A stretch of 64,000 nucleotides of DNA, taken from Pseudomonas sp. WJP1 (lineage in GTDB: Bacteria > Pseudomonadota > Gammaproteobacteria > Pseudomonadales > Pseudomonadaceae). The notes under the pieces were generated by a model. The model was not told the DNA's origin and made no database searches. It saw only the letters and a program-made list of their open reading frames with translations. Positions 1 to 64,000 of this stretch are shown here, piece after piece. The translations under genes were made by a program, and so were the position numbers. The stretch spans positions 2,468,501-2,532,500 of the forward strand of contig NZ_CP110128.1 in assembly GCF_028471945.1 (NCBI RefSeq). Reading direction: 5' to 3'. The stretch's first letter is position 1. Each line of letters begins with the position of its first letter.

Positions 1-1
1 C

Positions 2-202
2 GCGGCGCCGGATACCGGTACTGCAAAGGTTTCGTTTGGCACCGAAGGCGGATTGTTCAAGCAGCGTCTGGATGTTCCGGTGGTGGTCTGTGGCCCGGGT
101 TCGATTGAACAGGCGCACAAGCCGGATGAGTTCATCGAGATCAGTCAGATGGAGGCCGGGGAGCTGTTTCTGGGTGGATTGCTCGGTTCACTGAAACTGT
201 GA
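2..202 (+). CDS. argE: Acetylornithine deacetylase, C-terminal end (partial)
   Basis: Only the last 66 codons are inside the window; the start lies to the left. The visible tail contains SFGTEGGLF followed by GPGSIEQAHKPDEF, which is the C-terminal metal-site region of M20-family acetylornithine deacetylases. These hydrolyse N-acetylornithine to ornithine in arginine synthesis. The frame ends at TGA 200-202 and is followed at once by an inverted REP pair, so transcription from here probably ends or is trimmed there. The family call is firm; the exact member (ArgE rather than another M20 deacylase) rests on this short tail. Confidence 0.8.
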   Translation, partial: AAPDTGTAKVSFGTEGGLFKQRLDVPVVVCGPGSIEQAHKPDEFIEISQMEAGELFLGGLLGSLKL

Positions 203-209
203 GAACCCT

Positions 210-297
210 GTGGGAGCGAGCCTGCTCGCGATAGCGTCAGAACAGTCAACCGCTTCATCGACTGCACCAACCCAATCGCGAGCAGGCTCGCTCCCAC
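210..297. repeat. REP inverted pair
   Basis: GTGGGAGCGAGCCTGCTCGC at 210 recurs in inverted orientation ending at 297, with about 40 bases between. This is the classic Pseudomonas REP doublet placed between the end of argE and gabD. The two arms can fold into a long hairpin. Confidence 0.9.
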
Positions 298-346
298 AAA
301 AATTTGTGTTTATCTGACAAATATAAATCTGCCGTTCCACCGCCAT

Positions 347-387
347 TTTCAGCATCCGACACTGTCCGAAAAGCGCTTTCAGCATCC
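347..387 (+). promoter_or_regulatory. Direct repeat upstream of gabD, possible activator site
   Basis: TTTCAGCATCC occurs at 347-357 and again at 377-387. The two copies start exactly 30 bp apart, about three helical turns, so they lie on the same face of the DNA. They sit 53-93 bp before the gabD start. This suggests a binding site for a dimeric activator, but the protein is unknown. Confidence 0.4.
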
Positions 388-439
388 TCATCCGCTACGT
401 CTCCCTAGACTGGAATCTGTCTCGGATCAGGACTCGACC

Positions 440-1897
440 ATGCTCAAGAATCGTTTGAAAGACCCCAGCCTTTTGGCAGAACTCGCTTATGTAGACGGGA
501 AGTGGATTGGCGCCGAGGACGGTGCGACGCTGGACGTCTTCGACCCGGCCAGCGGTCAGTTGCTCGCTCGCGTTCCGGCCATGCAAGGCGCGGAAACTCG
601 GCGTGCCATTGAGGCGGCGGAAAAAGCCTGGCCCGCCTGGCGTGCACGTCCGGCAGCAGAGCGCGCGGCGCTGCTGGAGCGTTGGTATCAGGCCATGATC
701 GACAACCTCGACGACCTGGCCTTGATCATGACCTGTGAACAGGGAAAGCCGCTGGATGAAGCCAAGGGCGAAATTCGTTATGGCGCCGGCTTCGTTAAAT
801 GGTTCGCCGAAGAAGCCAGACGGGTCTACGGCGAAACCATGCCTGCCCCCACCGGTGACCGTCGACTGTTGACCCTCAAGCAACCGGTCGGCGTGTGTGC
901 AGCGATCACCCCGTGGAACTTCCCCAACGCGATGATCACCCGCAAGTGCGCACCGGCACTGGCTGCGGGTTGCCCGATCATCGTCAAACCTTCGGACCTG
1001 ACGCCGCTGTCGGCCCTCGCGTTGGCGGTACTGGCCGAGCGCGTCGGCATTCCGGCAGGGGTATTCAACGTATTAAGCGGCATGCCCGCGGGCATTGGCG
1101 AAGAGCTGACCGGCAACCCGACAGTGCGCAAGATTTCCTTTACCGGTTCTACCGCCGTGGGGCGTTTGCTGATGCGCCAGAGCGCTGAGCACATCAAGCG
1201 CTTGAGCCTGGAGCTGGGCGGTAACGCGCCATTCATTGTCTTTGACGATGCGGACCTCGAACAGGCCGTTGCCGGGATCATGCTCAGCAAGTTTCGTAAC
1301 GCCGGCCAGACCTGCGTCTGTGCCAACCGGATTCTGGTGCAGGACGGCATCTATGAGCGCTTCGCCCAGCGTCTGGTCGAGGAGGTCGGCAAGCTCAATG
1401 TTGGCAATGGCCTCGATGCCGACGTGACCATCGGCCCGTTGATCAACAAGGCCGCCGTGAGCAAAGTCGCGCGGCACATCGACGATGCCCTGAGCCAGGG
1501 TGCGCAGTTGCTGTGCGGTGGTATTCCCGACGGTGTCAGCCAGTTCGTGCAACCCACGGTTCTCGGCGAGGCCCACGCCGGCATGCTGCTGGCGACCGAA
1601 GAAACCTTCGGCCCGGTAGCGCCGTTGATGCGTTTCACCGACGAAGCCGAAGCCCTCGCGCTGGCCAACGCCACGCCTTACGGTCTGGGTGCCTACTATT
1701 TCACTCAGGATCTGCGTCGCTCCTGGTGTTTCGGCGAGGCGCTGGAGTTCGGCATGGTTGGCCTCAACACCGGGATCATTTCCATGGAAGTCGCACCGTT
1801 CGGCGGCATCAAGCAATCGGGCCAGGGCCGTGAAGGCAGCAAATACGGCCTGGATGAATACCTTGAAGTCAAAGCCTTCCACATCGGCGGGTTGTAA
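440..1897 (+). CDS. gabD: Succinate-semialdehyde dehydrogenase
   Basis: A 485-residue NAD(P)-dependent aldehyde dehydrogenase. It should oxidise succinate semialdehyde to succinate, the second step of GABA breakdown, in the cytosol. The family landmarks are visible: ITPWNFP at the coenzyme site, FTGST in the Rossmann part, the general base E258 in LELGGN and the catalytic C292 in GQTCVCANR. Length and sequence fit GabD. The gabT aminotransferase follows 1.5 kb downstream on the same strand, separated by a divergent reductase gene. The ATG is preceded by CAGGACTCGACC, a modest ribosome site. Activity on related semialdehydes such as glutarate semialdehyde cannot be excluded. Confidence 0.88.
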   Translation: MLKNRLKDPSLLAELAYVDGKWIGAEDGATLDVFDPASGQLLARVPAMQGAETRRAIEAAEKAWPAWRARPAAERAALLERWYQAMIDNLDDLALIMTCEQGKPLDEAKGEIRYGAGFVKWFAEEARRVYGETMPAPTGDRRLLTLKQPVGVCAAITPWNFPNAMITRKCAPALAAGCPIIVKPSDLTPLSALALAVLAERVGIPAGVFNVLSGMPAGIGEELTGNPTVRKISFTGSTAVGRLLMRQSAEHIKRLSLELGGNAPFIVFDDADLEQAVAGIMLSKFRNAGQTCVCANRILVQDGIYERFAQRLVEEVGKLNVGNGLDADVTIGPLINKAAVSKVARHIDDALSQGAQLLCGGIPDGVSQFVQPTVLGEAHAGMLLATEETFGPVAPLMRFTDEAEALALANATPYGLGAYYFTQDLRRSWCFGEALEFGMVGLNTGIISMEVAPFGGIKQSGQGREGSKYGLDEYLEVKAFHIGGL

Positions 1898-2090
1898 TTC
1901 ACAGACACGGGGAGGCATAACTGATAGACAAGGTATTCAAGATCGCGCGATTGCCGGCGATGGCATGGGCAAGAAGTCTTTTGCAGGCGATCGAATGGGT
2001 GAGCTGACGGACCGATCACGCCGGATCTGGGCGGGAAGGGCTCGACTCAGGATCTCGGCAAAGCCATCGCCGACATCACACCGCGACCGC

Positions 2091-2180
2091 TGTGGGAGCT
2101 GGCTTGCCAGCGATGAAGCCGGAACATTCAGCCTCTTTGTTGACTGATCCACCGCTATCGCTGGCAAGCCAGCTCCCACA
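2091..2180. repeat. REP inverted pair in the gabD/ghrA gap
   Basis: TGTGGGAGCTGGCTTGCCAGC begins at 2091 and its inverse ends at 2180. It is a variant REP core (GGCTTGCC instead of GCCTGC). The gap 1898-2233 lies between the convergent ends of gabD and the GhrA-like gene; apart from this doublet nothing else was recognised there. Confidence 0.85.
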
Positions 2181-2233
2181 AGTCCCGTGTGTGCTCGCGA
2201 TATTCGCGGCACCACAAAAAGCCGTGCGGATAT

Positions 2234-3160
2234 TCAGTAACCCTGGTGGCGGTCGATCTGACCGGCCATGGGCTCGCCGCGTTCGAACCGTCGGAGATTC
2301 TCCAGCAACACCCCAAACGCACTTTCAGGCTGGGTCATTGCCGCAATATGCGGCGTCAGCAGAATCTGCGGATGGCTCCAGAACGGATGATCCGCCGGCG
2401 CCGGTTCTTCCTGCAGTACATCCAGCACCGCGCCACTGAGCTGCCCGCTGTCCAGTGCCTCCAGCAGGTCACTTTCCACCAGATGCCCACCACGTCCCAT
2501 GTTGATCAGCGCCGCGCCGTGGGGCAGTTGTCGAAATAGCTGACGATCAAGAATGCCCTGGGTCTGCTCAGTCAGCGGTAGCACACACAGCAGAATGTCG
2601 CACTGACTGAGAAACACCGTCAGCTGTTCGCGACCGGCATAACAATCCACACCCGCTATGCGATGGGCGCTGCGTGCCCAGCCTTTCAACGCGAACCCCA
2701 TGGGTTGCAAGGTGGCGAGAATCTGTTGCGCCTGGGTGCCGAGGCCCATCACGCCCACCCGGCGCCTGGCCGACGGTTGCAGCAGGTGCGCCTGCCAGCA
2801 CCGGGCCATCTGCTGCTGACGATAACGCAGCATGTCCCGGTGCAGGCTGAGCACGGCAAAACTGGCGTATTCGCACATGCCGCGAGTGATGCCGGGGTCC
2901 AGCAGGCGCACCACTGGCAGGCTCTCAGGCAAGCGAGCGAGGTCCAGTTGATCGACCCCGGCGGACAATGCGAACAATACCTTCAGATTCGGCAGCAACG
3001 CCTCGATATCATCCGGTGCCTGCCACGCGGCCAGGTACTCGATGTCTGTGGGGTCGCCAATATCCGGCCAGGCGCGCCATTCGATATCCGGTGCGTGTTC
3101 GGCAAACAGGGCTTTCCACTGTTCGCCGCGCACAGGGTCAGCTTTGTAAAGCAGGGCCAT
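2234..3160 (-). CDS. ghrA: Glyoxylate/hydroxypyruvate reductase A-like D-2-hydroxyacid dehydrogenase
   Basis: A 308-residue member of the NAD(P)-dependent D-2-hydroxyacid dehydrogenase family, GhrA type. It should reduce glyoxylate, hydroxypyruvate or similar 2-oxo acids. The nucleotide-binding fold carries GVMGLGTQAQQ, and the C-terminal part shows INMGRGGHLVE and LTPHIAA with the catalytic histidine. The chosen start (ATG at 3160) has AGGA eight bases upstream and gives the normal family length. The open frame runs on upstream, antisense to gabT, but that extension has no family similarity. It is divergent from gabT across a 273-bp gap with no clear site. The substrate is uncertain. Confidence 0.83.
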   Translation of the reverse strand: MALLYKADPVRGEQWKALFAEHAPDIEWRAWPDIGDPTDIEYLAAWQAPDDIEALLPNLKVLFALSAGVDQLDLARLPESLPVVRLLDPGITRGMCEYASFAVLSLHRDMLRYRQQQMARCWQAHLLQPSARRRVGVMGLGTQAQQILATLQPMGFALKGWARSAHRIAGVDCYAGREQLTVFLSQCDILLCVLPLTEQTQGILDRQLFRQLPHGAALINMGRGGHLVESDLLEALDSGQLSGAVLDVLQEEPAPADHPFWSHPQILLTPHIAAMTQPESAFGVLLENLRRFERGEPMAGQIDRHQGY

Positions 3161-3433
3161 GGTCAATTCCTGAAGGGATGAAAGTGGTCCCATCATCGCG
3201 CAACGCCAGCGCAGGATGTGTCGAAAGCGTTGGGTTAAACGGGTTGCGCCACGTCGGATCGGTGGGACTACAGCAGATTCGGCGGGCTGAAGGAATCTGC
3301 CGTTTAGCAGGGTGAAAACAGTGGAACCGGATTTCTCAGGGGCCAAGTTCGGCGTAGTTCGTTCCGAGCAAGCCTTAATCTGAACACCATCTGCAATCAC
3401 CTCCGGGCTGCCGGACTCACGATGGGAAATGCC

Positions 3434-4726
3434 ATGAACAGCAAAGTCGACCAAACCCCTCATTTGCTCCGTCAGCGCGATCAGTTCGTGCCGCGGGGCC
3501 TGGTGACCGCTCATCCTTTGGTGATTGATCGTGCCCAAGGTGCCGAATTGTGGGATGTGGATGGCAGGCGCTACCTGGATTTTGTCGGGGGTATCGGTGT
3601 ACTGAACATCGGCCACAACCACCCTAAGGTGGTTGCGGCGGTTCAGGCGCAACTGCAAAAAGTATCCCATGCCTGCTTCCAGGTGGTCGCCTATAAGCCT
3701 TACCTGGATCTCGCCCGGCGCCTGTGCGAAATGATCGGCGGTAAAGAAGCCTACAAAGCCGCGTTCTTCACTTCCGGTGCTGAGGCCGTGGAAAACGCGG
3801 TGAAAATCGCCCGAGCTCACACTAACCGTTCGGCGGTGATTGCCTTCCGTGGCGGTTTTCATGGACGGACCCTGCTCGGCACCACGCTGACCGGCATGAG
3901 CCAGCCGTACAAACAGAACTTCGGGCCGTTCGCCCCCGAAGTGTTCCATACGCCGTATCCAAACGCTTATCGCGGTGTCACCAGCGAAATGGCGCTCAAG
4001 GCGCTGGACGAACTGCTTGCCACCCAGGTTGCGCCGGAGCGGGTCGCGGCGATCATCATCGAACCGGTGCAGGGCGACGGTGGTTTCCTCTCGGCGCCGA
4101 AGGAGTTCCTTCAGGGGCTGCGGGCGCTGACGGAAAAACACGGCATCGTGCTGATCCTCGATGAAATCCAGACCGGGTTCGGCCGTACCGGCAAGTGGTT
4201 CGGTTTCCAGCACGCAGGCATCCAGCCAGACCTGGTAACCGTCGCCAAGAGCCTGGCCGGTGGCTTGCCGTTATCCGGTGTAGTCGGCAAGGCCGAGATC
4301 ATGGACGCGCCATTGCCCGGTGGCTTGGGCGGTACCTACGGCGGCAACGCGTTGTCCTGCGCGGCGGCACTGGCGGTCATAGAGGCTTACGAAGAGGAAC
4401 AGTTGCTGGCGCGCGGTGAAGCGTTGGGCGAGCAATTACGCCAAGGACTGCTTGGCTTGCAGTGTCGTCACCCACAAATCGGCGATGTGCGCGGCACCGG
4501 TTTCATGCTCGCGATTGAGTTGATCAAGAATGACGAAGCCCGTACACCGGACGCCGATCTGAACCAGCGGCTGATCGATGAAGCGCGTAAGGGTGGCTTG
4601 CTGGTGATTAAGTGCGGCGTGTGCCGCAACGTACTGCGCTTCCTCGCGCCGTTGGTGGCGACCGAAGCACAGGTCGACGAAGCGGTGCAAATTCTGGACG
4701 CGGCATTGGCGCGGGTATTGAACTGA
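3434..4726 (+). CDS. gabT: 4-aminobutyrate aminotransferase
   Basis: A class III PLP-dependent aminotransferase of 430 residues. It converts GABA and 2-oxoglutarate to succinate semialdehyde and glutamate, feeding GabD. The family features are visible: FTSGAEAVENAVKIAR near the phosphate-binding site, IIEPVQGDGGF, the aspartate of ILDEIQTGFGRTG, and the PLP lysine K272 in VAKSLAGGLP. The start MNSKVDQTPHLL at 3434 fits known GabT proteins and has GGGAA just upstream; an ATG at 3422 would add four residues. A minor role as 5-aminovalerate aminotransferase is common in this family. Confidence 0.92.
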   Translation: MNSKVDQTPHLLRQRDQFVPRGLVTAHPLVIDRAQGAELWDVDGRRYLDFVGGIGVLNIGHNHPKVVAAVQAQLQKVSHACFQVVAYKPYLDLARRLCEMIGGKEAYKAAFFTSGAEAVENAVKIARAHTNRSAVIAFRGGFHGRTLLGTTLTGMSQPYKQNFGPFAPEVFHTPYPNAYRGVTSEMALKALDELLATQVAPERVAAIIIEPVQGDGGFLSAPKEFLQGLRALTEKHGIVLILDEIQTGFGRTGKWFGFQHAGIQPDLVTVAKSLAGGLPLSGVVGKAEIMDAPLPGGLGGTYGGNALSCAAALAVIEAYEEEQLLARGEALGEQLRQGLLGLQCRHPQIGDVRGTGFMLAIELIKNDEARTPDADLNQRLIDEARKGGLLVIKCGVCRNVLRFLAPLVATEAQVDEAVQILDAALARVLN

Positions 4727-4821
4727 CGTCCTGCCGGCTCGGGGCGGTGCCGCAAGGCATCGCTCGTGAGCATTTGTGGGGCATGGATTGATCGAATGTA
4801 TCATCGGAGGCTGTGTACACC

Positions 4822-5478
4822 ATGGGGCTGACTGATTATCGAGCGCTGGTCATCGATTGCGATGAGGTCCTGGTCGATCGCGACTCGGGGGTCTGGACGG
4901 CGTTGCAACCGCTGCTCGACAGCCGGGGTGGGCACCCGGACAAGGAACAGGTGCTGGCTGAATACAGCGAGGTGGTGCGGGCACTGTATCCACGCTTTGG
5001 CGAGCTGGGTTTTAGTGGACTGTTGTGTTTCGCCCACCGCCAGTTGGCCGAGCGCTGGGGGCTGAAGGCCAGTTGGGAGGAGGGCATGAGTTTCGCCCGT
5101 TCGGTGGCCAGCTGGTCGTTGTTCGAGGACGCACCGGGGGCAATGTTGTACCTGCGCAAGTTCTATCGCCTGCTGGTGAAAGGCGACCGGGATGCCGAGG
5201 ATCGCGGATTGCTCTGTGAGCGTTTGGGGATCATGGCCGACGACTTGATTTCGTTGGCCAGCGACCCATTCCAGGATCCGCAATGGCTGAAGGCGAACGC
5301 GCTTGAGCCCGCGCAGATCCTGCAAGTGACCCGGCCTTCAGCCAGTCGACAGGCAAGTATCGATGTCTGTCTGATCTGCCGCGGTCGGGTCAAACCGCCG
5401 ACGCCTTGTGCTGCGGATTACTGCATCAACAGCATGGCGGACCTGGTGACTCAACATCAACTGTCTTTACGGCGCTGA
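4822..5478 (+). CDS. HAD-like hydrolase of unknown substrate
   Basis: About 218 residues. The N-terminal VIDCDEVLVD matches the DxDx(T/V) nucleophile motif of haloacid-dehalogenase-like phosphatases. The middle is a helical cap-like region. A clear C-terminal GD/DD metal motif is not evident and the C-terminal third (CLICRGRVKPPTPCAADYC) is cysteine-rich and unlike standard HAD enzymes, so it may be a divergent or degenerate member. ATG 4822 is preferred because GGAGG lies 11 bases upstream; the in-frame GTG at 4813 is only two bases from it. It follows gabT by about 95 bp and precedes an AsnC-type regulator, so it may be co-transcribed. Its role is unknown. Confidence 0.6.
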   Translation: MGLTDYRALVIDCDEVLVDRDSGVWTALQPLLDSRGGHPDKEQVLAEYSEVVRALYPRFGELGFSGLLCFAHRQLAERWGLKASWEEGMSFARSVASWSLFEDAPGAMLYLRKFYRLLVKGDRDAEDRGLLCERLGIMADDLISLASDPFQDPQWLKANALEPAQILQVTRPSASRQASIDVCLICRGRVKPPTPCAADYCINSMADLVTQHQLSLRR

Positions 5479-5523
5479 TTTTGCTAGAAGATTGTCCTAC
5501 AAATGGCAGTCAAGAGGTACTCA

Positions 5524-6012
5524 ATGGAAGGTTTAGTCAAACTGGACCGCATCGACATCAGCATTTTGGTCGAGCTGCAAAAGGACGGGCGCATGACCAA
5601 TGTCAGCCTGGCCGATGCCGTTGGATTGTCGGCCAGCCCCTGCCTGCAACGGGTCAAACGGCTGGAGTCGGCCGGGTACATCTCCAGCTACAAGGCACAC
5701 TTGAACCTGGCGAAGATCACTGATTCGGTCACGGTCTTCACCGAGATCACCTTGAGTGACCACAAGCGCGAAGACTTCGCCAAATTCGAGTCGAATATTC
5801 GCCTGGTGGACGAAGTGCTCGAATGCCATTTGATCAGCGGTGGCTACGACTACCTGGTGCGCTTCATGACCCGCAGTATTCAGCACTATCAGGAGGTCAT
5901 TGAAAGCCTGCTGGACAAGAACATCGGCATCTCGAAGTACTTCAGTTACATCGTCATCAAATCCCCCGTGCTCAAGGACGGTGTGCCGTTGCGTAAGTTG
6001 CTGCGGCACTGA
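5524..6012 (+). CDS. Lrp/AsnC family transcriptional regulator
   Basis: 162 residues. An N-terminal winged-helix region (LDRIDISILVELQKDGRM, then VGLSASPCLQRVKRLE as the recognition helix) is followed by a RAM/AsnC ligand domain containing ECHLISGGYDYLVRF. Such regulators form octamers and respond to amino acids. Its place downstream of gabT suggests control of GABA or amino-acid catabolism, but no site was identified. The start at 5524 has GAGG six bases upstream; an in-frame ATG at 5503 gives seven extra residues. Confidence 0.88.
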   Translation: MEGLVKLDRIDISILVELQKDGRMTNVSLADAVGLSASPCLQRVKRLESAGYISSYKAHLNLAKITDSVTVFTEITLSDHKREDFAKFESNIRLVDEVLECHLISGGYDYLVRFMTRSIQHYQEVIESLLDKNIGISKYFSYIVIKSPVLKDGVPLRKLLRH

Positions 6013-6144
6013 CCTGGGTGGCACTCCAATTCCCGAATCAACTTCCTGTGGGAGTGAGTTGTTTTGCAGTGCGTATTGCACCATGTCAGGGCGTTGAGCC
6101 GTTGCAGTCTCATGTCACGCTTCATCGTGGTGCAAGGCGCATAA

Positions 6145-6164
6145 GGGGGCAGTTAACTGCCCCC
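6145..6164. terminator. Hairpin between convergent genes
   Basis: GGGGGCAGTT is followed directly by its inverse AACTGCCCCC. The perfect palindrome lies between the end of the AsnC-type gene and the end of the opposing aldehyde dehydrogenase. There is no good U-tract on either strand, so intrinsic termination is only possible, not shown. Confidence 0.4.
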
Positions 6165-6204
6165 CTGGAGTGCGACCGTTTCGGTGTCGAAAGGGCCCAG
6201 TGCT

Positions 6205-7698
6205 TTATTCACCCGAATTAATAGAAGAGTCTGGAGATTCACCGAATCCAATGATTGCTTTGGTTTCCAGATACTCTTCAAAGCCGTAGACCCCGTATTC
6301 ACGACCATTGCCAGATCGCTTGTAGCCACCGAAAGGCGCCATTGGATTCCAGGCGGGGTAATTCAGATGCACTTGTCCCGCGCGGATACGAGAGGCTACG
6401 GCGCGTGCGAGTTCCAGGTTCTGAGACTGAACGTGGGCACCCAGCCCATAGACCGTATCGTTTGCGATAGCGACGGCCTCATCGATTGTTTCATACGCAA
6501 TGATGCACAGTACCGGCCCAAAGATTTCTTCCTGAGCGATCCGCATCGCTGAATCGACCTCGGAGAAAACAGTCGGTTGGGTGTAGAAGCCCGTTTCATA
6601 ACCCGGCACGCGTCCTGGTCCGCCGCAAACGAGCTTTGCGCCTTCATTCAGGCCAGCCTCGATCATTGTTTGTACGCGCTTGAACTGGGGCTCGTTGGCA
6701 ATCGGACCGAGTACAGTCTCTTCAGATTGCGGATCACCGACGATGATCGCATTGGCGGTGGCAGCCGCTAACGCTTCGACTTCCGCCAGCCTTCCCCTGG
6801 GAACAATCATTCTTGTCGGGGCGCTGCACGACTGTCCTACGTTGCGAAACGCAGACATCACGCCCAGTGGCACGGCTTTGGCGAAGTCGGCGTCGGGAAG
6901 CAGCAGGTTCGGCGACTTGCCTCCCAGTTCTTGAGTGACGCGTTTTACCGTAGGGGCGGCCGCTTGTGCGACCAGCGCGCCAGCCCGGTTTGAGCCAGTT
7001 ATCGAAATCATATCGATATCGGCATGCGCAGCCATGGCTCCGCCGACCTCGGGACCACTACCATTCACCAGGTTGAAAACCCCTTGTGGGAGACCTGCGT
7101 CATGCACTATCTGTGCAAAAAGCAGGGCGCTCAGAGGTGACAATTCACTTGGCTTGAGGACCACTGTGCATCCGGCAGCAATAGCCGGTGCGACTTTTGC
7201 GGTGATTTGATAAAGCGGCCAGTTCCACGGTGTGATGAGACCGCAGACGCCTATGGGTTCGCGTTCAATCGCGGTGCCGCCTTCAACCGTTTGGAAACGA
7301 TAGGTGGACAGAAGATCCCTTGCGACCCGAACGTGTTCGGCCGCCAGAGGCACTTGCATAGCCCGTGCGAAGCCGATGGCAGCGCCCATTTCCAGAGAGA
7401 GGGCCTGCGCAAGAGCTTCTTTTCGTTCAAGGATGAGCTCGTAGATCTTTCCAAGCACTAGCGCACGTGACGCAGCGGAGGAAGAAGACCAGCCAGGAAG
7501 CGCTGCACGCGCCGCAGCTACTGCCCGATCAACGTCCGCGGCAGTCCCGCTTGCTACCTCTGCAACAACGGTTTCACTCGCCGGATTGATCACCGGCAAA
7601 CTGGCAGGACTTGCTGGAGCAGACCAACGACCGTTGATATAAAACTGCTGTGACCTTTGCGGATCAACGCGGTAGCTATTCGAAGATTGTGTTGTCAT
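6205..7698 (-). CDS. NAD-dependent aldehyde dehydrogenase
   Basis: 497 residues, ALDH superfamily. Visible motifs are LITPWNWPLYQ, ITGSNRAG, the catalytic base in QELGGKSPN and the nucleophilic cysteine in NVGQSCSAPTRM. The C-terminus APFGGYKRSGNGREYG is typical. It most resembles the betaine/3-succinoyl-semialdehyde-pyridine dehydrogenase branch, but the substrate cannot be told from sequence. The start ATG at 7698 has a strong AAGGAG eight bases upstream; 12 upstream in-frame codons are unlikely to be translated. It stands alone, divergent from nothing obvious and 290 bp from the bamA-like gene. The 7699-7990 gap shows no clear feature. Confidence 0.8.
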   Translation of the reverse strand: MTTQSSNSYRVDPQRSQQFYINGRWSAPASPASLPVINPASETVVAEVASGTAADVDRAVAAARAALPGWSSSSAASRALVLGKIYELILERKEALAQALSLEMGAAIGFARAMQVPLAAEHVRVARDLLSTYRFQTVEGGTAIEREPIGVCGLITPWNWPLYQITAKVAPAIAAGCTVVLKPSELSPLSALLFAQIVHDAGLPQGVFNLVNGSGPEVGGAMAAHADIDMISITGSNRAGALVAQAAAPTVKRVTQELGGKSPNLLLPDADFAKAVPLGVMSAFRNVGQSCSAPTRMIVPRGRLAEVEALAAATANAIIVGDPQSEETVLGPIANEPQFKRVQTMIEAGLNEGAKLVCGGPGRVPGYETGFYTQPTVFSEVDSAMRIAQEEIFGPVLCIIAYETIDEAVAIANDTVYGLGAHVQSQNLELARAVASRIRAGQVHLNYPAWNPMAPFGGYKRSGNGREYGVYGFEEYLETKAIIGFGESPDSSINSGE

Positions 7699-7990
7699 CC
7701 AGCTAGCTCCTTGGAGCGGTGATAGGCGCTGCAAACAGCAGAGCCGGGAGGTTGCGACTCAGAGCAGCGCTGTGACGATCCATATATTCCCAGGGCCCTG
7801 TTACCTGAATAAGCTAACAAAACACCCCAGGCAAAATATGCCGTTGTTGAAGTCGGCAAGGGAGAATCTGCTGTATCTCACGGGCTAACTTTGTATCTAC
7901 GCGCAAATCCCCTGGCTTTGGTCCGATCAGTATCAGAGTAACCTGCAGGCCCTTGGCTACTTCAGTGGCGCAGGGGCGGTGTTATTGGAG

Positions 7991-10357
7991 TCAAAAGGTT
8001 TGCCCCATGGAGAACTGGAACACTTGCGTGTCGGCATCCTCGGGCGTTCGAATCGGGAACGCCAGGTTGGCGCTCAAGGGACCCAACGGACTGTACCAGG
8101 TAACGCCAATACCTACGGAGCTGGCCATCTGGTCGAGGTCGACACCGTCGCACCCCTGGGTGGTGCTCAGGTAGCACTTGTTGGAATAGACGCTGCCGAC
8201 GTCCCAGAACACCGAGGTGCGCAGGGATTTGTTGTCTTTGATGAAGGGCATCGGGAACAGGTATTCCACTCCGCCGGTGATGAGGATGTTGCCGCCCAGG
8301 GCGTCGGTGTCCCGGTCTGAGTAATACGCTTGCCCGGCACTGGCATAGGTACCGGTGGCCGGGGTGTTACGCGGGCCGAGGGTGCCGCTTTTAAAGCCGC
8401 GAACCGAACCCTCGCCACCGGCGGTGTAGTTTTCATAGAAGGGCAGGCCGTCGGTTGAGCCGTAGCTGTTGCCATAGCCGAGCTTGGTATGGAAACGCAG
8501 CGAGGTGGCTTCGCTGACTGGCAGGAAAGCCTGCCCGGTGTAATCGATCTTGTAGAAGCTCAGGTCACTGCCGGGCAGCGTCACCATGAGGTTCAGGTTC
8601 TGCGAATGTCCGCGGGTGGCCAATATGCCGCGGTTCAGGGTCGACTCCGACCAGCCGAGGCTGGCCTTGAAGTTGGTGAATTGCTTGCCCTCACGTTCGA
8701 TAAAGTCGTAGATCTCATCGGCGCTGTAGGTCCCTGGCTCGAGACTGTCATGTTGCGCGCTCAGGCCGAAACTCATCCGTGACGTTTCATTGATGGGGTA
8801 GCCGAACGTGGTACCGGCACCATAGCTGTTGATGGCGTAGTACGAAACGCCGTTATCGTAGTAGTCGCTGTAATCGGTCGCGCTGTAGAACAGGTTGTAA
8901 CCCAGGCTCACCCCGTCGGGGGTGAAGTAGGGGTTGGTAAAACCGAAGTTGTACTTGCTTTGGTATTGCGAACGGGTAAGGCCGACGCTGGCATAGTTGC
9001 CGGTCCCCAGGAAATTGCTCTGGGTGATCGAACCCCCGAGGATCAGGCCCGCGCTCTGGGCGAAACCGACGCTGGCGGTAATCGAACCGGACGCCTGCTC
9101 TTCAACGCCGTAGTTCACGTCCACCTGGTCATCGACACCCGCCACCGCCGGGGTTTCGACGTTGACGTCCTTGAAGAAACCCAGCCGCTCCAGGCGGGTC
9201 TTGGACTGGTCGATCAGGTAGGTCGATGCCCAGCCACCTTCCATCTGGCGCATTTCACGGCGCAATACCTTGTCGTCGGTCTTGGTGTTGCCACGGAAGT
9301 TGATGCGGTTGACGTAGGCACGCTTGCCCGGATCGACGGCGAAGGTGATATCAACCGTTTGGTCGCCATCGTGGGGCTGAGGCACGCCGTTGACGTTGGC
9401 GAAGGTGTAACCCTCGTTACCCAGGCGACGGGTGATCAGGTCGGACGTGGTGGTCATCAGCTTGCGCGAGAACACCTGGCCTTTCTGCACCAGCAGCAGG
9501 GACCTGACCTGCTCTTCGGGGACTTTCAGGTCGCCGCTGAGCTTGATGTCGCCAACCCTGTACTTATGGCCTTCGTTGATGTTGACGGTGATGTAGATGT
9601 GTTTCTTGTCCGGTGTGATCGACACCTGGGTCGAGGTGATGTCCATGTTGATGTAGCCGCGGTCCAGGTAATAGGAGCGCAGGCGCTCCAGGTCGCCGGA
9701 GAGTTTTTCGCGGGCGTACTTGTCGTCGTTCTTGAAGAACGACAGCCAGTTGCTGGTCTTGAGGGTGAACTGATCGGTCAATTGCTCGTCGCTGAAGACA
9801 GTATTGCCCACCACGTTGATGTGCTGGATGGTCGCGACAGAGCCTTCATCTATGTTGATTTTCAGGCCCACACGGTTGCGCGGTTGTGGCACCACTTCGG
9901 TGTCGACGGTAGCCGAGTAGCGGCCCTGGGCGACGTATTGGCGCTGCAGTTCGTTACGCACACCTTCGAGGGTGGCGCGCTGGAAGATCTCGCCTTCGGC
10001 CAGGCCGGATTGCTTGAGGCCCTTCATCAGGTCCTCGGTGGAGATCGCCTTGTTGCCCTCGATCTCGATACTGGCAACTGACGGGCGTTCGACCACGGTG
10101 ATGATCAGGACATCACCGTCACGGCCCAGCTGGATATCCTGGAAGAAACCGGTTTTGAACAGTGCCCGGGTGGACTCCACCAAACGCTGATTGTCTGCGT
10201 CATCACCGACGTTCAACGGCAATGCGCCGAACACGCTGCCAGCAGAGACCCGTTGTAGGCCGTTGATGCGAATATCGGAGATTTTGAAGCCTTGGGCGTG
10301 CGCAAGTGTGACATTTAGCAAGAGGGCAACCGTGCAGAGCAGACGCGAAAAATTCAT
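7991..10357 (-). CDS. bamA: BamA-family outer membrane assembly protein (stand-alone paralogue)
   Basis: 788 residues. A signal peptide (MNFSRLLCTVALLLNVTLAHA) precedes five POTRA-type repeats over roughly residues 22-420 and a C-terminal 16-strand barrel. The barrel contains the conserved loop-6 motif in GGEGSVRGFKSG and ends in the aromatic residue of FSMGQTF, as outer membrane proteins do. BamA inserts beta-barrel proteins into the outer membrane. In pseudomonads the housekeeping copy lies between rseP and skp/lpxD; none of those is here, so this is probably a second, accessory copy. The start at 10357 (MNFSRLL) begins the signal peptide; 35 upstream codons are not secretory. It is divergent from a two-component system. 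Confidence 0.88.
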   Translation of the reverse strand: MNFSRLLCTVALLLNVTLAHAQGFKISDIRINGLQRVSAGSVFGALPLNVGDDADNQRLVESTRALFKTGFFQDIQLGRDGDVLIITVVERPSVASIEIEGNKAISTEDLMKGLKQSGLAEGEIFQRATLEGVRNELQRQYVAQGRYSATVDTEVVPQPRNRVGLKINIDEGSVATIQHINVVGNTVFSDEQLTDQFTLKTSNWLSFFKNDDKYAREKLSGDLERLRSYYLDRGYINMDITSTQVSITPDKKHIYITVNINEGHKYRVGDIKLSGDLKVPEEQVRSLLLVQKGQVFSRKLMTTTSDLITRRLGNEGYTFANVNGVPQPHDGDQTVDITFAVDPGKRAYVNRINFRGNTKTDDKVLRREMRQMEGGWASTYLIDQSKTRLERLGFFKDVNVETPAVAGVDDQVDVNYGVEEQASGSITASVGFAQSAGLILGGSITQSNFLGTGNYASVGLTRSQYQSKYNFGFTNPYFTPDGVSLGYNLFYSATDYSDYYDNGVSYYAINSYGAGTTFGYPINETSRMSFGLSAQHDSLEPGTYSADEIYDFIEREGKQFTNFKASLGWSESTLNRGILATRGHSQNLNLMVTLPGSDLSFYKIDYTGQAFLPVSEATSLRFHTKLGYGNSYGSTDGLPFYENYTAGGEGSVRGFKSGTLGPRNTPATGTYASAGQAYYSDRDTDALGGNILITGGVEYLFPMPFIKDNKSLRTSVFWDVGSVYSNKCYLSTTQGCDGVDLDQMASSVGIGVTWYSPLGPLSANLAFPIRTPEDADTQVFQFSMGQTF

Positions 10358-10582
10358 CAAGATCTTTTTCCAGGACACATCGACAAGCAGCGTAGGCGGG
10401 CGCGGATATCTCAAGACAAGACGAGGTACCGCTGGGCGGGCAGGCTGGTGGAGTGCAAGCATAAAAGCTCGGTGCGTTTGGTGCGGTTAACCAAGTGTCA
10501 AGTTAGGTAAAGGTTTGTGTAAGGCCATGACGCTGCGCGGTGCGCGGGCGATAATGGGCTGATACCCACTCAAGAGCTCTCC

Positions 10583-11266
10583 ATGATTTGCGTATTGCTA
10601 GTTGACGACGACCAGGAACTGACTGGAATGCTCAGCCAGTACCTGGAGCGCGAAGGCTTCGAGGCGACGGCGGTGCACTCGGGCGAGGAGGGTGAAATTC
10701 ATGCGCTTTCCGGGCGCTACAGCATCGTGGTGCTGGACGTGATGCTACCCCGCCTGTCGGGCATCGAGGTGCTCAGGCGCATTCGGGCCGTCAGCCAGGT
10801 GCCGGTGGTGCTGCTGACGGCCCGTGGCGACAACATCGACAGGATCACCGGCCTGGAACTGGGCGCCGATGACTATGTGCCCAAGCCCAGCTCGCCGGGT
10901 GAACTGGTGGCGCGGTTGCGGGCGATCATGCGCAGGGTACAGCCGGCGGACCAGCCCGCCACGGAAGTGATCAGGACCGGCCCGCTGGTGTTGTGGCCCG
11001 GCAAGCGCCAGGCCCATTGGCAGGGGAGCGAGCTGGGCGTGACCAGCACCGAATTCAGCTTGCTTGAAGAACTGGCGCGAAACGCCGGGCAGGTCGTGAG
11101 CAAACAGGATCTGTCGCTCAATGCGTTGGGCTGTCCCTTGACCCGCTACGACCGGCGCATAGACGTGCACATCAGCAGCATCCGCCAGAAGCTGGGCCCG
11201 CGCCCCGACACCAAGGCCTGGATCCAGAGCGTACGTGGCCTCGGCTACCTGTTGATTGCCGAATGA
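10583..11266 (+). CDS. OmpR-family response regulator
   Basis: 227 residues. The receiver domain has the acidic pair DDD near the N-terminus, phospho-acceptor D52 in VVLDVMLP and K101 in VPKP. A C-terminal winged helix ends in VDVHISSIRQKL..RGLGYLL-type sequence. It resembles CpxR/RstA. The stop overlaps the start of the kinase gene (ATGA at 11263-11266), so the two are translationally coupled. Its divergent position makes the bamA paralogue a likely target; a GTAAA/GTAAG pair spaced 12 bp at 10507-10523 could be a binding site, but this is weak. The partner kinase is broken, so its phosphorylation source is in doubt. Confidence 0.9.
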   Translation: MICVLLVDDDQELTGMLSQYLEREGFEATAVHSGEEGEIHALSGRYSIVVLDVMLPRLSGIEVLRRIRAVSQVPVVLLTARGDNIDRITGLELGADDYVPKPSSPGELVARLRAIMRRVQPADQPATEVIRTGPLVLWPGKRQAHWQGSELGVTSTEFSLLEELARNAGQVVSKQDLSLNALGCPLTRYDRRIDVHISSIRQKLGPRPDTKAWIQSVRGLGYLLIAE

Positions 11267-12552
11267 TGAAGCCGGGTCGCCTGTTCTGGAAACTGTTCCT
11301 GGCGTTCTGGCTGGCTACCAGCCTGACGTTCCTGGTCGGGCTGGGCATTCTGGTGCTGGGAAATTTCGGCCCCGGGGATCCTCATCTGGAGGCGATCCTG
11401 GCCAGCGAAAAACAGCTGCTTGAACAATTTGGCATCGAGTCCGGCCGACAGTTGCTGACGGTGTGGGAGCACCCGGACGACCAGGCGATTGGCGTGTACG
11501 ACCTGGCAGGTCAGCTGCTGGCGGGATCGCCGGTTCCGCATCCGGCCTATGAACGATCGGTCATCAGCAAGGAAGGTGTCGCGCTGTCGCTCAGATCCTC
11601 ACAGTCTCCCGGCAATGCCGGTGACAGAGGGCCCGGGCGCTCGATCCCGTTGATCATCGGCACGGTGATGAGTGCGCTGTTCAGCGGGTACCTGGCGTAC
11701 TACCTGGCCTGGCCGCTGGCCTATCTGAGACGGGCGATGAGCGACGTGGCACAGGGGCGTTTCGAAACCCGGGTCAAGCCGATGATGGGCGGGCGCCGCG
11801 ATGAAATCGTCGATCTGGCCGAGGACTGCGACCGCATGGCCAATCAGCTGAAACTGCTGGTGCAGGCCCAGCAACACCTGTTGCACGACATCTCTCACGA
11901 ACTGCGTTCTCCCTTGACGCGCATGCAAGCGGCCATCGGGCTGTTACAGCAAGACCCGGCACGCCAGGAAATGGTGGAGCGCATCGAGCGTGAGTCGGTG
12001 CGCATGGACACGTTGATCGAGGCATTGCTGACCCTGGCACGCGTGCAGGGCCGCCCCGACAGTATCGAGCGCGAGCCACTCGATATCATTGAACTGCTGG
12101 TGGGGATTGTCTAGGACGCTCAATTCGAGGCCGCCATGAAAGGCTGCCGGGTCAGCCTGCAAGCGTGTCCAGCCTTTGTCAGTCGCGTCAGTGGCGAGCT
12201 GTTGTACCGGTGTTTCGAGAACGTCATCCGAAACGCCGTGCGATATACCCGGCCGGGCACGACGGTTGTCGTGTCGGCCGAGGTCAATCCCGGCACACAC
12301 TGCCTGAGGGTCTGGATCACCGATCAGGGGCCGGGTGTTGTAAGCGAACGGCTGCAGAGCATTTTTCATCCGTTCGAGCGCGGTGTGAGCGAAGCGTGTG
12401 CCGGTTTCGGACTGGGCCTGGCGATCGCCGCAAGAGCCGTGGAAATGCATGGCGGCACGATCAGCGCACGTAACGAGCCATCCGGGGGGCTGACCGTGGA
12501 AATCAACCTGCCGGGCCTGGTCTGGTCTTTACACGAAATTACATTGGCTTGA
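11263..12552 (+). pseudogene. Sensor histidine kinase split by an in-frame amber stop
   Basis: A CpxA-like membrane kinase. The first part (283 residues, 11263-12114) has a transmembrane helix (residues about 8-33), a short periplasmic region, a second helix near 126-150, a HAMP segment and the H-box with H212 in HDISHELRSPLTR. TAG at 12112-12114 then stops translation. The same frame continues without shift into the ATP-binding domain: N-box ENVIRNAVRY, DQGPGV and the G-box GFGLGLAIAARAVEMHGG, ending at 12552. A GAG-to-TAG change would explain it, since homologues have an acidic residue there. As read, the product lacks the catalytic domain. The ATP-binding half could be made alone from ATG 12136, or the stop could be suppressed; a sequencing error is also possible. 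Confidence 0.85.
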
Positions 12553-12643
12553 CGGCCCTGAACGCATCACCTCAGTAGACTTCCCGCTCAAACTTACTCA
12601 GCGTTTGCTGATGTCCTGGTGAAGTCATTGAGCGGAGGTGGTG

Positions 12644-13093
12644 ATGTTTCTGGTCCATAAAAAGGGATTCGTGTCCGGCAAGAAAATGGTCGACGGGCTG
12701 GTGCCCTATGATTTTTTTTGCGAAGACAACCCGGCCATCAACCTGTTCGTGTTTACCGGCTCTGCCACGCCGGGCAACGCGGTGGAGGAACAGACGCTCT
12801 GGGGCTTTACCCGCCTGGAGCGTTTCGAGGCGTTGACCGGCACGCTGGTGTCGAACAAAAAGAATGCCGGCTGGTTTCAAAAGGTCAATGTGCTCACCGG
12901 GCCAGCCCAGAACGGCACCCAGGGCGTGAAGTTCCAGCGGGTGCTGAAAATCATCAAGCATCTCGGTGTGTCGGATCGCGTCGCCAACAAGGCGCATTAC
13001 GAGATCCAGACGGACGAAGGCGACACCTACTTCACCCGCCCGCCTACTGCGTCAGACAGCGCGCAAACCATCATCTATGCGGCGGATCAGTAA
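12644..13093 (+). CDS. Conserved hypothetical protein
   Basis: 149 residues with no signal peptide or membrane helix and no motif that I recognise. The sequence is mixed alpha/beta in character, with [10 protein letters not shown] and [12 protein letters not shown] as distinctive stretches. GGAGG at 12634-12638 supports ATG 12644 over the two in-frame GTG codons just before it. Coding is supported by the ribosome site and by normal codon bias. Its end overlaps the end of the opposing baeR gene by 23 bp. Function unknown. Confidence 0.65.
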
Positions 13094-13766
13094 CGAGCTG
13101 AAACCGGTAGCCCACGCCATACAACGACTCGATGGGATTCTCCCCCGGGCAGGCCTGTTCGAGCTTGCGCCGCAGATTTCGAATATGGCTGTCGACCGTG
13201 CGATCGGTCACCACTCGATGATCGGAGTAGATCTTGTCGAGCAACTGATCCCGGGAAAACACGCGCCCTGGCGAGCGGGCGAGGGTGCTGAGCAATCGCA
13301 GTTCCAGAGGCGTCAGGTCCAGTGCGATACCGTCGAGGACGGCCTTGTACTGCTCTTCATCAATCTGCAGGCGCGATGGCGCAGACGCCAGAAGGTGCGG
13401 GCTGCGTCGCAGGATGGCCTTGACCCGGGCGACGACTTCACGCGGGCTGAAAGGTTTACAGATGTAGTCGTCGGCACCCAGGTCCAGTCCGAGCAGGCGA
13501 TCCACTTCCTCGACCCGGGCGGTGATCATGATGATGGGCACCGCACTGAAGCTGCGCAGTTCCTTGCACACTTGCAGGCCATCACGTCCGGGCAGCATCA
13601 GGTCGAGCAAAATCAGTCGGGGCTCACGGGCACGCACCACCGGCACCACGTCCAACCCGTTGTCCAGACACTGGGTCGGGTAACCGGCAGCGCTCAGGTA
13701 GTCGCGCATCAGCGCGGCCAGTTTGGGTTCATCTTCAACGATGAGAATCGGCGTGTCGTTGACCAT
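13071..13766 (-). CDS. baeR: Response regulator BaeR
   Basis: 231 residues, OmpR/PhoB type. The receiver domain has [10 protein letters not shown], phospho-acceptor D55 in [10 protein letters not shown] and K104 in [16 protein letters not shown]. The DNA-binding wing contains [19 protein letters not shown]. These blocks match BaeR of enterobacteria closely. BaeSR responds to envelope stress and toxic compounds and activates RND efflux genes. It is co-directional with and just downstream of baeS (3-bp gap), and the pair is divergent from an RND operon, which is therefore the likely target. Confidence 0.88.
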
Positions 13767-13769
13767 GGT

Positions 13770-15155
13770 TCAGGCATTCCGTGGCAGGCGCAGGGTCAGC
13801 CAGAGGCCACCCAGGGGCGAGTGATCGGCCGTCAAGCTGCCGCCGTGGGCCAGGGCGATGCTATGACAGATTGCCAAGCCAAGGCCGGCGCCGCCGCTGG
13901 CACGATTGCGCGAGGCTTCGCCGCGGTAGAAGCGCTCAAACAGCCGGGGCAATTGTTGCGCTTCAACCCCGGGGCCGGAATCGAGGAACTCGATGCGCAC
14001 GTCGTCGCCCTCGATTGCGGCGCTGATGCGCAATACGCCGCCCGGGTCGGTATACCGCACAGCGTTCTCCAGCAGGTTGCCAAACAGTTGTTGCAGGCGC
14101 TTGGGATCGGCCTCCAACCGCAGCGGTTGCGCCGGCAGGTCCAGCTCCAGGCGCAGCTGCGCGGCGTTGCAGCGTTCCTGAAACATGGCCGCGCTGTTTT
14201 CCAGCAAGTCGTTGAGCACGCATTCGCTCTTGCGATAGTTCAGGGCGCCGACGTCCGCCAACGACAGCTCGTACAGGTCGTCCACCAGTTTACTGAGCAT
14301 ACCGACTTCACCCTGCAGCGACTTCATGGAGGCTTGATCGAGGGTGCGTACGCCGTCCTCGATGGCCTCCAGTTCACCACGCAACACGGACAGCGGGGTG
14401 CGCAGTTCGTGGGAGACATCGGCCATGAATTCCCGGCGCATCTGTTCGTTGCGCTCCAGCGTGTAGGCAAGCTGGTTGAAGTCGCGCGCCAGTTGGCCCA
14501 CTTCGTCGCTGGACGACACGGTCACTCGGTTGCTGTATTCCCCGGCGGCCAGTCGATGAGTGGCCGCGGCCACCCGTTTGACCGGATCAAGCAGGGTGCG
14601 GGCGATCCACCAGGCGATCAGCATCGCCAACATTAACGAGAGTACACCCATCCCCAGGCTGGCCCGCAGTTGATACTGCTGAAACCGTTCGCCGCCTGCT
14701 TCCGTTACGCTCTGGAAGGGGGTAACGGCCAGCCAGCCGACGGTTTTGCCGGCCACTTCGATCGGGCGCAGCAGGGCGTCATCACCGATCGCGGGGTAGC
14801 CGGTCACGCGTTTTTTTTGCTGATCGAGCAGGGCAATGCGGAACAATGCACCTGTCAGATCGGAGGATGAAGGAATCCTCAATTCGTGGAACACCTCTTC
14901 GTCCTTCGGCTCCGGCCGCATGATGTCGAACCAGCGATCGGGCTGGTGCCGCAGGAATTCCCAGCTGCCCTCGCGCTCGTAGGCGCTGGCCAGGCGCGGC
15001 AGGACCGGGGCCATGCGCTCCAGGGCCTGTTCATTGAGGTAGCCGAGAAAACCCCGGCCAAAGCTCCAGCTTGTGGCCAGGCCCATGCTCAGGATGACGA
15101 ACAGCACGCTGGCCAGTACGGCTACGAACAGCTTGGTGGAGATGCTCAGTTTCAT
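13770..15155 (-). CDS. baeS: Sensor histidine kinase BaeS
   Basis: 461 residues from MKLSISTKLF. Transmembrane helices are at about 8-27 and 166-186 with a periplasmic sensor domain between, followed by HAMP. The phospho-acceptor H249 is in FMADVSHELRTPLSVLRG, the N-box is NLLENAVRYTD, and the G-boxes are DSGPGV and GGAGLGLAI. The DRWFDIMRPEPKDEE stretch fits the BaeS sensor. A start at 15188 would add 11 residues and has a slightly better AGGG site; MKLS is preferred because it begins the membrane helix as in homologues. All catalytic residues are present, unlike in the kinase at 11263. Confidence 0.88.
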   Translation of the reverse strand: MKLSISTKLFVAVLASVLFVILSMGLATSWSFGRGFLGYLNEQALERMAPVLPRLASAYEREGSWEFLRHQPDRWFDIMRPEPKDEEVFHELRIPSSSDLTGALFRIALLDQQKKRVTGYPAIGDDALLRPIEVAGKTVGWLAVTPFQSVTEAGGERFQQYQLRASLGMGVLSLMLAMLIAWWIARTLLDPVKRVAAATHRLAAGEYSNRVTVSSSDEVGQLARDFNQLAYTLERNEQMRREFMADVSHELRTPLSVLRGELEAIEDGVRTLDQASMKSLQGEVGMLSKLVDDLYELSLADVGALNYRKSECVLNDLLENSAAMFQERCNAAQLRLELDLPAQPLRLEADPKRLQQLFGNLLENAVRYTDPGGVLRISAAIEGDDVRIEFLDSGPGVEAQQLPRLFERFYRGEASRNRASGGAGLGLAICHSIALAHGGSLTADHSPLGGLWLTLRLPRNA

Positions 15156-15301
15156 GGGCTCGGGCAGGTCGGTGGATGGCCCGGTCATTTAGGCCCTGAC
15201 GCGACGAAGATTCAAGCTCGGCGGGCAATCTTCAATTTTCCTGCACATTTGCCTCGCAGTATGGCGCATGGCTCAAGCCACCCCGTCTTGCAGAGGCAGA
15301 T

Positions 15302-16498
15302 ATGTCGACCAAACTTTTCGCCAAATCCCTGGTAACCGCCGCGGTTGTCCTTTCCCTGATCATTTTGTTCGTGCTGAGCGGTTGCTCGGCCGGCGACGCC
15401 ACGCCGGTTGCCGCCGTGCCCAAGGTGTCGGTGATGGTCGTGCAACCTCAGAGCCAGGCGCTGACGACTGAGCTGGCTGGGCGCACCCAAGCGTTCACGG
15501 TCGCCGAGATCCGTCCCCAGGTCGGCGGTATCGTCCAGCAGCGCTTGTTTGTCGAAGGCGCCGACGTCAAGGCCGGGCAGGCGCTGTATCAATTGGATGC
15601 GGCGCCGTACAAAGCCGCATTGGCTGAAGCCCAGGCGACCGTGGCAAAAGCGCGCGCCACGCTGAAATCCGCCCAGGCCACCGCCAGGCGCAATGCCCAA
15701 CTGGCGAAGATCGATGCCATCAGTCAGCAAGACAACGAGGATGCCCAGGCCAGCCTGCTGACCGCCCAGGCGGAACTGCAAGTGGCACAGGCCGGAGCGG
15801 ATACCGCGCGCATCAACCTGGCGTACACCCGCATCAGCTCGCCCGTGGGCGGGCGCATCGAAACGTCGACCGTCACCCCTGGCGCACTTGTCGTGGCCAA
15901 TCAGGACAGCGCACTGACCACCGTGCAGCAGTTGGACCCGATCTACGTGGACGTCACGCAATCGACCAGCGAACTGTTGCGTCTCAAGCGCGATCTGGCC
16001 AGCGGTGCGTTGCAAGGCAGCGCTGAGGGCGAAGCGCGGATCAGCCTGAAGCTTGACGATGGCAGCACCTACAACCACGAAGGCCGCTTGAAATTCAGCG
16101 GGGTCAGCGTCAATCAGGGCACCGGCACCGTGATCCTGCGTGCCGAGTTCGACAATCCGGAGCATCTGTTGCTGCCGGGGATGTATGTGCGGGCGGTACT
16201 GGAGCAGGCCTGGAATGACCAGGCGATCCTGATTCCGCAGCAGGCCGTGAGCCGCGACGCCAGCGGTGTGACCTCGGTGTTGCTGGTGGTCAACGGCAAG
16301 GTGGAGCAGCGTGTGCTGACCATCGATCGCGCCGTCGGCAATCAATGGTGGGTCACCGCCGGCCTCAAGGCAGGTGAGCAGGTGATCGTCGAAGGAGGGC
16401 AGAAAGTCCGGGTAGGCGCCGAGGTGTTGGCGCAGAACACCGGCACCCGTGGGCGGACACTGCAAGCCGCCCCGACGGCCATAGCGCAGGAGGGTTGA
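15302..16498 (+). CDS. RND efflux periplasmic adaptor lipoprotein
   Basis: 398 residues, MexA/AcrA family. A signal sequence ends in a lipobox (LSGC, cysteine near residue 28), so it should be anchored in the inner membrane facing the periplasm. The biotinyl-lipoyl halves ([26 protein letters not shown] and [11 protein letters not shown]) flank a long alanine-rich coiled-coil hairpin, and beta-barrel and membrane-proximal domains follow. It bridges the RND pump and the outer membrane channel encoded next. The stop is two bases before the pump start, so it is the first gene of a three-gene operon divergent from baeSR. Confidence 0.92.
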
Positions 16499-16500
16499 AC

Positions 16501-19500
16501 ATGGCGCGCTTCTTCATTGATCGACCGATTTTTGCCTGGGTCATCGCCATCGTCATCATGCTCGCCGGGGCGTTGTCCATCAGCCGCTTACCGCTGGAGC
16601 AATACCCGGATATCGCGCCACCGACGGTGCGGATTTCCGCGACTTACACCGGTGCGTCGGCCAAGACCGTGGAAGACTCGGTGACCCAGGTGATCGAGCA
16701 GCAGATGACGGGGCTAGACAACCTGACCTACATGTCGGCCTCCAGCAGCTCGGCAGGCAGTGCCGAAATCAACCTGACGTTCGATGCCGGCACCGACCCC
16801 GACGTCGCGCAGATGCAGGTGCAGAACAAGCTGCAGCAAGTCGAGTCGAGACTGCCGCAGTCTGTGCAAAGTGAAGGCTTGACGGTCACCAAGGGGGGTT
16901 CGGATTTCCTGATGATTGCCGCGCTGGCCTCCGATAACGAAGCCGTGACCGGCACCCAGATCGGCGATTACATCTCCAGCACCTTGCTCGACTCCATCAG
17001 CCGCATCGACGGTGTTGGCGATGTACAGACGCTGGGTTCGGGATATGCCATGCGCATATGGCTGGACCCGTCCCTGCTGGAAAAGTACGCACTGATGCCC
17101 TCCGATATCAGCGCCGCCCTCGAGGCGCAAAACACTGAAGTGTCCGCCGGTCAGCTCGGCGCCTTGCCAGCGGTGAAGGGGCAGCAGTTGAATGCCACGA
17201 TCAGTGCTCGCAGCAAGCTGCAAACCGCCGAAGAGTTTCGCAACGTCGTGGTCAAGTCCTCAAGTGACGGTGCCGTGGTGTTGCTGGGGGATGTCGCGCA
17301 GGTCGAGCTTGGCAGTGAAAGCTATGACGTGAATTCCGCGCTCAATGGCAAGCCCGCTGCCGCCATGGGCGTACAGTTGGCCGCGGGCGCCAATGCCCTG
17401 AGCGTCGGTGAGGCGGTGAAGGCCAAGCTCAAGGAATTGGAACCGTTCTACCCGACGCAAATGCAGCTGAAAAACGTCATTGCCTATGACACGACGCCCT
17501 TTGTCAGCCTGTCCATCGAGGAGGTGGTCAAATCCCTGGGCGAAGCCATTGTCCTGGTGGTGTTGATCATGTTCCTGTTCCTGCAGAACCTGCGCGCCAC
17601 CCTGATCCCCGCGATCACGGTGCCGGTGGTGCTGTTGGGCACGTTCGGCGTGTTGGCGCTGTTGGGTTATTCGATCAACACGCTGACCATGTTCGCCATG
17701 GTCCTGGCCATCGGCCTGTTGGTGGACGACGCGATCGTGGTGGTGGAGAACGTCGAGCGGGTCATGGGCGAGCAGGGGCTTGGCGCCCTGGCCGCCACGC
17801 GCCAATCGATGGATGAAATCACCAGTGCCCTGATCGGCATCGCCCTGGTGCTGAGTGCCGTGTTCATTCCCATGGCGTTTTTTGGTGGTTCCACGGGGAT
17901 TATCTACCGGCAGTTCTCGGTGACCATCGTTTCCGCCATGGTGCTCTCGGTGTTGGTGGCGATGACGCTGACGCCGGCCTTGTGCGCGACCTTGCTCAAG
18001 CCGTCCGATGCCCAGGGCCATGGTGCCCAAGGCGGGTTTTTCGCCTGGTTCAATCGCACTTTCGAACGCAGCGCTGAGGCCTATCGAGGTCTGGTGGGCG
18101 GTATTTTGCAGCGCGGGCACCGCAGCCTGCTGGTGTATGGGCTGGTGGTACTGGCCATGGCGGCGGGGTACGCCAGCCTGCCGACCTCGTTCGTGCCGGA
18201 CGAAGACCAGGGCATTCTCATGGCTCAGGTGCAACTGCCGGTAGGCGCCACCGACAGTCGCACTCAAGCGGTGATGCAGCAGTTCGAGCGCTACATGCTC
18301 GAACAACCTGAAGTCGAGGCGCTGATCAGCATCACCGGCCTGGGCATGGGCGGCAACAGCCAGAACACCGCACGTGCCTTTGTTCGGCTCAAGGACTGGA
18401 GCGAGCGGTCGGGGGCCGGGCAGGATTCGGCGTCCATCGCCCGGCGCGCCACCCAGGCGCTGGCGGGCATCGGCGATGCCAACGTGTTTGTCATGCAGCC
18501 ACCGGCCGTGCGCGGCCTGGGGCAGAGTTCCGGTTTCGACCTGCAACTCAAGGATCTCGGTGGCCTGGGGCACGACGCCCTGGTAGCGGCTCGCGAGCAG
18601 TTCATCGAGTTGGCGAAAAAAGACCCGCGACTGCAGGGTGTGCGCAGTAACGGTCTGGACGACACCCCTCAGCTCAAGGTCCATATCGATGATCGCAAGG
18701 CCGGTGCCCTGAGCCTGAGCACCAGTGATATCAACGCCACCTTGTCGACCGCCCTGGGCGGCAGCTACGTCAACGACTTCCTCAATCAGGGGCGGGTCAA
18801 GAAGGTTTATGTCCAGGGCCAGGCGTCAGCGCGCATGCAGGCCGCGGACCTGGATCATTGGTTCGTGCGCAACAGCAACGATGAGATGGTGCCGTTTTCC
18901 TCCTTCGCCAGCAGCTCGTGGAGTTATGGCTCGCCGTTGCTGGAGCGCTACAACGGCAGCGCTTCTTTGGAGGTCGTTGGCGATCCGGCGCCGGGCGTGA
19001 GTTCCGGCGCGGCGATGGACGCGGTGGAAGCGATCATCAGGCAATTGCCTGAAGGCATCGGTTACGAGTGGACCGGGCAGTCGTATCAACTGCGCCTGTC
19101 CGGTTCCCAGGCACCGCTGCTGTACGGGATTTCGGTGCTGTTCGTGTTTCTGTGCCTGGCTGCCCTTTACGAGAGTTGGTCGGTGCCGTTCTCGGTGATG
19201 CTGGTGGTGCCCTTGGGTGTGGTCGGCGCGGTGTTGGCGACCCGTTTCACGGGCTTGAGCAATGACGTGTACTTCCAGGTGGGACTGTTGACCACCGTGG
19301 GGCTGGCGGCCAAGAACGCGATTCTGATCGTCGAGTTCGCCAAGCATCTGCAAGAGCAGGGCAACAGTCTACGGGAGGCGACGTTGACTGCCGTGCGCCA
19401 ACGACTACGGCCCATTCTCATGACATCCCTGGCCTTCATGTTCGGCGTGCTGCCACTGGCATTGAGTTCCGGCGCCGGTTCCGCCGGACGCCAAGCCATC

Positions 19501-19647
19501 GGCACCGGCGTGCTGGGCGGCATGTTCAGCGCCACGGTACTGGGGATCTTCTTCGTACCGCTGTTCTTCGTGTTGATCCGCCGCCGTTTCGGCCGCGTTT
19601 CCACGGCTTCGACCTCCGTCCAATCCGCCCAGGCAGGTGACGCATGA
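16501..19647 (+). CDS. RND efflux pump, inner membrane transporter (HAE-1 type)
   Basis: 1048 residues, MexB/AcrB family proton-driven multidrug pump. The N-terminal [17 protein letters not shown] is diagnostic. Twelve helices and two large periplasmic loops are present. The proton-relay pair of aspartates is in [17 protein letters not shown], and the fourth-helix region reads [21 protein letters not shown]. The pump start ATG 16501 has GGAGGG upstream; an in-frame TTG six bases earlier is unlikely. It works as a trimer with the adaptor and the channel on either side. Substrates are unknown; the divergent baeSR genes suggest envelope-stress induction. Confidence 0.94.
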
Positions 19648-21038
19648 TCAAGTTTCACTGGCCACTGCTGGCCGTTCTCGCGCTCGGCGGCTGTGTCAAT
19701 CTGGCGCCTCGGTATGAGCGCCCTGAAGCGCCTGTCGCCGAGCACTGGCTGCCGGCTGCCAGCACCCCCAAGGGGCAGGTGGCCGCCGACATCCAGTGGC
19801 AGCAGTTTTTCACCGACAGCCGTCTGGCGCGCTTGCAGTCCCTGGCGCTGGCCAACAATCGCGACTTGCGCCTGGCCAGCCTGAACATCGAAAAGGCCCA
19901 GGCGCAGTACCGCATCCAGCGAGCCGCAGCCTGGCCCTCTATCGATGCGGGCGTCAGCGGCACTCACAGCCGTACACCGGGGTCCTTGTCCAGCAGCGGC
20001 ACGGCGGCCAGCAGCCATGACTACAGCGCGCAACTGGGGCTGAGCAGTTATGAAGTGGATGTGTTCGGGCGGGTACAGAACCTTCAGGACGAAGCGCTGG
20101 AAGCCTATCTGGCGCTGACCGAAACCCGGCGCAGCACTCAGATCAGCCTGGTGGCCGAAGTGGCCACGGCGTGGCTGACCCTGGCGGCGGACAACGAACT
20201 GTTGCAGCTGGCCGAGGAGACGTTGCGCAGTCAGCAGGCGACCTACGAATTGACCCAGCGCAGCCACGCGTTGGGCGGCTCTTCCGGCCTGGCCCTGGCG
20301 CAGGCGCAAACCACCGTGGAGTCGGCACGGGGCGACGTGGCGGTCTATGCAAGCCAGATTCTCCAGGACCGCAATGCCTTGCGCCTGCTGGTCGGCAGCG
20401 CCATTCCCGAAGACCTGCTACCCGGCACTCGCCTGCAATCAGCCGCGCTGTTGGTTGAGGTACCGGCTGAGCTGCCATCCAGCCTGTTGCAACGCCGCCC
20501 GGATGTCCTGGCGGCCGAGCACACGCTCAAGTCGGCCAATATCGACATCGGTGCGGCCCGCGCGGCATTCTTTCCCAGCATCAGCCTGACGGCGAATGCC
20601 GGTTCCGCGAGTTCGGCCTTGTCCGGTCTGTTCAAGTCCGGCAGCGGCGCGTGGACGTTTGCCCCGAGCGTCAGCCTGCCGATCTTCGATGCCGGCAGTA
20701 ACCGCGCGACACTGGACGCGGCCAAGGTCGAACGCGAGATTCAGGTGCAAACCTACCAGCAAACCCTGCAGACGGCGTTCAAGGAGGTGGCGGATGCCTT
20801 GGCGGTGCGCAGCACCCTGGATCAACGCCTGGCGGCCCAGCAAGCGCTGACCGACGCCAGCCGCAAAAGCTTCGAACTGGCCGACGCACTTTACCGCGGC
20901 GGCTCGCAAAGTTACCTCGAAGCCCTGGATGCCCAGCGTTCGCTCTACAGCGCGCAGCAGGACCTGATCACCCTGCGTCTGGCCGAGCAAAGCAATCGGG
21001 TGAACTTGTACAAGGTGTTGGGTGGCGGTTGGAATTGA
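19644..21038 (+). CDS. Outer membrane efflux channel (OprM/TolC family, NodT type)
   Basis: 464 residues. It has a lipoprotein signal with ALGGC, two repeated OEP domains of long helices and the characteristic [31 protein letters not shown] region split here only for naming. It forms the trimeric channel that completes the tripartite pump. The start overlaps the pump stop (ATGA), showing translational coupling. It is the last gene of the operon. Confidence 0.93.
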
Positions 21039-21089
21039 CGGCATCGACCGCGCCAACAAAACCCGCGGATCAGTTGTACATGCCTTTTA

Positions 21090-21126
21090 GCCCCTCGCCG
21101 TACCCTTAACAGGTGACGCGAGGGGC
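21090..21126. terminator. Weak hairpin between convergent genes
   Basis: GCCCCTCGC at 21090-21098 and GCGAGGGGC at 21118-21126 can pair around a 19-base loop between the ends of the efflux operon and the hisN-like gene. There is no U-tract, so it is only a possible bidirectional stop. Confidence 0.35.
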
Positions 21127-21135
21127 ATCGCTTCG

Positions 21136-21927
21136 TTACGCAGCGTGGCGCAACAATTCGATCAATTGCGCATGCAGGGCGCGATCGCCGCAGGCCACCA
21201 CGGCACCGCCATTGTGGGCGGGCCCGCCGTCCCAGGAGGTCATCACGCCACCCGCACCTTCGATGATCGGGATCAGAGCCTGTACGTCGTAAGGTTGCAA
21301 GCTGGCTTCGACGATTACATCCACGAACCCCGAGGCCAGCATGCAGTAGGCATAGCAATCGCCGCCGTAACGCAGCAATTGCGCCTGAGACGCCACGGCC
21401 TCGAAAGCCTTGCGCTGCTCAGGTATATCGAACATGTCGGGCGTGGTGCACATCAACCTGGCCGAGGAGAGCCCGGAGCAAGGTCGGGTCTTGAGCGGTG
21501 TGCCATTGCGCCATGCGCCCTCCGGCGTGCCGATGTAGCGCTCCCCCGTGAAGGGCTGGTTCATCACCCCCAGCACCGGGCGTTGGCCATCGTTGAGGGC
21601 AATCAGGGTTCCCCACAGCGGCAAGCCGGTGATGAAGGCGCGAGTGCCGTCGATGGGGTCCAGCACCCAGGTCAGTTCGCTGCTGCCAAGGGTGGCCGCT
21701 TCTTCTTCGCCGAGAATGCCGTGGGTGGGGTAATGGCTGCGGATCAACTCGCGCATGGCCCGCTCGGCGGCCTTGTCGGCGACAGTCACCGGGTCGAACC
21801 GCCGACCTCCCTTGTCCTCGACTTCCAGCGTTGCGCGGAAATAGGGGGCAATGGCCGACGCGGCGGCATCGGCCAGTTGTTCGGCAAAGGCTTGATACTC
21901 AGCGAGTTGATCTACGGTCAGGGGCAT
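21136..21927 (-). CDS. hisN: Histidinol-phosphatase, inositol monophosphatase family
   Basis: 263 residues. The magnesium-binding motifs of the inositol monophosphatase fold are visible: the GILGEEEA glutamates and WVLDPIDGTRAFITGLP. The C-terminal motif is YDVQALIPIIEGAGG. Sequence features fit the HisN branch, which hydrolyses L-histidinol phosphate. A phosphatase for inositol phosphates is an alternative, and it may be tempting given the later inositol genes, but those lie 8-30 kb away and nothing links them. The start ATG 21927 has GGAGGT upstream. Confidence 0.75.
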   Translation of the reverse strand: MPLTVDQLAEYQAFAEQLADAAASAIAPYFRATLEVEDKGGRRFDPVTVADKAAERAMRELIRSHYPTHGILGEEEAATLGSSELTWVLDPIDGTRAFITGLPLWGTLIALNDGQRPVLGVMNQPFTGERYIGTPEGAWRNGTPLKTRPCSGLSSARLMCTTPDMFDIPEQRKAFEAVASQAQLLRYGGDCYAYCMLASGFVDVIVEASLQPYDVQALIPIIEGAGGVMTSWDGGPAHNGGAVVACGDRALHAQLIELLRHAA

Positions 21928-22182
21928 CGAATGTCACCTCCATTGGTGGGAATGGTCGGGATCATATCCGATGCGCAGCGCGCTCGATCACTCGAGTGAC
22001 GCATGGGCGGCAGATTTCACTGCTCGATTCAACCACGGGGGCGCGAAGTGTTGGCCACGATGGGCCCTGGCGAAAAGTTGTCTCCTCAAGGGGACATGTC
22101 TTTGGCGCCACACCCCTTAAAGTCCTCTGCAATTGCGAACCGGCTCACGCCAATAAACATAAAAACCCGGAGATGCATTGCG

Positions 22183-23883
22183 ATGCACACACCACTCGCC
22201 GAGCCTCGCCGCTCAATATATTTCGATTACCAGGTTTTCCCTGCCCACACCGCCAGCGTAAATGCCGACGGGGTCGAACGCCGCCCCGTGGTCATTGTCG
22301 GTGCCGGGCCCATCGGCCTGACCACGGCCCTGGACCTGGCGCGATACGGCATCCCGTCGATCGTGCTGGAGTCTGAGCGTCAGGTCAGCGAAGGCAGCCG
22401 CGCCATTGTGTTCACTCGCCGTTCCCTGGAAATCCTGCAGCAGGTCGGTGTCGCCGATCGTGTCACGGCAGCGGGATTGGGCTGGCGCTTCGGAAACTCG
22501 TTCTACCGCAACCAGCGGGTGTTTCGCATGGAGGCCCCACAGGATCCGGACGACCGCTTCCCACCGATGACCAACCTGCAACAGCCTTGCCTGGAGCAGT
22601 TTCTGGTCGACGCCTGTCAAGCCAACCCGCTGATCGAATTGCGCTGGGGCAACAAGGTCAATGCGCTGCTTCAGGCCGAGGGCTACGCGACCCTGGACAT
22701 CGATACGCCGGCCGGTGAATACGTACTGGAAGCCAACTGGGTGATTGCCGCCGATGGCGCGCGCTCGGCCATTCGCAGTCTGCTCGGCCTGCAACTCGAA
22801 GGGGCGTCCTATGAAGGGCGCTTCGTGATTGCCGATATCAAGATCGACCTCGACCTGCCCACCGAGCGCCTGGCCTATTTCGACCCGCACTGGAACCCCG
22901 GCAACACCGTGCTCATGCACCGCGAGCCGGGCAATATCTGGCGCATCGACTATCAGTTGCCGCGCGACGAAACGCCGGAGCAGGCCTTGTCCGCCGACTC
23001 CCTGCGTGAGCGCATCAATGCACAACTGGGCATCGTCGGGGTGCAGGACCCGCAATGGGAAATGGACTGGTGCTCAGTGTATTCGGCGCGGGCCCTGACC
23101 CTGCCCGAGTACATCCATGATCGCGTGATCTTTACCGGCGATGCCGCGCACCTGCTGCCGATCTTTGGTGTTCGCGGTGCCAACACCGGTTTCCAGGACT
23201 GCCACGACCTGGGCTGGAAACTGGCACTGACCATCAAGGGCGTGGCTGGCCCAGGCCTGCTCGCTTCCTATAGCGCGGAGCGGGTAGGGGCCGCGCGGGA
23301 GATCATCGCCGAAGCAGGGAAAAGCACGCGTTTCATGACCCCGCCAACCCCGGGCCATTGCCTCGTCCGGGACGCGGTATTGTCACTGTCGCTGACGCAG
23401 GAATTCGTCCGCCCGCTGTACCACTGGCGTACCTCGCGGCCCCATGACTACGTTGATTCGGCGCTCAACTGCAAGGTCGACGATAACGGTCGCTACACAA
23501 GCGGTCCACACCAGGGCGCACCGCTGTTGAACATTCGGCTCGGTGATGACCAGTTCTTGTTCGATCAGCTGGGCGCGTCGTTCTACCTGTTGTACTTCAC
23601 CGATGCCACTGAGATACCGAGCGATATCCAGGCCCAGGCGCAATCGCTGCGCGAGCAAGGTGTGCCGCTGCAAATACTGGCCGTTGCCGGCAATCGGCAA
23701 ACCGGGATCCGCGGGGCGGACGGGCTGATCGACGATCACAGCGCGCACCTGCGCAACAAGTATGGCGCGATGACGGGCAGTGCGTATCTGGTGCGTCCGG
23801 ATCAACACGTTTGCGCGCGCTGGCATCAACTCAACGGCCAGGCCCTGCGCGAGGCCATCGAAACGGCCTTGGGCAATGAGTGA
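22183..23883 (+). CDS. FAD-dependent aromatic hydroxylase (MhpA/PheA-TfdB type)
   Basis: 566 residues, class A flavoprotein monooxygenase. Visible are the FAD GxGxxG in VVIVGAGPIGLTTALDLARYG, the DG motif in VIAADGARSAIR and the GD motif in VIFTGDAAHLLPIFGVRGANTGFQD. A C-terminal thioredoxin-like domain follows, as in 3-(3-hydroxyphenyl)propionate hydroxylase. It should hydroxylate a phenolic substrate with NAD(P)H and oxygen. The start at 22183 has GGAG upstream; 60 further in-frame codons upstream are not family-like. It is followed by a DUF2783 protein, an MFS transporter and a LuxR regulator, probably one aromatic catabolic unit with no ring-cleavage enzyme present. Confidence 0.82.
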   Translation: MHTPLAEPRRSIYFDYQVFPAHTASVNADGVERRPVVIVGAGPIGLTTALDLARYGIPSIVLESERQVSEGSRAIVFTRRSLEILQQVGVADRVTAAGLGWRFGNSFYRNQRVFRMEAPQDPDDRFPPMTNLQQPCLEQFLVDACQANPLIELRWGNKVNALLQAEGYATLDIDTPAGEYVLEANWVIAADGARSAIRSLLGLQLEGASYEGRFVIADIKIDLDLPTERLAYFDPHWNPGNTVLMHREPGNIWRIDYQLPRDETPEQALSADSLRERINAQLGIVGVQDPQWEMDWCSVYSARALTLPEYIHDRVIFTGDAAHLLPIFGVRGANTGFQDCHDLGWKLALTIKGVAGPGLLASYSAERVGAAREIIAEAGKSTRFMTPPTPGHCLVRDAVLSLSLTQEFVRPLYHWRTSRPHDYVDSALNCKVDDNGRYTSGPHQGAPLLNIRLGDDQFLFDQLGASFYLLYFTDATEIPSDIQAQAQSLREQGVPLQILAVAGNRQTGIRGADGLIDDHSAHLRNKYGAMTGSAYLVRPDQHVCARWHQLNGQALREAIETALGNE

Positions 23884-23893
23884 GGACAAGAGC

Positions 23894-24082
23894 ATGGAAC
23901 ACAAGCAACTGAGCATTACCGACATTGAAAACATCTACGACCAGCTCGCCGATGCCCTTGATCAAGCCGCTGAGGGCAAGCGTGAAATGTTCCTGGTGAA
24001 ACTGGCGCTGCTGAGTGCCCACGCACTCGGGGATGCCGAGCAATTCCTGGCGTTGACTCGCACGGCGTTGCAGGACCTGTAG
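23894..24082 (+). CDS. DUF2783 small protein
   Basis: 62 residues: SITDIENIYDQLADALDQ, then FLVKLALLSAHALGD and a final ALQDL. This fits the DUF2783 family, small acidic helical proteins usually encoded beside flavin-dependent aromatic hydroxylases, as here. Their function is unknown; a partner or chaperone of the hydroxylase is a reasonable guess. GAGG at 23882-23885 supports the ATG at 23894; an ATG at 23876 overlapping the hydroxylase end is the alternative. Confidence 0.8.
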   Translation: MEHKQLSITDIENIYDQLADALDQAAEGKREMFLVKLALLSAHALGDAEQFLALTRTALQDL

Positions 24083-24110
24083 TCAGCACCCCTGCATCCG
24101 TGCAATTGCC

Positions 24111-24134
24111 GCCGGCTTGTCTGTTCAAGCCGGC
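24111..24134. terminator. Hairpin before the MFS gene
   Basis: GCCGGCTTG at 24111-24119 pairs with CAAGCCGGC at 24126-24134. It lies between the DUF2783 gene and the MFS transporter. There is no run of T, so it may modulate or trim rather than stop transcription. Confidence 0.4.
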
Positions 24135-24146
24135 GAGCCTTCCTAT

Positions 24147-24154
24147 AACAAAAA
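24147..24154 (+). promoter_or_regulatory. AANAANAA motif (Crc/Hfq type) before the MFS gene
   Basis: AACAAAAA lies 16 bases before the MFS start codon, in the place where Hfq with Crc blocks translation in Pseudomonas. It is inferred from sequence only. Confidence 0.45.
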
Positions 24155-24169
24155 TCGGGAAGTCCCCCA

Positions 24170-25519
24170 ATGACTCGCAGTCATAGTGTCAGCGCGACCC
24201 CCTCGGCGGTGGCGAGTGCTCAAGACCGCTACCAGCAGGTCTGTAAAAAGGTCTCGAAAAGACTGATCGGCTTTTTGTTCGTCTGCTTCGTGCTGTCGTT
24301 TCTGGATCGCATAAACATCGGTTTCGCCGGCCTGACCATGATGGGCGACCTGGGCCTGAGTGGCACGCAATTCGGCCTGGCCTCCACCTTCTTCTACATC
24401 GCTTACATTGCCTGTGGCATCCCCAGCAACATCGCCCTGGCGCGCATCGGTGCGCGCCGCTGGATCGGCAGTCTGATGATTGCCTGGGGGCTGGCGTCCA
24501 CATGCACCTTGTTCGCCACGGACGCCACCTCGCTCTACCTGCTGCGCATTCTGGTCGGGGTGACCGAAGCGGGTTTCCTGCCTGGCGTGTTGCTGTACCT
24601 GACCTTCTGGTTTCCCGCCGCCTATCGGGCCCGCGCCAATGCGCTGTTCATGATCGCGATGCCGTTTACCGCGGGTTTCAGCGCGGCATTGTCGGGGCTG
24701 ATCCTGGGCTTGGATGGCACGTGGGGGTTGAAGGGCTGGCAATGGCTGTTTCTGCTCGAAGGCCTGCCCTCGATGCTTATGGGATGCGTGGTGTTCAGTT
24801 ACCTGGATGACCGTCCGCAACAGGCGAAGTGGCTCGACAGCGAAGAACGGCAACTGCTGCACAACGCACTGGAGGCGGATCGTAACGCTGCACCGGCCGC
24901 CGTCTCGGGAGATGCTCGCAGTGTGTGGGCCGAACTGGTCTCACCGCCAATCCTGCTGTTCTGCCTGGTCTATTTTTGCCTGGTCAACACCCTGGCAATG
25001 ATTGCGGTATGGACGCCGTTGATCGTAAAAAGCTTCAACACCGCCAACAGCAACGAGCTGATTGGCTTTCTGGCGGCGATCCCGCAAGTCTGCACCATCA
25101 TCCTGATGATCGTCTGGGGCCTGCATTCGGACCGTACCCGTGAGCGACGCTGGCATCTGGTGCTGCCCATGCTGCTGGCCGGGGCAGGTTGGATACTCAC
25201 GGCACTGTCGAGCGCAGCGCCCTTGCAACTGCTGGGGGTGTGCATGGCTGCCAGTGGCTCCTACAGCGCCATGTCGATATTCTGGACCACGCCCGACCAG
25301 GCGTTGAGTTTCCGTGCCCGTGCCGTGGGCATCGCGGTCATCAATGCCGTGGGCAATATTGGCTCGGCGGTCAATCCGCTGGTGGTGGGCTGGTTGAAAG
25401 ACCTGACCCAGAGCTTCGGCTCAGGCTTTGCCTATGCGGCCATCCTGATGATCCTCGGGGCGCTGCTGGCCTTGCGCCTGCCCATAGCAACGCCAGAGGC
25501 GCCAGGGCCTGAACGCTGA
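24170..25519 (+). CDS. MFS transporter, anion:cation symporter family
   Basis: 449 residues with about 12 helices. FVLSFLDRINIGFAGLTMMGDLGLS is typical of the ACS family (phthalate, 4-hydroxyphenylacetate and tartrate permeases). The loop after helix 2 reads GIPSNIALARIGARRWIG. It probably imports an aromatic acid by proton symport. It sits in a unit with the flavin hydroxylase, so its substrate is likely the hydroxylase's substrate or a relative. Confidence 0.85.
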   Translation: MTRSHSVSATPSAVASAQDRYQQVCKKVSKRLIGFLFVCFVLSFLDRINIGFAGLTMMGDLGLSGTQFGLASTFFYIAYIACGIPSNIALARIGARRWIGSLMIAWGLASTCTLFATDATSLYLLRILVGVTEAGFLPGVLLYLTFWFPAAYRARANALFMIAMPFTAGFSAALSGLILGLDGTWGLKGWQWLFLLEGLPSMLMGCVVFSYLDDRPQQAKWLDSEERQLLHNALEADRNAAPAAVSGDARSVWAELVSPPILLFCLVYFCLVNTLAMIAVWTPLIVKSFNTANSNELIGFLAAIPQVCTIILMIVWGLHSDRTRERRWHLVLPMLLAGAGWILTALSSAAPLQLLGVCMAASGSYSAMSIFWTTPDQALSFRARAVGIAVINAVGNIGSAVNPLVVGWLKDLTQSFGSGFAYAAILMILGALLALRLPIATPEAPGPER

Positions 25520-25595
25520 AGGGTGATAAAGTACCGGGCACGAGCTTTTGGCAATCACGACAAAACCTGTGCCCGACACTCAGAGAGAACTCGTC

Positions 25596-26405
25596 ATGCA
25601 GTACTGGCCCTTACGCCCCGGCAGCAGTGAACACAGCCTCAATATTGGCCACACCGCCAATCTGCTCGCCAGGATTGGCCTGAACCGCAGCAAGTTCCTG
25701 GCGGCGGATCTGCTGCAGGTCATCGGCCCCGCTGTACCGTTGGCCCAGTGCACCATCTTCGCGTATCCCAAGCGCCGTAACCCCCAGGTGTTCTCGTTTG
25801 CGGATCGGGCGCGGGAAGTGTCGCTGCCGGTGATTTCCAACAAGTATGTCCAGCGCTTCTTTGGCCAGGATGGCAACCAGCTGGCCATGAGCCAGAGCAG
25901 CGGCGGGCACAACACCATCGTGCAGCGCCAGTCCATCGAAGACATCGCCCCTGGCGAGTACCGGCGCATCTGTTACGAGCAGCCGCAGATTTCCGAGCGG
26001 GTGGCCTTGCTGACGCACTGCGAAAGTAACCGCTGGCTGTCGGTGAATTTCTACCGTGGGCGTGAGCATGGACGTTTTTCCGAACGGGAAATGAACTACC
26101 TGGAAACCGTCGCACCGCTACTGATTCAATCCGTGCGCCTGCATTACCACGCTTACCTGCAGGCCAACGAGATGCCCCTGTTGTTGGCCGAGCGGGTGAT
26201 CAGGCAACAGCACGTGGAGCTGACCGTTCGTGAGCAGGAGTTGTTGCGCCTGATGTTGAGCGGTCTCGCTGTGGAAGACATCGCCGAACAACTGGGCGTT
26301 CGTCCCGTCAGCGCCGCGACCTATGCCAAGCGCCTGTACCGCAAGCTGGGCATCAATGGCCTGCGTGAATTGTTCGGGCTGGCCACTCGGGCGGAGTGGG
26401 CCTGA
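25596..26405 (+). CDS. LuxR-family transcriptional regulator
   Basis: 269 residues from MQYWPLRPGS. The C-terminal HTH is LTVREQELLRLMLSGLAVEDIAEQLGVRPVSAATYAKRLYRKLGI split by its turn, with the usual NarL/LuxR spacing. The N-terminal about 190 residues have no clear autoinducer-binding signature, so a small aromatic ligand is more likely than an acyl-homoserine lactone. The ATG at 25596 has GAGAG upstream; a TTG at 25548 is the only earlier in-frame start. Probably the regulator of the preceding hydroxylase/MFS genes. Confidence 0.78.
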   Translation: MQYWPLRPGSSEHSLNIGHTANLLARIGLNRSKFLAADLLQVIGPAVPLAQCTIFAYPKRRNPQVFSFADRAREVSLPVISNKYVQRFFGQDGNQLAMSQSSGGHNTIVQRQSIEDIAPGEYRRICYEQPQISERVALLTHCESNRWLSVNFYRGREHGRFSEREMNYLETVAPLLIQSVRLHYHAYLQANEMPLLLAERVIRQQHVELTVREQELLRLMLSGLAVEDIAEQLGVRPVSAATYAKRLYRKLGINGLRELFGLATRAEWA

Positions 26406-26524
26406 ACCCGCTGACACGGGCCACGTTTTTTGCGGTTCGTGGGTACGCTGACCACTTTCCTGTTCAGTGAAGGGACCGTTGGTATCAGCTACAGTTGAGC
26501 AATCAGCCAGAAAGGGGGAAGTTC

Positions 26525-26764
26525 ATGACTTGCCTGATTTGCAACGACCCCGCAGTGGCAATTGATGTCGATGCTGATTATCTGGAAAGGGTGTGCCAAA
26601 AGTGCGGACACTATCGGATCACCGCTGCAGCACTTGTTTTAATCAAAGCCCATGGCTGGCGCTTCGACGTAGCACTGACTCGCAAGTGGCTCGCTGATCA
26701 ACAAGGTTCTGGAATGATTCCAACCATCGATTCGCACCAGGTGGCTCGCTTGATCGACGTTTAG
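26525..26764 (+). CDS. Small four-cysteine (zinc-ribbon-like) protein, copy A
   Basis: 79 residues. C3-x2-C6 and C24-x2-C27 form a likely zinc site: CLIC then CQKCGHYRIT. The rest is a conserved helical tail ending in QQGSGMIPTIDS. GGGGGAAG just upstream gives a strong ribosome site. A second gene of the same length follows 102 bp downstream and is about 66 percent identical (52 of 79 positions by eye). Function is unknown; the CGHYRIT motif recalls small zinc-finger proteins of unknown role in pseudomonads. Confidence 0.75.
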   Translation: MTCLICNDPAVAIDVDADYLERVCQKCGHYRITAAALVLIKAHGWRFDVALTRKWLADQQGSGMIPTIDSHQVARLIDV

Positions 26765-26866
26765 AACTTCATGCTGCTGCGGCGGTTTGGCGAAAGACGG
26801 GGTCAAGCCTCGGCGGTGGAGGGGGGGAATCGTCTACAGTTAGGTGTTGAGCCAATGGAGGTAGAT

Positions 26867-27106
26867 ATGGAGTGCCTAATTTGCGATGAGCCTGCTTCGA
26901 ACGTCGATGTGGGTGATGATTACCAGGAAAGAGCCTGCGCCAAGTGCGGACACTATCGAATTACTCATACAGCGCTTGTGTGGATGGAAACCCATGGCTG
27001 GCGATTCAACGTGAAGTTGACTCGGGAATGGCTCGCACATCAACAGGGCTCGGGGCTGATTCCGACTATTGACTCGCAGCAGGCGAGCGTTCTGATCCAG
27101 GTTTAA
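26867..27106 (+). CDS. Small four-cysteine (zinc-ribbon-like) protein, copy B
   Basis: 79 residues, tandem paralogue of the preceding gene with the same cysteines (CLIC and CAKCGHYRIT) and the same tail (QQGSGLIPTIDS). GGAGG five bases before ATG 26867 fixes the start. The bases between the copies also look partly duplicated (both are preceded by a CTACAGTT-like stretch about 30 bases before the start), which fits a recent tandem duplication followed by divergence. Function unknown. Confidence 0.75.
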   Translation: MECLICDEPASNVDVGDDYQERACAKCGHYRITHTALVWMETHGWRFNVKLTREWLAHQQGSGLIPTIDSQQASVLIQV

Positions 27107-27251
27107 AGTGCCGCCATCGCTGCCTCGATGATTCGTTGCCCAGCCAGCATGCGTTGCCAGCCATGTACAAAGTCAGTCGGTGGTTGCCCGGTCGCTTCGA
27201 GTCAGCGGGAAACGGCACAGCGGCAAGGGTCTCGCTGGTGAAGCTGAAGAC

Positions 27252-28136
27252 TCACGCGTCGCTTTGCCCGACGCTATGGCGAAAGGCATTCGGTGTCTGG
27301 CCAGCGAGGCGGCGAAAGAAGCGTGAAAAATAAGTCGGGTCACTGAAGCCCAGGCTGTCGGACAACTGGCTGATGCTCATGTTGGTGTACGTCAGATTGC
27401 GCTTGGCTTCCAGCAGCAGGCGTTGGTGAATGACCTGCAGCGCGGTTTGCCCGGCCAGTTCGCGGCACAGGGCGTTCAGGTGCACGCTGGAAACACCGAT
27501 GCGCTGGGCGAACACTTCCACCGACAGGTGCTCGCGGTAGTGCTGCTCGACCAACTTGATGAAGTGGCTGAGCAAATGCTGGTCGCGTTCGCCACGGTTG
27601 CTCGGCGGCGTGCTGAGTTGACGGTGGCGACTGATCCACACCATCAGCACACTGACCAGCGAGTGCATCAGCACGTCGCGCGCCGGTGCGCTGCTTTCGT
27701 ATTCCTGAAGCAGGGCGGCAAACAGGGTGTTGATATAACGACGATCGCGCCCGACCGGGTAGCACCCGCAAGACGCCAGGACGGTCAGCGGTGCGCCCAG
27801 TTGCGCCTCCAGCCTGGCCACCAGCGGCGCGCCGAGGGTGAGCACATAACCCTCTATTTTTTCCGAGAACTGAAAGCCATGCACGGTCAGCGGGGGAACG
27901 ACCTGGATGGCTGCTTCCAGCACGTCACTGCGCTTGCCCTCGATCTCGACCACCGCCTGGCCACGTTGCACATAGAGCAGCTGGAACAGGTCGGCGTGAC
28001 GGTGAGGCTTGATCTCCCAATGGTGCAGGCTGCTGCGTTTGGGGATGGATTCACAGTGCAGCAAGTCCGGGGTGGACCACGCCTTGTTTTCACCATACAG
28101 CTTGAACACCGGGATGTTATTGACGCTGGGTTTCAT
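27252..28136 (-). CDS. pobR: AraC-family activator of pobA
   Basis: 294 residues from MKPSVNNIPVFKL. An N-terminal cupin ligand domain (HHWEIKPHRHADLFQLLYV) is followed by two HTH motifs near the C-terminus (VEVFAQRIGVSSVHLNALCREL and ISQLSDSLGFSDPTYFSRFFRR). Sequence and divergent position relative to pobA match PobR, which activates pobA in response to 4-hydroxybenzoate. Thirty-three extra upstream codons are not family-like. The 202-bp gap to pobA is AT-rich and should hold its site, but no repeat was clear. Confidence 0.87.
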   Translation of the reverse strand: MKPSVNNIPVFKLYGENKAWSTPDLLHCESIPKRSSLHHWEIKPHRHADLFQLLYVQRGQAVVEIEGKRSDVLEAAIQVVPPLTVHGFQFSEKIEGYVLTLGAPLVARLEAQLGAPLTVLASCGCYPVGRDRRYINTLFAALLQEYESSAPARDVLMHSLVSVLMVWISRHRQLSTPPSNRGERDQHLLSHFIKLVEQHYREHLSVEVFAQRIGVSSVHLNALCRELAGQTALQVIHQRLLLEAKRNLTYTNMSISQLSDSLGFSDPTYFSRFFRRLAGQTPNAFRHSVGQSDA

Positions 28137-28281
28137 CGTGCTCGGCGACCTCGAAAATGGAAAATGCATCGTGTGTCGAGTCGTTCGATAATCGAACAAA
28201 ATTTGTAAAAGTGCAATTTTCCTCTGAAAAAGCACCTTTTATTCCAGGTTTCCTCAGTAAAAATGCAGGAGAGAAATATAA

Positions 28282-29526
<1,245 letters not shown>

Positions 29527-29605
29527 TCGAGGGGATGCAGTGTCTTTACAGGGTGTGAACTGCGAACTCGATACGCAGTTCACCAAACCCGGTGATTTCG
29601 CCTGA

Positions 29606-30529
29606 TCAAGGATTCACAAAATCCTGATAGTTGGCCTTGGTAATCAGCTGATAAGGAATGGTCAACTCTGCTGCAATGGGTTCTTTCCTGATCATCTTCA
29701 GTGCCAGGTCAATGGACCCGACAGCCTGGCCCTTGTTGTCCTGATAGACAGTCACCAGCAATTGCTCCTTCTTGATCGCGTCCAGGCCGGCGGGGCCGCC
29801 GTCGCTGCCGCCGACCAGGATGTCATGGCCTGGGCGCATTCCGGCCTGGGTGATGGCCATGGCTGCGCCAATGGCCATTTCATCAGCGTTGGCGACCACC
29901 GCATCAATTTTTTTGCCTGAGAGAATCCAGTTGTTCATCAGGTCCATGGCCTTGCTGCGTTGCCACTCGGCGCTTTGTTCTTCAACCACATGGATGTCCG
30001 GATAGCTCTTGAGCACTTCCTTCACGCCTTGGGTGCGATTGTGGGTGGCGTTGTTGGAGAGCAGGCCGAGCATGATCGCCAGATTGCCCTTGCCGCCCAT
30101 TTTTTCCGCCAGGTAGCGCATCTGCATCTCACCGGCCTTTATCTCATCCGAACCCACGTAGCCGACACCGGGCGGCAGTTCGGCCTGGTCGGGGCGGCGG
30201 TTGACATAGACCAGGGGAACGCTGGCCTTCTGCGCCTCATTGGTCATCCTTTGCGTCGCAGCGGTATCGACCGGGTTGACGATGATCGCGTCCATGCCCT
30301 GGGCGGTGAAGTTCTGCACCTGGTTGAGTTGGCGCACCACATCGCCCTGGGCATCTTCGAATTGCAACGTCACTCCCGGCAGCTCTTTGGCGTGGGCGGC
30401 CATGTAGTCGCGCATCTGCGCCAGGAACACATCGTCCACCTGGGCGATGCTGACACCGATGCGGGTGTCGGCTAGTGCCAAGGGGGTAAAGAGGGCGGCA
30501 AAGAAGTAGGTCAGGAGTCTTTTTTTCAT
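29606..30529 (-). CDS. Sugar/cyclitol-binding periplasmic protein (module 1)
   Basis: 307 residues with a signal peptide (cleavage after PLALA). It is a type I periplasmic binding protein: RIGVSIAQVDDVFLAQM, AIIVNPVDTAATQRM, VPLVYVNRRPD and NADEMAIGAAMA. It is closely related to the binding proteins at 46748 and 51223, which share the VDTAAT, YVNR and DEMAIGAAMA blocks. No ABC ATPase or permease is encoded next to it, so it probably uses the importer at 47744-50388. It is the last gene of an operon behind the SDR and the dioxygenase, after a 48-bp gap that holds its own AACAACAA motif but a poor ribosome site. Confidence 0.88.
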   Translation of the reverse strand: MKKRLLTYFFAALFTPLALADTRIGVSIAQVDDVFLAQMRDYMAAHAKELPGVTLQFEDAQGDVVRQLNQVQNFTAQGMDAIIVNPVDTAATQRMTNEAQKASVPLVYVNRRPDQAELPPGVGYVGSDEIKAGEMQMRYLAEKMGGKGNLAIMLGLLSNNATHNRTQGVKEVLKSYPDIHVVEEQSAEWQRSKAMDLMNNWILSGKKIDAVVANADEMAIGAAMAITQAGMRPGHDILVGGSDGGPAGLDAIKKEQLLVTVYQDNKGQAVGSIDLALKMIRKEPIAAELTIPYQLITKANYQDFVNP

Positions 30530-30544
30530 GGTTTCAGTCCGGTT

Positions 30545-30555
30545 TTGTTGTTGTT
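30545..30555 (-). promoter_or_regulatory. AACAACAA motif (Crc/Hfq type)
   Basis: Overlapping AANAANAA motifs on the minus strand, 16 bases before the start of the module-1 binding protein and replacing a good Shine-Dalgarno region. Confidence 0.5.
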
Positions 30556-30577
30556 CTTGAACAGTTTCGAAATGGAG

Positions 30578-31732
30578 TCATGCCTGGCGTTTGGCGCTCA
30601 TCTGCGCTACGCGATCGGCAAAGGTCGCGTAGGTCCAGCGTTCCCTCAGCGCCTGCCGCATCAGTTGCTGACCGGTCTGTGGGGCCAGGCCATGCAGGGG
30701 CGGGTCGGTGTCCAGGTTGGTGGGAAAGGAGTAGCCGTCGGCGGTGCAGGCAATCACCGCGTCCAGCTCTTGCGTGTCCAGTACCTGATCCGCCAAGCGC
30801 TGCAGCAGGCAGGGATAGAGCGCCAGCATCATGCGTTCGCGGTCCACGCTTTCCATCGGCTTGCCGAATGCCGAGGAAATTTGCAGCAGGTTGGCCATGC
30901 GCTGGCGGTCCGGCGTTTGATTGGTGCCGGCGGCGTGAAACAGTGCCGGGTTGAAAAACAGCAGGTCGCCCTTGTTCAACGGCAGCTGTACTGCGTGCTG
31001 TTGGAAGTAGTCGATGAATTCCGGGCGGCGCCAGGCCAGGTAACCCTGAGCGTATTGTTGGGAAAATGGCAGCAGCAGGGTCGGGCCGGTTTCCAGCGGC
31101 ATATCGGAGTGGGCCACGGCTCCTTGCAATGTCAGGTGCTGCGACAGCGCATGCAGGGGCAACGGGAAGCGCTCGACGATGTCCTCGGTCTGGAAGCCCA
31201 GGTGGTAGTCACGATGGGGCTGTTGGGCCTGCCCTCCCGGGTGTACCACGTTGACCTGGGCCGTCACCTGAAAACCGGGGCCCAGCCAGGCTTCGGCAAT
31301 CAGCCCCAGTAGCGGGTTGGCGTAGTACTCGACAAAAGACGACGGCGATTGCAACGCCGCCTTTTGCAACGAATTCCAGATGCGCCCGTTGCTGCCGGCC
31401 GTGGCGAAGTGATCGGCGCTGAGACCCTGGGCGGCTTCCTTGGCGAAGATGGCGTCGAACACCTGGCTGTGGCGATCCACCACATTCAGGTCGGCATAAC
31501 CCTGGCGTACAACCATGACCCCTGGACCGTCGCGAAACAGCCGATGCAATTCATCCAGCACCTGCCCGCGATCGCCTTCGCGTAAAGCCTGCGCCTGATA
31601 GATCGGCACGTTGCCTTGCACTTCACTGCAGTGGGGGTAGTCCCGGGGATTGGCGTGTTGCCCGCAGAGTCTGGCGAAGTCCTGCAACTGCACTGAATCG
31701 GCACGCACAAACACGGTGAGCGGCGGGTTCAT
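30578..31732 (-). CDS. Phytanoyl-CoA dioxygenase (PhyH) family protein
   Basis: 384 residues of the Fe(II)/2-oxoglutarate oxygenase fold. The iron-binding H-x-D is in QQPHRDYHLGF and the distal histidine with the downstream arginine region is in LLFFNPALFHAAGTNQTPDRQR. Family members hydroxylate small molecules, and hydroxylation of an O-methyl group gives demethylation. Its stop and the SDR stop/start order (31729-31732 ATGA overlap with the SDR gene) show translational coupling. Because the operon ends with a cyclitol-type binding protein, I infer action on a substituted inositol. The substrate is not shown by sequence. Confidence 0.78.
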   Translation of the reverse strand: MNPPLTVFVRADSVQLQDFARLCGQHANPRDYPHCSEVQGNVPIYQAQALREGDRGQVLDELHRLFRDGPGVMVVRQGYADLNVVDRHSQVFDAIFAKEAAQGLSADHFATAGSNGRIWNSLQKAALQSPSSFVEYYANPLLGLIAEAWLGPGFQVTAQVNVVHPGGQAQQPHRDYHLGFQTEDIVERFPLPLHALSQHLTLQGAVAHSDMPLETGPTLLLPFSQQYAQGYLAWRRPEFIDYFQQHAVQLPLNKGDLLFFNPALFHAAGTNQTPDRQRMANLLQISSAFGKPMESVDRERMMLALYPCLLQRLADQVLDTQELDAVIACTADGYSFPTNLDTDPPLHGLAPQTGQQLMRQALRERWTYATFADRVAQMSAKRQA

Positions 31733-32577
31733 AACGCTTCACCCGTCAGGCTCAGTGGGCTGGCGGGGCGCGGGGCGGTGTCGTCGCCGCAGCCGATCAC
31801 ACCTTGTTCCAGGTCGATGACGGTGCCGGTCATCATGCCCGATTCGCGCGATAGCAGGAACGCAACGCTCTGCGCCACTTCCTCGGGTTTGAGCAGGCGT
31901 CCAAACGGCTGCGCGCGCTCGACAGTCGTCAGCCAGCCATCCTCGGCACCATGGTAGCGGCGCTGGATTTCGTCTTCATGGGGCGTGTCCATCCAGCCGA
32001 TGTTCAGACCGTTGACCCGGATGCGGTTGTGCAGGGCGCTGAAGGCCACGTTTTTGGTCAGGATCGACAAGGCACCCTTGGACGCCGAGTAAGCGCTCAG
32101 GTAAGCCGGCCCACCGTGGCTGACGATGCTCTGGATGTTGACGATGGCGCCTTCCACGCCTTGGCTGATCATCAGTTTCAGCGCTTGCTGCATAAGGAAG
32201 AACGGTGCTCGCACATTGACCGCGAACAGGCGATCGAACAGTTCAGGGGTGGTGTCGAGGATGCTGCCGCGATCAGACATGCCGGCGCAGTTGACCAAGC
32301 CATGGAGGGTACCGAAGCGAGCGCGGGCGGCGTCGATCACCGCTCGGCAATCCTCGACTCGCTCCAGGTCGGCCTCGACGAAAAATGCCTGGCAATCGAG
32401 TTCCGCCAACTGGCGCACCTGGGCCTGGCCCTGATCGGCGCGGCGCCCGCAAATGATCAGGCCGGCGGCGCCCCGGCGCGCCAGGGTGTGGGCCACTGCA
32501 GCACCCAGGCCTTGGGTGCTGCCGGTGACCACAAAGTACTGGCCACTGAACGAGGTAGTGAGGTCGGTTTGAGGCAT
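31729..32577 (-). CDS. Short-chain dehydrogenase/reductase
   Basis: 282 residues. The cofactor motif is VVTGSTQGLGAAVA, the NAG-type motif is NCAGMS, the catalytic serine region is IVNIQSIVSHGG, and YSASKGA carries the Tyr-Lys pair. The arginine in ICGRRAD suggests NADP is possible. It probably oxidises a hydroxyl of the module substrate or a product of the dioxygenase. It is the first gene of the operon and is divergent from the LacI regulator at 32696. The ribosome site is AGGAG nine bases before ATG 32577. Confidence 0.87.
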   Translation of the reverse strand: MPQTDLTTSFSGQYFVVTGSTQGLGAAVAHTLARRGAAGLIICGRRADQGQAQVRQLAELDCQAFFVEADLERVEDCRAVIDAARARFGTLHGLVNCAGMSDRGSILDTTPELFDRLFAVNVRAPFFLMQQALKLMISQGVEGAIVNIQSIVSHGGPAYLSAYSASKGALSILTKNVAFSALHNRIRVNGLNIGWMDTPHEDEIQRRYHGAEDGWLTTVERAQPFGRLLKPEEVAQSVAFLLSRESGMMTGTVIDLEQGVIGCGDDTAPRPASPLSLTGEAL

Positions 32578-32595
32578 GGGGGTTCTCCTGGATTC

Positions 32596-32603
32596 TTGTT
32601 GTT
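32596..32603 (-). promoter_or_regulatory. AACAACAA motif (Crc/Hfq type)
   Basis: AANAANAA on the minus strand 19 bases before the SDR start, just upstream of its Shine-Dalgarno. Confidence 0.5.
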
Positions 32604-32643
32604 GTCCGGCTCGACGCCTGGCGAAACAGAGACTAGCATCGGC

Positions 32644-32685
32644 AAAACCTCAGTAATGCCCGAAAAGACCTCAAGAAAACCTCAG
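32644..32685. promoter_or_regulatory. Three AAAACCTCA-like direct repeats between divergent SDR and LacI genes
   Basis: AAAACCTCAG at 32644 and 32676 and AAAGACCTCA at 32664. All lie in the 118-bp divergent promoter region, right before the LacI gene. They may form the operator of that regulator, though LacI sites are normally palindromic, so this is uncertain. Confidence 0.4.
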
Positions 32686-32695
32686 GCTTAATACG

Positions 32696-33721
32696 ATGCT
32701 CGAACGTGCCAAACACTTTTCCATGAAGCAGATCGCCACCCAGGCGGGGGTCAGCAAGGCGACGGTTGATCGCGTGCTGCACCAGCGCGGCAGCGTGCAC
32801 TATCAGACCCAGCGCCGCATTGAGCAGGCCCTGAGCGAACTCGAGGCTCAGGAGAAAAATGGCTTGGCGGCCGGGCGAACTTTTCACGTCGATGTGATCA
32901 TGCACACGCCACAACGCTTCAGTGCGGCGGTGCAGGCGGCCATGACCGCGCAATTAAGCAGCCTGGCGCCGTTTCGCATCGCGCCGAGGTTTCACTTGTT
33001 TGAAGAAATCGAGCCACAGGCGATGCACGACCAGTTGCTGCGCTGCGCAAGCACCGGCAGCCAGGGCGTGGTGCTCAAGGCCGCCGACGAGCCGGCGGTG
33101 AACCTGGCAATCAAGCAGTTGGCCGCAGCCGGAATTCCGGTGGTCACGCTGGTCACTGACCTGCCGCACAGCGAGCGCATCGGCTATGTCGGCATGGACA
33201 ATCGCACGGCCGGGCAGACCGCTGCCTATTTGCTGTCGCGGTGGCTGGCACCACAGCCACAGGACGTTGCCGTGGTCATCGGTAGCGAGTTGTTTCGCGG
33301 TGAAGAAGAGCGGGAAATGGGCTTTCGCATGTGGCTGCGCAACCGCGCCGCGCATTTACGAGTGCTGGACATCAGCGGTGGCTACGGCGTTTACGAACGC
33401 ACCTTTGAACGCGTGATCGAGGCGCTGAAACAGCACCCCGACCTCAAGGCGGTCTACAGCGTGGGCGGGGGCAACCTGGCGATTGTCGATGCGTTCGCCG
33501 CGATGGATCGGCCACTTGAGGTGTTCATCGGCCACGACCTGGACGAGGAAAATCGCCAATTGCTGGCTGAGGAAAAAATCGCAGCGATCATCGACCACAA
33601 CCTGCAGATCGATGCTCGCCACGTGTTCCTGCATATCCTGCAATTTCATCGGCTGTGGAAGGCCGGGCCGATTGCGTCGTCACAGGTGCAGATCGTCACA
33701 CCGTTCAATCTGCCGTACTGA
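32696..33721 (+). CDS. LacI-family transcriptional regulator (module 1)
   Basis: 341 residues. The N-terminal HTH is MKQIATQAGVSKATVDRVLHQRG, with VDRVL in place of the more common VSRVL, a variant also seen in the LacI protein at 56871. A periplasmic-binding-protein-like ligand domain follows (GIPVVTLVTDLPHSERIGYVGMDNR split by family gaps, then SVGGGNLAIVDAF). It probably senses a cyclitol and controls the divergent SDR-dioxygenase-binding protein operon. Its end overlaps the opposing Gfo/Idh gene by 17 bp. Confidence 0.9.
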   Translation: MLERAKHFSMKQIATQAGVSKATVDRVLHQRGSVHYQTQRRIEQALSELEAQEKNGLAAGRTFHVDVIMHTPQRFSAAVQAAMTAQLSSLAPFRIAPRFHLFEEIEPQAMHDQLLRCASTGSQGVVLKAADEPAVNLAIKQLAAAGIPVVTLVTDLPHSERIGYVGMDNRTAGQTAAYLLSRWLAPQPQDVAVVIGSELFRGEEEREMGFRMWLRNRAAHLRVLDISGGYGVYERTFERVIEALKQHPDLKAVYSVGGGNLAIVDAFAAMDRPLEVFIGHDLDEENRQLLAEEKIAAIIDHNLQIDARHVFLHILQFHRLWKAGPIASSQVQIVTPFNLPY

Positions 33722-34832
33722 CCTCACTGACGGTGACCCAGCGCTGATCCCGAGCCGCCACCCGAATCGCCGTCGCCAGCCGCTCCACTTCCAGGGCTTG
33801 CGCGAAATCGGTGCCGGCTTGTCCTTGGCCGGCCAGGGCCATGATCAACTCATGCACTTCCAGCGTCTTCAACTCGTTGTAGCCCAGTTGATGCCCCGGC
33901 GCTGGACTGAACGCGGCATACCCGGGCAGGTTCGGCCCGGCCAGCAAACGCTGGAAACCCTCCTGGTCGGCGCGGCACAGGCGCAACTCATTCAGACGCT
34001 CCTGATCGAATGACAGGGTGCCTTGGGTGCCACTGATCTCGAAACTCAGGTGATTCTTGTAGCCGTGCTTGAGCCAGCTGCTGCTGAAGGTGCCGCGCGC
34101 GCCGCTGGAGAAACGCAGCAACGCATGGGCCTGATCGTCGACGGCAATGCTGCGTTGTTCGAGGCTACCGGCGGTGGCCGGGCGCTGGCGGTGTACGGTC
34201 TGGGTATCGGCGCATACCGCTTCGACATTGCCGAGCAGATAGCGCGCCATGCCCAGCAAGTGACTGCCCAGGTCCGCCAGCGCGCCACCGGCATGCTCGG
34301 TCTCACAGCGCCATGACCAGGGGGACGCTGGATCGGCCATGAAGTCTTCGCTGAATTCGCCTTGGAAGCTGATGATTTCGCCGAGCTTGCCGCTGTGAAT
34401 CAACTCCCGCGCCAGGCCGATGATCGGGTTGTGCTGGTAGTTGTAGCCGACACGGGTGACCACACCGGCATCCTTGGCCGCCAGGTGCATGGCGTTGGCC
34501 TGTTCAAGGCTCACCGCCAGCGGTTTTTCGCAGTACACCGACTTGCCAGCGGCAATGGCAGCCATGGCCATGGGGTAGTGCAGGTGGTTGGGGGTGGTGA
34601 TGGCGATCAGGCTGACCTTGGGGTCGTCGATCAATTGCTGCCAGTCGCCATAGGCCTGCTCAAAGCCCCAGGCGGTGGCGCAGGCTTGGGCACGAACGGG
34701 ATCGGCGTCGGCCAGGGCGGCGAGGCGAAGCGTGAAGGGCAGCTCGAATGCCGCGCTGACGTTGCGAAAGGCCAGGGCATGGGCACGGCCCATGAAGCCC
34801 GTGCCGATGAGTCCGATTCCGAGTTCGCGCAT
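33705..34832 (-). CDS. Gfo/Idh/MocA-family dehydrogenase
   Basis: 375 residues. Rossmann motif GLIGTGFMGRAHA; catalytic lysine in YCEKPLAVSLEQA; GGALADLGSHLLGMARYLLG carries the family aspartate/histidine. It is the longest of the four Gfo/Idh proteins here. It probably oxidises a hydroxyl of an inositol isomer or its derivative with NAD. It is transcribed alone from a good promoter at 34869-34897 whose spacer contains a GGAA-N6-TTCC-type operator, so it should belong to the MurR/RpiR regulon. Confidence 0.87.
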   Translation of the reverse strand: MRELGIGLIGTGFMGRAHALAFRNVSAAFELPFTLRLAALADADPVRAQACATAWGFEQAYGDWQQLIDDPKVSLIAITTPNHLHYPMAMAAIAAGKSVYCEKPLAVSLEQANAMHLAAKDAGVVTRVGYNYQHNPIIGLARELIHSGKLGEIISFQGEFSEDFMADPASPWSWRCETEHAGGALADLGSHLLGMARYLLGNVEAVCADTQTVHRQRPATAGSLEQRSIAVDDQAHALLRFSSGARGTFSSSWLKHGYKNHLSFEISGTQGTLSFDQERLNELRLCRADQEGFQRLLAGPNLPGYAAFSPAPGHQLGYNELKTLEVHELIMALAGQGQAGTDFAQALEVERLATAIRVAARDQRWVTVSEVSTAD

Positions 34833-34847
34833 GACAGGATCCTTTGG

Positions 34848-34855
34848 TTTTTGTT
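34848..34855 (-). promoter_or_regulatory. AACAAAAA motif (Crc/Hfq type)
   Basis: AANAANAA on the minus strand 16 bases before the Gfo/Idh start at 34832. Confidence 0.45.
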
Positions 34856-34868
34856 TTCAGGAAGCCTG

Positions 34869-34897
34869 TTTATAGAATAAAAATTCCTTTTCATCAA
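34869..34897 (-). promoter_or_regulatory. Sigma-70 promoter of the Gfo/Idh gene
   Basis: On the minus strand TTGATG, a 17-base spacer and TATAAA. The spacer overlaps the operator at 34874-34887, so a bound repressor would block RNA polymerase. The start codon is 36 bases downstream of the -10 box. Confidence 0.6.
34874..34887. promoter_or_regulatory. Putative MurR/RpiR operator (GGAA-N6-TTCC, one mismatch)
   Basis: AGAATAAAAATTCC, one base from GGAA-N6-TTCC. It sits inside the promoter spacer of the Gfo/Idh gene and matches perfect copies at 36017 and 46613. Confidence 0.55.
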
Positions 34898-34901
34898 TTA
34901 T

Positions 34902-34915
34902 GGAATAAATATTTA
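34902..34915. promoter_or_regulatory. Second, weaker operator-like site
   Basis: GGAATAAATATTTA, with one good half-site. The core GGAATAAATATT is identical to the weaker site at 36046. Confidence 0.35.
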
Positions 34916-34922
34916 CATGTGA

Positions 34923-35843
34923 TCAGTCTTCGAAGCCGACCTGTTCGTGAATCTCATCGACCTTCAACTCCAGTCGATAGGCCACGGCGATAAACAGCGC
35001 CTGGCACAGGCACAGGGTCGCGCTCAACGAACGGAACGCAAACGAACTGCCTTCGTTGACCAGCAATACGGTGTTGGCGCGCTTGGCCAGGGGCGAGAGA
35101 TTGCTGTCGGTGATGATCAGGGTTTTCGCTTGGTGATGCTGGGCGATGCGCAGGCAGTGCTGGGTTTCCTTGCCGTACGGCGTGAAGCTGATGGCGATCA
35201 CCAGGTCATTGGCGCGCACACTGCGCATCTGCTCGCGGTAGCTGCCGCCAAGCCCCGAGACCAGATGGATGCGCTTGTTGGTGTGTTGCAGGTTGTAGAC
35301 CAGGTAATCGGCCACCGCGAACGAACGGCGCACGCCGACCACGTAGATGTTGTCGGCATTCACCACCAGGTCCACGGCCTTGTCGAAGGCCTGGTCATCG
35401 AGTTCCAGCCCCAGTCTTTCGATGCCCGACAGGGTGGCGTTGATGCATTCGCGCGCCAGGTCGCCGCCGCTGGCCTTCTGCGACTTGTTGCTGATCATGC
35501 TGCGAATGCGCTGCTGGTAGTTCTGCACCGGCGTGGTCTTGTGGGTGTAGGCCTCGCGGAACAGGGCCTGCATTTCGCTGAAGCCGCTGAAGCCGAAACG
35601 CTGGGAAAACCGCACGATGGCCGACGGATGCACTTCGCACTCGCTGGCGATGTCGCTGATGCGGTCGACCATGATCCGGTCGCTTTGCTGGCTCATGTAG
35701 CTGGCGATGCGTTTGAGCTGGCGCGGCAGGCTTTCGTATTCATTGGTGATGAGCTGCAGCAGGCGCTCTGCATTGATCGGGGGGGTGACGAGGTCGCTCT
35801 CGGGCGTGCTCTCGGTCGTATCCGGCTGATCGGTGCGGGACAT
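34923..35843 (-). CDS. MurR/RpiR-family regulator of inositol genes
   Basis: 306 residues. An N-terminal HTH_6 domain (RIASYMSQQSDRIMVDRISDIA, then VHPSAIVRFSQRFGFSGFSEMQ) precedes a SIS sugar-binding domain (NIYVVGVRRSFAVADYLVYNL and VIAISFTPYGKET). In rhizobia the inositol repressor IolR is of this family. It is divergent from iolC across 311 bp carrying two GGAA-N6-TTCC-type sites, so I infer it represses the iol operon, the ABC importer and the Gfo/Idh gene and is released by an inositol intermediate. The ribosome site is AAGGA. Confidence 0.88.
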   Translation of the reverse strand: MSRTDQPDTTESTPESDLVTPPINAERLLQLITNEYESLPRQLKRIASYMSQQSDRIMVDRISDIASECEVHPSAIVRFSQRFGFSGFSEMQALFREAYTHKTTPVQNYQQRIRSMISNKSQKASGGDLARECINATLSGIERLGLELDDQAFDKAVDLVVNADNIYVVGVRRSFAVADYLVYNLQHTNKRIHLVSGLGGSYREQMRSVRANDLVIAISFTPYGKETQHCLRIAQHHQAKTLIITDSNLSPLAKRANTVLLVNEGSSFAFRSLSATLCLCQALFIAVAYRLELKVDEIHEQVGFED

Positions 35844-35860
35844 TGGGAAATCCTTCTGGC

Positions 35861-35868
35861 TTGTTCTT
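35861..35868 (-). promoter_or_regulatory. AAGAACAA motif (Crc/Hfq type)
   Basis: AANAANAA on the minus strand 18 bases before the MurR/RpiR start. Confidence 0.4.
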
Positions 35869-36016
35869 ATAGGGACGATCTTTCACCTCGTCCCCCGACA
35901 ATAGGTGGGCTGAGCGCAGTCTACAGGGTCGGCCCGGATAAAATCTTGAGCTTGCAGCAGTGTGAAGCCTGCTGAAACGATGCACTGCATCTGGAACGCT
36001 TGTACTAAAGCTTATT

Positions 36017-36030
36017 GGAAAAAATATTCC
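36017..36030. promoter_or_regulatory. Putative MurR/RpiR operator, perfect GGAA-N6-TTCC
   Basis: GGAAAAAATATTCC, 125 bases before iolC in the very AT-rich 35844-36154 gap between iolC and its divergent regulator. Nothing else in this gap was recognised except the weaker site at 36046 and the Crc-type motif at 36136. Confidence 0.65.
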
Positions 36031-36045
36031 ACGTAAAAAATATTT

Positions 36046-36059
36046 GGAATAAATATTGA
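36046..36059. promoter_or_regulatory. Second operator-like site upstream of iolC
   Basis: GGAATAAATATTGA. Its start is 29 bases from that of the perfect site, close to three helical turns, which suggests cooperative binding. Confidence 0.4.
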
Positions 36060-36135
36060 TTGTTCGGTCCCGGTCGTTTTAGTCTGCCTCCACCAAGAGT
36101 GTTCGGCGCGGTCATCGCTTCGAGCGCAGGCTGAT

Positions 36136-36143
36136 AAAAATAA
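36136..36143 (+). promoter_or_regulatory. AAAAATAA motif (Crc/Hfq type) before iolC
   Basis: AANAANAA immediately upstream of the AGGAG of iolC. Confidence 0.45.
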
Positions 36144-36154
36144 CAGGAGCCAGC

Positions 36155-38092
36155 ATGGGCCAGACTCGTTTTGCCAGTGGGCGTCAATTGGATCTGATTT
36201 GCCTGGGGCGCCTAGGCGTCGACCTCTATGCGCAGCAAGTCGGGGCGCGGCTGGAGGATGTAAGCAGCTTTGCCAAGTACCTCGGCGGCTCGTCCGCCAA
36301 CATCGCCTTCGGCACCGCGCGGTTGGGGCTCAAGTCGGCGATGCTGAGCCGGGTGGGGGACGACCATATGGGGCGCTTCCTCGTTGAATCCCTGACCCGT
36401 GAAGGCTGCGACGTCAGTGGCATCAAGGTCGACCCGGAACGCCTGACGGCGATGGTGCTGCTGGGTCTCAAGGACCGCGAAACCTTTCCCTTGGTGTTCT
36501 ACCGCGAAAACTGCGCCGACATGGCGCTGCGGGCCGAAGACATCAGCGAAGCCTTCATCGCTTCCAGTAAAGCCCTGCTGATCACCGGTACCCATTTTTC
36601 CACCGATGGCGTGTACAAGGCGAGCATCCAGGCCCTGGACTATGCCCACAAGCACAACGTCAAACGGGTGCTGGACATCGACTACCGCCCGGTACTCTGG
36701 GGCCTGGCCGGCAAGGCGGACGGTGAAACCCGCTTCGTCGCCGACCAGAACGTCAGCCAGCATGTGCAGGAAATCCTCCCGCGTTTCGATCTCATTGTCG
36801 GCACCGAAGAAGAGTTTCTGATTGCCGGTGGTTCCGAAGACTTGCTCACGGCGCTGCGCAATGTCCGGCGAGTGAGCGACGCCACCCTGGTGGTCAAGCT
36901 CGGCCCGCAAGGCTGCACAGTGATTCATGGTGAGATCCCGGCCCGTCTCGAAGACGGTGCGATTTATCCCGGTGTGCGTGTGGAAGTGCTCAACGTGCTG
37001 GGGGCTGGCGACGCCTTCATGTCGGGCTTCCTCAGTGGCTGGCTGGAAGACGCCAGCGATGAGCGCTGCTGCCAGTTGGCCAATGCCTGCGGCGGTCTGG
37101 TGGTCTCGCGCCATGCCTGCGCCCCGGCGATGCCGACCCGGGCCGAACTCGATTACCTGTTCAACAGCCCGGTGCCGATTACCCGGCCGGATCAGGACGC
37201 GGTGTTGCAGCGCCTGCATCAGGTCAGCGTGCCGCGCAAGCAGTGGAAGCAGCTGTTCATCTTTGCTTTCGACCATCGCTGGCAACTGGTGGAACTGGCC
37301 CAGGCGGGTGGTCGTGACCTCAACGCCATCAGCGAACTCAAGCAACTGTTCATCCGGGCCGTGGAACGGGTCGAAGCCGATTTGCAAAAGCAAGGTATCG
37401 AGGCCGATGTCGGGCTGCTGGCCGATCAACGTTTCGGCCAGGACTCACTCAACGCCGCAACGGGTCGCGGCTGGTGGGTGGCGCGGCCGGTAGAAGTGCA
37501 GGGCTCGCGGCCATTGGCCTTCGAACATGGTCGCTCCATCGGCAGCAACCTGATCGCCTGGCCACAGGAACAAATCATCAAGTGCCTGGTGCAATTCCAC
37601 CCGGACGACGAGCCCATGCTGCGCCTGGAGCAGGAAGCGCAGATCAAGGGTTTGTACCAGGCATCCCAGGTCAGCGGTCATGAGCTGCTGCTGGAAATCA
37701 TCCCGCCCAAGGATCACCCCTCGACGCACCCGGACGTGTTGTATCGCGCCCTCAAGCGCCTCTACAACCTGGGTATCTACCCGGCGTGGTGGAAGATCGA
37801 AGCGCAAAGCGCCCAAGAGTGGAAGCAACTTGACGAACTGATCCAGGAGCGCGACCCGTATTGCCGAGGCGTGGTGCTGCTGGGCTTGAATGCCCCGGCA
37901 TCGGCGTTGGCCGAAGGCTTTCAACAGGCCAGCCAGAGCCAGACCTGCCGCGGATTTGCCGTGGGGCGGACGATTTTCCAGGAGCCGAGTCGCGCGTGGT
38001 TGGCCGGGGAAATTGACGATGAGGCGCTGATTCAGCAGGTGCAGGGCACTTTTGTTGAATTGATCGATGCCTGGCGTACTGCCCGCGCTTGA
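36155..38092 (+). CDS. iolC: 5-dehydro-2-deoxygluconokinase fused to a DUF2090 domain
   Basis: 645 residues. Residues 1-330 are a PfkB/ribokinase-type kinase with GGSSANIAFGTARLG and the ATP/anion-hole motif NVLGAGDAFMSGF. Residues about 340-640 are a DUF2090 domain (FIFAFDHRWQLVELAQ, LLEIIPPKDH, AVGRTIFQEPS), an aldolase-like TIM barrel. The kinase phosphorylates 5-dehydro-2-deoxy-D-gluconate; the second domain may cleave the product to dihydroxyacetone phosphate and malonate semialdehyde (IolJ role), and no separate iolJ gene is present in the window. AGGAG precedes ATG 36155. First gene of the iol operon. Confidence 0.94.
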   Translation: MGQTRFASGRQLDLICLGRLGVDLYAQQVGARLEDVSSFAKYLGGSSANIAFGTARLGLKSAMLSRVGDDHMGRFLVESLTREGCDVSGIKVDPERLTAMVLLGLKDRETFPLVFYRENCADMALRAEDISEAFIASSKALLITGTHFSTDGVYKASIQALDYAHKHNVKRVLDIDYRPVLWGLAGKADGETRFVADQNVSQHVQEILPRFDLIVGTEEEFLIAGGSEDLLTALRNVRRVSDATLVVKLGPQGCTVIHGEIPARLEDGAIYPGVRVEVLNVLGAGDAFMSGFLSGWLEDASDERCCQLANACGGLVVSRHACAPAMPTRAELDYLFNSPVPITRPDQDAVLQRLHQVSVPRKQWKQLFIFAFDHRWQLVELAQAGGRDLNAISELKQLFIRAVERVEADLQKQGIEADVGLLADQRFGQDSLNAATGRGWWVARPVEVQGSRPLAFEHGRSIGSNLIAWPQEQIIKCLVQFHPDDEPMLRLEQEAQIKGLYQASQVSGHELLLEIIPPKDHPSTHPDVLYRALKRLYNLGIYPAWWKIEAQSAQEWKQLDELIQERDPYCRGVVLLGLNAPASALAEGFQQASQSQTCRGFAVGRTIFQEPSRAWLAGEIDDEALIQQVQGTFVELIDAWRTARA

Positions 38093-38109
38093 GGAAACAC
38101 CGCGCGATC

Positions 38110-38201
38110 CTGTGGGAGCGAGCCTGCTCGCGATAGCGGACTGACAGTCAACATTAACGTCGCCTGATACACCGCTATCGCGAGCAGGCTCGCTCCTACA
38201 G
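38110..38201. repeat. REP inverted pair inside the iol operon
   Basis: CTGTGGGAGCGAGCCTGCTC starts at 38110 and its inverse (with CTCCTACAG) ends at 38201. It lies between iolC and iolE and could stabilise or attenuate the transcript. Confidence 0.9.
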
Positions 38202-38232
38202 GGTTTTGTGTCGTTCTTAGTGATTTATGTAA

Positions 38233-38240
38233 AACAATAA
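38233..38240 (+). promoter_or_regulatory. AACAATAA motif (Crc/Hfq type) before iolE
   Basis: AANAANAA directly in front of the AAGGTG ribosome site of iolE. Confidence 0.55.
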
Positions 38241-38251
38241 AAGGTGCAGCC

Positions 38252-39145
38252 ATGCCCGCTATTCGAATTGGCATTAACCCGATTTCCTGGAGCAACGACG
38301 ACCTGCCGTCCCTCGGTGGCGAGACGCCATTGAGCACCGCCCTGAGCGAAGGCAAGGAAATCGGTTACGAAGGTTTTGAACTCAACGGCAAATTCCCCAA
38401 GGACGCCAAAGGCGTCGGCGACGTGTTGCGGCCCTATGATCTGGCGTTGGTATCGGGCTGGTACTCCAGTCGCCTGGCCCGCCGCTCGGTGGCCGAGGAA
38501 ATCGACGCCATCGGCAGCCACGTCGAGCTGCTCGCCAGCAACGGTGCCAAGGTGCTGGTCTACGGAGAAGTCGCCGACTCGATCCAGGGTCAACGCATTC
38601 CACTGGTGGAGCGTCCGCGTTTCCACACTGAACAGGCCTGGCAGGAATACGCCGACAAGCTCACCGAGCTTGCGCGTTTCACCCTGTCCCGGGGCGTACG
38701 CCTGGCCTATCACCATCACATGGGGGCTTACGTCGAATCCCCGGCCGACATCGACAAACTGATGGCCTTGACCGGCAGCGAGGTCGGCCTGCTGTTCGAT
38801 TCGGGCCATTGCTACATGGGCGGCGGCGAACCCTTGCAGGTGCTGCGCAAGCACATCGAGCGCATCTGCCACGTGCATTTCAAGGACGTGCGCAAACCGG
38901 TGGTGCAGATGGCGCGCAACAACCTGTGGAGCTTCCCGGACTGCATCATCAACGGCACCTTCACCGTGCCGGGGGATGGCGACATCGACTTCGCTGAACT
39001 GCTGGACGTGCTGCTGGCGGCCGATTACCACGGCTGGCTGGTGGTCGAGGCCGAGCAGGACCCGGCGGTGGCGCCGAGTTATGTCTACGCGAAAAAAGGC
39101 TACGACACCTTGCGCGCGCTGCTCGACGAGAGGACTGCACGATGA
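38252..39145 (+). CDS. iolE: Inosose dehydratase
   Basis: 297 residues, xylose-isomerase-like TIM barrel. IRIGINPISWSNDDLP at the N-terminus, YHHHMGAYVES, LLFDSGHCYMGGGEPL, CHVHFKDVRK and VVEAEQDP provide the metal-binding histidine, aspartate and glutamate residues. It dehydrates 2-keto-myo-inositol (inosose) to the trihydroxycyclohexanedione used by IolD. The stop overlaps the iolB start (ATGA), so the two are coupled. Confidence 0.95.
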   Translation: MPAIRIGINPISWSNDDLPSLGGETPLSTALSEGKEIGYEGFELNGKFPKDAKGVGDVLRPYDLALVSGWYSSRLARRSVAEEIDAIGSHVELLASNGAKVLVYGEVADSIQGQRIPLVERPRFHTEQAWQEYADKLTELARFTLSRGVRLAYHHHMGAYVESPADIDKLMALTGSEVGLLFDSGHCYMGGGEPLQVLRKHIERICHVHFKDVRKPVVQMARNNLWSFPDCIINGTFTVPGDGDIDFAELLDVLLAADYHGWLVVEAEQDPAVAPSYVYAKKGYDTLRALLDERTAR

Positions 39146-39951
39146 GCCTGCTGGTCAAAAGCAATGCCCGTGGCCGGACCATGGTCGAGTTGGGCAAAGG
39201 TGAGCTGCAATACGTCGGCTTCGCCGCCTACCGCTTGAGCCTCGGCGAGAGCCTGCCGGTCTCGGCCGGTGACAAGGAACTGTGCCTGGTGCTGCTCAGC
39301 GGCCGGGCCAGTATCAAGGGTGAAGCGCCGGTGCACGGTGCGTTCGACTGGGACAACCTTGGGGATCGCCAGTCGGTTTTCGAAGACAAATCCCCCTTCG
39401 CTGCGTACTTGCCGCCTGGCAGTCAGGCCCAGGTGGTGGCGTTGAGTGATGTGCAAATTGCCGTTTGCGCCGCGCCCGGTTCGATCACCGGTGATATCGG
39501 CCCACGCCTGATCAAACCTGAAGCCATGAAACGCAGTGTGCGCGGCAAGGGCGCCAACACCCGTTACGTCTGCGACATCCTGCCAGACACCGAGCCCGCC
39601 CATTCACTGCTGGTGGTTGAAGTGCGCACGCCGTCCGGACACTCCTCGAGCTATCCACCGCACAAGCACGACACCGACGACCTGCCGCACCAGAGCTTTC
39701 TCGAAGAAACCTATTACCACCAGATCAACCCGCCCCAGGGCTTCGTGTTCCAGCGGGTGTACACCGACGATCGCAGCATCGACCAGGCCATGGCCGTGGA
39801 AAACAGCGACCTGGTGGTCGTGCCCAAGGGTTATCACCCGGTCAGTGTGCCGTACGGCTACGAGTCGTATTACCTGAACGTGATGGCCGGCCCGAAACGC
39901 GTCTGGCAGTTCCACAACGATCCGCAGCACAGCTGGCTGCTGGATCTCTGA
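39142..39951 (+). CDS. iolB: 5-deoxy-glucuronate isomerase
   Basis: 269 residues, bicupin. The metal-binding region SSYPPHKHDTDDLPHQSFLEETYYHQ is visible in pieces (HKH then E), as is GYHPVSVPYGYESYYLN. It isomerises 5-deoxy-glucuronate to 5-dehydro-2-deoxygluconate, the IolC substrate. Overlaps iolE by four bases. Confidence 0.95.
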   Translation: MSLLVKSNARGRTMVELGKGELQYVGFAAYRLSLGESLPVSAGDKELCLVLLSGRASIKGEAPVHGAFDWDNLGDRQSVFEDKSPFAAYLPPGSQAQVVALSDVQIAVCAAPGSITGDIGPRLIKPEAMKRSVRGKGANTRYVCDILPDTEPAHSLLVVEVRTPSGHSSSYPPHKHDTDDLPHQSFLEETYYHQINPPQGFVFQRVYTDDRSIDQAMAVENSDLVVVPKGYHPVSVPYGYESYYLNVMAGPKRVWQFHNDPQHSWLLDL

Positions 39952-39985
39952 ATTCCACCGTCTGAATTCCACTATCTGCAGGGAG

Positions 39986-39993
39986 AACAATAA
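39986..39993 (+). promoter_or_regulatory. AACAATAA motif (Crc/Hfq type) before mmsA
   Basis: AANAANAA lies between the GGGAG and the ATG of the mmsA gene, so Hfq binding there would directly cover the ribosome site. Confidence 0.55.
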
Positions 39994-39995
39994 CG

Positions 39996-41498
39996 ATGAG
40001 CGACGTCCAGGTTGTAGGCCACTACATCGACGGTCAAGTGCAAGACACCGGCAGTGAGCGGTTCAGCAATGTTTTCAACCCGGCCACCGGCAGCGTGCAG
40101 GCCCGGGTCGGGCTGGCCAGCGAGAAGACCGTGGACGAGGCAGTCGCATCGGCCCTCAAGGCATTCCCGGCCTGGTCCGAGCAATCGTCCCTGCGCCGTT
40201 CGCGGGTGATGTTCAAGTTCAAGGAGTTGCTCGACCGCCATCACGACGAACTGGCAGAAATCATCAGCCGCGAACACGGCAAGGTGTTTTCCGATGCCAA
40301 GGGCGAAGTTACCCGTGGCATCGAAATCGTCGAATACGCCTGCGGTGCGCCGAACCTGTTGAAAACCGAATTCAGCGACAACATCGGCGGTGGCATCGAC
40401 AACTGGAACCTGCGCCAGCCCCTGGGCGTCTGCGCCGGGGTCACGCCGTTCAACTTCCCGGTGATGGTGCCGCTGTGGATGATCCCGCTGGCGCTGGTGA
40501 CCGGTAACTGCTTCATTCTCAAGCCGTCCGAACGCGACCCGTCCGCCAGTTTGCTGATGGCGCGGTTGCTGACTGAAGCCGGTCTGCCGGATGGCGTGTT
40601 CAACGTGGTCCAGGGCGACAAGGCTGCGGTCGACGCGCTGCTGCAACACCCGGACATCGAAGCGATTTCCTTTGTCGGTTCGACGCCGATTGCCGAATAC
40701 ATCCACCAGCAGGCCACCTCCCGGGGCAAACGCGTGCAGGCCCTGGGCGGGGCGAAGAACCACATGATCGTCATGCCCGATGCGGATCTGGATCAAGCGG
40801 CGGATGCCCTGATCGGCGCGGCGTACGGTTCGGCCGGTGAGCGCTGCATGGCGATCTCGATTGCCGTGGCGGTCGGCGATGTCGGCGACCAGCTAATTGC
40901 CAAACTGCTGCCGCGCATCGATCAGCTCAAGGTCGGCAACGGCCTGCAGGGCGACACCGACATGGGGCCTTTGGTGACGGCCGAGCACAAGGCCAAGGTG
41001 GAAGGTTTCATTGACCAGGGTGTGGCCCAGGGCGCACAGCTGATTGTCGACGGTCGCCACTTCAAGGTGCCGGGGGCCGAGAATGGCTTCTTCGTCGGTG
41101 CGACGCTGTTCGACAAGGTCACGACCGAGATGAGCATCTACCAGCAAGAGATTTTCGGCCCGGTGCTGGGCATCGTGCGGGTACCGGATTTCGCCAGTGC
41201 CGTGGCGCTGATCAACGCCCATGAATTCGGCAACGGCGTGTCCTGCTTCACCAGCGACGGCGGCATTGCCCGCGCCTTCGCCCGCAGCATCAAGGTCGGC
41301 ATGGTCGGCATCAACGTGCCGATTCCTGTGCCCATGGCCTGGCACTCGTTCGGTGGCTGGAAGCGCTCGCTGTTCGGCGACCACCATGCCTACGGCGAAG
41401 AAGGCATTCGCTTCTACAGCCGCTACAAAAGCGTGATGCAACGCTGGCCCGACAGCATCGCCAAGGGCCCTGAATTCAGCATGCCGACCGCCAAATAA
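39996..41498 (+). CDS. mmsA: Methylmalonate/malonate-semialdehyde dehydrogenase (CoA-acylating)
   Basis: 500 residues, ALDH superfamily. Nucleophile C284 is in [11 protein letters not shown]. The usual general-base glutamate is absent ([11 protein letters not shown]), as expected for the CoA-dependent branch. In this operon it plays the IolA role, turning malonate semialdehyde into acetyl-CoA and CO2. A second mmsA for valine breakdown usually lies elsewhere in such genomes. Confidence 0.94.
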
Positions 41499-41513
41499 TT
41501 CGCTTATACGGAG

Positions 41514-41521
41514 AACAACAA
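41514..41521 (+). promoter_or_regulatory. AACAACAA motif (Crc/Hfq type) before iolI
   Basis: AANAANAA between the GGAG and the ATG at 41525. Confidence 0.55.
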
Positions 41522-41524
41522 AAA

Positions 41525-42346
41525 ATGAGCAAACCCCTGCGTTTCGCCCTCAACCGTATGGTCGCACCCCGTTTGTCCCTGCCGGCGTTCATCGAGTTGG
41601 CGGTGACCCTCAAGGCCGACGCCATCGAGATCCGCAACGATCTCAAGGGCGTTGAAATCGAAGACGGCACCGCACCCGAACACGTGCGTCAATTGTGCGC
41701 GGCCAAGGGCATCACCGTGTTGTCGATCAACGCGCTGTATCCGTTCGATGTGTGGAATGACGAGCGCCGTGCACAGGCCCTGAAACTTGCCGCCTATGCC
41801 CGCGATTGTGGTGCGCAGGGTTTGGTCATGTGCCCGCTGAACGAGCGCACTGATCCACGTACCGAGGCGCAGCGTGCGTCCGGCCTGCGCACGGCGTTGA
41901 GTGAACTGGCGCCGATCCTGCGCGATCACGGCATCCTTGGCTTCATCGAGCCGCTGGGTTTCGAAGAGTGCTCGCTGCGGCGCAAACGCACGGCAGTGGA
42001 TGCGATCAAGGCCATCGGCGGGCTGGATGTGTTCCGCCTGGTGCATGACACCTTCCACCACCATCTGGCCAGCGAACATGAGTTTTTCCCTGAGCTGACC
42101 GGGCTGGTGCACATCTCCGGGGTCGAGGATGCCGAGGCGCCGCTGGCGACCATTCGTGACGGCCATCGGGTGCTGGTGGGCGAGGGCGACATCCTCGGCA
42201 ATGCGGCGCAGATCGATACCTTGCTCGGTAGCGGCTACAGCGGCTACCTGTCGTTCGAACCGTTTGCCGACAGCGTGCATGGGTTGGCGGATATCGAACG
42301 GGCGATCGGCGCGAGCATGGATCACCTGCAGAAATCCCTGGCCTGA
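41525..42346 (+). CDS. iolI: 2-keto-myo-inositol isomerase (IolI-like TIM barrel)
   Basis: 273 residues. [20 protein letters not shown], the EPLGF and [11 protein letters not shown] segments and the C-terminal SFEPFAD carry the metal-binding glutamates and histidines of the AP-endonuclease-2 fold. Length and sequence fit IolI, which interconverts 2-keto-myo-inositol and 1-keto-D-chiro-inositol and so lets D-chiro-inositol enter the pathway. Position between mmsA and iolD supports this. Confidence 0.87.
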
Positions 42347-42393
42347 TGGAGATCCCCACAGGGACCGGATTGCATTCACAAAAAGGTGCAAGC

Positions 42394-44325
42394 ATGACCA
42401 CAACAAGACTGACCATGGCCCAGGCCCTGGTGAAATTCCTCGATAACCAGTACATCGAGGTCGATGGGGTCCAGAGCAAATTCGTCGCCGGGATCTTTAC
42501 CATCTTCGGCCACGGCAACGTGCTGGGTCTGGGCCAGGCCCTGGATCAGGACAGTGGCGACCTGATCGTCCATCAGGGCCGCAATGAGCAAGGCATGGCC
42601 CATGCCGCCATCGGGTTCGCCAAGCAGCATCTGCGGCGCAAGATCTACGCCTGCACTTCATCCGTGGGGCCGGGCGCGGCGAACATGCTGACCGCTGCCG
42701 CCACCGCGACAGCTAACCGCATTCCCTTGCTGCTGCTGCCTGGCGATGTCTACGCCTGCCGCCAGCCCGACCCGGTGTTGCAGCAGATCGAGCAGTTCCA
42801 TGACCTGAGCATCAGCACCAACGATGCATTCAAGGCGGTCAGTAAATACTGGGACCGCATCAACCGTCCCGAGCAGTTGATGACGGCAGCGATCCACGCC
42901 ATGCGTGTGCTTACCGACCCTGCGGAAACCGGCGCCGTGACCCTGGCCCTGCCGCAGGACGTGCAGGCCGAGGCTTACGATTATCCCGATTATTTCCTGC
43001 AAAAACGCGTGCACCGCATCGAGCGTCGCCCAGCCACCGAAGCCATGCTCGGCGATGCACTGGCGTTGTTCAAGGGCAAGCGCAAGCCGCTGATCATCTG
43101 CGGTGGCGGAGTCAAGTATTCCGGGGCCAACGCCGCATTGCAGGCCTTTGCCGAGCGCTTCGACATTCCGTTCGCCGAAACCCAGGCCGGCAAGAGCGCG
43201 GTGGTCTCCAGCCATCCGCTTAATGTGGGTGGCATCGGCGAAACAGGTTGCCTGGCGGCGAACCTGCTGGCCAGGGACGCTGACCTGATCATCGGCATCG
43301 GCACCCGCTACAGCGACTTCACCACCGCGTCGAAGTCCTTGTTTGCACACCCCGGGGTGCAATTTCTCAACCTCAATATCAGCCCCTGCGACGCGCTGAA
43401 ACTCGACGGCGTGCAATTGCTGGCGGACGCCAGAGCCGGTTTGCAGACATTGGGCGAAGCACTGGGGGATTATCGCTCGAGCTGGGGCGATCATCCCCGC
43501 CAGGCCAAGGCGCAACTGGATGAGGAAGTCGATCGCCTCTATCAGCTGCAATACCAGGCCAAGGATTTCGTCCCGGAAATCAACGACCACCTGGACCCGG
43601 CCGTCCTGCGTGAATTCATCGAGCTGACCGGTTCCTGCCTGACCCAGAGCCGTGTACTCGGCGTGCTCAACGAAACCCTGGCCGACGACGCCGTGATCGT
43701 CGCTGCAGCCGGGAGCCTGCCTGGCGACTTGCAGCGCAGTTGGCGCAGCAAGGGCGTGAACACCTATCACGTCGAGTACGGCTATTCCTGCATGGGTTAC
43801 GAGGTCAACGCTGCGTTGGGCGTGAAACTCGCCGAGCCGGATCGTGAGGTCTATGCGCTGGTGGGCGACGGCTCCTACATGATGCTGCACTCGGAGCTGG
43901 CGACCTCGATTCAGGAGCGACGCAAGATCAACGTGGTGCTGCTCGACAACATGACCTTCGGCTGCATCAACAACTTGCAGATGGGCAACGGCATGGACAG
44001 CTTCGGCACCGAGTTCCGCTTCCGCAACCCGCAAACCGGCAAGCTCGATGGCGGCTTTGTACCGGTGGATTTCGCCATGAGCGCGGCGGCCTATGGCTGC
44101 AAGACGTACAAAGTGACCACCGTTGACGAGCTGCAGGCTGCACTGGCGGATGCGCGCTTGCAGACGGTGTCGACGCTGATCGATATCAAGGTTCTGCCCA
44201 AGACCATGATTCACGGCTACCTGTCCTGGTGGCGGGTCGGCGTGGCGCAGGTTTCCACCAGCGCCCGCACCGATGCGGTGGCCAAGACACTGAACGAACG
44301 ACTGGCAAAGGCCCGTCAGTACTGA
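42394..44325 (+). CDS. iolD: 3D-(3,5/4)-trihydroxycyclohexane-1,2-dione acylhydrolase
   Basis: 643 residues, thiamine-diphosphate enzyme. The N-terminal glutamate region is [17 protein letters not shown] and the ThDP motif is [20 protein letters not shown]. It opens the cyclohexanedione ring to 5-deoxy-glucuronate. The start ATG at 42394 has AAGGTG upstream. An in-frame ATG at 42346 that overlaps the iolI stop would add 16 residues and is unlikely. Confidence 0.95.
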
Positions 44326-45393
<1,068 letters not shown>

Positions 45394-45405
45394 CCACAAC
45401 CCCCC

Positions 45406-45496
45406 CTGTGGGAGCGAGCCTGCTCGCGAATGCGATCAGACCGTCACATGAATGTTGGATGCAAAGCCGCCATCGCGAGCAGGCTCGCTCCCACAA
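45406..45496. repeat. REP inverted pair between iolG and the IolW-like gene
   Basis: CTGTGGGAGCGAGCCTGCTC from 45406 and its inverse ending about 45496. It is the second REP doublet within the iol gene line. Confidence 0.9.
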
Positions 45497-45516
45497 GGGC
45501 CGTCAAGGGTTCACAT

Positions 45517-45527
45517 AACAATAAGAA
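45517..45527 (+). promoter_or_regulatory. AACAATAAGAA double motif (Crc/Hfq type)
   Basis: Two overlapping AANAANAA motifs immediately before the AAGGAG of the 45539 gene. Confidence 0.55.
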
Positions 45528-45538
45528 GGAGTTGATTC

Positions 45539-46588
45539 ATGCGCATCGGACTTGTCGGATACGGCCATGGCGGCCGATTTTTCCATGCTCCACTGATCAG
45601 CAGCTTGCCGGGTGCAACCTTCGTCGGTGTGGTGACCCGTTCAACGGAGCGGCGCCAGTTGCTGGCGGCAGAACACCCTGGCGTGCCGGCCTTCGACAGC
45701 ATCGGCCAACTGGTCGAAGTCGGGGTTGATGTACTGGTGGTGTCCACGCCGCTCAAAGGGCGTCCGGCGCTGGTGCTCGACGCCATTGAACACAATGTGG
45801 CGGTGGTCAGCGACAAGCCGTTCGCCGCCGACGCGCAGCAGGCGCAAACCCTGATCACCATGGCTGAACGTCAGGGCGTGCAACTGAGCGTCTACCAGAA
45901 CCGGCGCTGGGACTCGGACTTTCTCACCGTGCGCAAACTCATCGAGTCCGGTGCGCTGGGCCAGGTTAGCCGTTTCGAGTCACGGATCGAGCGCTATTCA
46001 CCACAGTCGGTGAACAACGGCAGCGGCGGTGGTTGGCTGCGCGACCTGGGCAGTCATCTGGTGGATCAGGCGCTGCTGCTGTTCGGCCCCGTCACCCGGG
46101 TTTATGCCGAACTGGAGTACCTGGAAAAAGGCCAGGCTTTCGACAACGGTTTCTTCATGTCCCTGACCCATGCCAACGGCGTGATCTCGCATTTGGGCGG
46201 TAGTTGCCTGCAAAACACACCTGGCCCGCGTTTTCGCGTGACCGGCACCCAGGGCTGCTACAGCGTCGACGGCCTGGACGGGCAGGAGGCGTCGGCTCTC
46301 GCCGGGCTCACACCGAAATCCGAAGGCGAGCGCTGGGGCGTGGAAGAGCACCGACGCTGGGGCTGGTTCGAACAGGGCGAAGTGCGCGAAAGAATTTCCT
46401 CCGAGCGTGGTTGTTGGAATCAGTTCTATTTACAGCTACAAAGCGCGTTGCAGAGCGGTGGCCCACTGCCGGTGGACGCCCGTGATGCACTGGCGACCAC
46501 CCGCGTGCTAGACGCTGCGCGGCTGAGTTCCGAGCGCCATCAGCTGGTGCAACTAAGCCCCTTCGAAAGTCATCGAACAAAATCATAA
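45539..46588 (+). CDS. IolW/YdgJ-like scyllo-inositol dehydrogenase (Gfo/Idh family)
   Basis: 349 residues. IGLVGYGHGGRFFHAPLI and SVYQNRRWDSDFLTVRKLI are hallmarks of the YdgJ/IolW branch, which contains NADP-dependent scyllo-inositol 2-dehydrogenases. The catalytic lysine is in VVSDKPFAA, and GGWLRDLGSHLVDQALLLFG is the C-terminal domain signature. It probably links scyllo-inositol to 2-keto-myo-inositol. It follows iolG on the same strand and precedes the ABC importer operon, which has its own promoter. Confidence 0.85.
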   Translation: MRIGLVGYGHGGRFFHAPLISSLPGATFVGVVTRSTERRQLLAAEHPGVPAFDSIGQLVEVGVDVLVVSTPLKGRPALVLDAIEHNVAVVSDKPFAADAQQAQTLITMAERQGVQLSVYQNRRWDSDFLTVRKLIESGALGQVSRFESRIERYSPQSVNNGSGGGWLRDLGSHLVDQALLLFGPVTRVYAELEYLEKGQAFDNGFFMSLTHANGVISHLGGSCLQNTPGPRFRVTGTQGCYSVDGLDGQEASALAGLTPKSEGERWGVEEHRRWGWFEQGEVRERISSERGCWNQFYLQLQSALQSGGPLPVDARDALATTRVLDAARLSSERHQLVQLSPFESHRTKS

Positions 46589-46605
46589 TAAAATTCTAAA
46601 ATCTG

Positions 46606-46634
46606 TTGATATGGAAAATATTTTCCAATAAAGT
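46606..46634 (+). promoter_or_regulatory. Sigma-70 promoter of the inositol importer operon
   Basis: TTGATA, a 17-base spacer and TAAAGT. The spacer contains the entire GGAA-N6-TTCC operator. The arrangement mirrors the promoter at 34869-34897. Confidence 0.65.
46613..46626. promoter_or_regulatory. Putative MurR/RpiR operator, perfect palindrome
   Basis: GGAAAATATTTTCC, fully self-complementary, between the -35 and -10 boxes of the importer promoter. Confidence 0.65.
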
Positions 46635-46721
46635 CATTTCCAGCGAACTGCCTCGCACCCGGCCCCAACTCTTTTCCCGCTTGTCCGCTTACTGAAATCG
46701 TCACGCCTTATCCATAAAACC

Positions 46722-46729
46722 AACAAAAA
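46722..46729 (+). promoter_or_regulatory. AACAAAAA motif (Crc/Hfq type)
   Basis: AANAANAA just before the GGAGAAAG ribosome site of the importer binding protein. Confidence 0.45.
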
Positions 46730-46747
46730 TGTGGAGAAAGACCTTTC

Positions 46748-47674
46748 ATGAAGACCAAGATCCGTTTCGCCTCACTCGCCTTGTCCCTGATGTTCGCCAG
46801 CGGCGCTGCATTCGCTGACATGAAGATCGGCGTCAGCATGTCGCAGTTCGATGACACCTGGCTGACCTACCTGCGTGAGTCCATGGACACAAAAGCCAAG
46901 TCCTATCCCGATGGCGTCAAGCTGCAGTTCGAAGACGCCCGCAGCGACGTGGTCAAGCAACTGAGCCAGGTCGAAAGCTTCATCAGCCAGAAAGTCGATG
47001 CCATCGTGGTCAATCCGGTGGATACGGCCGCGACCAAAAAAATCACTGAAGCTGCCGTGAAGGCGGGCATCCCGCTGGTCTATGTCAACCGTCGTCCCGA
47101 TGACCTGAACCTGCCCAAAGGCGTGGTCACTGTCGCCTCCAACGACCTGGAGGCCGGGCAGATGCAAATGCAATACCTGGCCGACAAAATGGGCGGCAAG
47201 GGCGACATCGTGATCCTGCTGGGCGACCTGGCGAACAACTCCACCACCAACCGCACCAAGGGCGTCAAGGAGGTGCTGGCCAAGTACCCGAACATCAAGA
47301 TCGAGCAAGAGCAAACCGGCATCTGGTCGAGGGACAAGGGCATGACCCTGGTCAATGACTGGCTGACCCAGGGCCGCAAGTTCGACGCGGTCGTCTCCAA
47401 CAACGACGAGATGGCCATTGGTGCCGCAATGGCCCTGCAACAGGCCGGCGTGGAAAAGGGCAGCATCCTGATCGCCGGTGTCGACGGTACGCCTGACGGA
47501 TTGAACGCGGTGAAGAAGGGGGCTCTGGTGGTGTCGGTGTTCCAGGACGCCAAGGGCCAGGCGGACGGTTCGATCGAAACGGCAGTGAAAATGGCCAAAA
47601 ACGAAGCGGTAGAGCCGGCCGTCTGGGTGCCGTATCGCTTGATCACGCTGCAAAACGTTGACCAGTTCAAATAG
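46748..47674 (+). CDS. Inositol-type sugar ABC importer, periplasmic binding protein
   Basis: 308 residues with a signal peptide ending in GAAFA. Type I binding protein: KIGVSMSQFDDTWLTYLRE, AIVVNPVDTAATKKI, IPLVYVNRRPDDLN and NNDEMAIGAAMALQQAGV. It resembles the IbpA/RbsB group and belongs with the ATPase and permease that follow, so it is the core receptor of the system, probably for myo-inositol given the iol genes. First gene of the importer operon. Confidence 0.92.
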   Translation: MKTKIRFASLALSLMFASGAAFADMKIGVSMSQFDDTWLTYLRESMDTKAKSYPDGVKLQFEDARSDVVKQLSQVESFISQKVDAIVVNPVDTAATKKITEAAVKAGIPLVYVNRRPDDLNLPKGVVTVASNDLEAGQMQMQYLADKMGGKGDIVILLGDLANNSTTNRTKGVKEVLAKYPNIKIEQEQTGIWSRDKGMTLVNDWLTQGRKFDAVVSNNDEMAIGAAMALQQAGVEKGSILIAGVDGTPDGLNAVKKGALVVSVFQDAKGQADGSIETAVKMAKNEAVEPAVWVPYRLITLQNVDQFK

Positions 47675-47685
47675 TCCGTCCGTTC

Positions 47686-47699
47686 AATAACAACAATAA
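47686..47699 (+). promoter_or_regulatory. Triple overlapping AANAANAA motif
   Basis: AATAACAACAATAA contains three overlapping AANAANAA motifs between the binding-protein and ATPase genes, 45 bases before the ATPase start. It could affect translation of either gene or RNA processing. Confidence 0.4.
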
Positions 47700-47743
47700 A
47701 CACGCAAGGTGGCACCGCGACCTTGCTGATGGAGTACCTGATC

Positions 47744-49309
47744 ATGTTCGCTTCAGCGACTGCTTCGAGCACCCCGTTGATGGGTGTGCAGCCAACCGCA
47801 ACACCTGTCGATGAGCCGTACCTGTTGGAGATCGTCAACGTCAGCAAGGGTTTCCCCGGTGTGGTGGCCTTGTCCGACGTACAACTGCGGGTACGCCCCG
47901 GTTCCGTGTTGGCCCTGATGGGCGAGAATGGCGCGGGCAAATCCACCTTGATGAAAATCATCGCCGGCATCTACCAGCCCGACGCTGGCGAACTGCGCCT
48001 GCGGGGCAAGCCGGTGGTCTTCGAAACGCCCCTGGCGGCGCTGCAGGCCGGGATTGCGATGATCCACCAGGAACTCAACCTGATGCCGCACATGAGCATC
48101 GCCGAGAACATCTGGATTGGTCGTGAGCAGCTCAACGGTTTCCACATGATCGACCACCGGGAAATGCACCGCTGCACGGCGAAGTTGTTGGAGCGCCTGC
48201 GCATCAACCTTGATCCAGAGGAACAGGTCGGCAACCTTAGCATCGCCGAACGGCAGATGGTCGAGATCGCCAAGGCAGTGTCCTACGATTCCGACATCCT
48301 TATCATGGACGAACCGACTTCGGCCATCACCGACAAGGAGGTCGCCCACCTGTTTTCGATCATTGCCGACCTCAAGAGCCAGGGCAAAGGCATCATCTAC
48401 ATCACCCACAAAATGAATGAAGTGTTCAGCATCGCCGACGAAGTGGCAGTGTTCCGCGACGGCGCCTACATCGGCCTGCAACGCGCCGACAGCATGGACG
48501 GCGACAGCCTGATTTCGATGATGGTCGGGCGTGAACTGAACCAGTTGTTCCCGCTGCGCGAGACGCCGATCGGCGATCTGTTGCTGTCGGTGCGCGATCT
48601 CAAGCTCGACGGCATTTTCAAGGACGTGTCCTTCGATCTGCACGCCGGCGAGATCCTCGGCATTGCCGGGTTGATGGGCTCGGGGCGGACCAACGTCGCC
48701 GAGGCGATCTTTGGCATCACCCCGAGCGACAGCGGCGAGATTCGCCTCGACGGAGAAGTGGTGCGCATTACCGATCCGCACATGGCCATCGAGAAGGGCT
48801 TCGCCCTGTTGACCGAGGATCGCAAACTCAGCGGCCTGTTCCCGTGCCTGTCGGTGCTGGAGAACATGGAGATGGCGGTGCTGCCACATTACGCCGGCCA
48901 CGGTTTCATCCAGCAAAAAGCCCTGCGCGCCCTGTGCGAAGACATGTGCAAGAAGCTGCGGGTGAAAACCCCGTCGCTCGAGCAATGCATCGACACGCTG
49001 TCCGGCGGTAACCAGCAGAAGGCCTTGCTGGCGCGCTGGCTGATGACCAATCCGCGAATCCTGATTCTCGACGAGCCGACCCGCGGCATCGATGTCGGTG
49101 CCAAGGCCGAGATCTACCGGCTTATCTCCTACCTCGCCAGCGAAGGCATGGCGGTGATCATGATTTCCTCGGAGCTGCCGGAAGTGCTCGGCATGAGCGA
49201 TCGGGTCATGGTCATGCACGAGGGCGACCTGATGGGCACCCTCGACCGCAGCGAAGCGACCCAGGAACGAGTGATGCAACTGGCCTCGGGCATGTCCGCG
49301 GTTCACTAA
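47744..49309 (+). CDS. Sugar ABC importer ATPase (RbsA/IatA type)
   Basis: 521 residues with two ABC modules. The first has Walker [11 protein letters not shown], signature [14 protein letters not shown] and Walker [10 protein letters not shown]. The second has a degenerate P-loop (GLMGSGRTN), signature [15 protein letters not shown] and [11 protein letters not shown]. This asymmetry is normal for carbohydrate uptake type 2 ATPases. ATG 47744 has GGAG nine bases upstream. It is the only such ATPase in the window and may serve all three binding proteins. Confidence 0.94.
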
Positions 49310-49365
49310 TGGATGCCGGCGCTGGCGCGGCCAGCGTCGACGATGCGATAGAAGGGTGAGTGGTT

Positions 49366-50388
49366 ATGAATGCGATACTGGAAAACAAGCCAGCAACGGT
49401 ACCGGTCAAGAGTCGTCGGCGCTTTCCGACTGAACTGAGTATTTTCCTGGTGCTGATCGGCATCGGCCTGGTGTTCGAGGTGTTCGGCTGGATTGTGCGC
49501 GACCAGAGTTTCCTGATGAACTCCCAGCGGCTGGTCTTGATGATCCTGCAAGTGTCGATCATCGGCCTGCTGGCGATTGGCGTGACCCAGGTGATCATTA
49601 CGACCGGCATCGACCTGTCGTCCGGCTCGGTGTTGGCGTTGTCGGCAATGATCGCCGCCAGCCTGGCGCAGACCTCGGACTTCGCCCGGGCGGTCTTCCC
49701 GTCGCTGACTGACTTGCCGGTGTGGATTCCCGTCATAGTCGGGCTCGGCGTCGGGCTGCTGGCAGGAGCAATCAACGGCAGCATCATTGCGATTACCGGG
49801 ATCCCACCGTTCATTGCCACCCTGGGCATGATGGTCTCGGCCCGTGGCCTGGCGCGTTACTACACCGAAGGCCAGCCGGTGAGCATGCTCTCGGACTCCT
49901 ACACGGCCATCGGTCACGGCGCGATGCCGGTGATCATTTTCCTGGTGGTGGCGGTGATCTTCCATATCGCGTTGCGCTACACCAAGTACGGTAAATACAC
50001 CTACGCCATCGGCGGCAACATGCAGGCGGCGCGTACCTCCGGGATCAACGTCAAGCGCCACCTGGTCATCGTCTACAGTATCGCCGGGTTGCTGGCGGGA
50101 TTGGCAGGCGTGGTCGCTTCGGCCCGTGCCGCCACCGGCCAGGCCGGGATGGGCATGTCCTATGAGCTGGATGCGATTGCCGCCGCGGTCATCGGTGGCA
50201 CCAGCCTGGCGGGCGGGGTAGGGCGCATCACCGGCACGGTCATTGGTGCGCTGATCCTTGGGGTGATGGCCAGCGGGTTCACGTTCGTTGGGGTCGATGC
50301 CTATATCCAGGACATCATCAAAGGCTTGATCATCGTGGTTGCGGTGGTCATCGACCAATACCGCAACAAGCGCAAACTCAAGCGCTGA
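49366..50388 (+). CDS. Sugar ABC importer permease (RbsC/IatP type)
   Basis: 340 residues, about ten helices, BPD_transp_2 family. GVTQVIITTGIDLSSGSVLALS and YAIGGNMQAARTSGINVKR are the characteristic blocks, the latter including the ATPase-contact loop. It forms the homodimeric channel with the preceding ATPase. ATG 49366 is preferred; an in-frame GTG is six bases earlier. A terminator hairpin follows at 50404. Confidence 0.94.
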   Translation: MNAILENKPATVPVKSRRRFPTELSIFLVLIGIGLVFEVFGWIVRDQSFLMNSQRLVLMILQVSIIGLLAIGVTQVIITTGIDLSSGSVLALSAMIAASLAQTSDFARAVFPSLTDLPVWIPVIVGLGVGLLAGAINGSIIAITGIPPFIATLGMMVSARGLARYYTEGQPVSMLSDSYTAIGHGAMPVIIFLVVAVIFHIALRYTKYGKYTYAIGGNMQAARTSGINVKRHLVIVYSIAGLLAGLAGVVASARAATGQAGMGMSYELDAIAAAVIGGTSLAGGVGRITGTVIGALILGVMASGFTFVGVDAYIQDIIKGLIIVVAVVIDQYRNKRKLKR

Positions 50389-50403
50389 ATTTGACTGCAA
50401 TAC

Positions 50404-50430
50404 AGCGAGGGCCTGTTCTGGCCCTCGCTT
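50404..50430 (+). terminator. Terminator after the importer operon
   Basis: GCGAGGGCC at 50405-50413 pairs with GGCCCTCGC at 50420-50428 around a six-base loop, 16 bases after the permease stop, followed by CTTCGC. The stem is strong but the U-tract is short. Confidence 0.6.
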
Positions 50431-50533
50431 CGCAATTCCCCCCCTCCTGCAAAGCAAAATCTGCTTCTTATCGAATCCAGGCAATCAACCGGTGCATCCG
50501 GTAGCGGTCGCGGCCACCCAGGTTTTCGCCCTT

Positions 50534-50579
50534 ACTGTAGGAGCCAGCGGTGCGGCGATCCGACTTGCCGGCGAAGGCG
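50534..50579. repeat. Single REP-like unit
   Basis: CTGTAGGAGCCAGCGG followed by CTTGCCGGCGAA. Its inverse is the right arm of the REP doublet at 56340-56449. Confidence 0.7.
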
Positions 50580-50612
50580 TCCTGACAGCCAATGCGGATT
50601 TTGTTGACTGCG

Positions 50613-50671
50613 TACATATCCATTCCTGCGGTAACGGCCACTTAGGGTTTCGCCCTTACGGCGAGTCACTT
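50613..50671 (-). repeat. Inverted partial copy of the dispersed repeat
   Basis: The stretch from TACATATCCATT to GGCGAGTCACTT is the reverse complement of 51036-51092, with few differences. The 50613-51092 block is therefore bounded by inverted repeats of about 57 bp. Confidence 0.75.
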
Positions 50672-50678
50672 GGGAAAC

Positions 50679-50772
50679 CTGTAGGAGCCAGGCTTGCCGG
50701 CGAACCAGGCGCTGCGGTGTATCTGTTGTACCGCGTTATCGTTCTTCGCCGGCAAGCCTGGCTCCTACAGGG
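50679..50772. repeat. REP inverted pair
   Basis: CTGTAGGAGCCAGGCTTGCC at 50679 and its inverse ending at 50772. Much of its interior (including the GCGGTGTATCTGTTGTACCG loop) is the reverse complement of the doublet at 56340-56449. Confidence 0.88.
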
Positions 50773-50784
50773 GATCAGCTACAC

Positions 50785-51095
50785 CCGTAAAAGTCAGGTC
50801 GGCTTTAAGGCCGCCTCGCTTTTGTTTTTGATCTGGGTGCCCCGTTAACCACGATGGCCGAACGCAGGCATTGCGCAGTGGGGAAACCGGCAGGACGCCG
50901 GTTTAGCCGCGCTGGGCCATGGATGGCCCATCGCGGCGACCCACGGAGCAATGCCGGAGAGAGGGCATGCCGAGCCTAAGCGAGGCACCGAGTGGTGGGG
51001 CAAAGCCTTTTGGTTCCTTTTTGGCGTTTGAAAAAGGGACTCGCCGTAAGGGCGAAACCATAAGTGGCCGTTACCGCAGAAATGGATATGTAATC
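50785..51095 (+). repeat. About 310-bp dispersed repeat, copy 1
   Basis: From the AAAAGTCAGGTCGGCT region to GGATATGTA. It is highly similar in the same orientation to 56460-56770, including CCGTTAACCACGATGGCCGA and GACCCACGGAGCAATGCCGG. Short open frames in it look non-coding. With the REP units, it accounts for most of the 834-bp gene-free stretch 50389-51222. Confidence 0.85.
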
Positions 51096-51098
51096 CGT

Positions 51099-51117
51099 CC
51101 CCCCCCCCCCCCCCCCC
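51099..51117. repeat. Homopolymer of 19 C
   Basis: An uninterrupted run of 19 C residues lies at the outer edge of repeat copy 1; the copy at 56460 has no such run at its end. Such a tract is slippage-prone, so the true length may vary or be misread. Confidence 0.9.
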
Positions 51118-51167
51118 GCAATCCAGTGCGTTTAGTCGGCATACCGCACAACACGATTCACTCAACG

Positions 51168-51202
51168 AAAAACGCCGCTGATTCCTGACGGGATCAGCGG
51201 CG
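51168..51202 (-). terminator. Rho-independent terminator of the moc-like operon
   Basis: On the minus strand CGCCGCTGAT pairs with ATCAGCGGCG around a ten-base loop and is followed by TTTTT. It lies 21 bases after the stop of the binding-protein gene at 51223. Confidence 0.85.
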
Positions 51203-51222
51203 TCAATGGTAAGAGTGAAGCG

Positions 51223-52149
51223 CTATTTATAATGTTGCTCGTACAAGGCAACCTGCTCCGGCGTGATCAACTGAAAGGGCACCCAGACATCCGTCTCGAC
51301 CGGCTCACCCTTGACCATCTTGATCGCCGCTTGCAGTGCGGTGGCCGCTTGGGCCTTTGGGTCTTGAAAAACCGAGGCAACCAGCATCCCGCGCTTGATC
51401 GCCGCCAGGCCGTCGGGCAGGCCGTCGATGCCGACAATCGCAATCTCGCCCCTGGTTTTGCCGGCCTGCTGCAGAGCCATGGCGGCGCCGATCGCCATCT
51501 CGTCATTGTTGGCGACGATGGCGTCAAAACTCGTCCCGGCCAGCAGCCAGTTACTGGTCAGGTCCATGCCTTTGTTGCGCTGCCACTCGGCGCTTTGCTG
51601 TTCGACAACCTTGATCCCGGGATAATCCTTGAGCACCTGTTTGACGCCTTCGGTGCGGTCGTGCGTGGCGTTTTGCGCGAGGTCGCCCATGATGATCGCG
51701 AGGGTGCCTTTGCCCCCCAGTTTTTCAGCCAGGTAGCGCATTTGCAGTTGACCGGCCTCAATGTCGTTCGACGCCACGGTGACAACGCCCTTGGGCAGCA
51801 CGCGTTCATCCGGGTGGCGGTTGACGTAGACCAGAGGCGTCTGCGCTTCGACGGCGGCGCGGGTCATGTTGGCGGTGGCGGCGGTGTCCACGGGTAGGAC
51901 GATGACAGCATCGACTTTCTGGTTGAGAAAGCCCTGGACCTGATTAAGCTGGCGAACCACATCGCCTTGGGCGTCCTCGAACTGAATCTGGATGTTGTCC
52001 TTTTTCGCAGCTTCCTCCAGGCCGCTGCGGACATAGGTCATGAAGTTGTCGTCGACCCTGGCGATGCTGACGCCGACGCGATAGCTGGCGGCGGCCCATT
52101 GGCTGAAGACGAGTAGCAGCGTGGCAAAAAGAAGTGAGCAGCGACGCAT
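51223..52149 (-). CDS. MocB/IbpA-like periplasmic binding protein (module 2)
   Basis: 308 residues from MRRCSLL with a signal peptide (cleavage near QWAAA). Type I binding protein with RVGVSIARVDDNFMTYVRS, AVIVLPVDTAATANM, TPLVYVNRHPDE and NNDEMAIGAAMALQQAG. It is a paralogue of the proteins at 29606 and 46748. In rhizobial rhizopine clusters MocB has this role, next to MocC- and MocA-like genes as here. It has no ABC partner in its own operon. AAGGA lies eight bases before the ATG at 52149. Confidence 0.88.
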   Translation of the reverse strand: MRRCSLLFATLLLVFSQWAAASYRVGVSIARVDDNFMTYVRSGLEEAAKKDNIQIQFEDAQGDVVRQLNQVQGFLNQKVDAVIVLPVDTAATANMTRAAVEAQTPLVYVNRHPDERVLPKGVVTVASNDIEAGQLQMRYLAEKLGGKGTLAIIMGDLAQNATHDRTEGVKQVLKDYPGIKVVEQQSAEWQRNKGMDLTSNWLLAGTSFDAIVANNDEMAIGAAMALQQAGKTRGEIAIVGIDGLPDGLAAIKRGMLVASVFQDPKAQAATALQAAIKMVKGEPVETDVWVPFQLITPEQVALYEQHYK

Positions 52150-52162
52150 GATGGTTTTCCTT

Positions 52163-52170
52163 TTGTTGTT
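52163..52170 (-). promoter_or_regulatory. AACAACAA motif (Crc/Hfq type)
   Basis: AANAANAA on the minus strand directly before the AAGGA of the module-2 binding protein. Confidence 0.5.
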
Positions 52171-52241
52171 ATCAGTCGACATTCATCAAGTTCAAGTTGC
52201 TGGCGCGCTCGGAATCAACGTCTGAGCGCGCCGCAGGTTCC

Positions 52242-53030
52242 TCACTCCAGCGTGAACGCTTGCCGGAAACGTTCGAGTGCCGCTTCGCTGTCGCCGCTGG
52301 CCCAGCCCTCCAGCCCGACGACACCGGTGTATCCCATGCCGAACAAGGCTTTGGCAATGGCCGGGTAATGGATTTCGCCAGTGCCCGGTTCCATGCGCCC
52401 GGGCACGTCAGCGACCTGGATTTCGCCGATGGCGCTGCCGGCGCGCTGGATCAGTTCGATCAGGTTCCCTTCGCCAATCTGCGCATGGTAAAGATCCAGG
52501 TTCATCTTCAAATGCGGGCTGCCCACAGCCTCGATCAACGCCAGGGTATCGTCGGCGCGGGCGAACGGAGTGCCGGGGTGGTCCACCTCGGTGTTGAGGT
52601 TTTCCAGCAGGAACACTCGGCCGGCGTCTTCGCCCAGGCGAGCGATTTTTTCCAGGGTCTTGCAGGCGCTCAACCACATGTGCCCGGTGGTGTGAGCCAC
52701 CGGTTTGACTGGCAAACCTTGATCGCCCAGGCCTGTTCCGTGCAGGTTGAGACTCGGGCAATTCAGTTGGGCGGCAACGGCCAGCGATTCCCGTGCGCTG
52801 TCGAGCAGGTGCTGGATGCCGTCGGGATCGGTCAGGTTGCCCGAGATGTAGCCCGTCATGGAGGTGAAATCAGCGCCGGTGGCCACAAGCGCCGGGATGT
52901 CTTTGTGCGTCCAGTCCCAGATTTCGGCGCTGAAGCCCAGCGCGTGAATGCGTTTGACCCGTTCGGTGAACGGAAGGTCGAGGAACACCATTTCGGCACT
53001 GATCGCCAGTTTGAATGGAATGAAGCTCAT
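52242..53030 (-). CDS. MocC/hydroxypyruvate-isomerase-like TIM barrel
   Basis: 262 residues, xylose-isomerase-like fold. FKLAISAEMVFLDLPFTERV, FLLENLNTEVDHPGTP, MNLDLYHAQIGEGNL, IGEIQVADVPGRMEP and VVGLEGWASGDSE provide the metal-ligand glutamates, aspartate and histidine. The DVPGR block is typical of hydroxypyruvate isomerase (Hyi) relatives; in this neighbourhood a MocC-like inosose isomerase or dehydratase is more likely. Its ATG overlaps the stop of the dehydrogenase at 53027 by four bases, showing coupling. Confidence 0.83.
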   Translation of the reverse strand: MSFIPFKLAISAEMVFLDLPFTERVKRIHALGFSAEIWDWTHKDIPALVATGADFTSMTGYISGNLTDPDGIQHLLDSARESLAVAAQLNCPSLNLHGTGLGDQGLPVKPVAHTTGHMWLSACKTLEKIARLGEDAGRVFLLENLNTEVDHPGTPFARADDTLALIEAVGSPHLKMNLDLYHAQIGEGNLIELIQRAGSAIGEIQVADVPGRMEPGTGEIHYPAIAKALFGMGYTGVVGLEGWASGDSEAALERFRQAFTLE

Positions 53031-54049
53031 GAGTGGGCTCCTTGTACGCGCACCGCCTTGCCTTGCTGGAAGGACTCGATACACGCCCGGGCAATGGCCA
53101 GTGCCGCGCGGGCATCTTCACCGCTGGCGAGTGGTTTTTCGCCGCTGCGCAGGCAGTCGACGAAATGGTTGAGCTCGGCCACGTAGGCATCACGCAGCAG
53201 GTCGGTGTCCAGGCGCAGGGTGTCGGCCTGGATGCCAGTCGCCAGGTAACGAACCAGGTCAGAGTCATTGACGCTGCCCATGCTCAGCATGCCGGCGCTA
53301 CCGAACACTTCGCCCCGAACGTCGTAGCCATACACCGCCTGGAAATTCGCCTCGGCGGTGGCGATGGCGCCGTTGTCGAAACGGATCGTGACCACCGCGG
53401 TGTCGAGCAAACCCTTGTCCTTAAAGTCTGGAGCGATCAGGGCATCGGCCATGACAAACACTTCGACCGCTTCGGCACCAGGATTGAGGTAGCGCAGGGT
53501 ATCGAAGTCATGGATCAGGGTTTCGAGGAAGATCACCCACTGTGGTGAGGCGGCGGGGTTGTTCAGGGCCGGATCGCGGGTCAGCGAGCGCAGCAACTGC
53601 GGCGTACCGATCCGGCCGGCGACCACATCGAGGTGGGCGGTGCGGAAGCTTTTGGCAAAGCGGCGGTTGAAGCCGACCTGCAGCGTCACTCGCGCATCGG
53701 CAGCGGCGGCGATGGCGCGGTCGGCTTCGTCCAGGGTAATGGCCATGGGTTTTTCGCAAAACACGCCTTTGCCGGCGCGGGCCGCACTGATCACCAGTTC
53801 GGCATGGCTGCGGGCCGGGGCGGCGATCAATACGCCGTCGATCTGCGGGTCATCGAGCAATTGCTGAGGGTCGGTGTAGACCCGCTCCACACCCAGCTCT
53901 GCGGCGAGGCGAGCGGCCTGGCCAGGTGTCGGGTCGGCGATGGCGGCCAGGCAGGCACCGGGAATGTGCCGCGCGGCGGTCACGCCGTGAAAGCTGCCCA
54001 TGCGGCCGGCGCCGATGAGGCCCAGGCGGATGATCTTGGATGTACTCAT
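53027..54049 (-). CDS. MocA/inositol 2-dehydrogenase-like oxidoreductase
   Basis: 340 residues, Gfo/Idh/MocA family. GLIGAGRMGSFHGV for NAD, catalytic lysine in FCEKPMAITLDEA, VGFNRRFAKSFR and the ETLIHDFDTLRYL D/H pair as in inositol dehydrogenases. It probably oxidises an inositol isomer or scyllo-inosamine-type compound. First gene of the module-2 operon. AGGGAG eight bases before ATG 54049 sets the start. A sigma-54 promoter lies about 70 bp upstream. Confidence 0.88.
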   Translation of the reverse strand: MSTSKIIRLGLIGAGRMGSFHGVTAARHIPGACLAAIADPTPGQAARLAAELGVERVYTDPQQLLDDPQIDGVLIAAPARSHAELVISAARAGKGVFCEKPMAITLDEADRAIAAAADARVTLQVGFNRRFAKSFRTAHLDVVAGRIGTPQLLRSLTRDPALNNPAASPQWVIFLETLIHDFDTLRYLNPGAEAVEVFVMADALIAPDFKDKGLLDTAVVTIRFDNGAIATAEANFQAVYGYDVRGEVFGSAGMLSMGSVNDSDLVRYLATGIQADTLRLDTDLLRDAYVAELNHFVDCLRSGEKPLASGEDARAALAIARACIESFQQGKAVRVQGAHS

Positions 54050-54063
54050 GAAATGACTCCCTT

Positions 54064-54071
54064 TTATTGTT
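54064..54071 (-). promoter_or_regulatory. AACAATAA motif (Crc/Hfq type)
   Basis: AANAANAA on the minus strand just upstream of the AAGGGAG of the MocA-like gene. Confidence 0.55.
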
Positions 54072-54119
54072 GTGCAATGACTCGACAGCAGGAATGTCCG
54101 TGCTGGTACAAAGCCGGGG

Positions 54120-54136
54120 AGCAAGCGTTGTGCCAA
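54120..54136 (-). promoter_or_regulatory. Sigma-54 promoter of the moc-like operon
   Basis: On the minus strand TTGGCACAACGCTTGCT. GG and GC are separated by exactly ten bases and all main consensus positions of TGGCAC-N5-TTGCT are met. It drives the operon 54049-51223 and lies opposite an AcoR-type sigma-54 activator. Confidence 0.85.
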
Positions 54137-54199
54137 TATTTAAGTGTTTGATATTTAAGGAGTTAATAAGGTGCGTTGGAAATACATGTTCAATCTGAT

Positions 54200-54222
54200 G
54201 ACATGTCTATACTGACATGTCA
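54200..54222. promoter_or_regulatory. Tandem GACATGTC palindromes, likely activator site
   Basis: GACATGTC at 54200-54207 and TGACATGTCA at 54213-54222, centres 14 bp apart; a third ACATGT is at 54184. They lie about 65-90 bp upstream of the sigma-54 promoter and just before the activator gene, the usual place of an enhancer-type site that also allows autoregulation. Confidence 0.65.
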
Positions 54223-54243
54223 AAAACGTGAACATAGGAGCGA

Positions 54244-56265
54244 ATGGTGATCCCACAGCCGATGGCCTTCAGCGAGCAAGACCTCGATTACATAACGGCG
54301 CTCGGTCCGGCGTCGTTAAGCGAAGGCCCCATCGCTGCGCTGGAGCAAGCCTGGCTGGCGTGTCTGGAGGGTCGCACCGACAGACCTGCCGGGGTCAGAC
54401 AGATTATTTGGGATTCCTGGTTGCGCAGCGTCCGTGCCGGCCTCGATCCCGATGATGGCCAATACCGGTTTGTCTTCCCCGACGTACTGGCCGCAACGCT
54501 GGCGGCCAATCGTGTGTTGATCACTGCGGCGGCGGAGGTCATGCGAGGGTTGCTCGCCTACAACCCCCGGGGCCATATCAATCTGACCGATGCCGAAGGG
54601 ACGACGCTGTATTTCTGCGGCCTGGACCTCACCCCGGTGGGCAGCCGGCTGCTGGAGTCGGTACAGGGCACCAACTGCACAGGGCTGGCGCTTGCCGAAG
54701 ACCGCTTGATGTATGTGCTGGCCGAAGAGAACTTCGGCGTCGGCCTGCGTCGGCGGCGCATGCATTGTGCCGCCGCGCCGATCCGCGATGCCCAGGGCCG
54801 GACACTGGCCATGCTGACCCTCACCGCAGAGCCCGGCTGGTTCCATTTCCATACCCTGGGCACCGTCCAGGCCGCCGCCGAAGCGGTGTCGCGGCAGATG
54901 GCGCTGCAGGCCCTGCTGGAAGAACAACAAACCGTGCTTGAAGTGCTGAACGAGGGGCTGGTGGTGCTGGATGAGCGCGGCTGCATCAAGGCGCTCAATC
55001 GCTATGCGCGGCAATTGTTTCACGTGGGCCTGGAGTTGCTCGGCAGTCCGTTCCAGCGCCTGGGTCGCAGCGAGCTGACCAGCGAGATTCTGCTGCGCGG
55101 CGGCAAAGGGCAGCAGCATGAAGGGATAAGAGACCTCGATTGCACCTTCGAGCTGCATGATCGCAGCCTCCTGGCCTGCCTGGTCTCCGTGTGCCCGCTG
55201 GAGCAGGGCGGGCGCATCGTTTCGCTGCGCGAGAACCGACGCATCCGGGAAATTACCCGGCGGATCATCGGCACTCAGGCCAGCTACACCTTCGAAACCA
55301 TTCAGGGCAGTTCGCGAGCCATTCAGGATGCGTTGCACTTGGGAAGGATCGCCAGTCGCAGTGACTCGACCACACTGATCCTGGGCGAAAGCGGCACTGG
55401 CAAGGAGCTGTTCGCCCAGGCGATTCATAACGGCAGTGACCGCTGCGGTGGTCCGTTCGTGGCGGTCAATTGCGGGGCCATTCCGCGAGATCTGGTGCAG
55501 AGCGAATTGTTCGGGCATGTCGAGGGCGCCTTCACCGGATCGGCCCGTGGCGGTTCGGCCGGCAAGTTCGAATTGGCCGATGGCGGTACGATCTTCCTCG
55601 ATGAAATCGGTGACATGTCGTTCGATGCCCAGGTCAGTTTGCTGCGCGTCTTGCAGGAAGGCGAGGTGACGCGGGTGGGCGCGAAAAAGTCCCAGCAGGT
55701 GAACGTGCGCATCATCGCCGCCACTCACCGCAACTTGAGTCAGGCGGTGGCCGAGGGGGCTTTCCGTGAGGATCTGTATTACCGGCTGAATGTGTTGAAT
55801 CTGACAGTTCCACCACTGAGGATGCGCCGCGAGGACGTGCCCTTGCTGGCGCAACATTTTCTTGCTCGTTGCGCACGCTCACTGCGCAAATCGGTGCAGG
55901 GCATCTCGCCAGAGGCGCTGGATATACTTTGCGCCTACCACTGGCCAGGCAATGTCCGTGAGCTGGAAAACACCCTTGAACGGGCGACCAACCTGGCCGT
56001 GACCGAACTGATCCAGCCGGGTGATTTACCGCTTGAAATCAAGCAAAGGCCGCGGCCGTCTGCGCCGGGAAGTCTGCCCGAACCCCGGGCCGCACTGGAC
56101 CTTGGTGCCCATGAAATGAATGCGATCATCGCGGCCCTGAAGGATACCCACGGCAACATTCGGCTGGCCGCCAGGCAGCTGAATGTGTCCCGTGGCGGTT
56201 TGTACAACAAGATGAATCGGTTCGGCCTGAATGCCGAGGTTTTTCGTTCGGGCCCCAGCCTGTGA
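54244..56265 (+). CDS. AcoR-type sigma-54-dependent activator
   Basis: 673 residues. The N-terminal part (about 60-220) is a GAF-like sensor as in AcoR/DhaR and about 225-330 is PAS-like. The AAA+ domain has Walker A GESGTGKE (381-388), loop-1 GAFTGS (428-433, instead of the usual GAFTGA) and FLDEIGD as Walker B. A Fis-type HTH ends the protein (NIRLAARQLNVSRGGLYNKM). It should remodel sigma-54 polymerase at the divergent promoter 54120-54136. The AGGAG is only three bases from ATG 54244; the next codon GTG 54247 would be better spaced. The sensed ligand is unknown, probably the module-2 substrate. Confidence 0.9.
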   Translation: MVIPQPMAFSEQDLDYITALGPASLSEGPIAALEQAWLACLEGRTDRPAGVRQIIWDSWLRSVRAGLDPDDGQYRFVFPDVLAATLAANRVLITAAAEVMRGLLAYNPRGHINLTDAEGTTLYFCGLDLTPVGSRLLESVQGTNCTGLALAEDRLMYVLAEENFGVGLRRRRMHCAAAPIRDAQGRTLAMLTLTAEPGWFHFHTLGTVQAAAEAVSRQMALQALLEEQQTVLEVLNEGLVVLDERGCIKALNRYARQLFHVGLELLGSPFQRLGRSELTSEILLRGGKGQQHEGIRDLDCTFELHDRSLLACLVSVCPLEQGGRIVSLRENRRIREITRRIIGTQASYTFETIQGSSRAIQDALHLGRIASRSDSTTLILGESGTGKELFAQAIHNGSDRCGGPFVAVNCGAIPRDLVQSELFGHVEGAFTGSARGGSAGKFELADGGTIFLDEIGDMSFDAQVSLLRVLQEGEVTRVGAKKSQQVNVRIIAATHRNLSQAVAEGAFREDLYYRLNVLNLTVPPLRMRREDVPLLAQHFLARCARSLRKSVQGISPEALDILCAYHWPGNVRELENTLERATNLAVTELIQPGDLPLEIKQRPRPSAPGSLPEPRAALDLGAHEMNAIIAALKDTHGNIRLAARQLNVSRGGLYNKMNRFGLNAEVFRSGPSL

Positions 56266-56280
56266 CGGGGCAAGAAAATC

Positions 56281-56335
56281 AAAAGCCAAAGCGAGGGGGC
56301 CTGACAGCCGACCTGACTTTTGCGGGTGTACCCGA
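56281..56335 (-). repeat. Inverted partial copy of the dispersed repeat
   Basis: The stretch including AAAGCCAAAGCGAGGGGGCC and GACCTGACTTTTGC is the reverse complement of 56462-56516. It mirrors the first part of repeat copy 2 across the REP doublet. Confidence 0.75.
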
Positions 56336-56339
56336 CCCC

Positions 56340-56449
56340 CTGTAGGAGCCAGGCTTGCCGGCGAAGAACGATAACGCGGTACAACAGGCACACCGCAGCG
56401 CCTGGTTCGCCGGCAAGTCGGATCGCCGCACCGCTGGCTCCTACAAGGG
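56340..56449. repeat. REP inverted pair
   Basis: CTGTAGGAGCCAGGCTTGCC at 56340 and an inverse arm ending CTGGCTCCTACAAGGG at 56449. Inverse in order to the units at 50534-50772. Confidence 0.88.
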
Positions 56450-56459
56450 ATTTGCGGTA

Positions 56460-56770
56460 TCTGCAAAAGTCAGGTCGGCTGTCAGGCCGCCTTGCTTTGG
56501 TTTTTGACTTGGGCGCCCCGTTAACCACGATGGCCGAACGTAGGCATTGCGCAGTGGGTAAACCGGCAGGACGCCGGTTTAGCCGCGCTGGGCCAAGGAT
56601 GGCCCATCGCGGCGACCCACGGAGCAATGCCGGAGTGAGGGCATGCCGAGCCTAGGCGAGGCACCGAGTGGTGGGGCAAGAGCGTTTGGTTACTTTGCGC
56701 TTTTCAAAGTCACCCGCTGTAAAAGCGGAACCATAAGTGGCCGTTACCGCAGCAATGGATAGGTACTCAG
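56460..56770 (+). repeat. About 310-bp dispersed repeat, copy 2
   Basis: Same orientation as copy 1 at 50785-51095 and highly similar. With the REP pair it fills the 605-bp gene-free stretch 56266-56870. Apart from these repeats nothing was recognised there. Confidence 0.85.
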
Positions 56771-56870
56771 ACAACAATCTCCCACAGCTTTGACGCGGCA
56801 TGGATCAACGCTGGTAGAGGCGCCGATGGTGATAGTCACAGGCTCAGGGCGCGACAGAGCCGCTCCACCT

Positions 56871-57920
56871 TCAGCCTCGAGCGTTTTCCGAGGTCATGAT
56901 CTGCAACGGAATATGGACCCGATGCCGAACCGGATCGAAGTCCGGCGTGGTCTGCAGTTCCACCAGCAAGTCGACCAGCGCTGCCGCCAGCAATCGCGGC
57001 TGGGAGTCGATCACCACGCTGATCAAGCCCTGGGCCAGAGCCTGGCGCGACAACTCGGTGGATTCCTGCAGGATGCAACAGAGGTTCGGCCGCTTCGGTA
57101 ACTGCGACAGGGCACTGATGATGCCATCGCCGCCCCCGCCGACCACGCACAAACCCCGCAAGTCGTCATGGCGCGCCAACAGTTCCAGCGTGGCTTCTTC
57201 GGTGACGTCACAGTTGTCCAGGTTGATCACCGCTTCGAGTGGCTTCAACCCGGGTGCGTGCTCCTTCAGATAACTGTGCAGTCCCTCCACCCGAGCCTGA
57301 TGGCCGAGAAAACGGTGGCCGCCCAGCAGGACCCCGACGCTGCCTTTCTGGCCACCGCAAGTATGAGCCAGCAGCCATCCCATGGTGCGTCCGACGACAT
57401 GATTATCCTGACCGACGTATGGCTCATTTGCCGCCTCGTGGATGTCGGACAGCAGCGCGATCACTGGCACGCCCGCGGCCCTGATCTGCGCGATGGCGGC
57501 ATTGATCAACGGGTGCGCGAAGCTGACCACCGCCAAGCCATCGCACTGCACCGCCAGTTGTTCGATCTGGGCAATGATGGCGCCGGGTGTGCGATCGAAA
57601 ACGTACTCGAATTGACAGCTTAAGTTGGCGCCGGCCTGGCGCTGCGCCTCTTCGGTGATGGCAGCGGCAACGTTGGCATAGAACGCCTGGGCGGTGCCAA
57701 GCAACAGGATGCCGAAACGATAGCTGGGGCGCCGTTCGCGGATCCGCTGGCCGATCAGCCTGGCCGCGAAATAGCCGACCGCCTCGGCGGCCTGGAACAC
57801 CTGCTCGGCGGTAGCCGGGTTCACCGCAGCCCTGGCATTGAGCACCCGGTCTACGGTGGCGACACTCAAGCCGGCACGCTCGGCGACCGTGGCGATGGTT
57901 GGGCGTTTAGTGTTGTTCAT
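56871..57920 (-). CDS. LacI-family transcriptional regulator (MocDEF-like operon)
   Basis: 349 residues. HTH TIATVAERAGLSVATVDRVLNAR, then a sugar-binding-protein-like domain (YRFGILLLGTAQAFYANVA, VPVIALLSDI, YVGQDNHVVGRTMGWLL, VVGGGGDGIISAL). It shares the VDRVL helix variant with the LacI protein at 32696. It is divergent from the desaturase-like operon at 58103, with a 20-bp palindrome at 57939 just upstream of its own start, which suggests autoregulation and control of that operon. It probably senses a substituted cyclitol. Confidence 0.9.
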   Translation of the reverse strand: MNNTKRPTIATVAERAGLSVATVDRVLNARAAVNPATAEQVFQAAEAVGYFAARLIGQRIRERRPSYRFGILLLGTAQAFYANVAAAITEEAQRQAGANLSCQFEYVFDRTPGAIIAQIEQLAVQCDGLAVVSFAHPLINAAIAQIRAAGVPVIALLSDIHEAANEPYVGQDNHVVGRTMGWLLAHTCGGQKGSVGVLLGGHRFLGHQARVEGLHSYLKEHAPGLKPLEAVINLDNCDVTEEATLELLARHDDLRGLCVVGGGGDGIISALSQLPKRPNLCCILQESTELSRQALAQGLISVVIDSQPRLLAAALVDLLVELQTTPDFDPVRHRVHIPLQIMTSENARG

Positions 57921-57938
57921 GGCGGCCCCCGCAAGCGC

Positions 57939-57958
57939 CTTGATAGAAAACTATCAAG
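57939..57958. promoter_or_regulatory. Palindromic LacI-type operator
   Basis: CTTGATAG, four A, then CTATCAAG: a perfect 8-bp inverted repeat 19 bases before the LacI start codon. Confidence 0.6.
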
Positions 57959-57975
57959 CTTCAATGGGCCTGGAT

Positions 57976-57988
57976 GATAGCTTGATAG
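57976..57988. promoter_or_regulatory. Second LacI half-site cluster
   Basis: GATAGCTTGATAG repeats the half-site of the palindrome at 57939. A related ATCAAGCTTG occurs at 58079-58088 just before the 58103 gene. Confidence 0.4.
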
Positions 57989-58093
57989 GGAATGTATTCA
58001 AGGGCTTGAGGGCAATCTTTGGGCTCTCTATCGTTTCCCAAGCGATGTGATAGCGCATCCAGGCAAGTGCCTTAAACCATCAAGCTTGCGGAG

Positions 58094-58101
58094 AACAATA
58101 A
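58094..58101 (+). promoter_or_regulatory. AACAATAA motif (Crc/Hfq type)
   Basis: AANAANAA between the GGAG and the ATG of the MocD-like gene. Confidence 0.55.
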
Positions 58102-58102
58102 A

Positions 58103-59215
58103 ATGCCTGAACAACACGCAGCATCTGGAAAATCCGCTAAACCCGCGCCTCGGGATTATCGGTTGACGGGGCCCGAAGCGGCCAAAGCCGCGCAAAAAGG
58201 CCTGGTCTCGGCCAACTGGTATCAATCCCCCATTCCCCGTAAACGCATGAAGGAGTTAATGCAGCGCCGCGACGGCCCGGCTTTGCGCGATACCGCGATC
58301 TGGTTGCTGGCGATGGTCGCGACCGGGTTCGGCGGTTATTGGTTCTGGGGTTCATGGGCCTGTGTTCCGTTCTTCTTCGTCTATGGCCTGCTCTACGGCA
58401 CCGCGTCCAATGCCCGTTGGCACGAAGCCGGTCACGGGACGGCGTTCAAAACCCGCTGGATGAATGATGCGGTCTACCAGCTGTCGAGCTTCATGTTCAT
58501 GTTCGAACCCCAGGTCTGGCGCTGGAGCCACGCTCGTCACCACACCGACACCATCATCGTCGGTCGCGACCCCGAGATTGTCGAGCCGCGTCCGCCGAGC
58601 CTGGTCATGATGGTGCTGAGCCTCTTCAGGATGCCTTATGCAATCAAGACGATGTGGTCGGTGTGCCGGCATGCGACCGGGCGAATGGCTGGGGAAGAGC
58701 AGACCTTCATCCCTGAGTCCGAGTGGCCCAAGGTGCAAAGGGACGCGCGCGTCTGGCTGGTGATCTATGGGCTTGTCGTGGGCGCGGCGCTGTACTTGCA
58801 GAGCTGGTTGCCGCTGATGTTCATCGGCCTTCCAACCTTGTATGGCGGCTGGCTCTCCTACCTGTTCGGTCTTACGCAGCATGTCGGACTGGCCGAAGAC
58901 GTGCTCGATCACCGCAGCAACTGCCGAACGATCTATATGAACCCGGTACTGCGTTTCATGTACCTCGACATGAACTATCACCTGGAACACCACATGTATC
59001 CGATGGTGCCTTTTCATGCACTGGCGCAGCTTCACGAAGAAATTCGCCACGATTGCCCGCCACCTTACGCCAACCTGTACGAGGCCTTCCGGGAGATCAT
59101 CCCGACGATCTTGAAGCAGCGAAAAGACCCGAACTATCACATCCGCCGGCCTTTACCACCGCGTGCAGAACCTGCCGCAACCGTCCAGGCACCCGCTGAA
59201 ACAACGCCGGCCTGA
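58103..59215 (+). CDS. MocD-like fatty-acid-desaturase-fold oxygenase
   Basis: 370 residues, membrane di-iron oxygenase. The three histidine boxes are HEAGH (107-111), HARHH (143-147) and HLEHH (293-297), with QH at 259-260. Hydrophobic helices lie near 65-100 and 215-255. The next two genes encode a Rieske ferredoxin and a ferredoxin reductase, exactly the MocD-MocE-MocF set thought to demethylate the rhizopine 3-O-methyl-scyllo-inosamine in rhizobia. A true lipid desaturase is possible but would not explain the gene order or the cyclitol context. First gene of its operon. Confidence 0.82.
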   Translation: MPEQHAASGKSAKPAPRDYRLTGPEAAKAAQKGLVSANWYQSPIPRKRMKELMQRRDGPALRDTAIWLLAMVATGFGGYWFWGSWACVPFFFVYGLLYGTASNARWHEAGHGTAFKTRWMNDAVYQLSSFMFMFEPQVWRWSHARHHTDTIIVGRDPEIVEPRPPSLVMMVLSLFRMPYAIKTMWSVCRHATGRMAGEEQTFIPESEWPKVQRDARVWLVIYGLVVGAALYLQSWLPLMFIGLPTLYGGWLSYLFGLTQHVGLAEDVLDHRSNCRTIYMNPVLRFMYLDMNYHLEHHMYPMVPFHALAQLHEEIRHDCPPPYANLYEAFREIIPTILKQRKDPNYHIRRPLPPRAEPAATVQAPAETTPA

Positions 59216-59251
59216 CACCTTCCTGGCTGTACCACTACAAGAGAAAACGCC

Positions 59252-59572
59252 ATGACCGATCAATGGATCGATGTCTGTGCCGTGGGCGAAATAAATGAAG
59301 AGGACGTCATTCGTTTCGACCATGGCCCGCACACCTATGCCGTCTACCGCTCTGCAGACGACGAGTTTTTCGCCACCGCAGGCCTTTGCACCCACGAGTC
59401 CATCCACCTCGCAGACGGCCTGGTGATGGAGCATGTCATCGAGTGCCCCAAGCACAACGGACGCTTCGACTACCGCACTGGCAAAGCCCTGGGCGCGCCG
59501 GTGTGCGTCAACCTCAAGACCTATCCGGTGCGGGTCGAGGCGGGGCGTGTCCTGCTCGCAATCACCGTTTAA
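59252..59572 (+). CDS. MocE-like Rieske [2Fe-2S] ferredoxin
   Basis: 106 residues, a single Rieske domain. The cluster ligands are C46-x-H48 in GLCTHES and C65-x2-H68 in ECPKHNG. It should carry electrons from the reductase at 59591 to the oxygenase at 58103. Spacing to both neighbours is short, consistent with one transcript. No signal peptide, so cytosolic. Confidence 0.88.
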   Translation: MTDQWIDVCAVGEINEEDVIRFDHGPHTYAVYRSADDEFFATAGLCTHESIHLADGLVMEHVIECPKHNGRFDYRTGKALGAPVCVNLKTYPVRVEAGRVLLAITV

Positions 59573-59590
59573 TTGCAGGGAGTCTGTGCC

Positions 59591-60832
59591 ATGAGTTCCA
59601 TCAATGCTCCACTGGTTATCGTCGGCGCCGGGCACGCGGGTGGCCGCGCGGCGCTGACCCTGCGGGCGGAAGGTTATCGCGGTCGCCTGATCCTGATCGG
59701 CGACGAATCCCACCCTCCCTATGAACGTCCGCCGCTGTCCAAAGGGTTGTTGCAGGGCACGGTTGAACTGGCGACTTGCACTTTGTGCGATAGCGCCCAA
59801 CTCGCCGAACTGGACATCGAGCACCTGTCCGGCAACCCGGTGAAAAACCTCGACCCGCCGCAGCATCGATTGCAGTTGGCCGACGGCAGTTGGTTGCATT
59901 ACGCCCGCCTGTTGCTCGCGACCGGGGGCAGGGCGCGGCTGCTGCCCTCCGTGCCCGGGCATCTGCCCAACGTACTTTATCTGCGAACCCATGACGAGGC
60001 GGTCGCACTGCGCGATTCGCTGCAACCTGGCGCCCGATTGGTGGTCATCGGCGGTGGCTTTATCGGCCTCGAGGTCGCCGCGACGGCCCGTGCCCTGGGT
60101 TGCACGGTGACCTTGCTCGAAGCCGGGCCGCGCCTGGCAGGTCGCGTCCTGCCGGAGCGATTGTCCAATGTCCTGCTGGAACTGCATCGCCGTCAGGGCG
60201 TGGATGTCCGGCTGAACGTGGCGATTGAAACGGTGCAGGGCGCAATCCGCGCTGAAGCGGTGCAGCTGGCCGACGGCCAGTTGTTGCCCTGCGACCTGGT
60301 CGTGGTGGGCATCGGCATGCAACCCAACACCGGGTTGGCCGTGGCCGCCGGGTTGCAAGTGGGTCAGGGCATTCGCGTCGATGCGCAGCTGCGCACCAGT
60401 GCGCCGGACATTTTTGCAGCAGGTGATGTCTGTGAATTTCCTCTGCACCCGCAAGGGGGTTTCCAGCGTCAGGAAACCTGGCGCAACGCCGAAACCCAGG
60501 GCCGTTACGCCGCGTTGAACCTGTTGGGGGGCGAGCTGCCCTTCGAGGTCATTCCCGGCTTTTGGTCCGATCAGTACGACTGGGGGCTGCAAACCGTAGG
60601 CACCATCGCCAACACTGAACCAACGGTAAGCCGGGCATCCCCGGGCGGTGGTTTCCTGTTGTTCTACCTCGATGCCGAACAACACCTGCTAGGGGCTTGC
60701 GGCTGGGGCCAGGGCAATAGCGTGGCCAAGGACATCAAATTGTGCGAACGGCTGATCGCCAGCCAAAACGTGCTCTCGGTGGTCGCTTTAGCCGATGCCG
60801 ATGTATCGCTCAAGCAATTGTTGAGGAACTGA
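59591..60832 (+). CDS. MocF-like FAD-dependent ferredoxin reductase
   Basis: 413 residues. Two dinucleotide sites are seen: VIVGAGHAGGRAALTLR for FAD and VVIGGGFIGLEVAATAR for NAD(P)H. PPYERPPLSKG and IFAAGDVCEFP are typical of oxygenase-coupled ferredoxin reductases, and the C-terminal domain contains FWSDQYDWGLQTVG. It completes the electron chain NAD(P)H-reductase-Rieske-oxygenase. GGGAG before ATG 59591 fixes the start. Its stop is two bases before the next gene. Confidence 0.9.
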   Translation: MSSINAPLVIVGAGHAGGRAALTLRAEGYRGRLILIGDESHPPYERPPLSKGLLQGTVELATCTLCDSAQLAELDIEHLSGNPVKNLDPPQHRLQLADGSWLHYARLLLATGGRARLLPSVPGHLPNVLYLRTHDEAVALRDSLQPGARLVVIGGGFIGLEVAATARALGCTVTLLEAGPRLAGRVLPERLSNVLLELHRRQGVDVRLNVAIETVQGAIRAEAVQLADGQLLPCDLVVVGIGMQPNTGLAVAAGLQVGQGIRVDAQLRTSAPDIFAAGDVCEFPLHPQGGFQRQETWRNAETQGRYAALNLLGGELPFEVIPGFWSDQYDWGLQTVGTIANTEPTVSRASPGGGFLLFYLDAEQHLLGACGWGQGNSVAKDIKLCERLIASQNVLSVVALADADVSLKQLLRN

Positions 60833-60833
60833 C

Positions 60834-61685
60834 ATGCGCGAATTCCTGGTGTTTCAGTCCTTGTGGGCCATGCAAGATCACCGTGGCCAATGCGACCTTT
60901 CCCTTGAAGCGCAACTGGATAAAATCGCCGCCGCCGGTTTCGACGGGATCACCGATCATTTCTGGGTGGCACCACAGGCGGCACGCCTGAGCGCCGCGGC
61001 CAAGGCGCAAGGCCTGCAAATCGAAGGTCAACTGTTCCCCCGGACCGTGGATGATCTGGCGGCCGCGCTCGATGTCGTCTCCCGCTACGGCTGCCACCAC
61101 CTCACGCTACAGGCAGACGTCCGGCCGCGCACGCTGGCGCAAGCCATCGAGCTGATCGAAGGCTGGCAGCGCCTGGCCGAGCAGGTGGACTTTCCAATCC
61201 TGCTGGAGACTCACCGATATCGCCTCACCAGCGACCTGTTGTTCACCCTCGACATTCTCGCGCAAATGCCCGACCTCAAGCTGTTGGCCGACTTGTCCCA
61301 CTATGTCGTGGGCCGGGAATTGCCTGAGTCGGCTACCGCTGAAGACGAGGAACAGATCCATGCCATCCTGCGCCACAGTTGGGGTTTTCACGGCCGGGTC
61401 GCCAACGGCGAGCAGGTCCAGGTGCCCTTGAGCTTCGCCCAGCATCGACCCTGGCTGGAACGGTTCCTGGGCTGGTGGCGCTACGGAATCGAGGATTGGC
61501 TGGCCCGACCAGACACGCCCGCCAGCCTGTCTTTCACCTGCGAGCTCGGCCCGCCGCCTTATGCGATCACGGGTGCAGATGGGCATGACATCACGGATCG
61601 CTGGGCGGAGGCATTGATGTTGAAGGAGCTGATGCGTGGGATCTGGAACGATTGCCAAGTGAGATCGGCTACATTGAAAGTCTGA
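60834..61685 (+). CDS. Sugar phosphate isomerase/epimerase-like TIM barrel
   Basis: 283 residues, AP-endonuclease-2/xylose-isomerase-like fold. FDGITDHFWVAP, ILLETHRYRLTSD, LLADLSHYVVGREL and SFTCELGPPPYAITG hold the likely metal ligands. It is translationally linked to the MocF-like gene and is the last gene of the operon, so it probably isomerises or dehydrates the demethylated cyclitol. It is the fourth protein of this fold in the cyclitol region. The reaction is unknown. Confidence 0.8.
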   Translation: MREFLVFQSLWAMQDHRGQCDLSLEAQLDKIAAAGFDGITDHFWVAPQAARLSAAAKAQGLQIEGQLFPRTVDDLAAALDVVSRYGCHHLTLQADVRPRTLAQAIELIEGWQRLAEQVDFPILLETHRYRLTSDLLFTLDILAQMPDLKLLADLSHYVVGRELPESATAEDEEQIHAILRHSWGFHGRVANGEQVQVPLSFAQHRPWLERFLGWWRYGIEDWLARPDTPASLSFTCELGPPPYAITGADGHDITDRWAEALMLKELMRGIWNDCQVRSATLKV

Positions 61686-61724
61686 TTTCACTGATCCGAT
61701 CAATGATTGCCGCGAGCATGGACT

Positions 61725-61961
61725 TCAGTCTTCAGGGTCAGTCTCTTCTTCAGGTTTACACCGGGCAATCAGCTCTGCGAGGGTTTCGGCTATGAAGTTC
61801 GCGTTTCCGGTAATCACCGCCAGATGTTCCTCGATACGGTTGGACACTTGCGAAGCGCCGCGCTGATCAATCCAGATGCTGAGCTCCTCAACGGCGCAGC
61901 TCAAGGCCATGATGTTCTGGTTGAGACGATAGAGCAGGGCGGGGGTGGGATCGTCAGGCAT
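61725..61961 (-). CDS. Small hypothetical protein
   Basis: 78 residues. It is mostly helical (LLYRLNQNIMALSCAVEELSIWIDQRG, then an NRIEEHLAVI segment) with an acidic end EEETDPED. GGAGG nine bases before ATG 61961 supports translation. It is convergent with the TIM-barrel gene. No family recognised; similar small proteins without known role are common in pseudomonads. Confidence 0.65.
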   Translation of the reverse strand: MPDDPTPALLYRLNQNIMALSCAVEELSIWIDQRGASQVSNRIEEHLAVITGNANFIAETLAELIARCKPEEETDPED

Positions 61962-62065
61962 GGCCGTTCCTCCAGTGGGTGGGGCCTCCTTCATGTGAGG
62001 AAAGCTTAGCAGGCAAAATGTCTCGCATGACCTGGGCGAAGGATCCAAGGCGCAGACCGCAAAAG

Positions 62066-62092
62066 AAAAAGCCCGACACTAGGTCGGGCTTT
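62066..62092 (-). terminator. Rho-independent terminator
   Basis: GCCCGAC at 62071-62077 pairs with GTCGGGC at 62083-62089 around ACTAG; on the minus strand it is followed by TTTTT. It should end the transcript of the gene at 62195-62398. Confidence 0.75.
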
Positions 62093-62194
62093 CCAATCAC
62101 GTAGCCAAATCCCTTTGGCTGACTGCAGTGTGCATGGCCAGTGTGACGAACGCGTGACGGGAGTGCGCACATCACGTGCAGGCCAGATTTTGTC

Positions 62195-62398
62195 TCAATG
62201 GAGCGTCTTGCGACTCTCTCCAATCCTGATCCGGTCAAGCGCCCGGTTTAATGCGTCCAAGGCATCGAGGAGGGCTTTGGCCTCAGCTTCCCTGTCATCC
62301 CCCCATAATCGTTCAGCCATTTTGTTCAGGGCCTGGATAGCTCTTTCAATGTCCGCAGCGGTTGCTGTTGGAGTTTCTGTCTGGCGCTTCTTTGACAT
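62195..62398 (-). CDS. Small hypothetical protein
   Basis: 67 residues, charged and helical with heptad-like alanine and leucine spacing (AIQALNKMAERL, then ALLDALDALNRALDRI), so possibly a short coiled coil. The ribosome site before ATG 62398 is weak; 22 upstream in-frame codons exist. A terminator lies about 100 bases downstream. No function recognised. Confidence 0.5.
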   Translation of the reverse strand: MSKKRQTETPTATAADIERAIQALNKMAERLWGDDREAEAKALLDALDALNRALDRIRIGESRKTLH

Positions 62399-62640
62399 GG
62401 TCAAAATTTCTGTAGTAAGGGCTCGACAACGCCGACGATCCTGAATTTTCGGCGCACATCCCATAAGGATAAGCTGGGTAGCTGTCTGGTGTTGCCGAAT
62501 TCATCCTTGAATCTCCATGATGCCTTGCAAGGCCGCCACGTGGCATAGTTGCAAGCAAGGTCGGGGTGATTCGGTTTGTAGAGTTTTGCAAAAGGCGCTC
62601 CGGTGCCCTATGCGCAATTTAGTCAATGCAGGAAATGTAA

Positions 62641-62823
62641 ATGAGCGATGAGATTGATATTCCAGAGCCCGAGCACGACCATCTGCTCGATCACGAATTC
62701 CACGATGAGGAACCTTGGGTTGAAGTAGACGCTCAAGGCATTCTTGACGATGAAGACGAAGAAGAGGATGACCTGGACTACCTTGATTCGATTGATCAAG
62801 AAGACCAGGACGACAATATCTAA
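62641..62823 (+). CDS. Small acidic protein
   Basis: 60 residues, strongly acidic: about half are Asp or Glu, with the run DEDEEEDDLDYLD and several histidines early (EHDHLLDHEFHDEE). AGGAAAT before the ATG is a usable ribosome site. Low complexity suggests a disordered or metal-binding protein. Function unknown. Confidence 0.6.
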   Translation: MSDEIDIPEPEHDHLLDHEFHDEEPWVEVDAQGILDDEDEEEDDLDYLDSIDQEDQDDNI

Positions 62824-62845
62824 CAGTTTGATGAATCCGGGACTT

Positions 62846-62868
62846 AAAAAAGCCCGCGCTGAGCGGGC
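62846..62868 (-). terminator. Rho-independent terminator
   Basis: GCCCGC at 62852-62857 pairs with GCGGGC at 62863-62868; on the minus strand it is followed by six T. It ends the 62890-63198 gene and also lies just after the opposing acidic protein gene. Confidence 0.8.
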
Positions 62869-62889
62869 ATCTGAATGTTCCGAACTGAT

Positions 62890-63198
62890 TCAGGCACCTG
62901 ATTCCGGGTCGCTCGCGGGCAGGCCGCGAGCTTCCTTGTCATTTTCGTCCTGATCGTTCATCTGTGGGGCGGCGTCAGGATCGTCGACGCGACCGCGTTG
63001 TCCTGCTACCGGATGCTCACCCGACACTGAGTCATTGGCATTCACATCCGTCATCTCTTCATCGACAGGCGCTTCATCGTCCGGCGGCAATGGCACCTCG
63101 GCCCCATCCTTCCTGGGGTCATGGCCGGTTTCGTTGTCCGTTGTCCGCGTTACGTCCTGCTGCGACCTGTTGCCCAGTGCATTCTCGTCAATGTCCAT
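62890..63198 (-). CDS. Hypothetical hydrophilic protein
   Basis: 102 residues, acidic and rich in Asp, Glu, Asn and Pro, with no hydrophobic core (for example PLPPDDEAPVDEEMTDVN), so probably disordered. GGAG before ATG 63198 and a terminator just downstream support a real gene. Similar stress-type hydrophilic proteins occur in pseudomonads but no function can be assigned. Confidence 0.6.
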   Translation of the reverse strand: MDIDENALGNRSQQDVTRTTDNETGHDPRKDGAEVPLPPDDEAPVDEEMTDVNANDSVSGEHPVAGQRGRVDDPDAAPQMNDQDENDKEARGLPASDPESGA

Positions 63199-63312
63199 GC
63201 TGGTTCTCCGTTCTGATGCGCGGGATGTCCGTGCTTGTACATGAGAGACAGCGGCGCATTGCGAGTGCCGGGCTTTGGACGAACGGCGAGTCTGGTCTAG
63301 ACCGGAAGGCTT

Positions 63313-64000
63313 TCAACGCTCCCAATCGAAACCCGGTTCAGGATCAATCGGCGGGTAGCACTCCAGCGTTGCGATATCCAGCAATGTGAAATGACCGTCC
63401 ATCCAGCCGCCTGTGTCGATGTGGTACACGTTGCCGAGCACTACCGCTTGCTTGAGTGGAGTATGGCCGACCACCAGGGCGCGAAGTCCTTCGACGCCTC
63501 CGGTGTCCCCGATCTGGATCCGGGTGCGTGACCACATGCAGCGCAGCTGCACCAGTCGCAGCTGCTTGTCGCTTTCAGGCGATTCGAGTTCGTTGCGCAG
63601 CAGATCCCATGACGGCACGGGGCAATCGGCGTGAATGATCCCGACCAGTCCGCCAGGCGTCTCGATCTCGATGGCAATCGGCAGCTCGGCGAACTGCAGC
63701 GCGAACGCTTGCTGCTCGAACGGCGACAGCTCGGTGAACCATGATCCGCCGTTGCAGATCCAGCTGAAGACGTCGCACGTGTCGAAGTGCACCACGAAGT
63801 CGTCATGGTTGCCGCACACCGGGTGAAACCATGGCTTGGCAAGCCAGTCCAGGGCGTCTCTGCACTCGGGTCCACGATCGATCAGGTCTCCGACGCTGAA
63901 CAGGCGGTCGACAACAGGATCGAAACCGACCGCATCCAGCGCAGCTTGCAATCGGGTGAAGTGCCCATGAATGTCACCTGCCGCGAAATCCCGACCAGCG
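63313..64000 (-). CDS. Metallophosphoesterase, PP2A/PrpE-like (5' end outside window)
   Basis: About 229 codons are visible; the frame is open to the right edge, so the start lies beyond 64000. The calcineurin-type phosphatase motifs appear in order: GDIHGH, GDLIDRGPE, GNHDDF, then HADCPVPSW and VVGHTPL. These coordinate the two metals. It resembles bacterial Ser/Thr phosphatases such as PrpA/PrpB or bis(5'-nucleosyl)-tetraphosphatase relatives. It stands alone on the minus strand. The exact substrate is open. Confidence 0.85.
   Translation of the reverse strand, partial: AGRDFAAGDIHGHFTRLQAALDAVGFDPVVDRLFSVGDLIDRGPECRDALDWLAKPWFHPVCGNHDDFVVHFDTCDVFSWICNGGSWFTELSPFEQQAFALQFAELPIAIEIETPGGLVGIIHADCPVPSWDLLRNELESPESDKQLRLVQLRCMWSRTRIQIGDTGGVEGLRALVVGHTPLKQAVVLGNVYHIDTGGWMDGHFTLLDIATLECYPPIDPEPGFDWER

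Follow-up and report, generated by a model that had tools for sequence, protein, structure and literature searches.

In a stretch of 64,000 nucleotides from Pseudomonas sp. WJP1 (hereafter the window), a LacI gene, mocD, mocE, mocF and a TIM-barrel gene lie together at 56871-61685 (unit B), and they probably encode a LacI-controlled three-component oxygenase that removes the methyl group from an O-methyl-inositol of plants, such as pinitol, ononitol, quebrachitol or a related compound, and feeds the product into the iol pathway. Next to it lies unit A (51223-56265), coding for an inositol-type binding protein, a TIM barrel, an inositol-dehydrogenase-like Gfo/Idh protein and a sigma-54 activator. 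The seven genes that the initial annotation had drawn together as one split MocABC plus MocDEF system are all intact ORFs where it placed them, but they belong to two separately controlled units with their own promoter elements and adjacent regulators. For all its likeness to the rhizopine system of rhizobia, the gene set is a different one.

In unit B the LacI-family regulator, with a Peripla_BP_4 sensor domain (Pfam), is encoded on the reverse strand (56871-57920), divergent from mocD, and is followed by co-directional mocD, mocE and mocF on the forward strand, which is the LacI-linked MocDEF layout. The MocD-like oxygenase (58103-59215) belongs to the FA_desaturase family (Pfam, 142 bits) and has three His motifs (H107-EAG-H, H143-ARHH and H293-LEHH); from its family we take it to be a membrane di-iron enzyme. 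A PDB sequence search with MocD gave no match, and its predicted structure was set aside as a poor model (pLDDT 60.7). The MocE-family Rieske ferredoxin (59252-59572, forward) passes TIGR02377 (169.5 bits, cut-off 136) with its Rieske motif at residue 46, and the MocF-like ferredoxin reductase (FAD, NAD) at 59588-60832 (forward) was assigned by Pfam. The last gene (60834-61685, forward) codes for a TIM barrel whose fold matches IolE and epimerases; no NCBIfam model matched it and the only Pfam match, PF01261, lies at 26.3 bits below the cut-off of 31.1. E125, D153, H186 and E237 are invariant in 21/21 sequences, and we regard the protein as a putative metal-dependent isomerase/epimerase or dehydratase. 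The gaps are 182 bp between LacI and mocD, 36 bp between mocD and mocE and 15 bp between mocE and mocF, and of 70 Pseudomonas loci for which at least 3 kb downstream of mocD were available, 69 contained the complete block, including the TIM barrel.

The LacI-mocD intergenic region contains a perfect palindrome (57939-57958, 0 mismatches), a putative LacI operator, which is single-copy both in the 7.0-Mb genome at up to 2 mismatches and in the window at up to 3. Among 70 distinct intergenic regions between LacI and mocD, 68 contain its 12-base core and 51 the full 20 bases (a larger set of 78 included the window's own region twice as well as near-copies). A second element (57975-57988), also single-copy within the window, has a 12-base core conserved in all 70. 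An operator common to the Pseudomonas and rhizobial LacI-mocD promoters could not be demonstrated, with 5, 6 and 3 mismatches of 14, matched by 266, 781 and 7 of 1000 shuffles, respectively.

The iol pathway that was claimed to lie beside these genes is complete. It covers 36155-45393 on the forward strand and comprises iolC/J, iolE (at 38252), iolB, iolA, a TIM barrel, iolD (42346-44325) and an inositol/D-chiro-inositol dehydrogenase (at 44326, 565 vs. a cut-off of 540); iolC/J, iolE, iolB and iolD each score above the cut-off of their NCBIfam model, as iolA does for MMSDH. An inositol-type ABC transporter follows on the same strand (46748-50388), with the binding protein assigned by Pfam and the ATPase and permease (the latter at 49360) named from their ORF sequences and from matches in related loci. 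Further upstream, an inositol-type binding protein, a PhyH Fe/2-oxoglutarate dioxygenase, an SDR, a LacI and a Gfo/Idh protein make up a probable further accessory module (29606-34832), where the PhyH-type protein (30578-31732) is a second candidate O-demethylase. This module was absent from the initial annotation, as were the sigma-54 activator and the LacI of units A and B.

The proposed link to inositol is supported at the genome level. Of 199 sampled Pseudomonas genomes, 36 (about a fifth) carry mocD, and iolD was found in 35 of these as compared to 56 of the 163 others, counted without regard to phylogeny; in the lone exception (G601) a short frame contains a fragment of iolD at 91%. The distance between the two genes is at least 150 kb in 12 of the 13 genomes that consist of a single contig. 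In a Pseudomonadota sample, likewise counted without regard to phylogeny, a strict cut-off (E 1e-120) gave iolD in 16/29 MocD genomes vs. 30/369 others. The cut-off was relaxed to E 1e-60 after this result, on the judgement that diverged iolD had been lost (a looser look at 14 genomes found it in 13), which gave 28/29 vs. 51/369 and raised the iolD genomes from 46 to 79 of 398, many of the added matches being partial and 13 of the 28 covering only about residues 6-397 of 659.

Locally, only 4 of 20 non-Pseudomonas loci hold any strict inositol marker within about 9 kb of MocD. Single markers (inositol dehydrogenase 3, iolD 1, iolE 0 and binding protein 3 of 20) did not differ significantly from 20 control desaturase loci (0/20 each, Fisher p 0.23 to 1), of which 18 were drawn from the MocD-set genomes and 2 from different ones, with a MocF-like reductase in one control. 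Because this local linkage is not significant, our reading rests on the genome-level co-occurrence. With looser marks, a Gfo/Idh protein of whatever kind was seen in 8/20 MocD loci and one or other of the reference-set TIM barrels in 5/20, vs. 0 in the controls. A PanB-like gene was present in 9/20 MocD loci vs. 0/20 other desaturase loci, and among C1 genes PurU also recurs beside MocD, together with PanB-like genes in three rhizopine loci (L099, L100 and L101, below) and with FolD in Mesorhizobium huakuii (L008). The Pseudomonas mocDEF operon itself holds no C1 genes.

LacI-linked mocDEF genes also occur in rhizobia, on pRL11 of R. johnstonii (L095), on pSymB of S. meliloti (L006 and L096) and in M. 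huakuii, and have been discussed as a fixV-homolog neighbourhood (PMC3538637). These share with the window the divergent LacI (39-40% in L006 and L008, the window LacI being 40% identical to that beside M. huakuii mocDEF), MocD (56%) and MocE (65-71%), but continue with a PanB-like gene, in L008 also purU and folD, where in Pseudomonas the TIM-barrel gene at 60834 follows. A sterol-desaturase-type cluster in R. binae (L097, in part in L094) has LacI, MocE, the reductase and a TIM barrel (48-49% to 60834), but another oxygenase family in the place of MocD. In Pseudomonas, a mocDEF-xylA2 cluster is already reported from P. syringae phylogroups 1 and 3 (PMC5132102), with its function described as unclear and read as putative opine or aromatic degradation. 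From sequence comparison this is probably the same block as unit B, as a P. amygdali locus is 81% (LacI), 74% (MocD), 88% (MocE), 70% (MocF) and 84% (TIM barrel) identical to the window; the last of these values, for the genes at corresponding positions, makes 60834 the probable counterpart of 'xylA2'. The sequence of 60834 does not bear out the xylose isomerase label, since three sequences of solved structures were matched with E values no higher than 10 and none of them is a xylose isomerase.

True rhizopine (3-O-methyl-scyllo-inosamine) catabolism was weighed against three rhizobial loci, R. leguminosarum A1 (L100), S. kummerowiae (L099) and S. meliloti T073 (L101), which were identified by MocR above cut-off and moc-boxes, and where mocC, mocBA, mocR and mocDEF are found. 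The window shares with them a related binding protein, the inositol pathway (the need for which is published for rhizopine) and MocD, MocE and MocF at 53, 68 and 45% to L100, so the MocDEF-like assignment made initially is borne out. Against rhizopine, the best MocR (NF052281) score in a whole-genome profile search was 463.7, vs. a cut-off of 650 and 751 for L100, and a moc-box pair was absent from the window's mocD promoter (best 9/22 mismatches, equalled by 303/500 shuffles), as compared to 0-2 mismatches in the three loci. No MocA ortholog was found in the window: the Gfo/Idh protein at 53027-54049 is only 30% identical to L100 MocA, where the L099 and L101 proteins reach 79-80%, and the proteins at 33705, 44326 and 45539 are at 26-32%. 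Among themselves the window's three binding proteins share 54-57% identity, as against 43-47% with the L100 protein that occupies the MocB position (43% for 51223 and 47% for 46748). The rhizopine SBP model NF052284 was dropped as evidence against MocB, since the L100 protein itself scores 40 vs. 420 and the whole-genome run is thereby uninformative. The unit A TIM barrel (52242) had no blastp match to the L100 IolE/MocC-type protein (the mocC of L100 being our own assignment), and the window counterpart of that protein is iolE at 38252 (48%). PanB-like and PurU genes, present in the rhizopine loci, are missing from the window's operon, which has LacI and an additional TIM barrel in their stead. 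On the MocD tree, copies from rhizopine loci fall among the LacI-linked rhizobial ones (80-82% identity), and Pseudomonas MocD forms a separate clade. Also in P. syringae, mocCABR was not found (PMC5132102). Taken together, rhizopine as the substrate appears very improbable; of the candidates suggested initially, a methylated cyclitol is likely and rhizopine itself is unsupported.

Possibly, MocDEF instead hydroxylates a deoxy-cyclitol, e.g. a quercitol, to an inositol and no demethylation takes place, since di-iron chemistry of this kind, directed at a carbon of the ring, would yield an inositol and thus also call for iolD. The TIM barrel in the Pseudomonas operon where rhizobia have C1 genes would fit with this, as would the occurrence of quercitol in several trees (PMC8919412). 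We consider this unlikely, as the homologous mocDEF is tied to rhizopine catabolism in the literature (PMC10107442 and PMC3538637) and C1 genes recur beside MocD. An oxygenase for aromatic hydrocarbons or opine-like compounds, the aromatic idea being that of PMC5132102 itself, or a lipid desaturase, is suggested by the family of MocD, but the strong co-occurrence of mocD with iolD in two samples and the presence of its own ferredoxin, reductase and TIM barrel make such a function hardly credible. The lipid desaturase concern raised with the initial annotation was further eased, as no desaturase or hydroxylase NCBIfam model came near its cut-off with MocD (at most 41.1 bits vs. 380-500).

Unit A consists of the binding protein (51223-52182, Peripla_BP_4, 198.8 bits, 56% to the one at 46748), a hydroxypyruvate-isomerase/epimerase-like TIM barrel (52242-53036, AP_endonuc_2) and an inositol 2-dehydrogenase-like Gfo/Idh protein (53027-54049, GFO_IDH_MocA; TIGR04380 at 315.7 bits, below the cut-off of 355), whose best solved relatives are 3ezy and inositol dehydrogenases, all on the reverse strand and without an ATPase or permease gene in the operon. 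On the forward strand lies the sigma-54 activator with a GAF domain (54244-56265, family profile matches). Ahead of the Gfo/Idh gene, a promoter of the -24/-12 (sigma-54) type (54120-54135, reverse) is the sole match to the pattern in the window, although one arises by chance in 23/100 whole-window shuffles; a looser pattern is contained in 7/20000 shuffles of the 194-bp region around it. The promoter is present in 42/42 head-to-head unit A loci (40 distinct), a set filtered differently from the complete adjacent loci that follow. Of 64 MocD loci of Pseudomonas with at least 6.5 kb upstream available, 38 have the whole of unit A next to MocD, and 3 of the other 26 show a partial unit A running off the sequence end. 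This could suggest one pathway for one substrate, with uptake and oxidation by unit A and demethylation by unit B, but the separate promoter elements and regulators speak against it, and some species carry unit B without unit A. Among 31 MocD genomes, chosen for showing no complete unit A next to MocD (several of them because the available sequence upstream of mocD was short), 17 had no match of at least 70% to the unit A binding protein genome-wide, and a P. oryzihabitans plasmid stretch (L103) carries unit A without MocDEF on that stretch. A single shared pathway is therefore rather doubtful in our view, and the claim of one split system was not upheld.

For O-demethylation by unit B, we infer a route from the gene identities, intact motifs, promoter elements, conservation and iolD co-occurrence, all read from sequence. 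Electrons would pass from NADH via MocF and the Rieske ferredoxin MocE to MocD, which would hydroxylate the methyl carbon so that it is released as formaldehyde. The dehydrogenase at 44326 would then oxidise the inositol set free, or an inosose adapted by the TIM barrel, for breakdown through the core iol enzymes, and LacI would sense the substrate or product and let go of the operator. Unit A would be a separately, sigma-54-controlled accessory unit for another inositol isomer or for the same substrate, its binding protein probably borrowing the ABC transporter at 47723-50388. Pinitol or a relative is the leading substrate reading. Mimosa exudate, in which pinitol was the most concentrated compound, raised the expression of mocDEF (1.5- to 2.1-fold), of an ABC operon and of iol genes in R. 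mesoamericanum, an induction that the authors read as rhizopine (PMC5789663). In open-licence papers our search found no other experiment on LacI-linked MocDEF and no described bacterial enzyme for O-methyl-inositol demethylation.

More tentatively, and with somewhat less than even confidence, MocDEF may originally have served to consume O-methyl-inositols that are common in plants, such as pinitol, ononitol, quebrachitol and related compounds, with rhizopine use recruited later. The window would then form a cyclitol island: two O-demethylases of different chemistry, the di-iron MocDEF and a 2-oxoglutarate dioxygenase of the PhyH type, each next to a LacI regulator of its own, with three inositol-type binding proteins on one transporter and one iol pathway. 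O-methyl-inositols such as pinitol and quebrachitol are described as tree and legume carbohydrates (PMC8919412 and PMC5789663), and such an original function would explain why mocDEF was gained by tree-infecting P. syringae. The mocDEF-TIM-barrel cluster itself is already known from P. syringae (PMC5132102). If our reading of unit B is true, a clear function could be assigned to a gene set of about a fifth of the sampled Pseudomonas genomes, mocDEF genes would often have been annotated as 'rhizopine' in error, and the published association with woody hosts would become testable.

Every gene named in the initial annotation proved intact and correctly assigned to its family: the MocD of the window (58103) carries the motifs HEAGH, HARHH and HLEHH, MocE a Rieske motif and MocF two dinucleotide-binding motifs. 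The 7.0-Mb genome is one contig, and the nearest MocD among the loci fetched are those of Pseudomonas sp. GM49 and GM48 (94%). By curated models the adjoining iol pathway is complete: iolC/J (1108 bits), iolE (382), iolB (309), iolD (962) and iolA (MMSDH, 691) each exceed their cut-offs, and with the inositol 2-/D-chiro-inositol 1-dehydrogenase model the protein at 44326 scores 565 against a cut-off of 540.

The genes had been proposed to form a single split Moc system; instead they make up two units with separate promoters and divergent regulators. Unit A (51223-56265) runs leftwards from Gfo/Idh dehydrogenase (53027-54049) through TIM barrel (52242) to binding protein, and its sigma-54 type promoter (54120-54135) is divergent from a sigma-54 activator gene. 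All 42 copies of unit A in head-to-head arrangement (40 of them distinct in sequence) keep the -24/-12 element, and shuffling the window's own region 20000 times yielded a looser -24/-12 pattern 7 times. Unit B (56871-61685) runs rightwards as mocD, mocE, mocF and TIM barrel (60834), with gaps of 36, 15 and 1 bp, and shares its promoter region with the divergent LacI gene. This promoter holds a 20-bp perfect palindrome, unique in the genome at up to 2 mismatches. Of 70 distinct Pseudomonas copies, 68 retain its 12-base core and 51 all 20 bases; the core of a second element is present in 70/70. Judging by position, LacI would bind the palindrome and the sigma-54 activator would drive unit A.

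Of 76 Pseudomonas loci, 70 extend 3 kb or more past the downstream end of mocD, and 69 of these hold the whole LacI-D-E-F-TIM barrel block. Upstream, 64 loci extend 6.5 kb or more; unit A is whole and adjoining in 38 of them, and among the remaining 26 there are 3 where it is partly visible, running off the stretch examined. Among 31 genomes chosen for an examined locus without unit A beside MocD, or with only part of it (L049), a match of 72-91% to the unit A binding protein exists somewhere in the genome in 14, and the other 17 have only matches of 51-58%. A P. oryzihabitans plasmid carries unit A without MocDEF on the stretch examined. Unit B can thus do without unit A in some species.

For comparison with rhizopine catabolism, we reached by tblastn a locus of R. 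leguminosarum A1 pRLa11 (L100) and two similar loci, of S. kummerowiae (L099) and S. meliloti T073 (L101), all three taken as rhizopine loci from their sequence. With 751 against 650, the PLP regulator of L100 is above the cut-off of the rhizopine MocR model; the curated rhizopine binding-protein model NF052284 misses the L100 protein in the MocB place (40 of 420 bits), and another L100 binding protein scores 138 of 420 (the two tested lie at 9303-10232 and 19511-20524). The window proteins are 53% (MocD), 68% (MocE) and 45% (MocF) identical to those of L100, whereas its Gfo/Idh reaches 30% to MocA and the binding proteins at 51223 and 46748 reach 43% and 47% to the protein at the MocB position; the labels MocA, MocB and MocC were given to the L100 genes according to their place. 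The TIM barrels 52242 and 60834 have no match in L100. Published moc-boxes precede mocD in all three rhizopine loci with 0-2 mismatches of 22; they are missing from the window, where 9 of 22 positions mismatch and 303 of 500 shuffles did equally well. With no MocR at cut-off in the whole genome, no moc-boxes and a Gfo/Idh just 30% identical to MocA, the rhizopine system is not present as such, and the rhizopine reading is not supported.

In a maximum-likelihood tree of 51 of the 112 MocD proteins found (Pseudomonas thinned), those of Pseudomonas group apart in a single clade (100/99), and the three rhizopine MocD lie inside a nine-row group (97/87) with LacI-linked copies from S. meliloti pSymB and R. 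johnstonii pRL11, to which L100 MocD is 80-82% identical. Because the rhizopine MocD nest among LacI-linked copies, the MocDEF set alone is no predictor of rhizopine use. PMC3538637 had earlier described rhizobial mocDEF with divergent LacI (FixV-like) genes, beside the TIM-barrel gene msi119, and inferred an inositol derivative for this neighbourhood; the M. huakuii TIM barrel in the msi119 place is 43% identical to the iol-cluster TIM barrel 41525 of the window. On certain rhizobial plasmids MocE is accompanied not by MocD but by a protein of the sterol desaturase family (L097 of R. binae, 7796-12409; L094, 9783-12306), and L097 additionally has the reductase and, at about 49% identity to 60834, a TIM barrel. 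A further R. leguminosarum plasmid locus (L005, 5783-17999) combines MocD-like and sterol-desaturase-type genes with ABC genes, Gfo/Idh and TIM barrel, adjoining iolE and iolD.

An inositol-type substrate is suggested by co-occurrence. MocD was found in 36 of 199 Pseudomonas genomes, and iolD in 35 of these 36 vs 56 of the 163 others (Fisher p 4e-13, uncorrected for phylogeny); in the sole exception at threshold, a short frame holds a 91% piece of iolD. Since iolD lies at least 150 kb from MocD in 12 of 13 single-contig genomes with MocD, as read off coordinates, this is not linkage. Across 398 Pseudomonadota an iolD match (E 1e-60) occurred in 28/29 genomes with MocD vs 51/369 without (p 6e-21, likewise uncorrected), and in 22/23 vs 51/364 when Pseudomonas was removed; the MocD of the one exception is only 34% identical. 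An initial run at a stricter cut-off gave 16/29 vs 30/369. Thirteen of the 28 matches are partial, spanning roughly residues 6-397 of 659; most of their frames have the length of iolD, and they stand as putative iolD. Independent support comes from R. mesoamericanum in Mimosa pudica exudate, where, according to PMC5789663, mocDEF rose 1.53- to 2.11-fold together with idhA, iol genes and an ABC operon that includes a MocB homolog, and pinitol was the highest-concentration compound measured (145 uM); its authors read the response as rhizopine use. Conifers, acacia and eucalyptus contain pinitol, and quebrachitol is reported from maple sap and the phloem of litchi (PMC8919412).

As to the chemistry, the neighbours of rhizobial MocD include a PanB-like protein and PurU, with FolD in addition in M. 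huakuii. The PanB family uses methylene-tetrahydrofolate. In other Pseudomonadota, PanB-like genes accompany MocD at 9 of 20 loci, vs 0 of 20 loci of other desaturase-family genes (18 of them from the same genomes), and PurU or FolD occurs at only 1 of these 20 MocD loci. A PanB-like protein recurring after mocF in rhizobia lies at 14765-15607 of L100 and misses both PanB cut-offs, with 123 bits against 272 and 102 against 208. As PanB-like, PurU and FolD genes adjoin MocD, the neighbourhood suggests that a one-carbon unit is released, as demethylation of a methylated cyclitol would give. The Pseudomonas operon is without these three genes, so that the one-carbon argument is weaker for the window itself. 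The main rival for the chemistry is a deoxy-cyclitol substrate.

The window ORFs, listed from 25548 onward, include a probable further accessory module (29606-34832) of binding protein, PhyH-family Fe/2-oxoglutarate dioxygenase, SDR, LacI and Gfo/Idh, which, beside the iol genes, is a candidate second cyclitol-oxidising module. Its binding protein (29606-30529) is the third of inositol type, 54-57% identical to those at 46748-47674 and 51223-52182; the genes at 26000-64000 include only one ATPase/permease pair alongside the three binding proteins. PhyH-like enzymes, including bacterial ones, were recently shown to remove the O-methyl group from 2'-O-methyl nucleosides (PMC12709175), and the PhyH protein may therefore be a second cyclitol O-demethylase.

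Earlier work on P. syringae phylogroups 1 and 3 placed mocDEF next to xylA2, without mocCABR, and called its function unclear (PMC5132102) and suggested opine-like or aromatic substrates. No bacterial O-methyl-inositol demethylase is described among the matches listed from the open-licence literature. The genes observed in the window are confirmed. Rhizopine finds no support as their substrate, for which a methylated cyclitol is still the best reading, one that we consider somewhat favoured.
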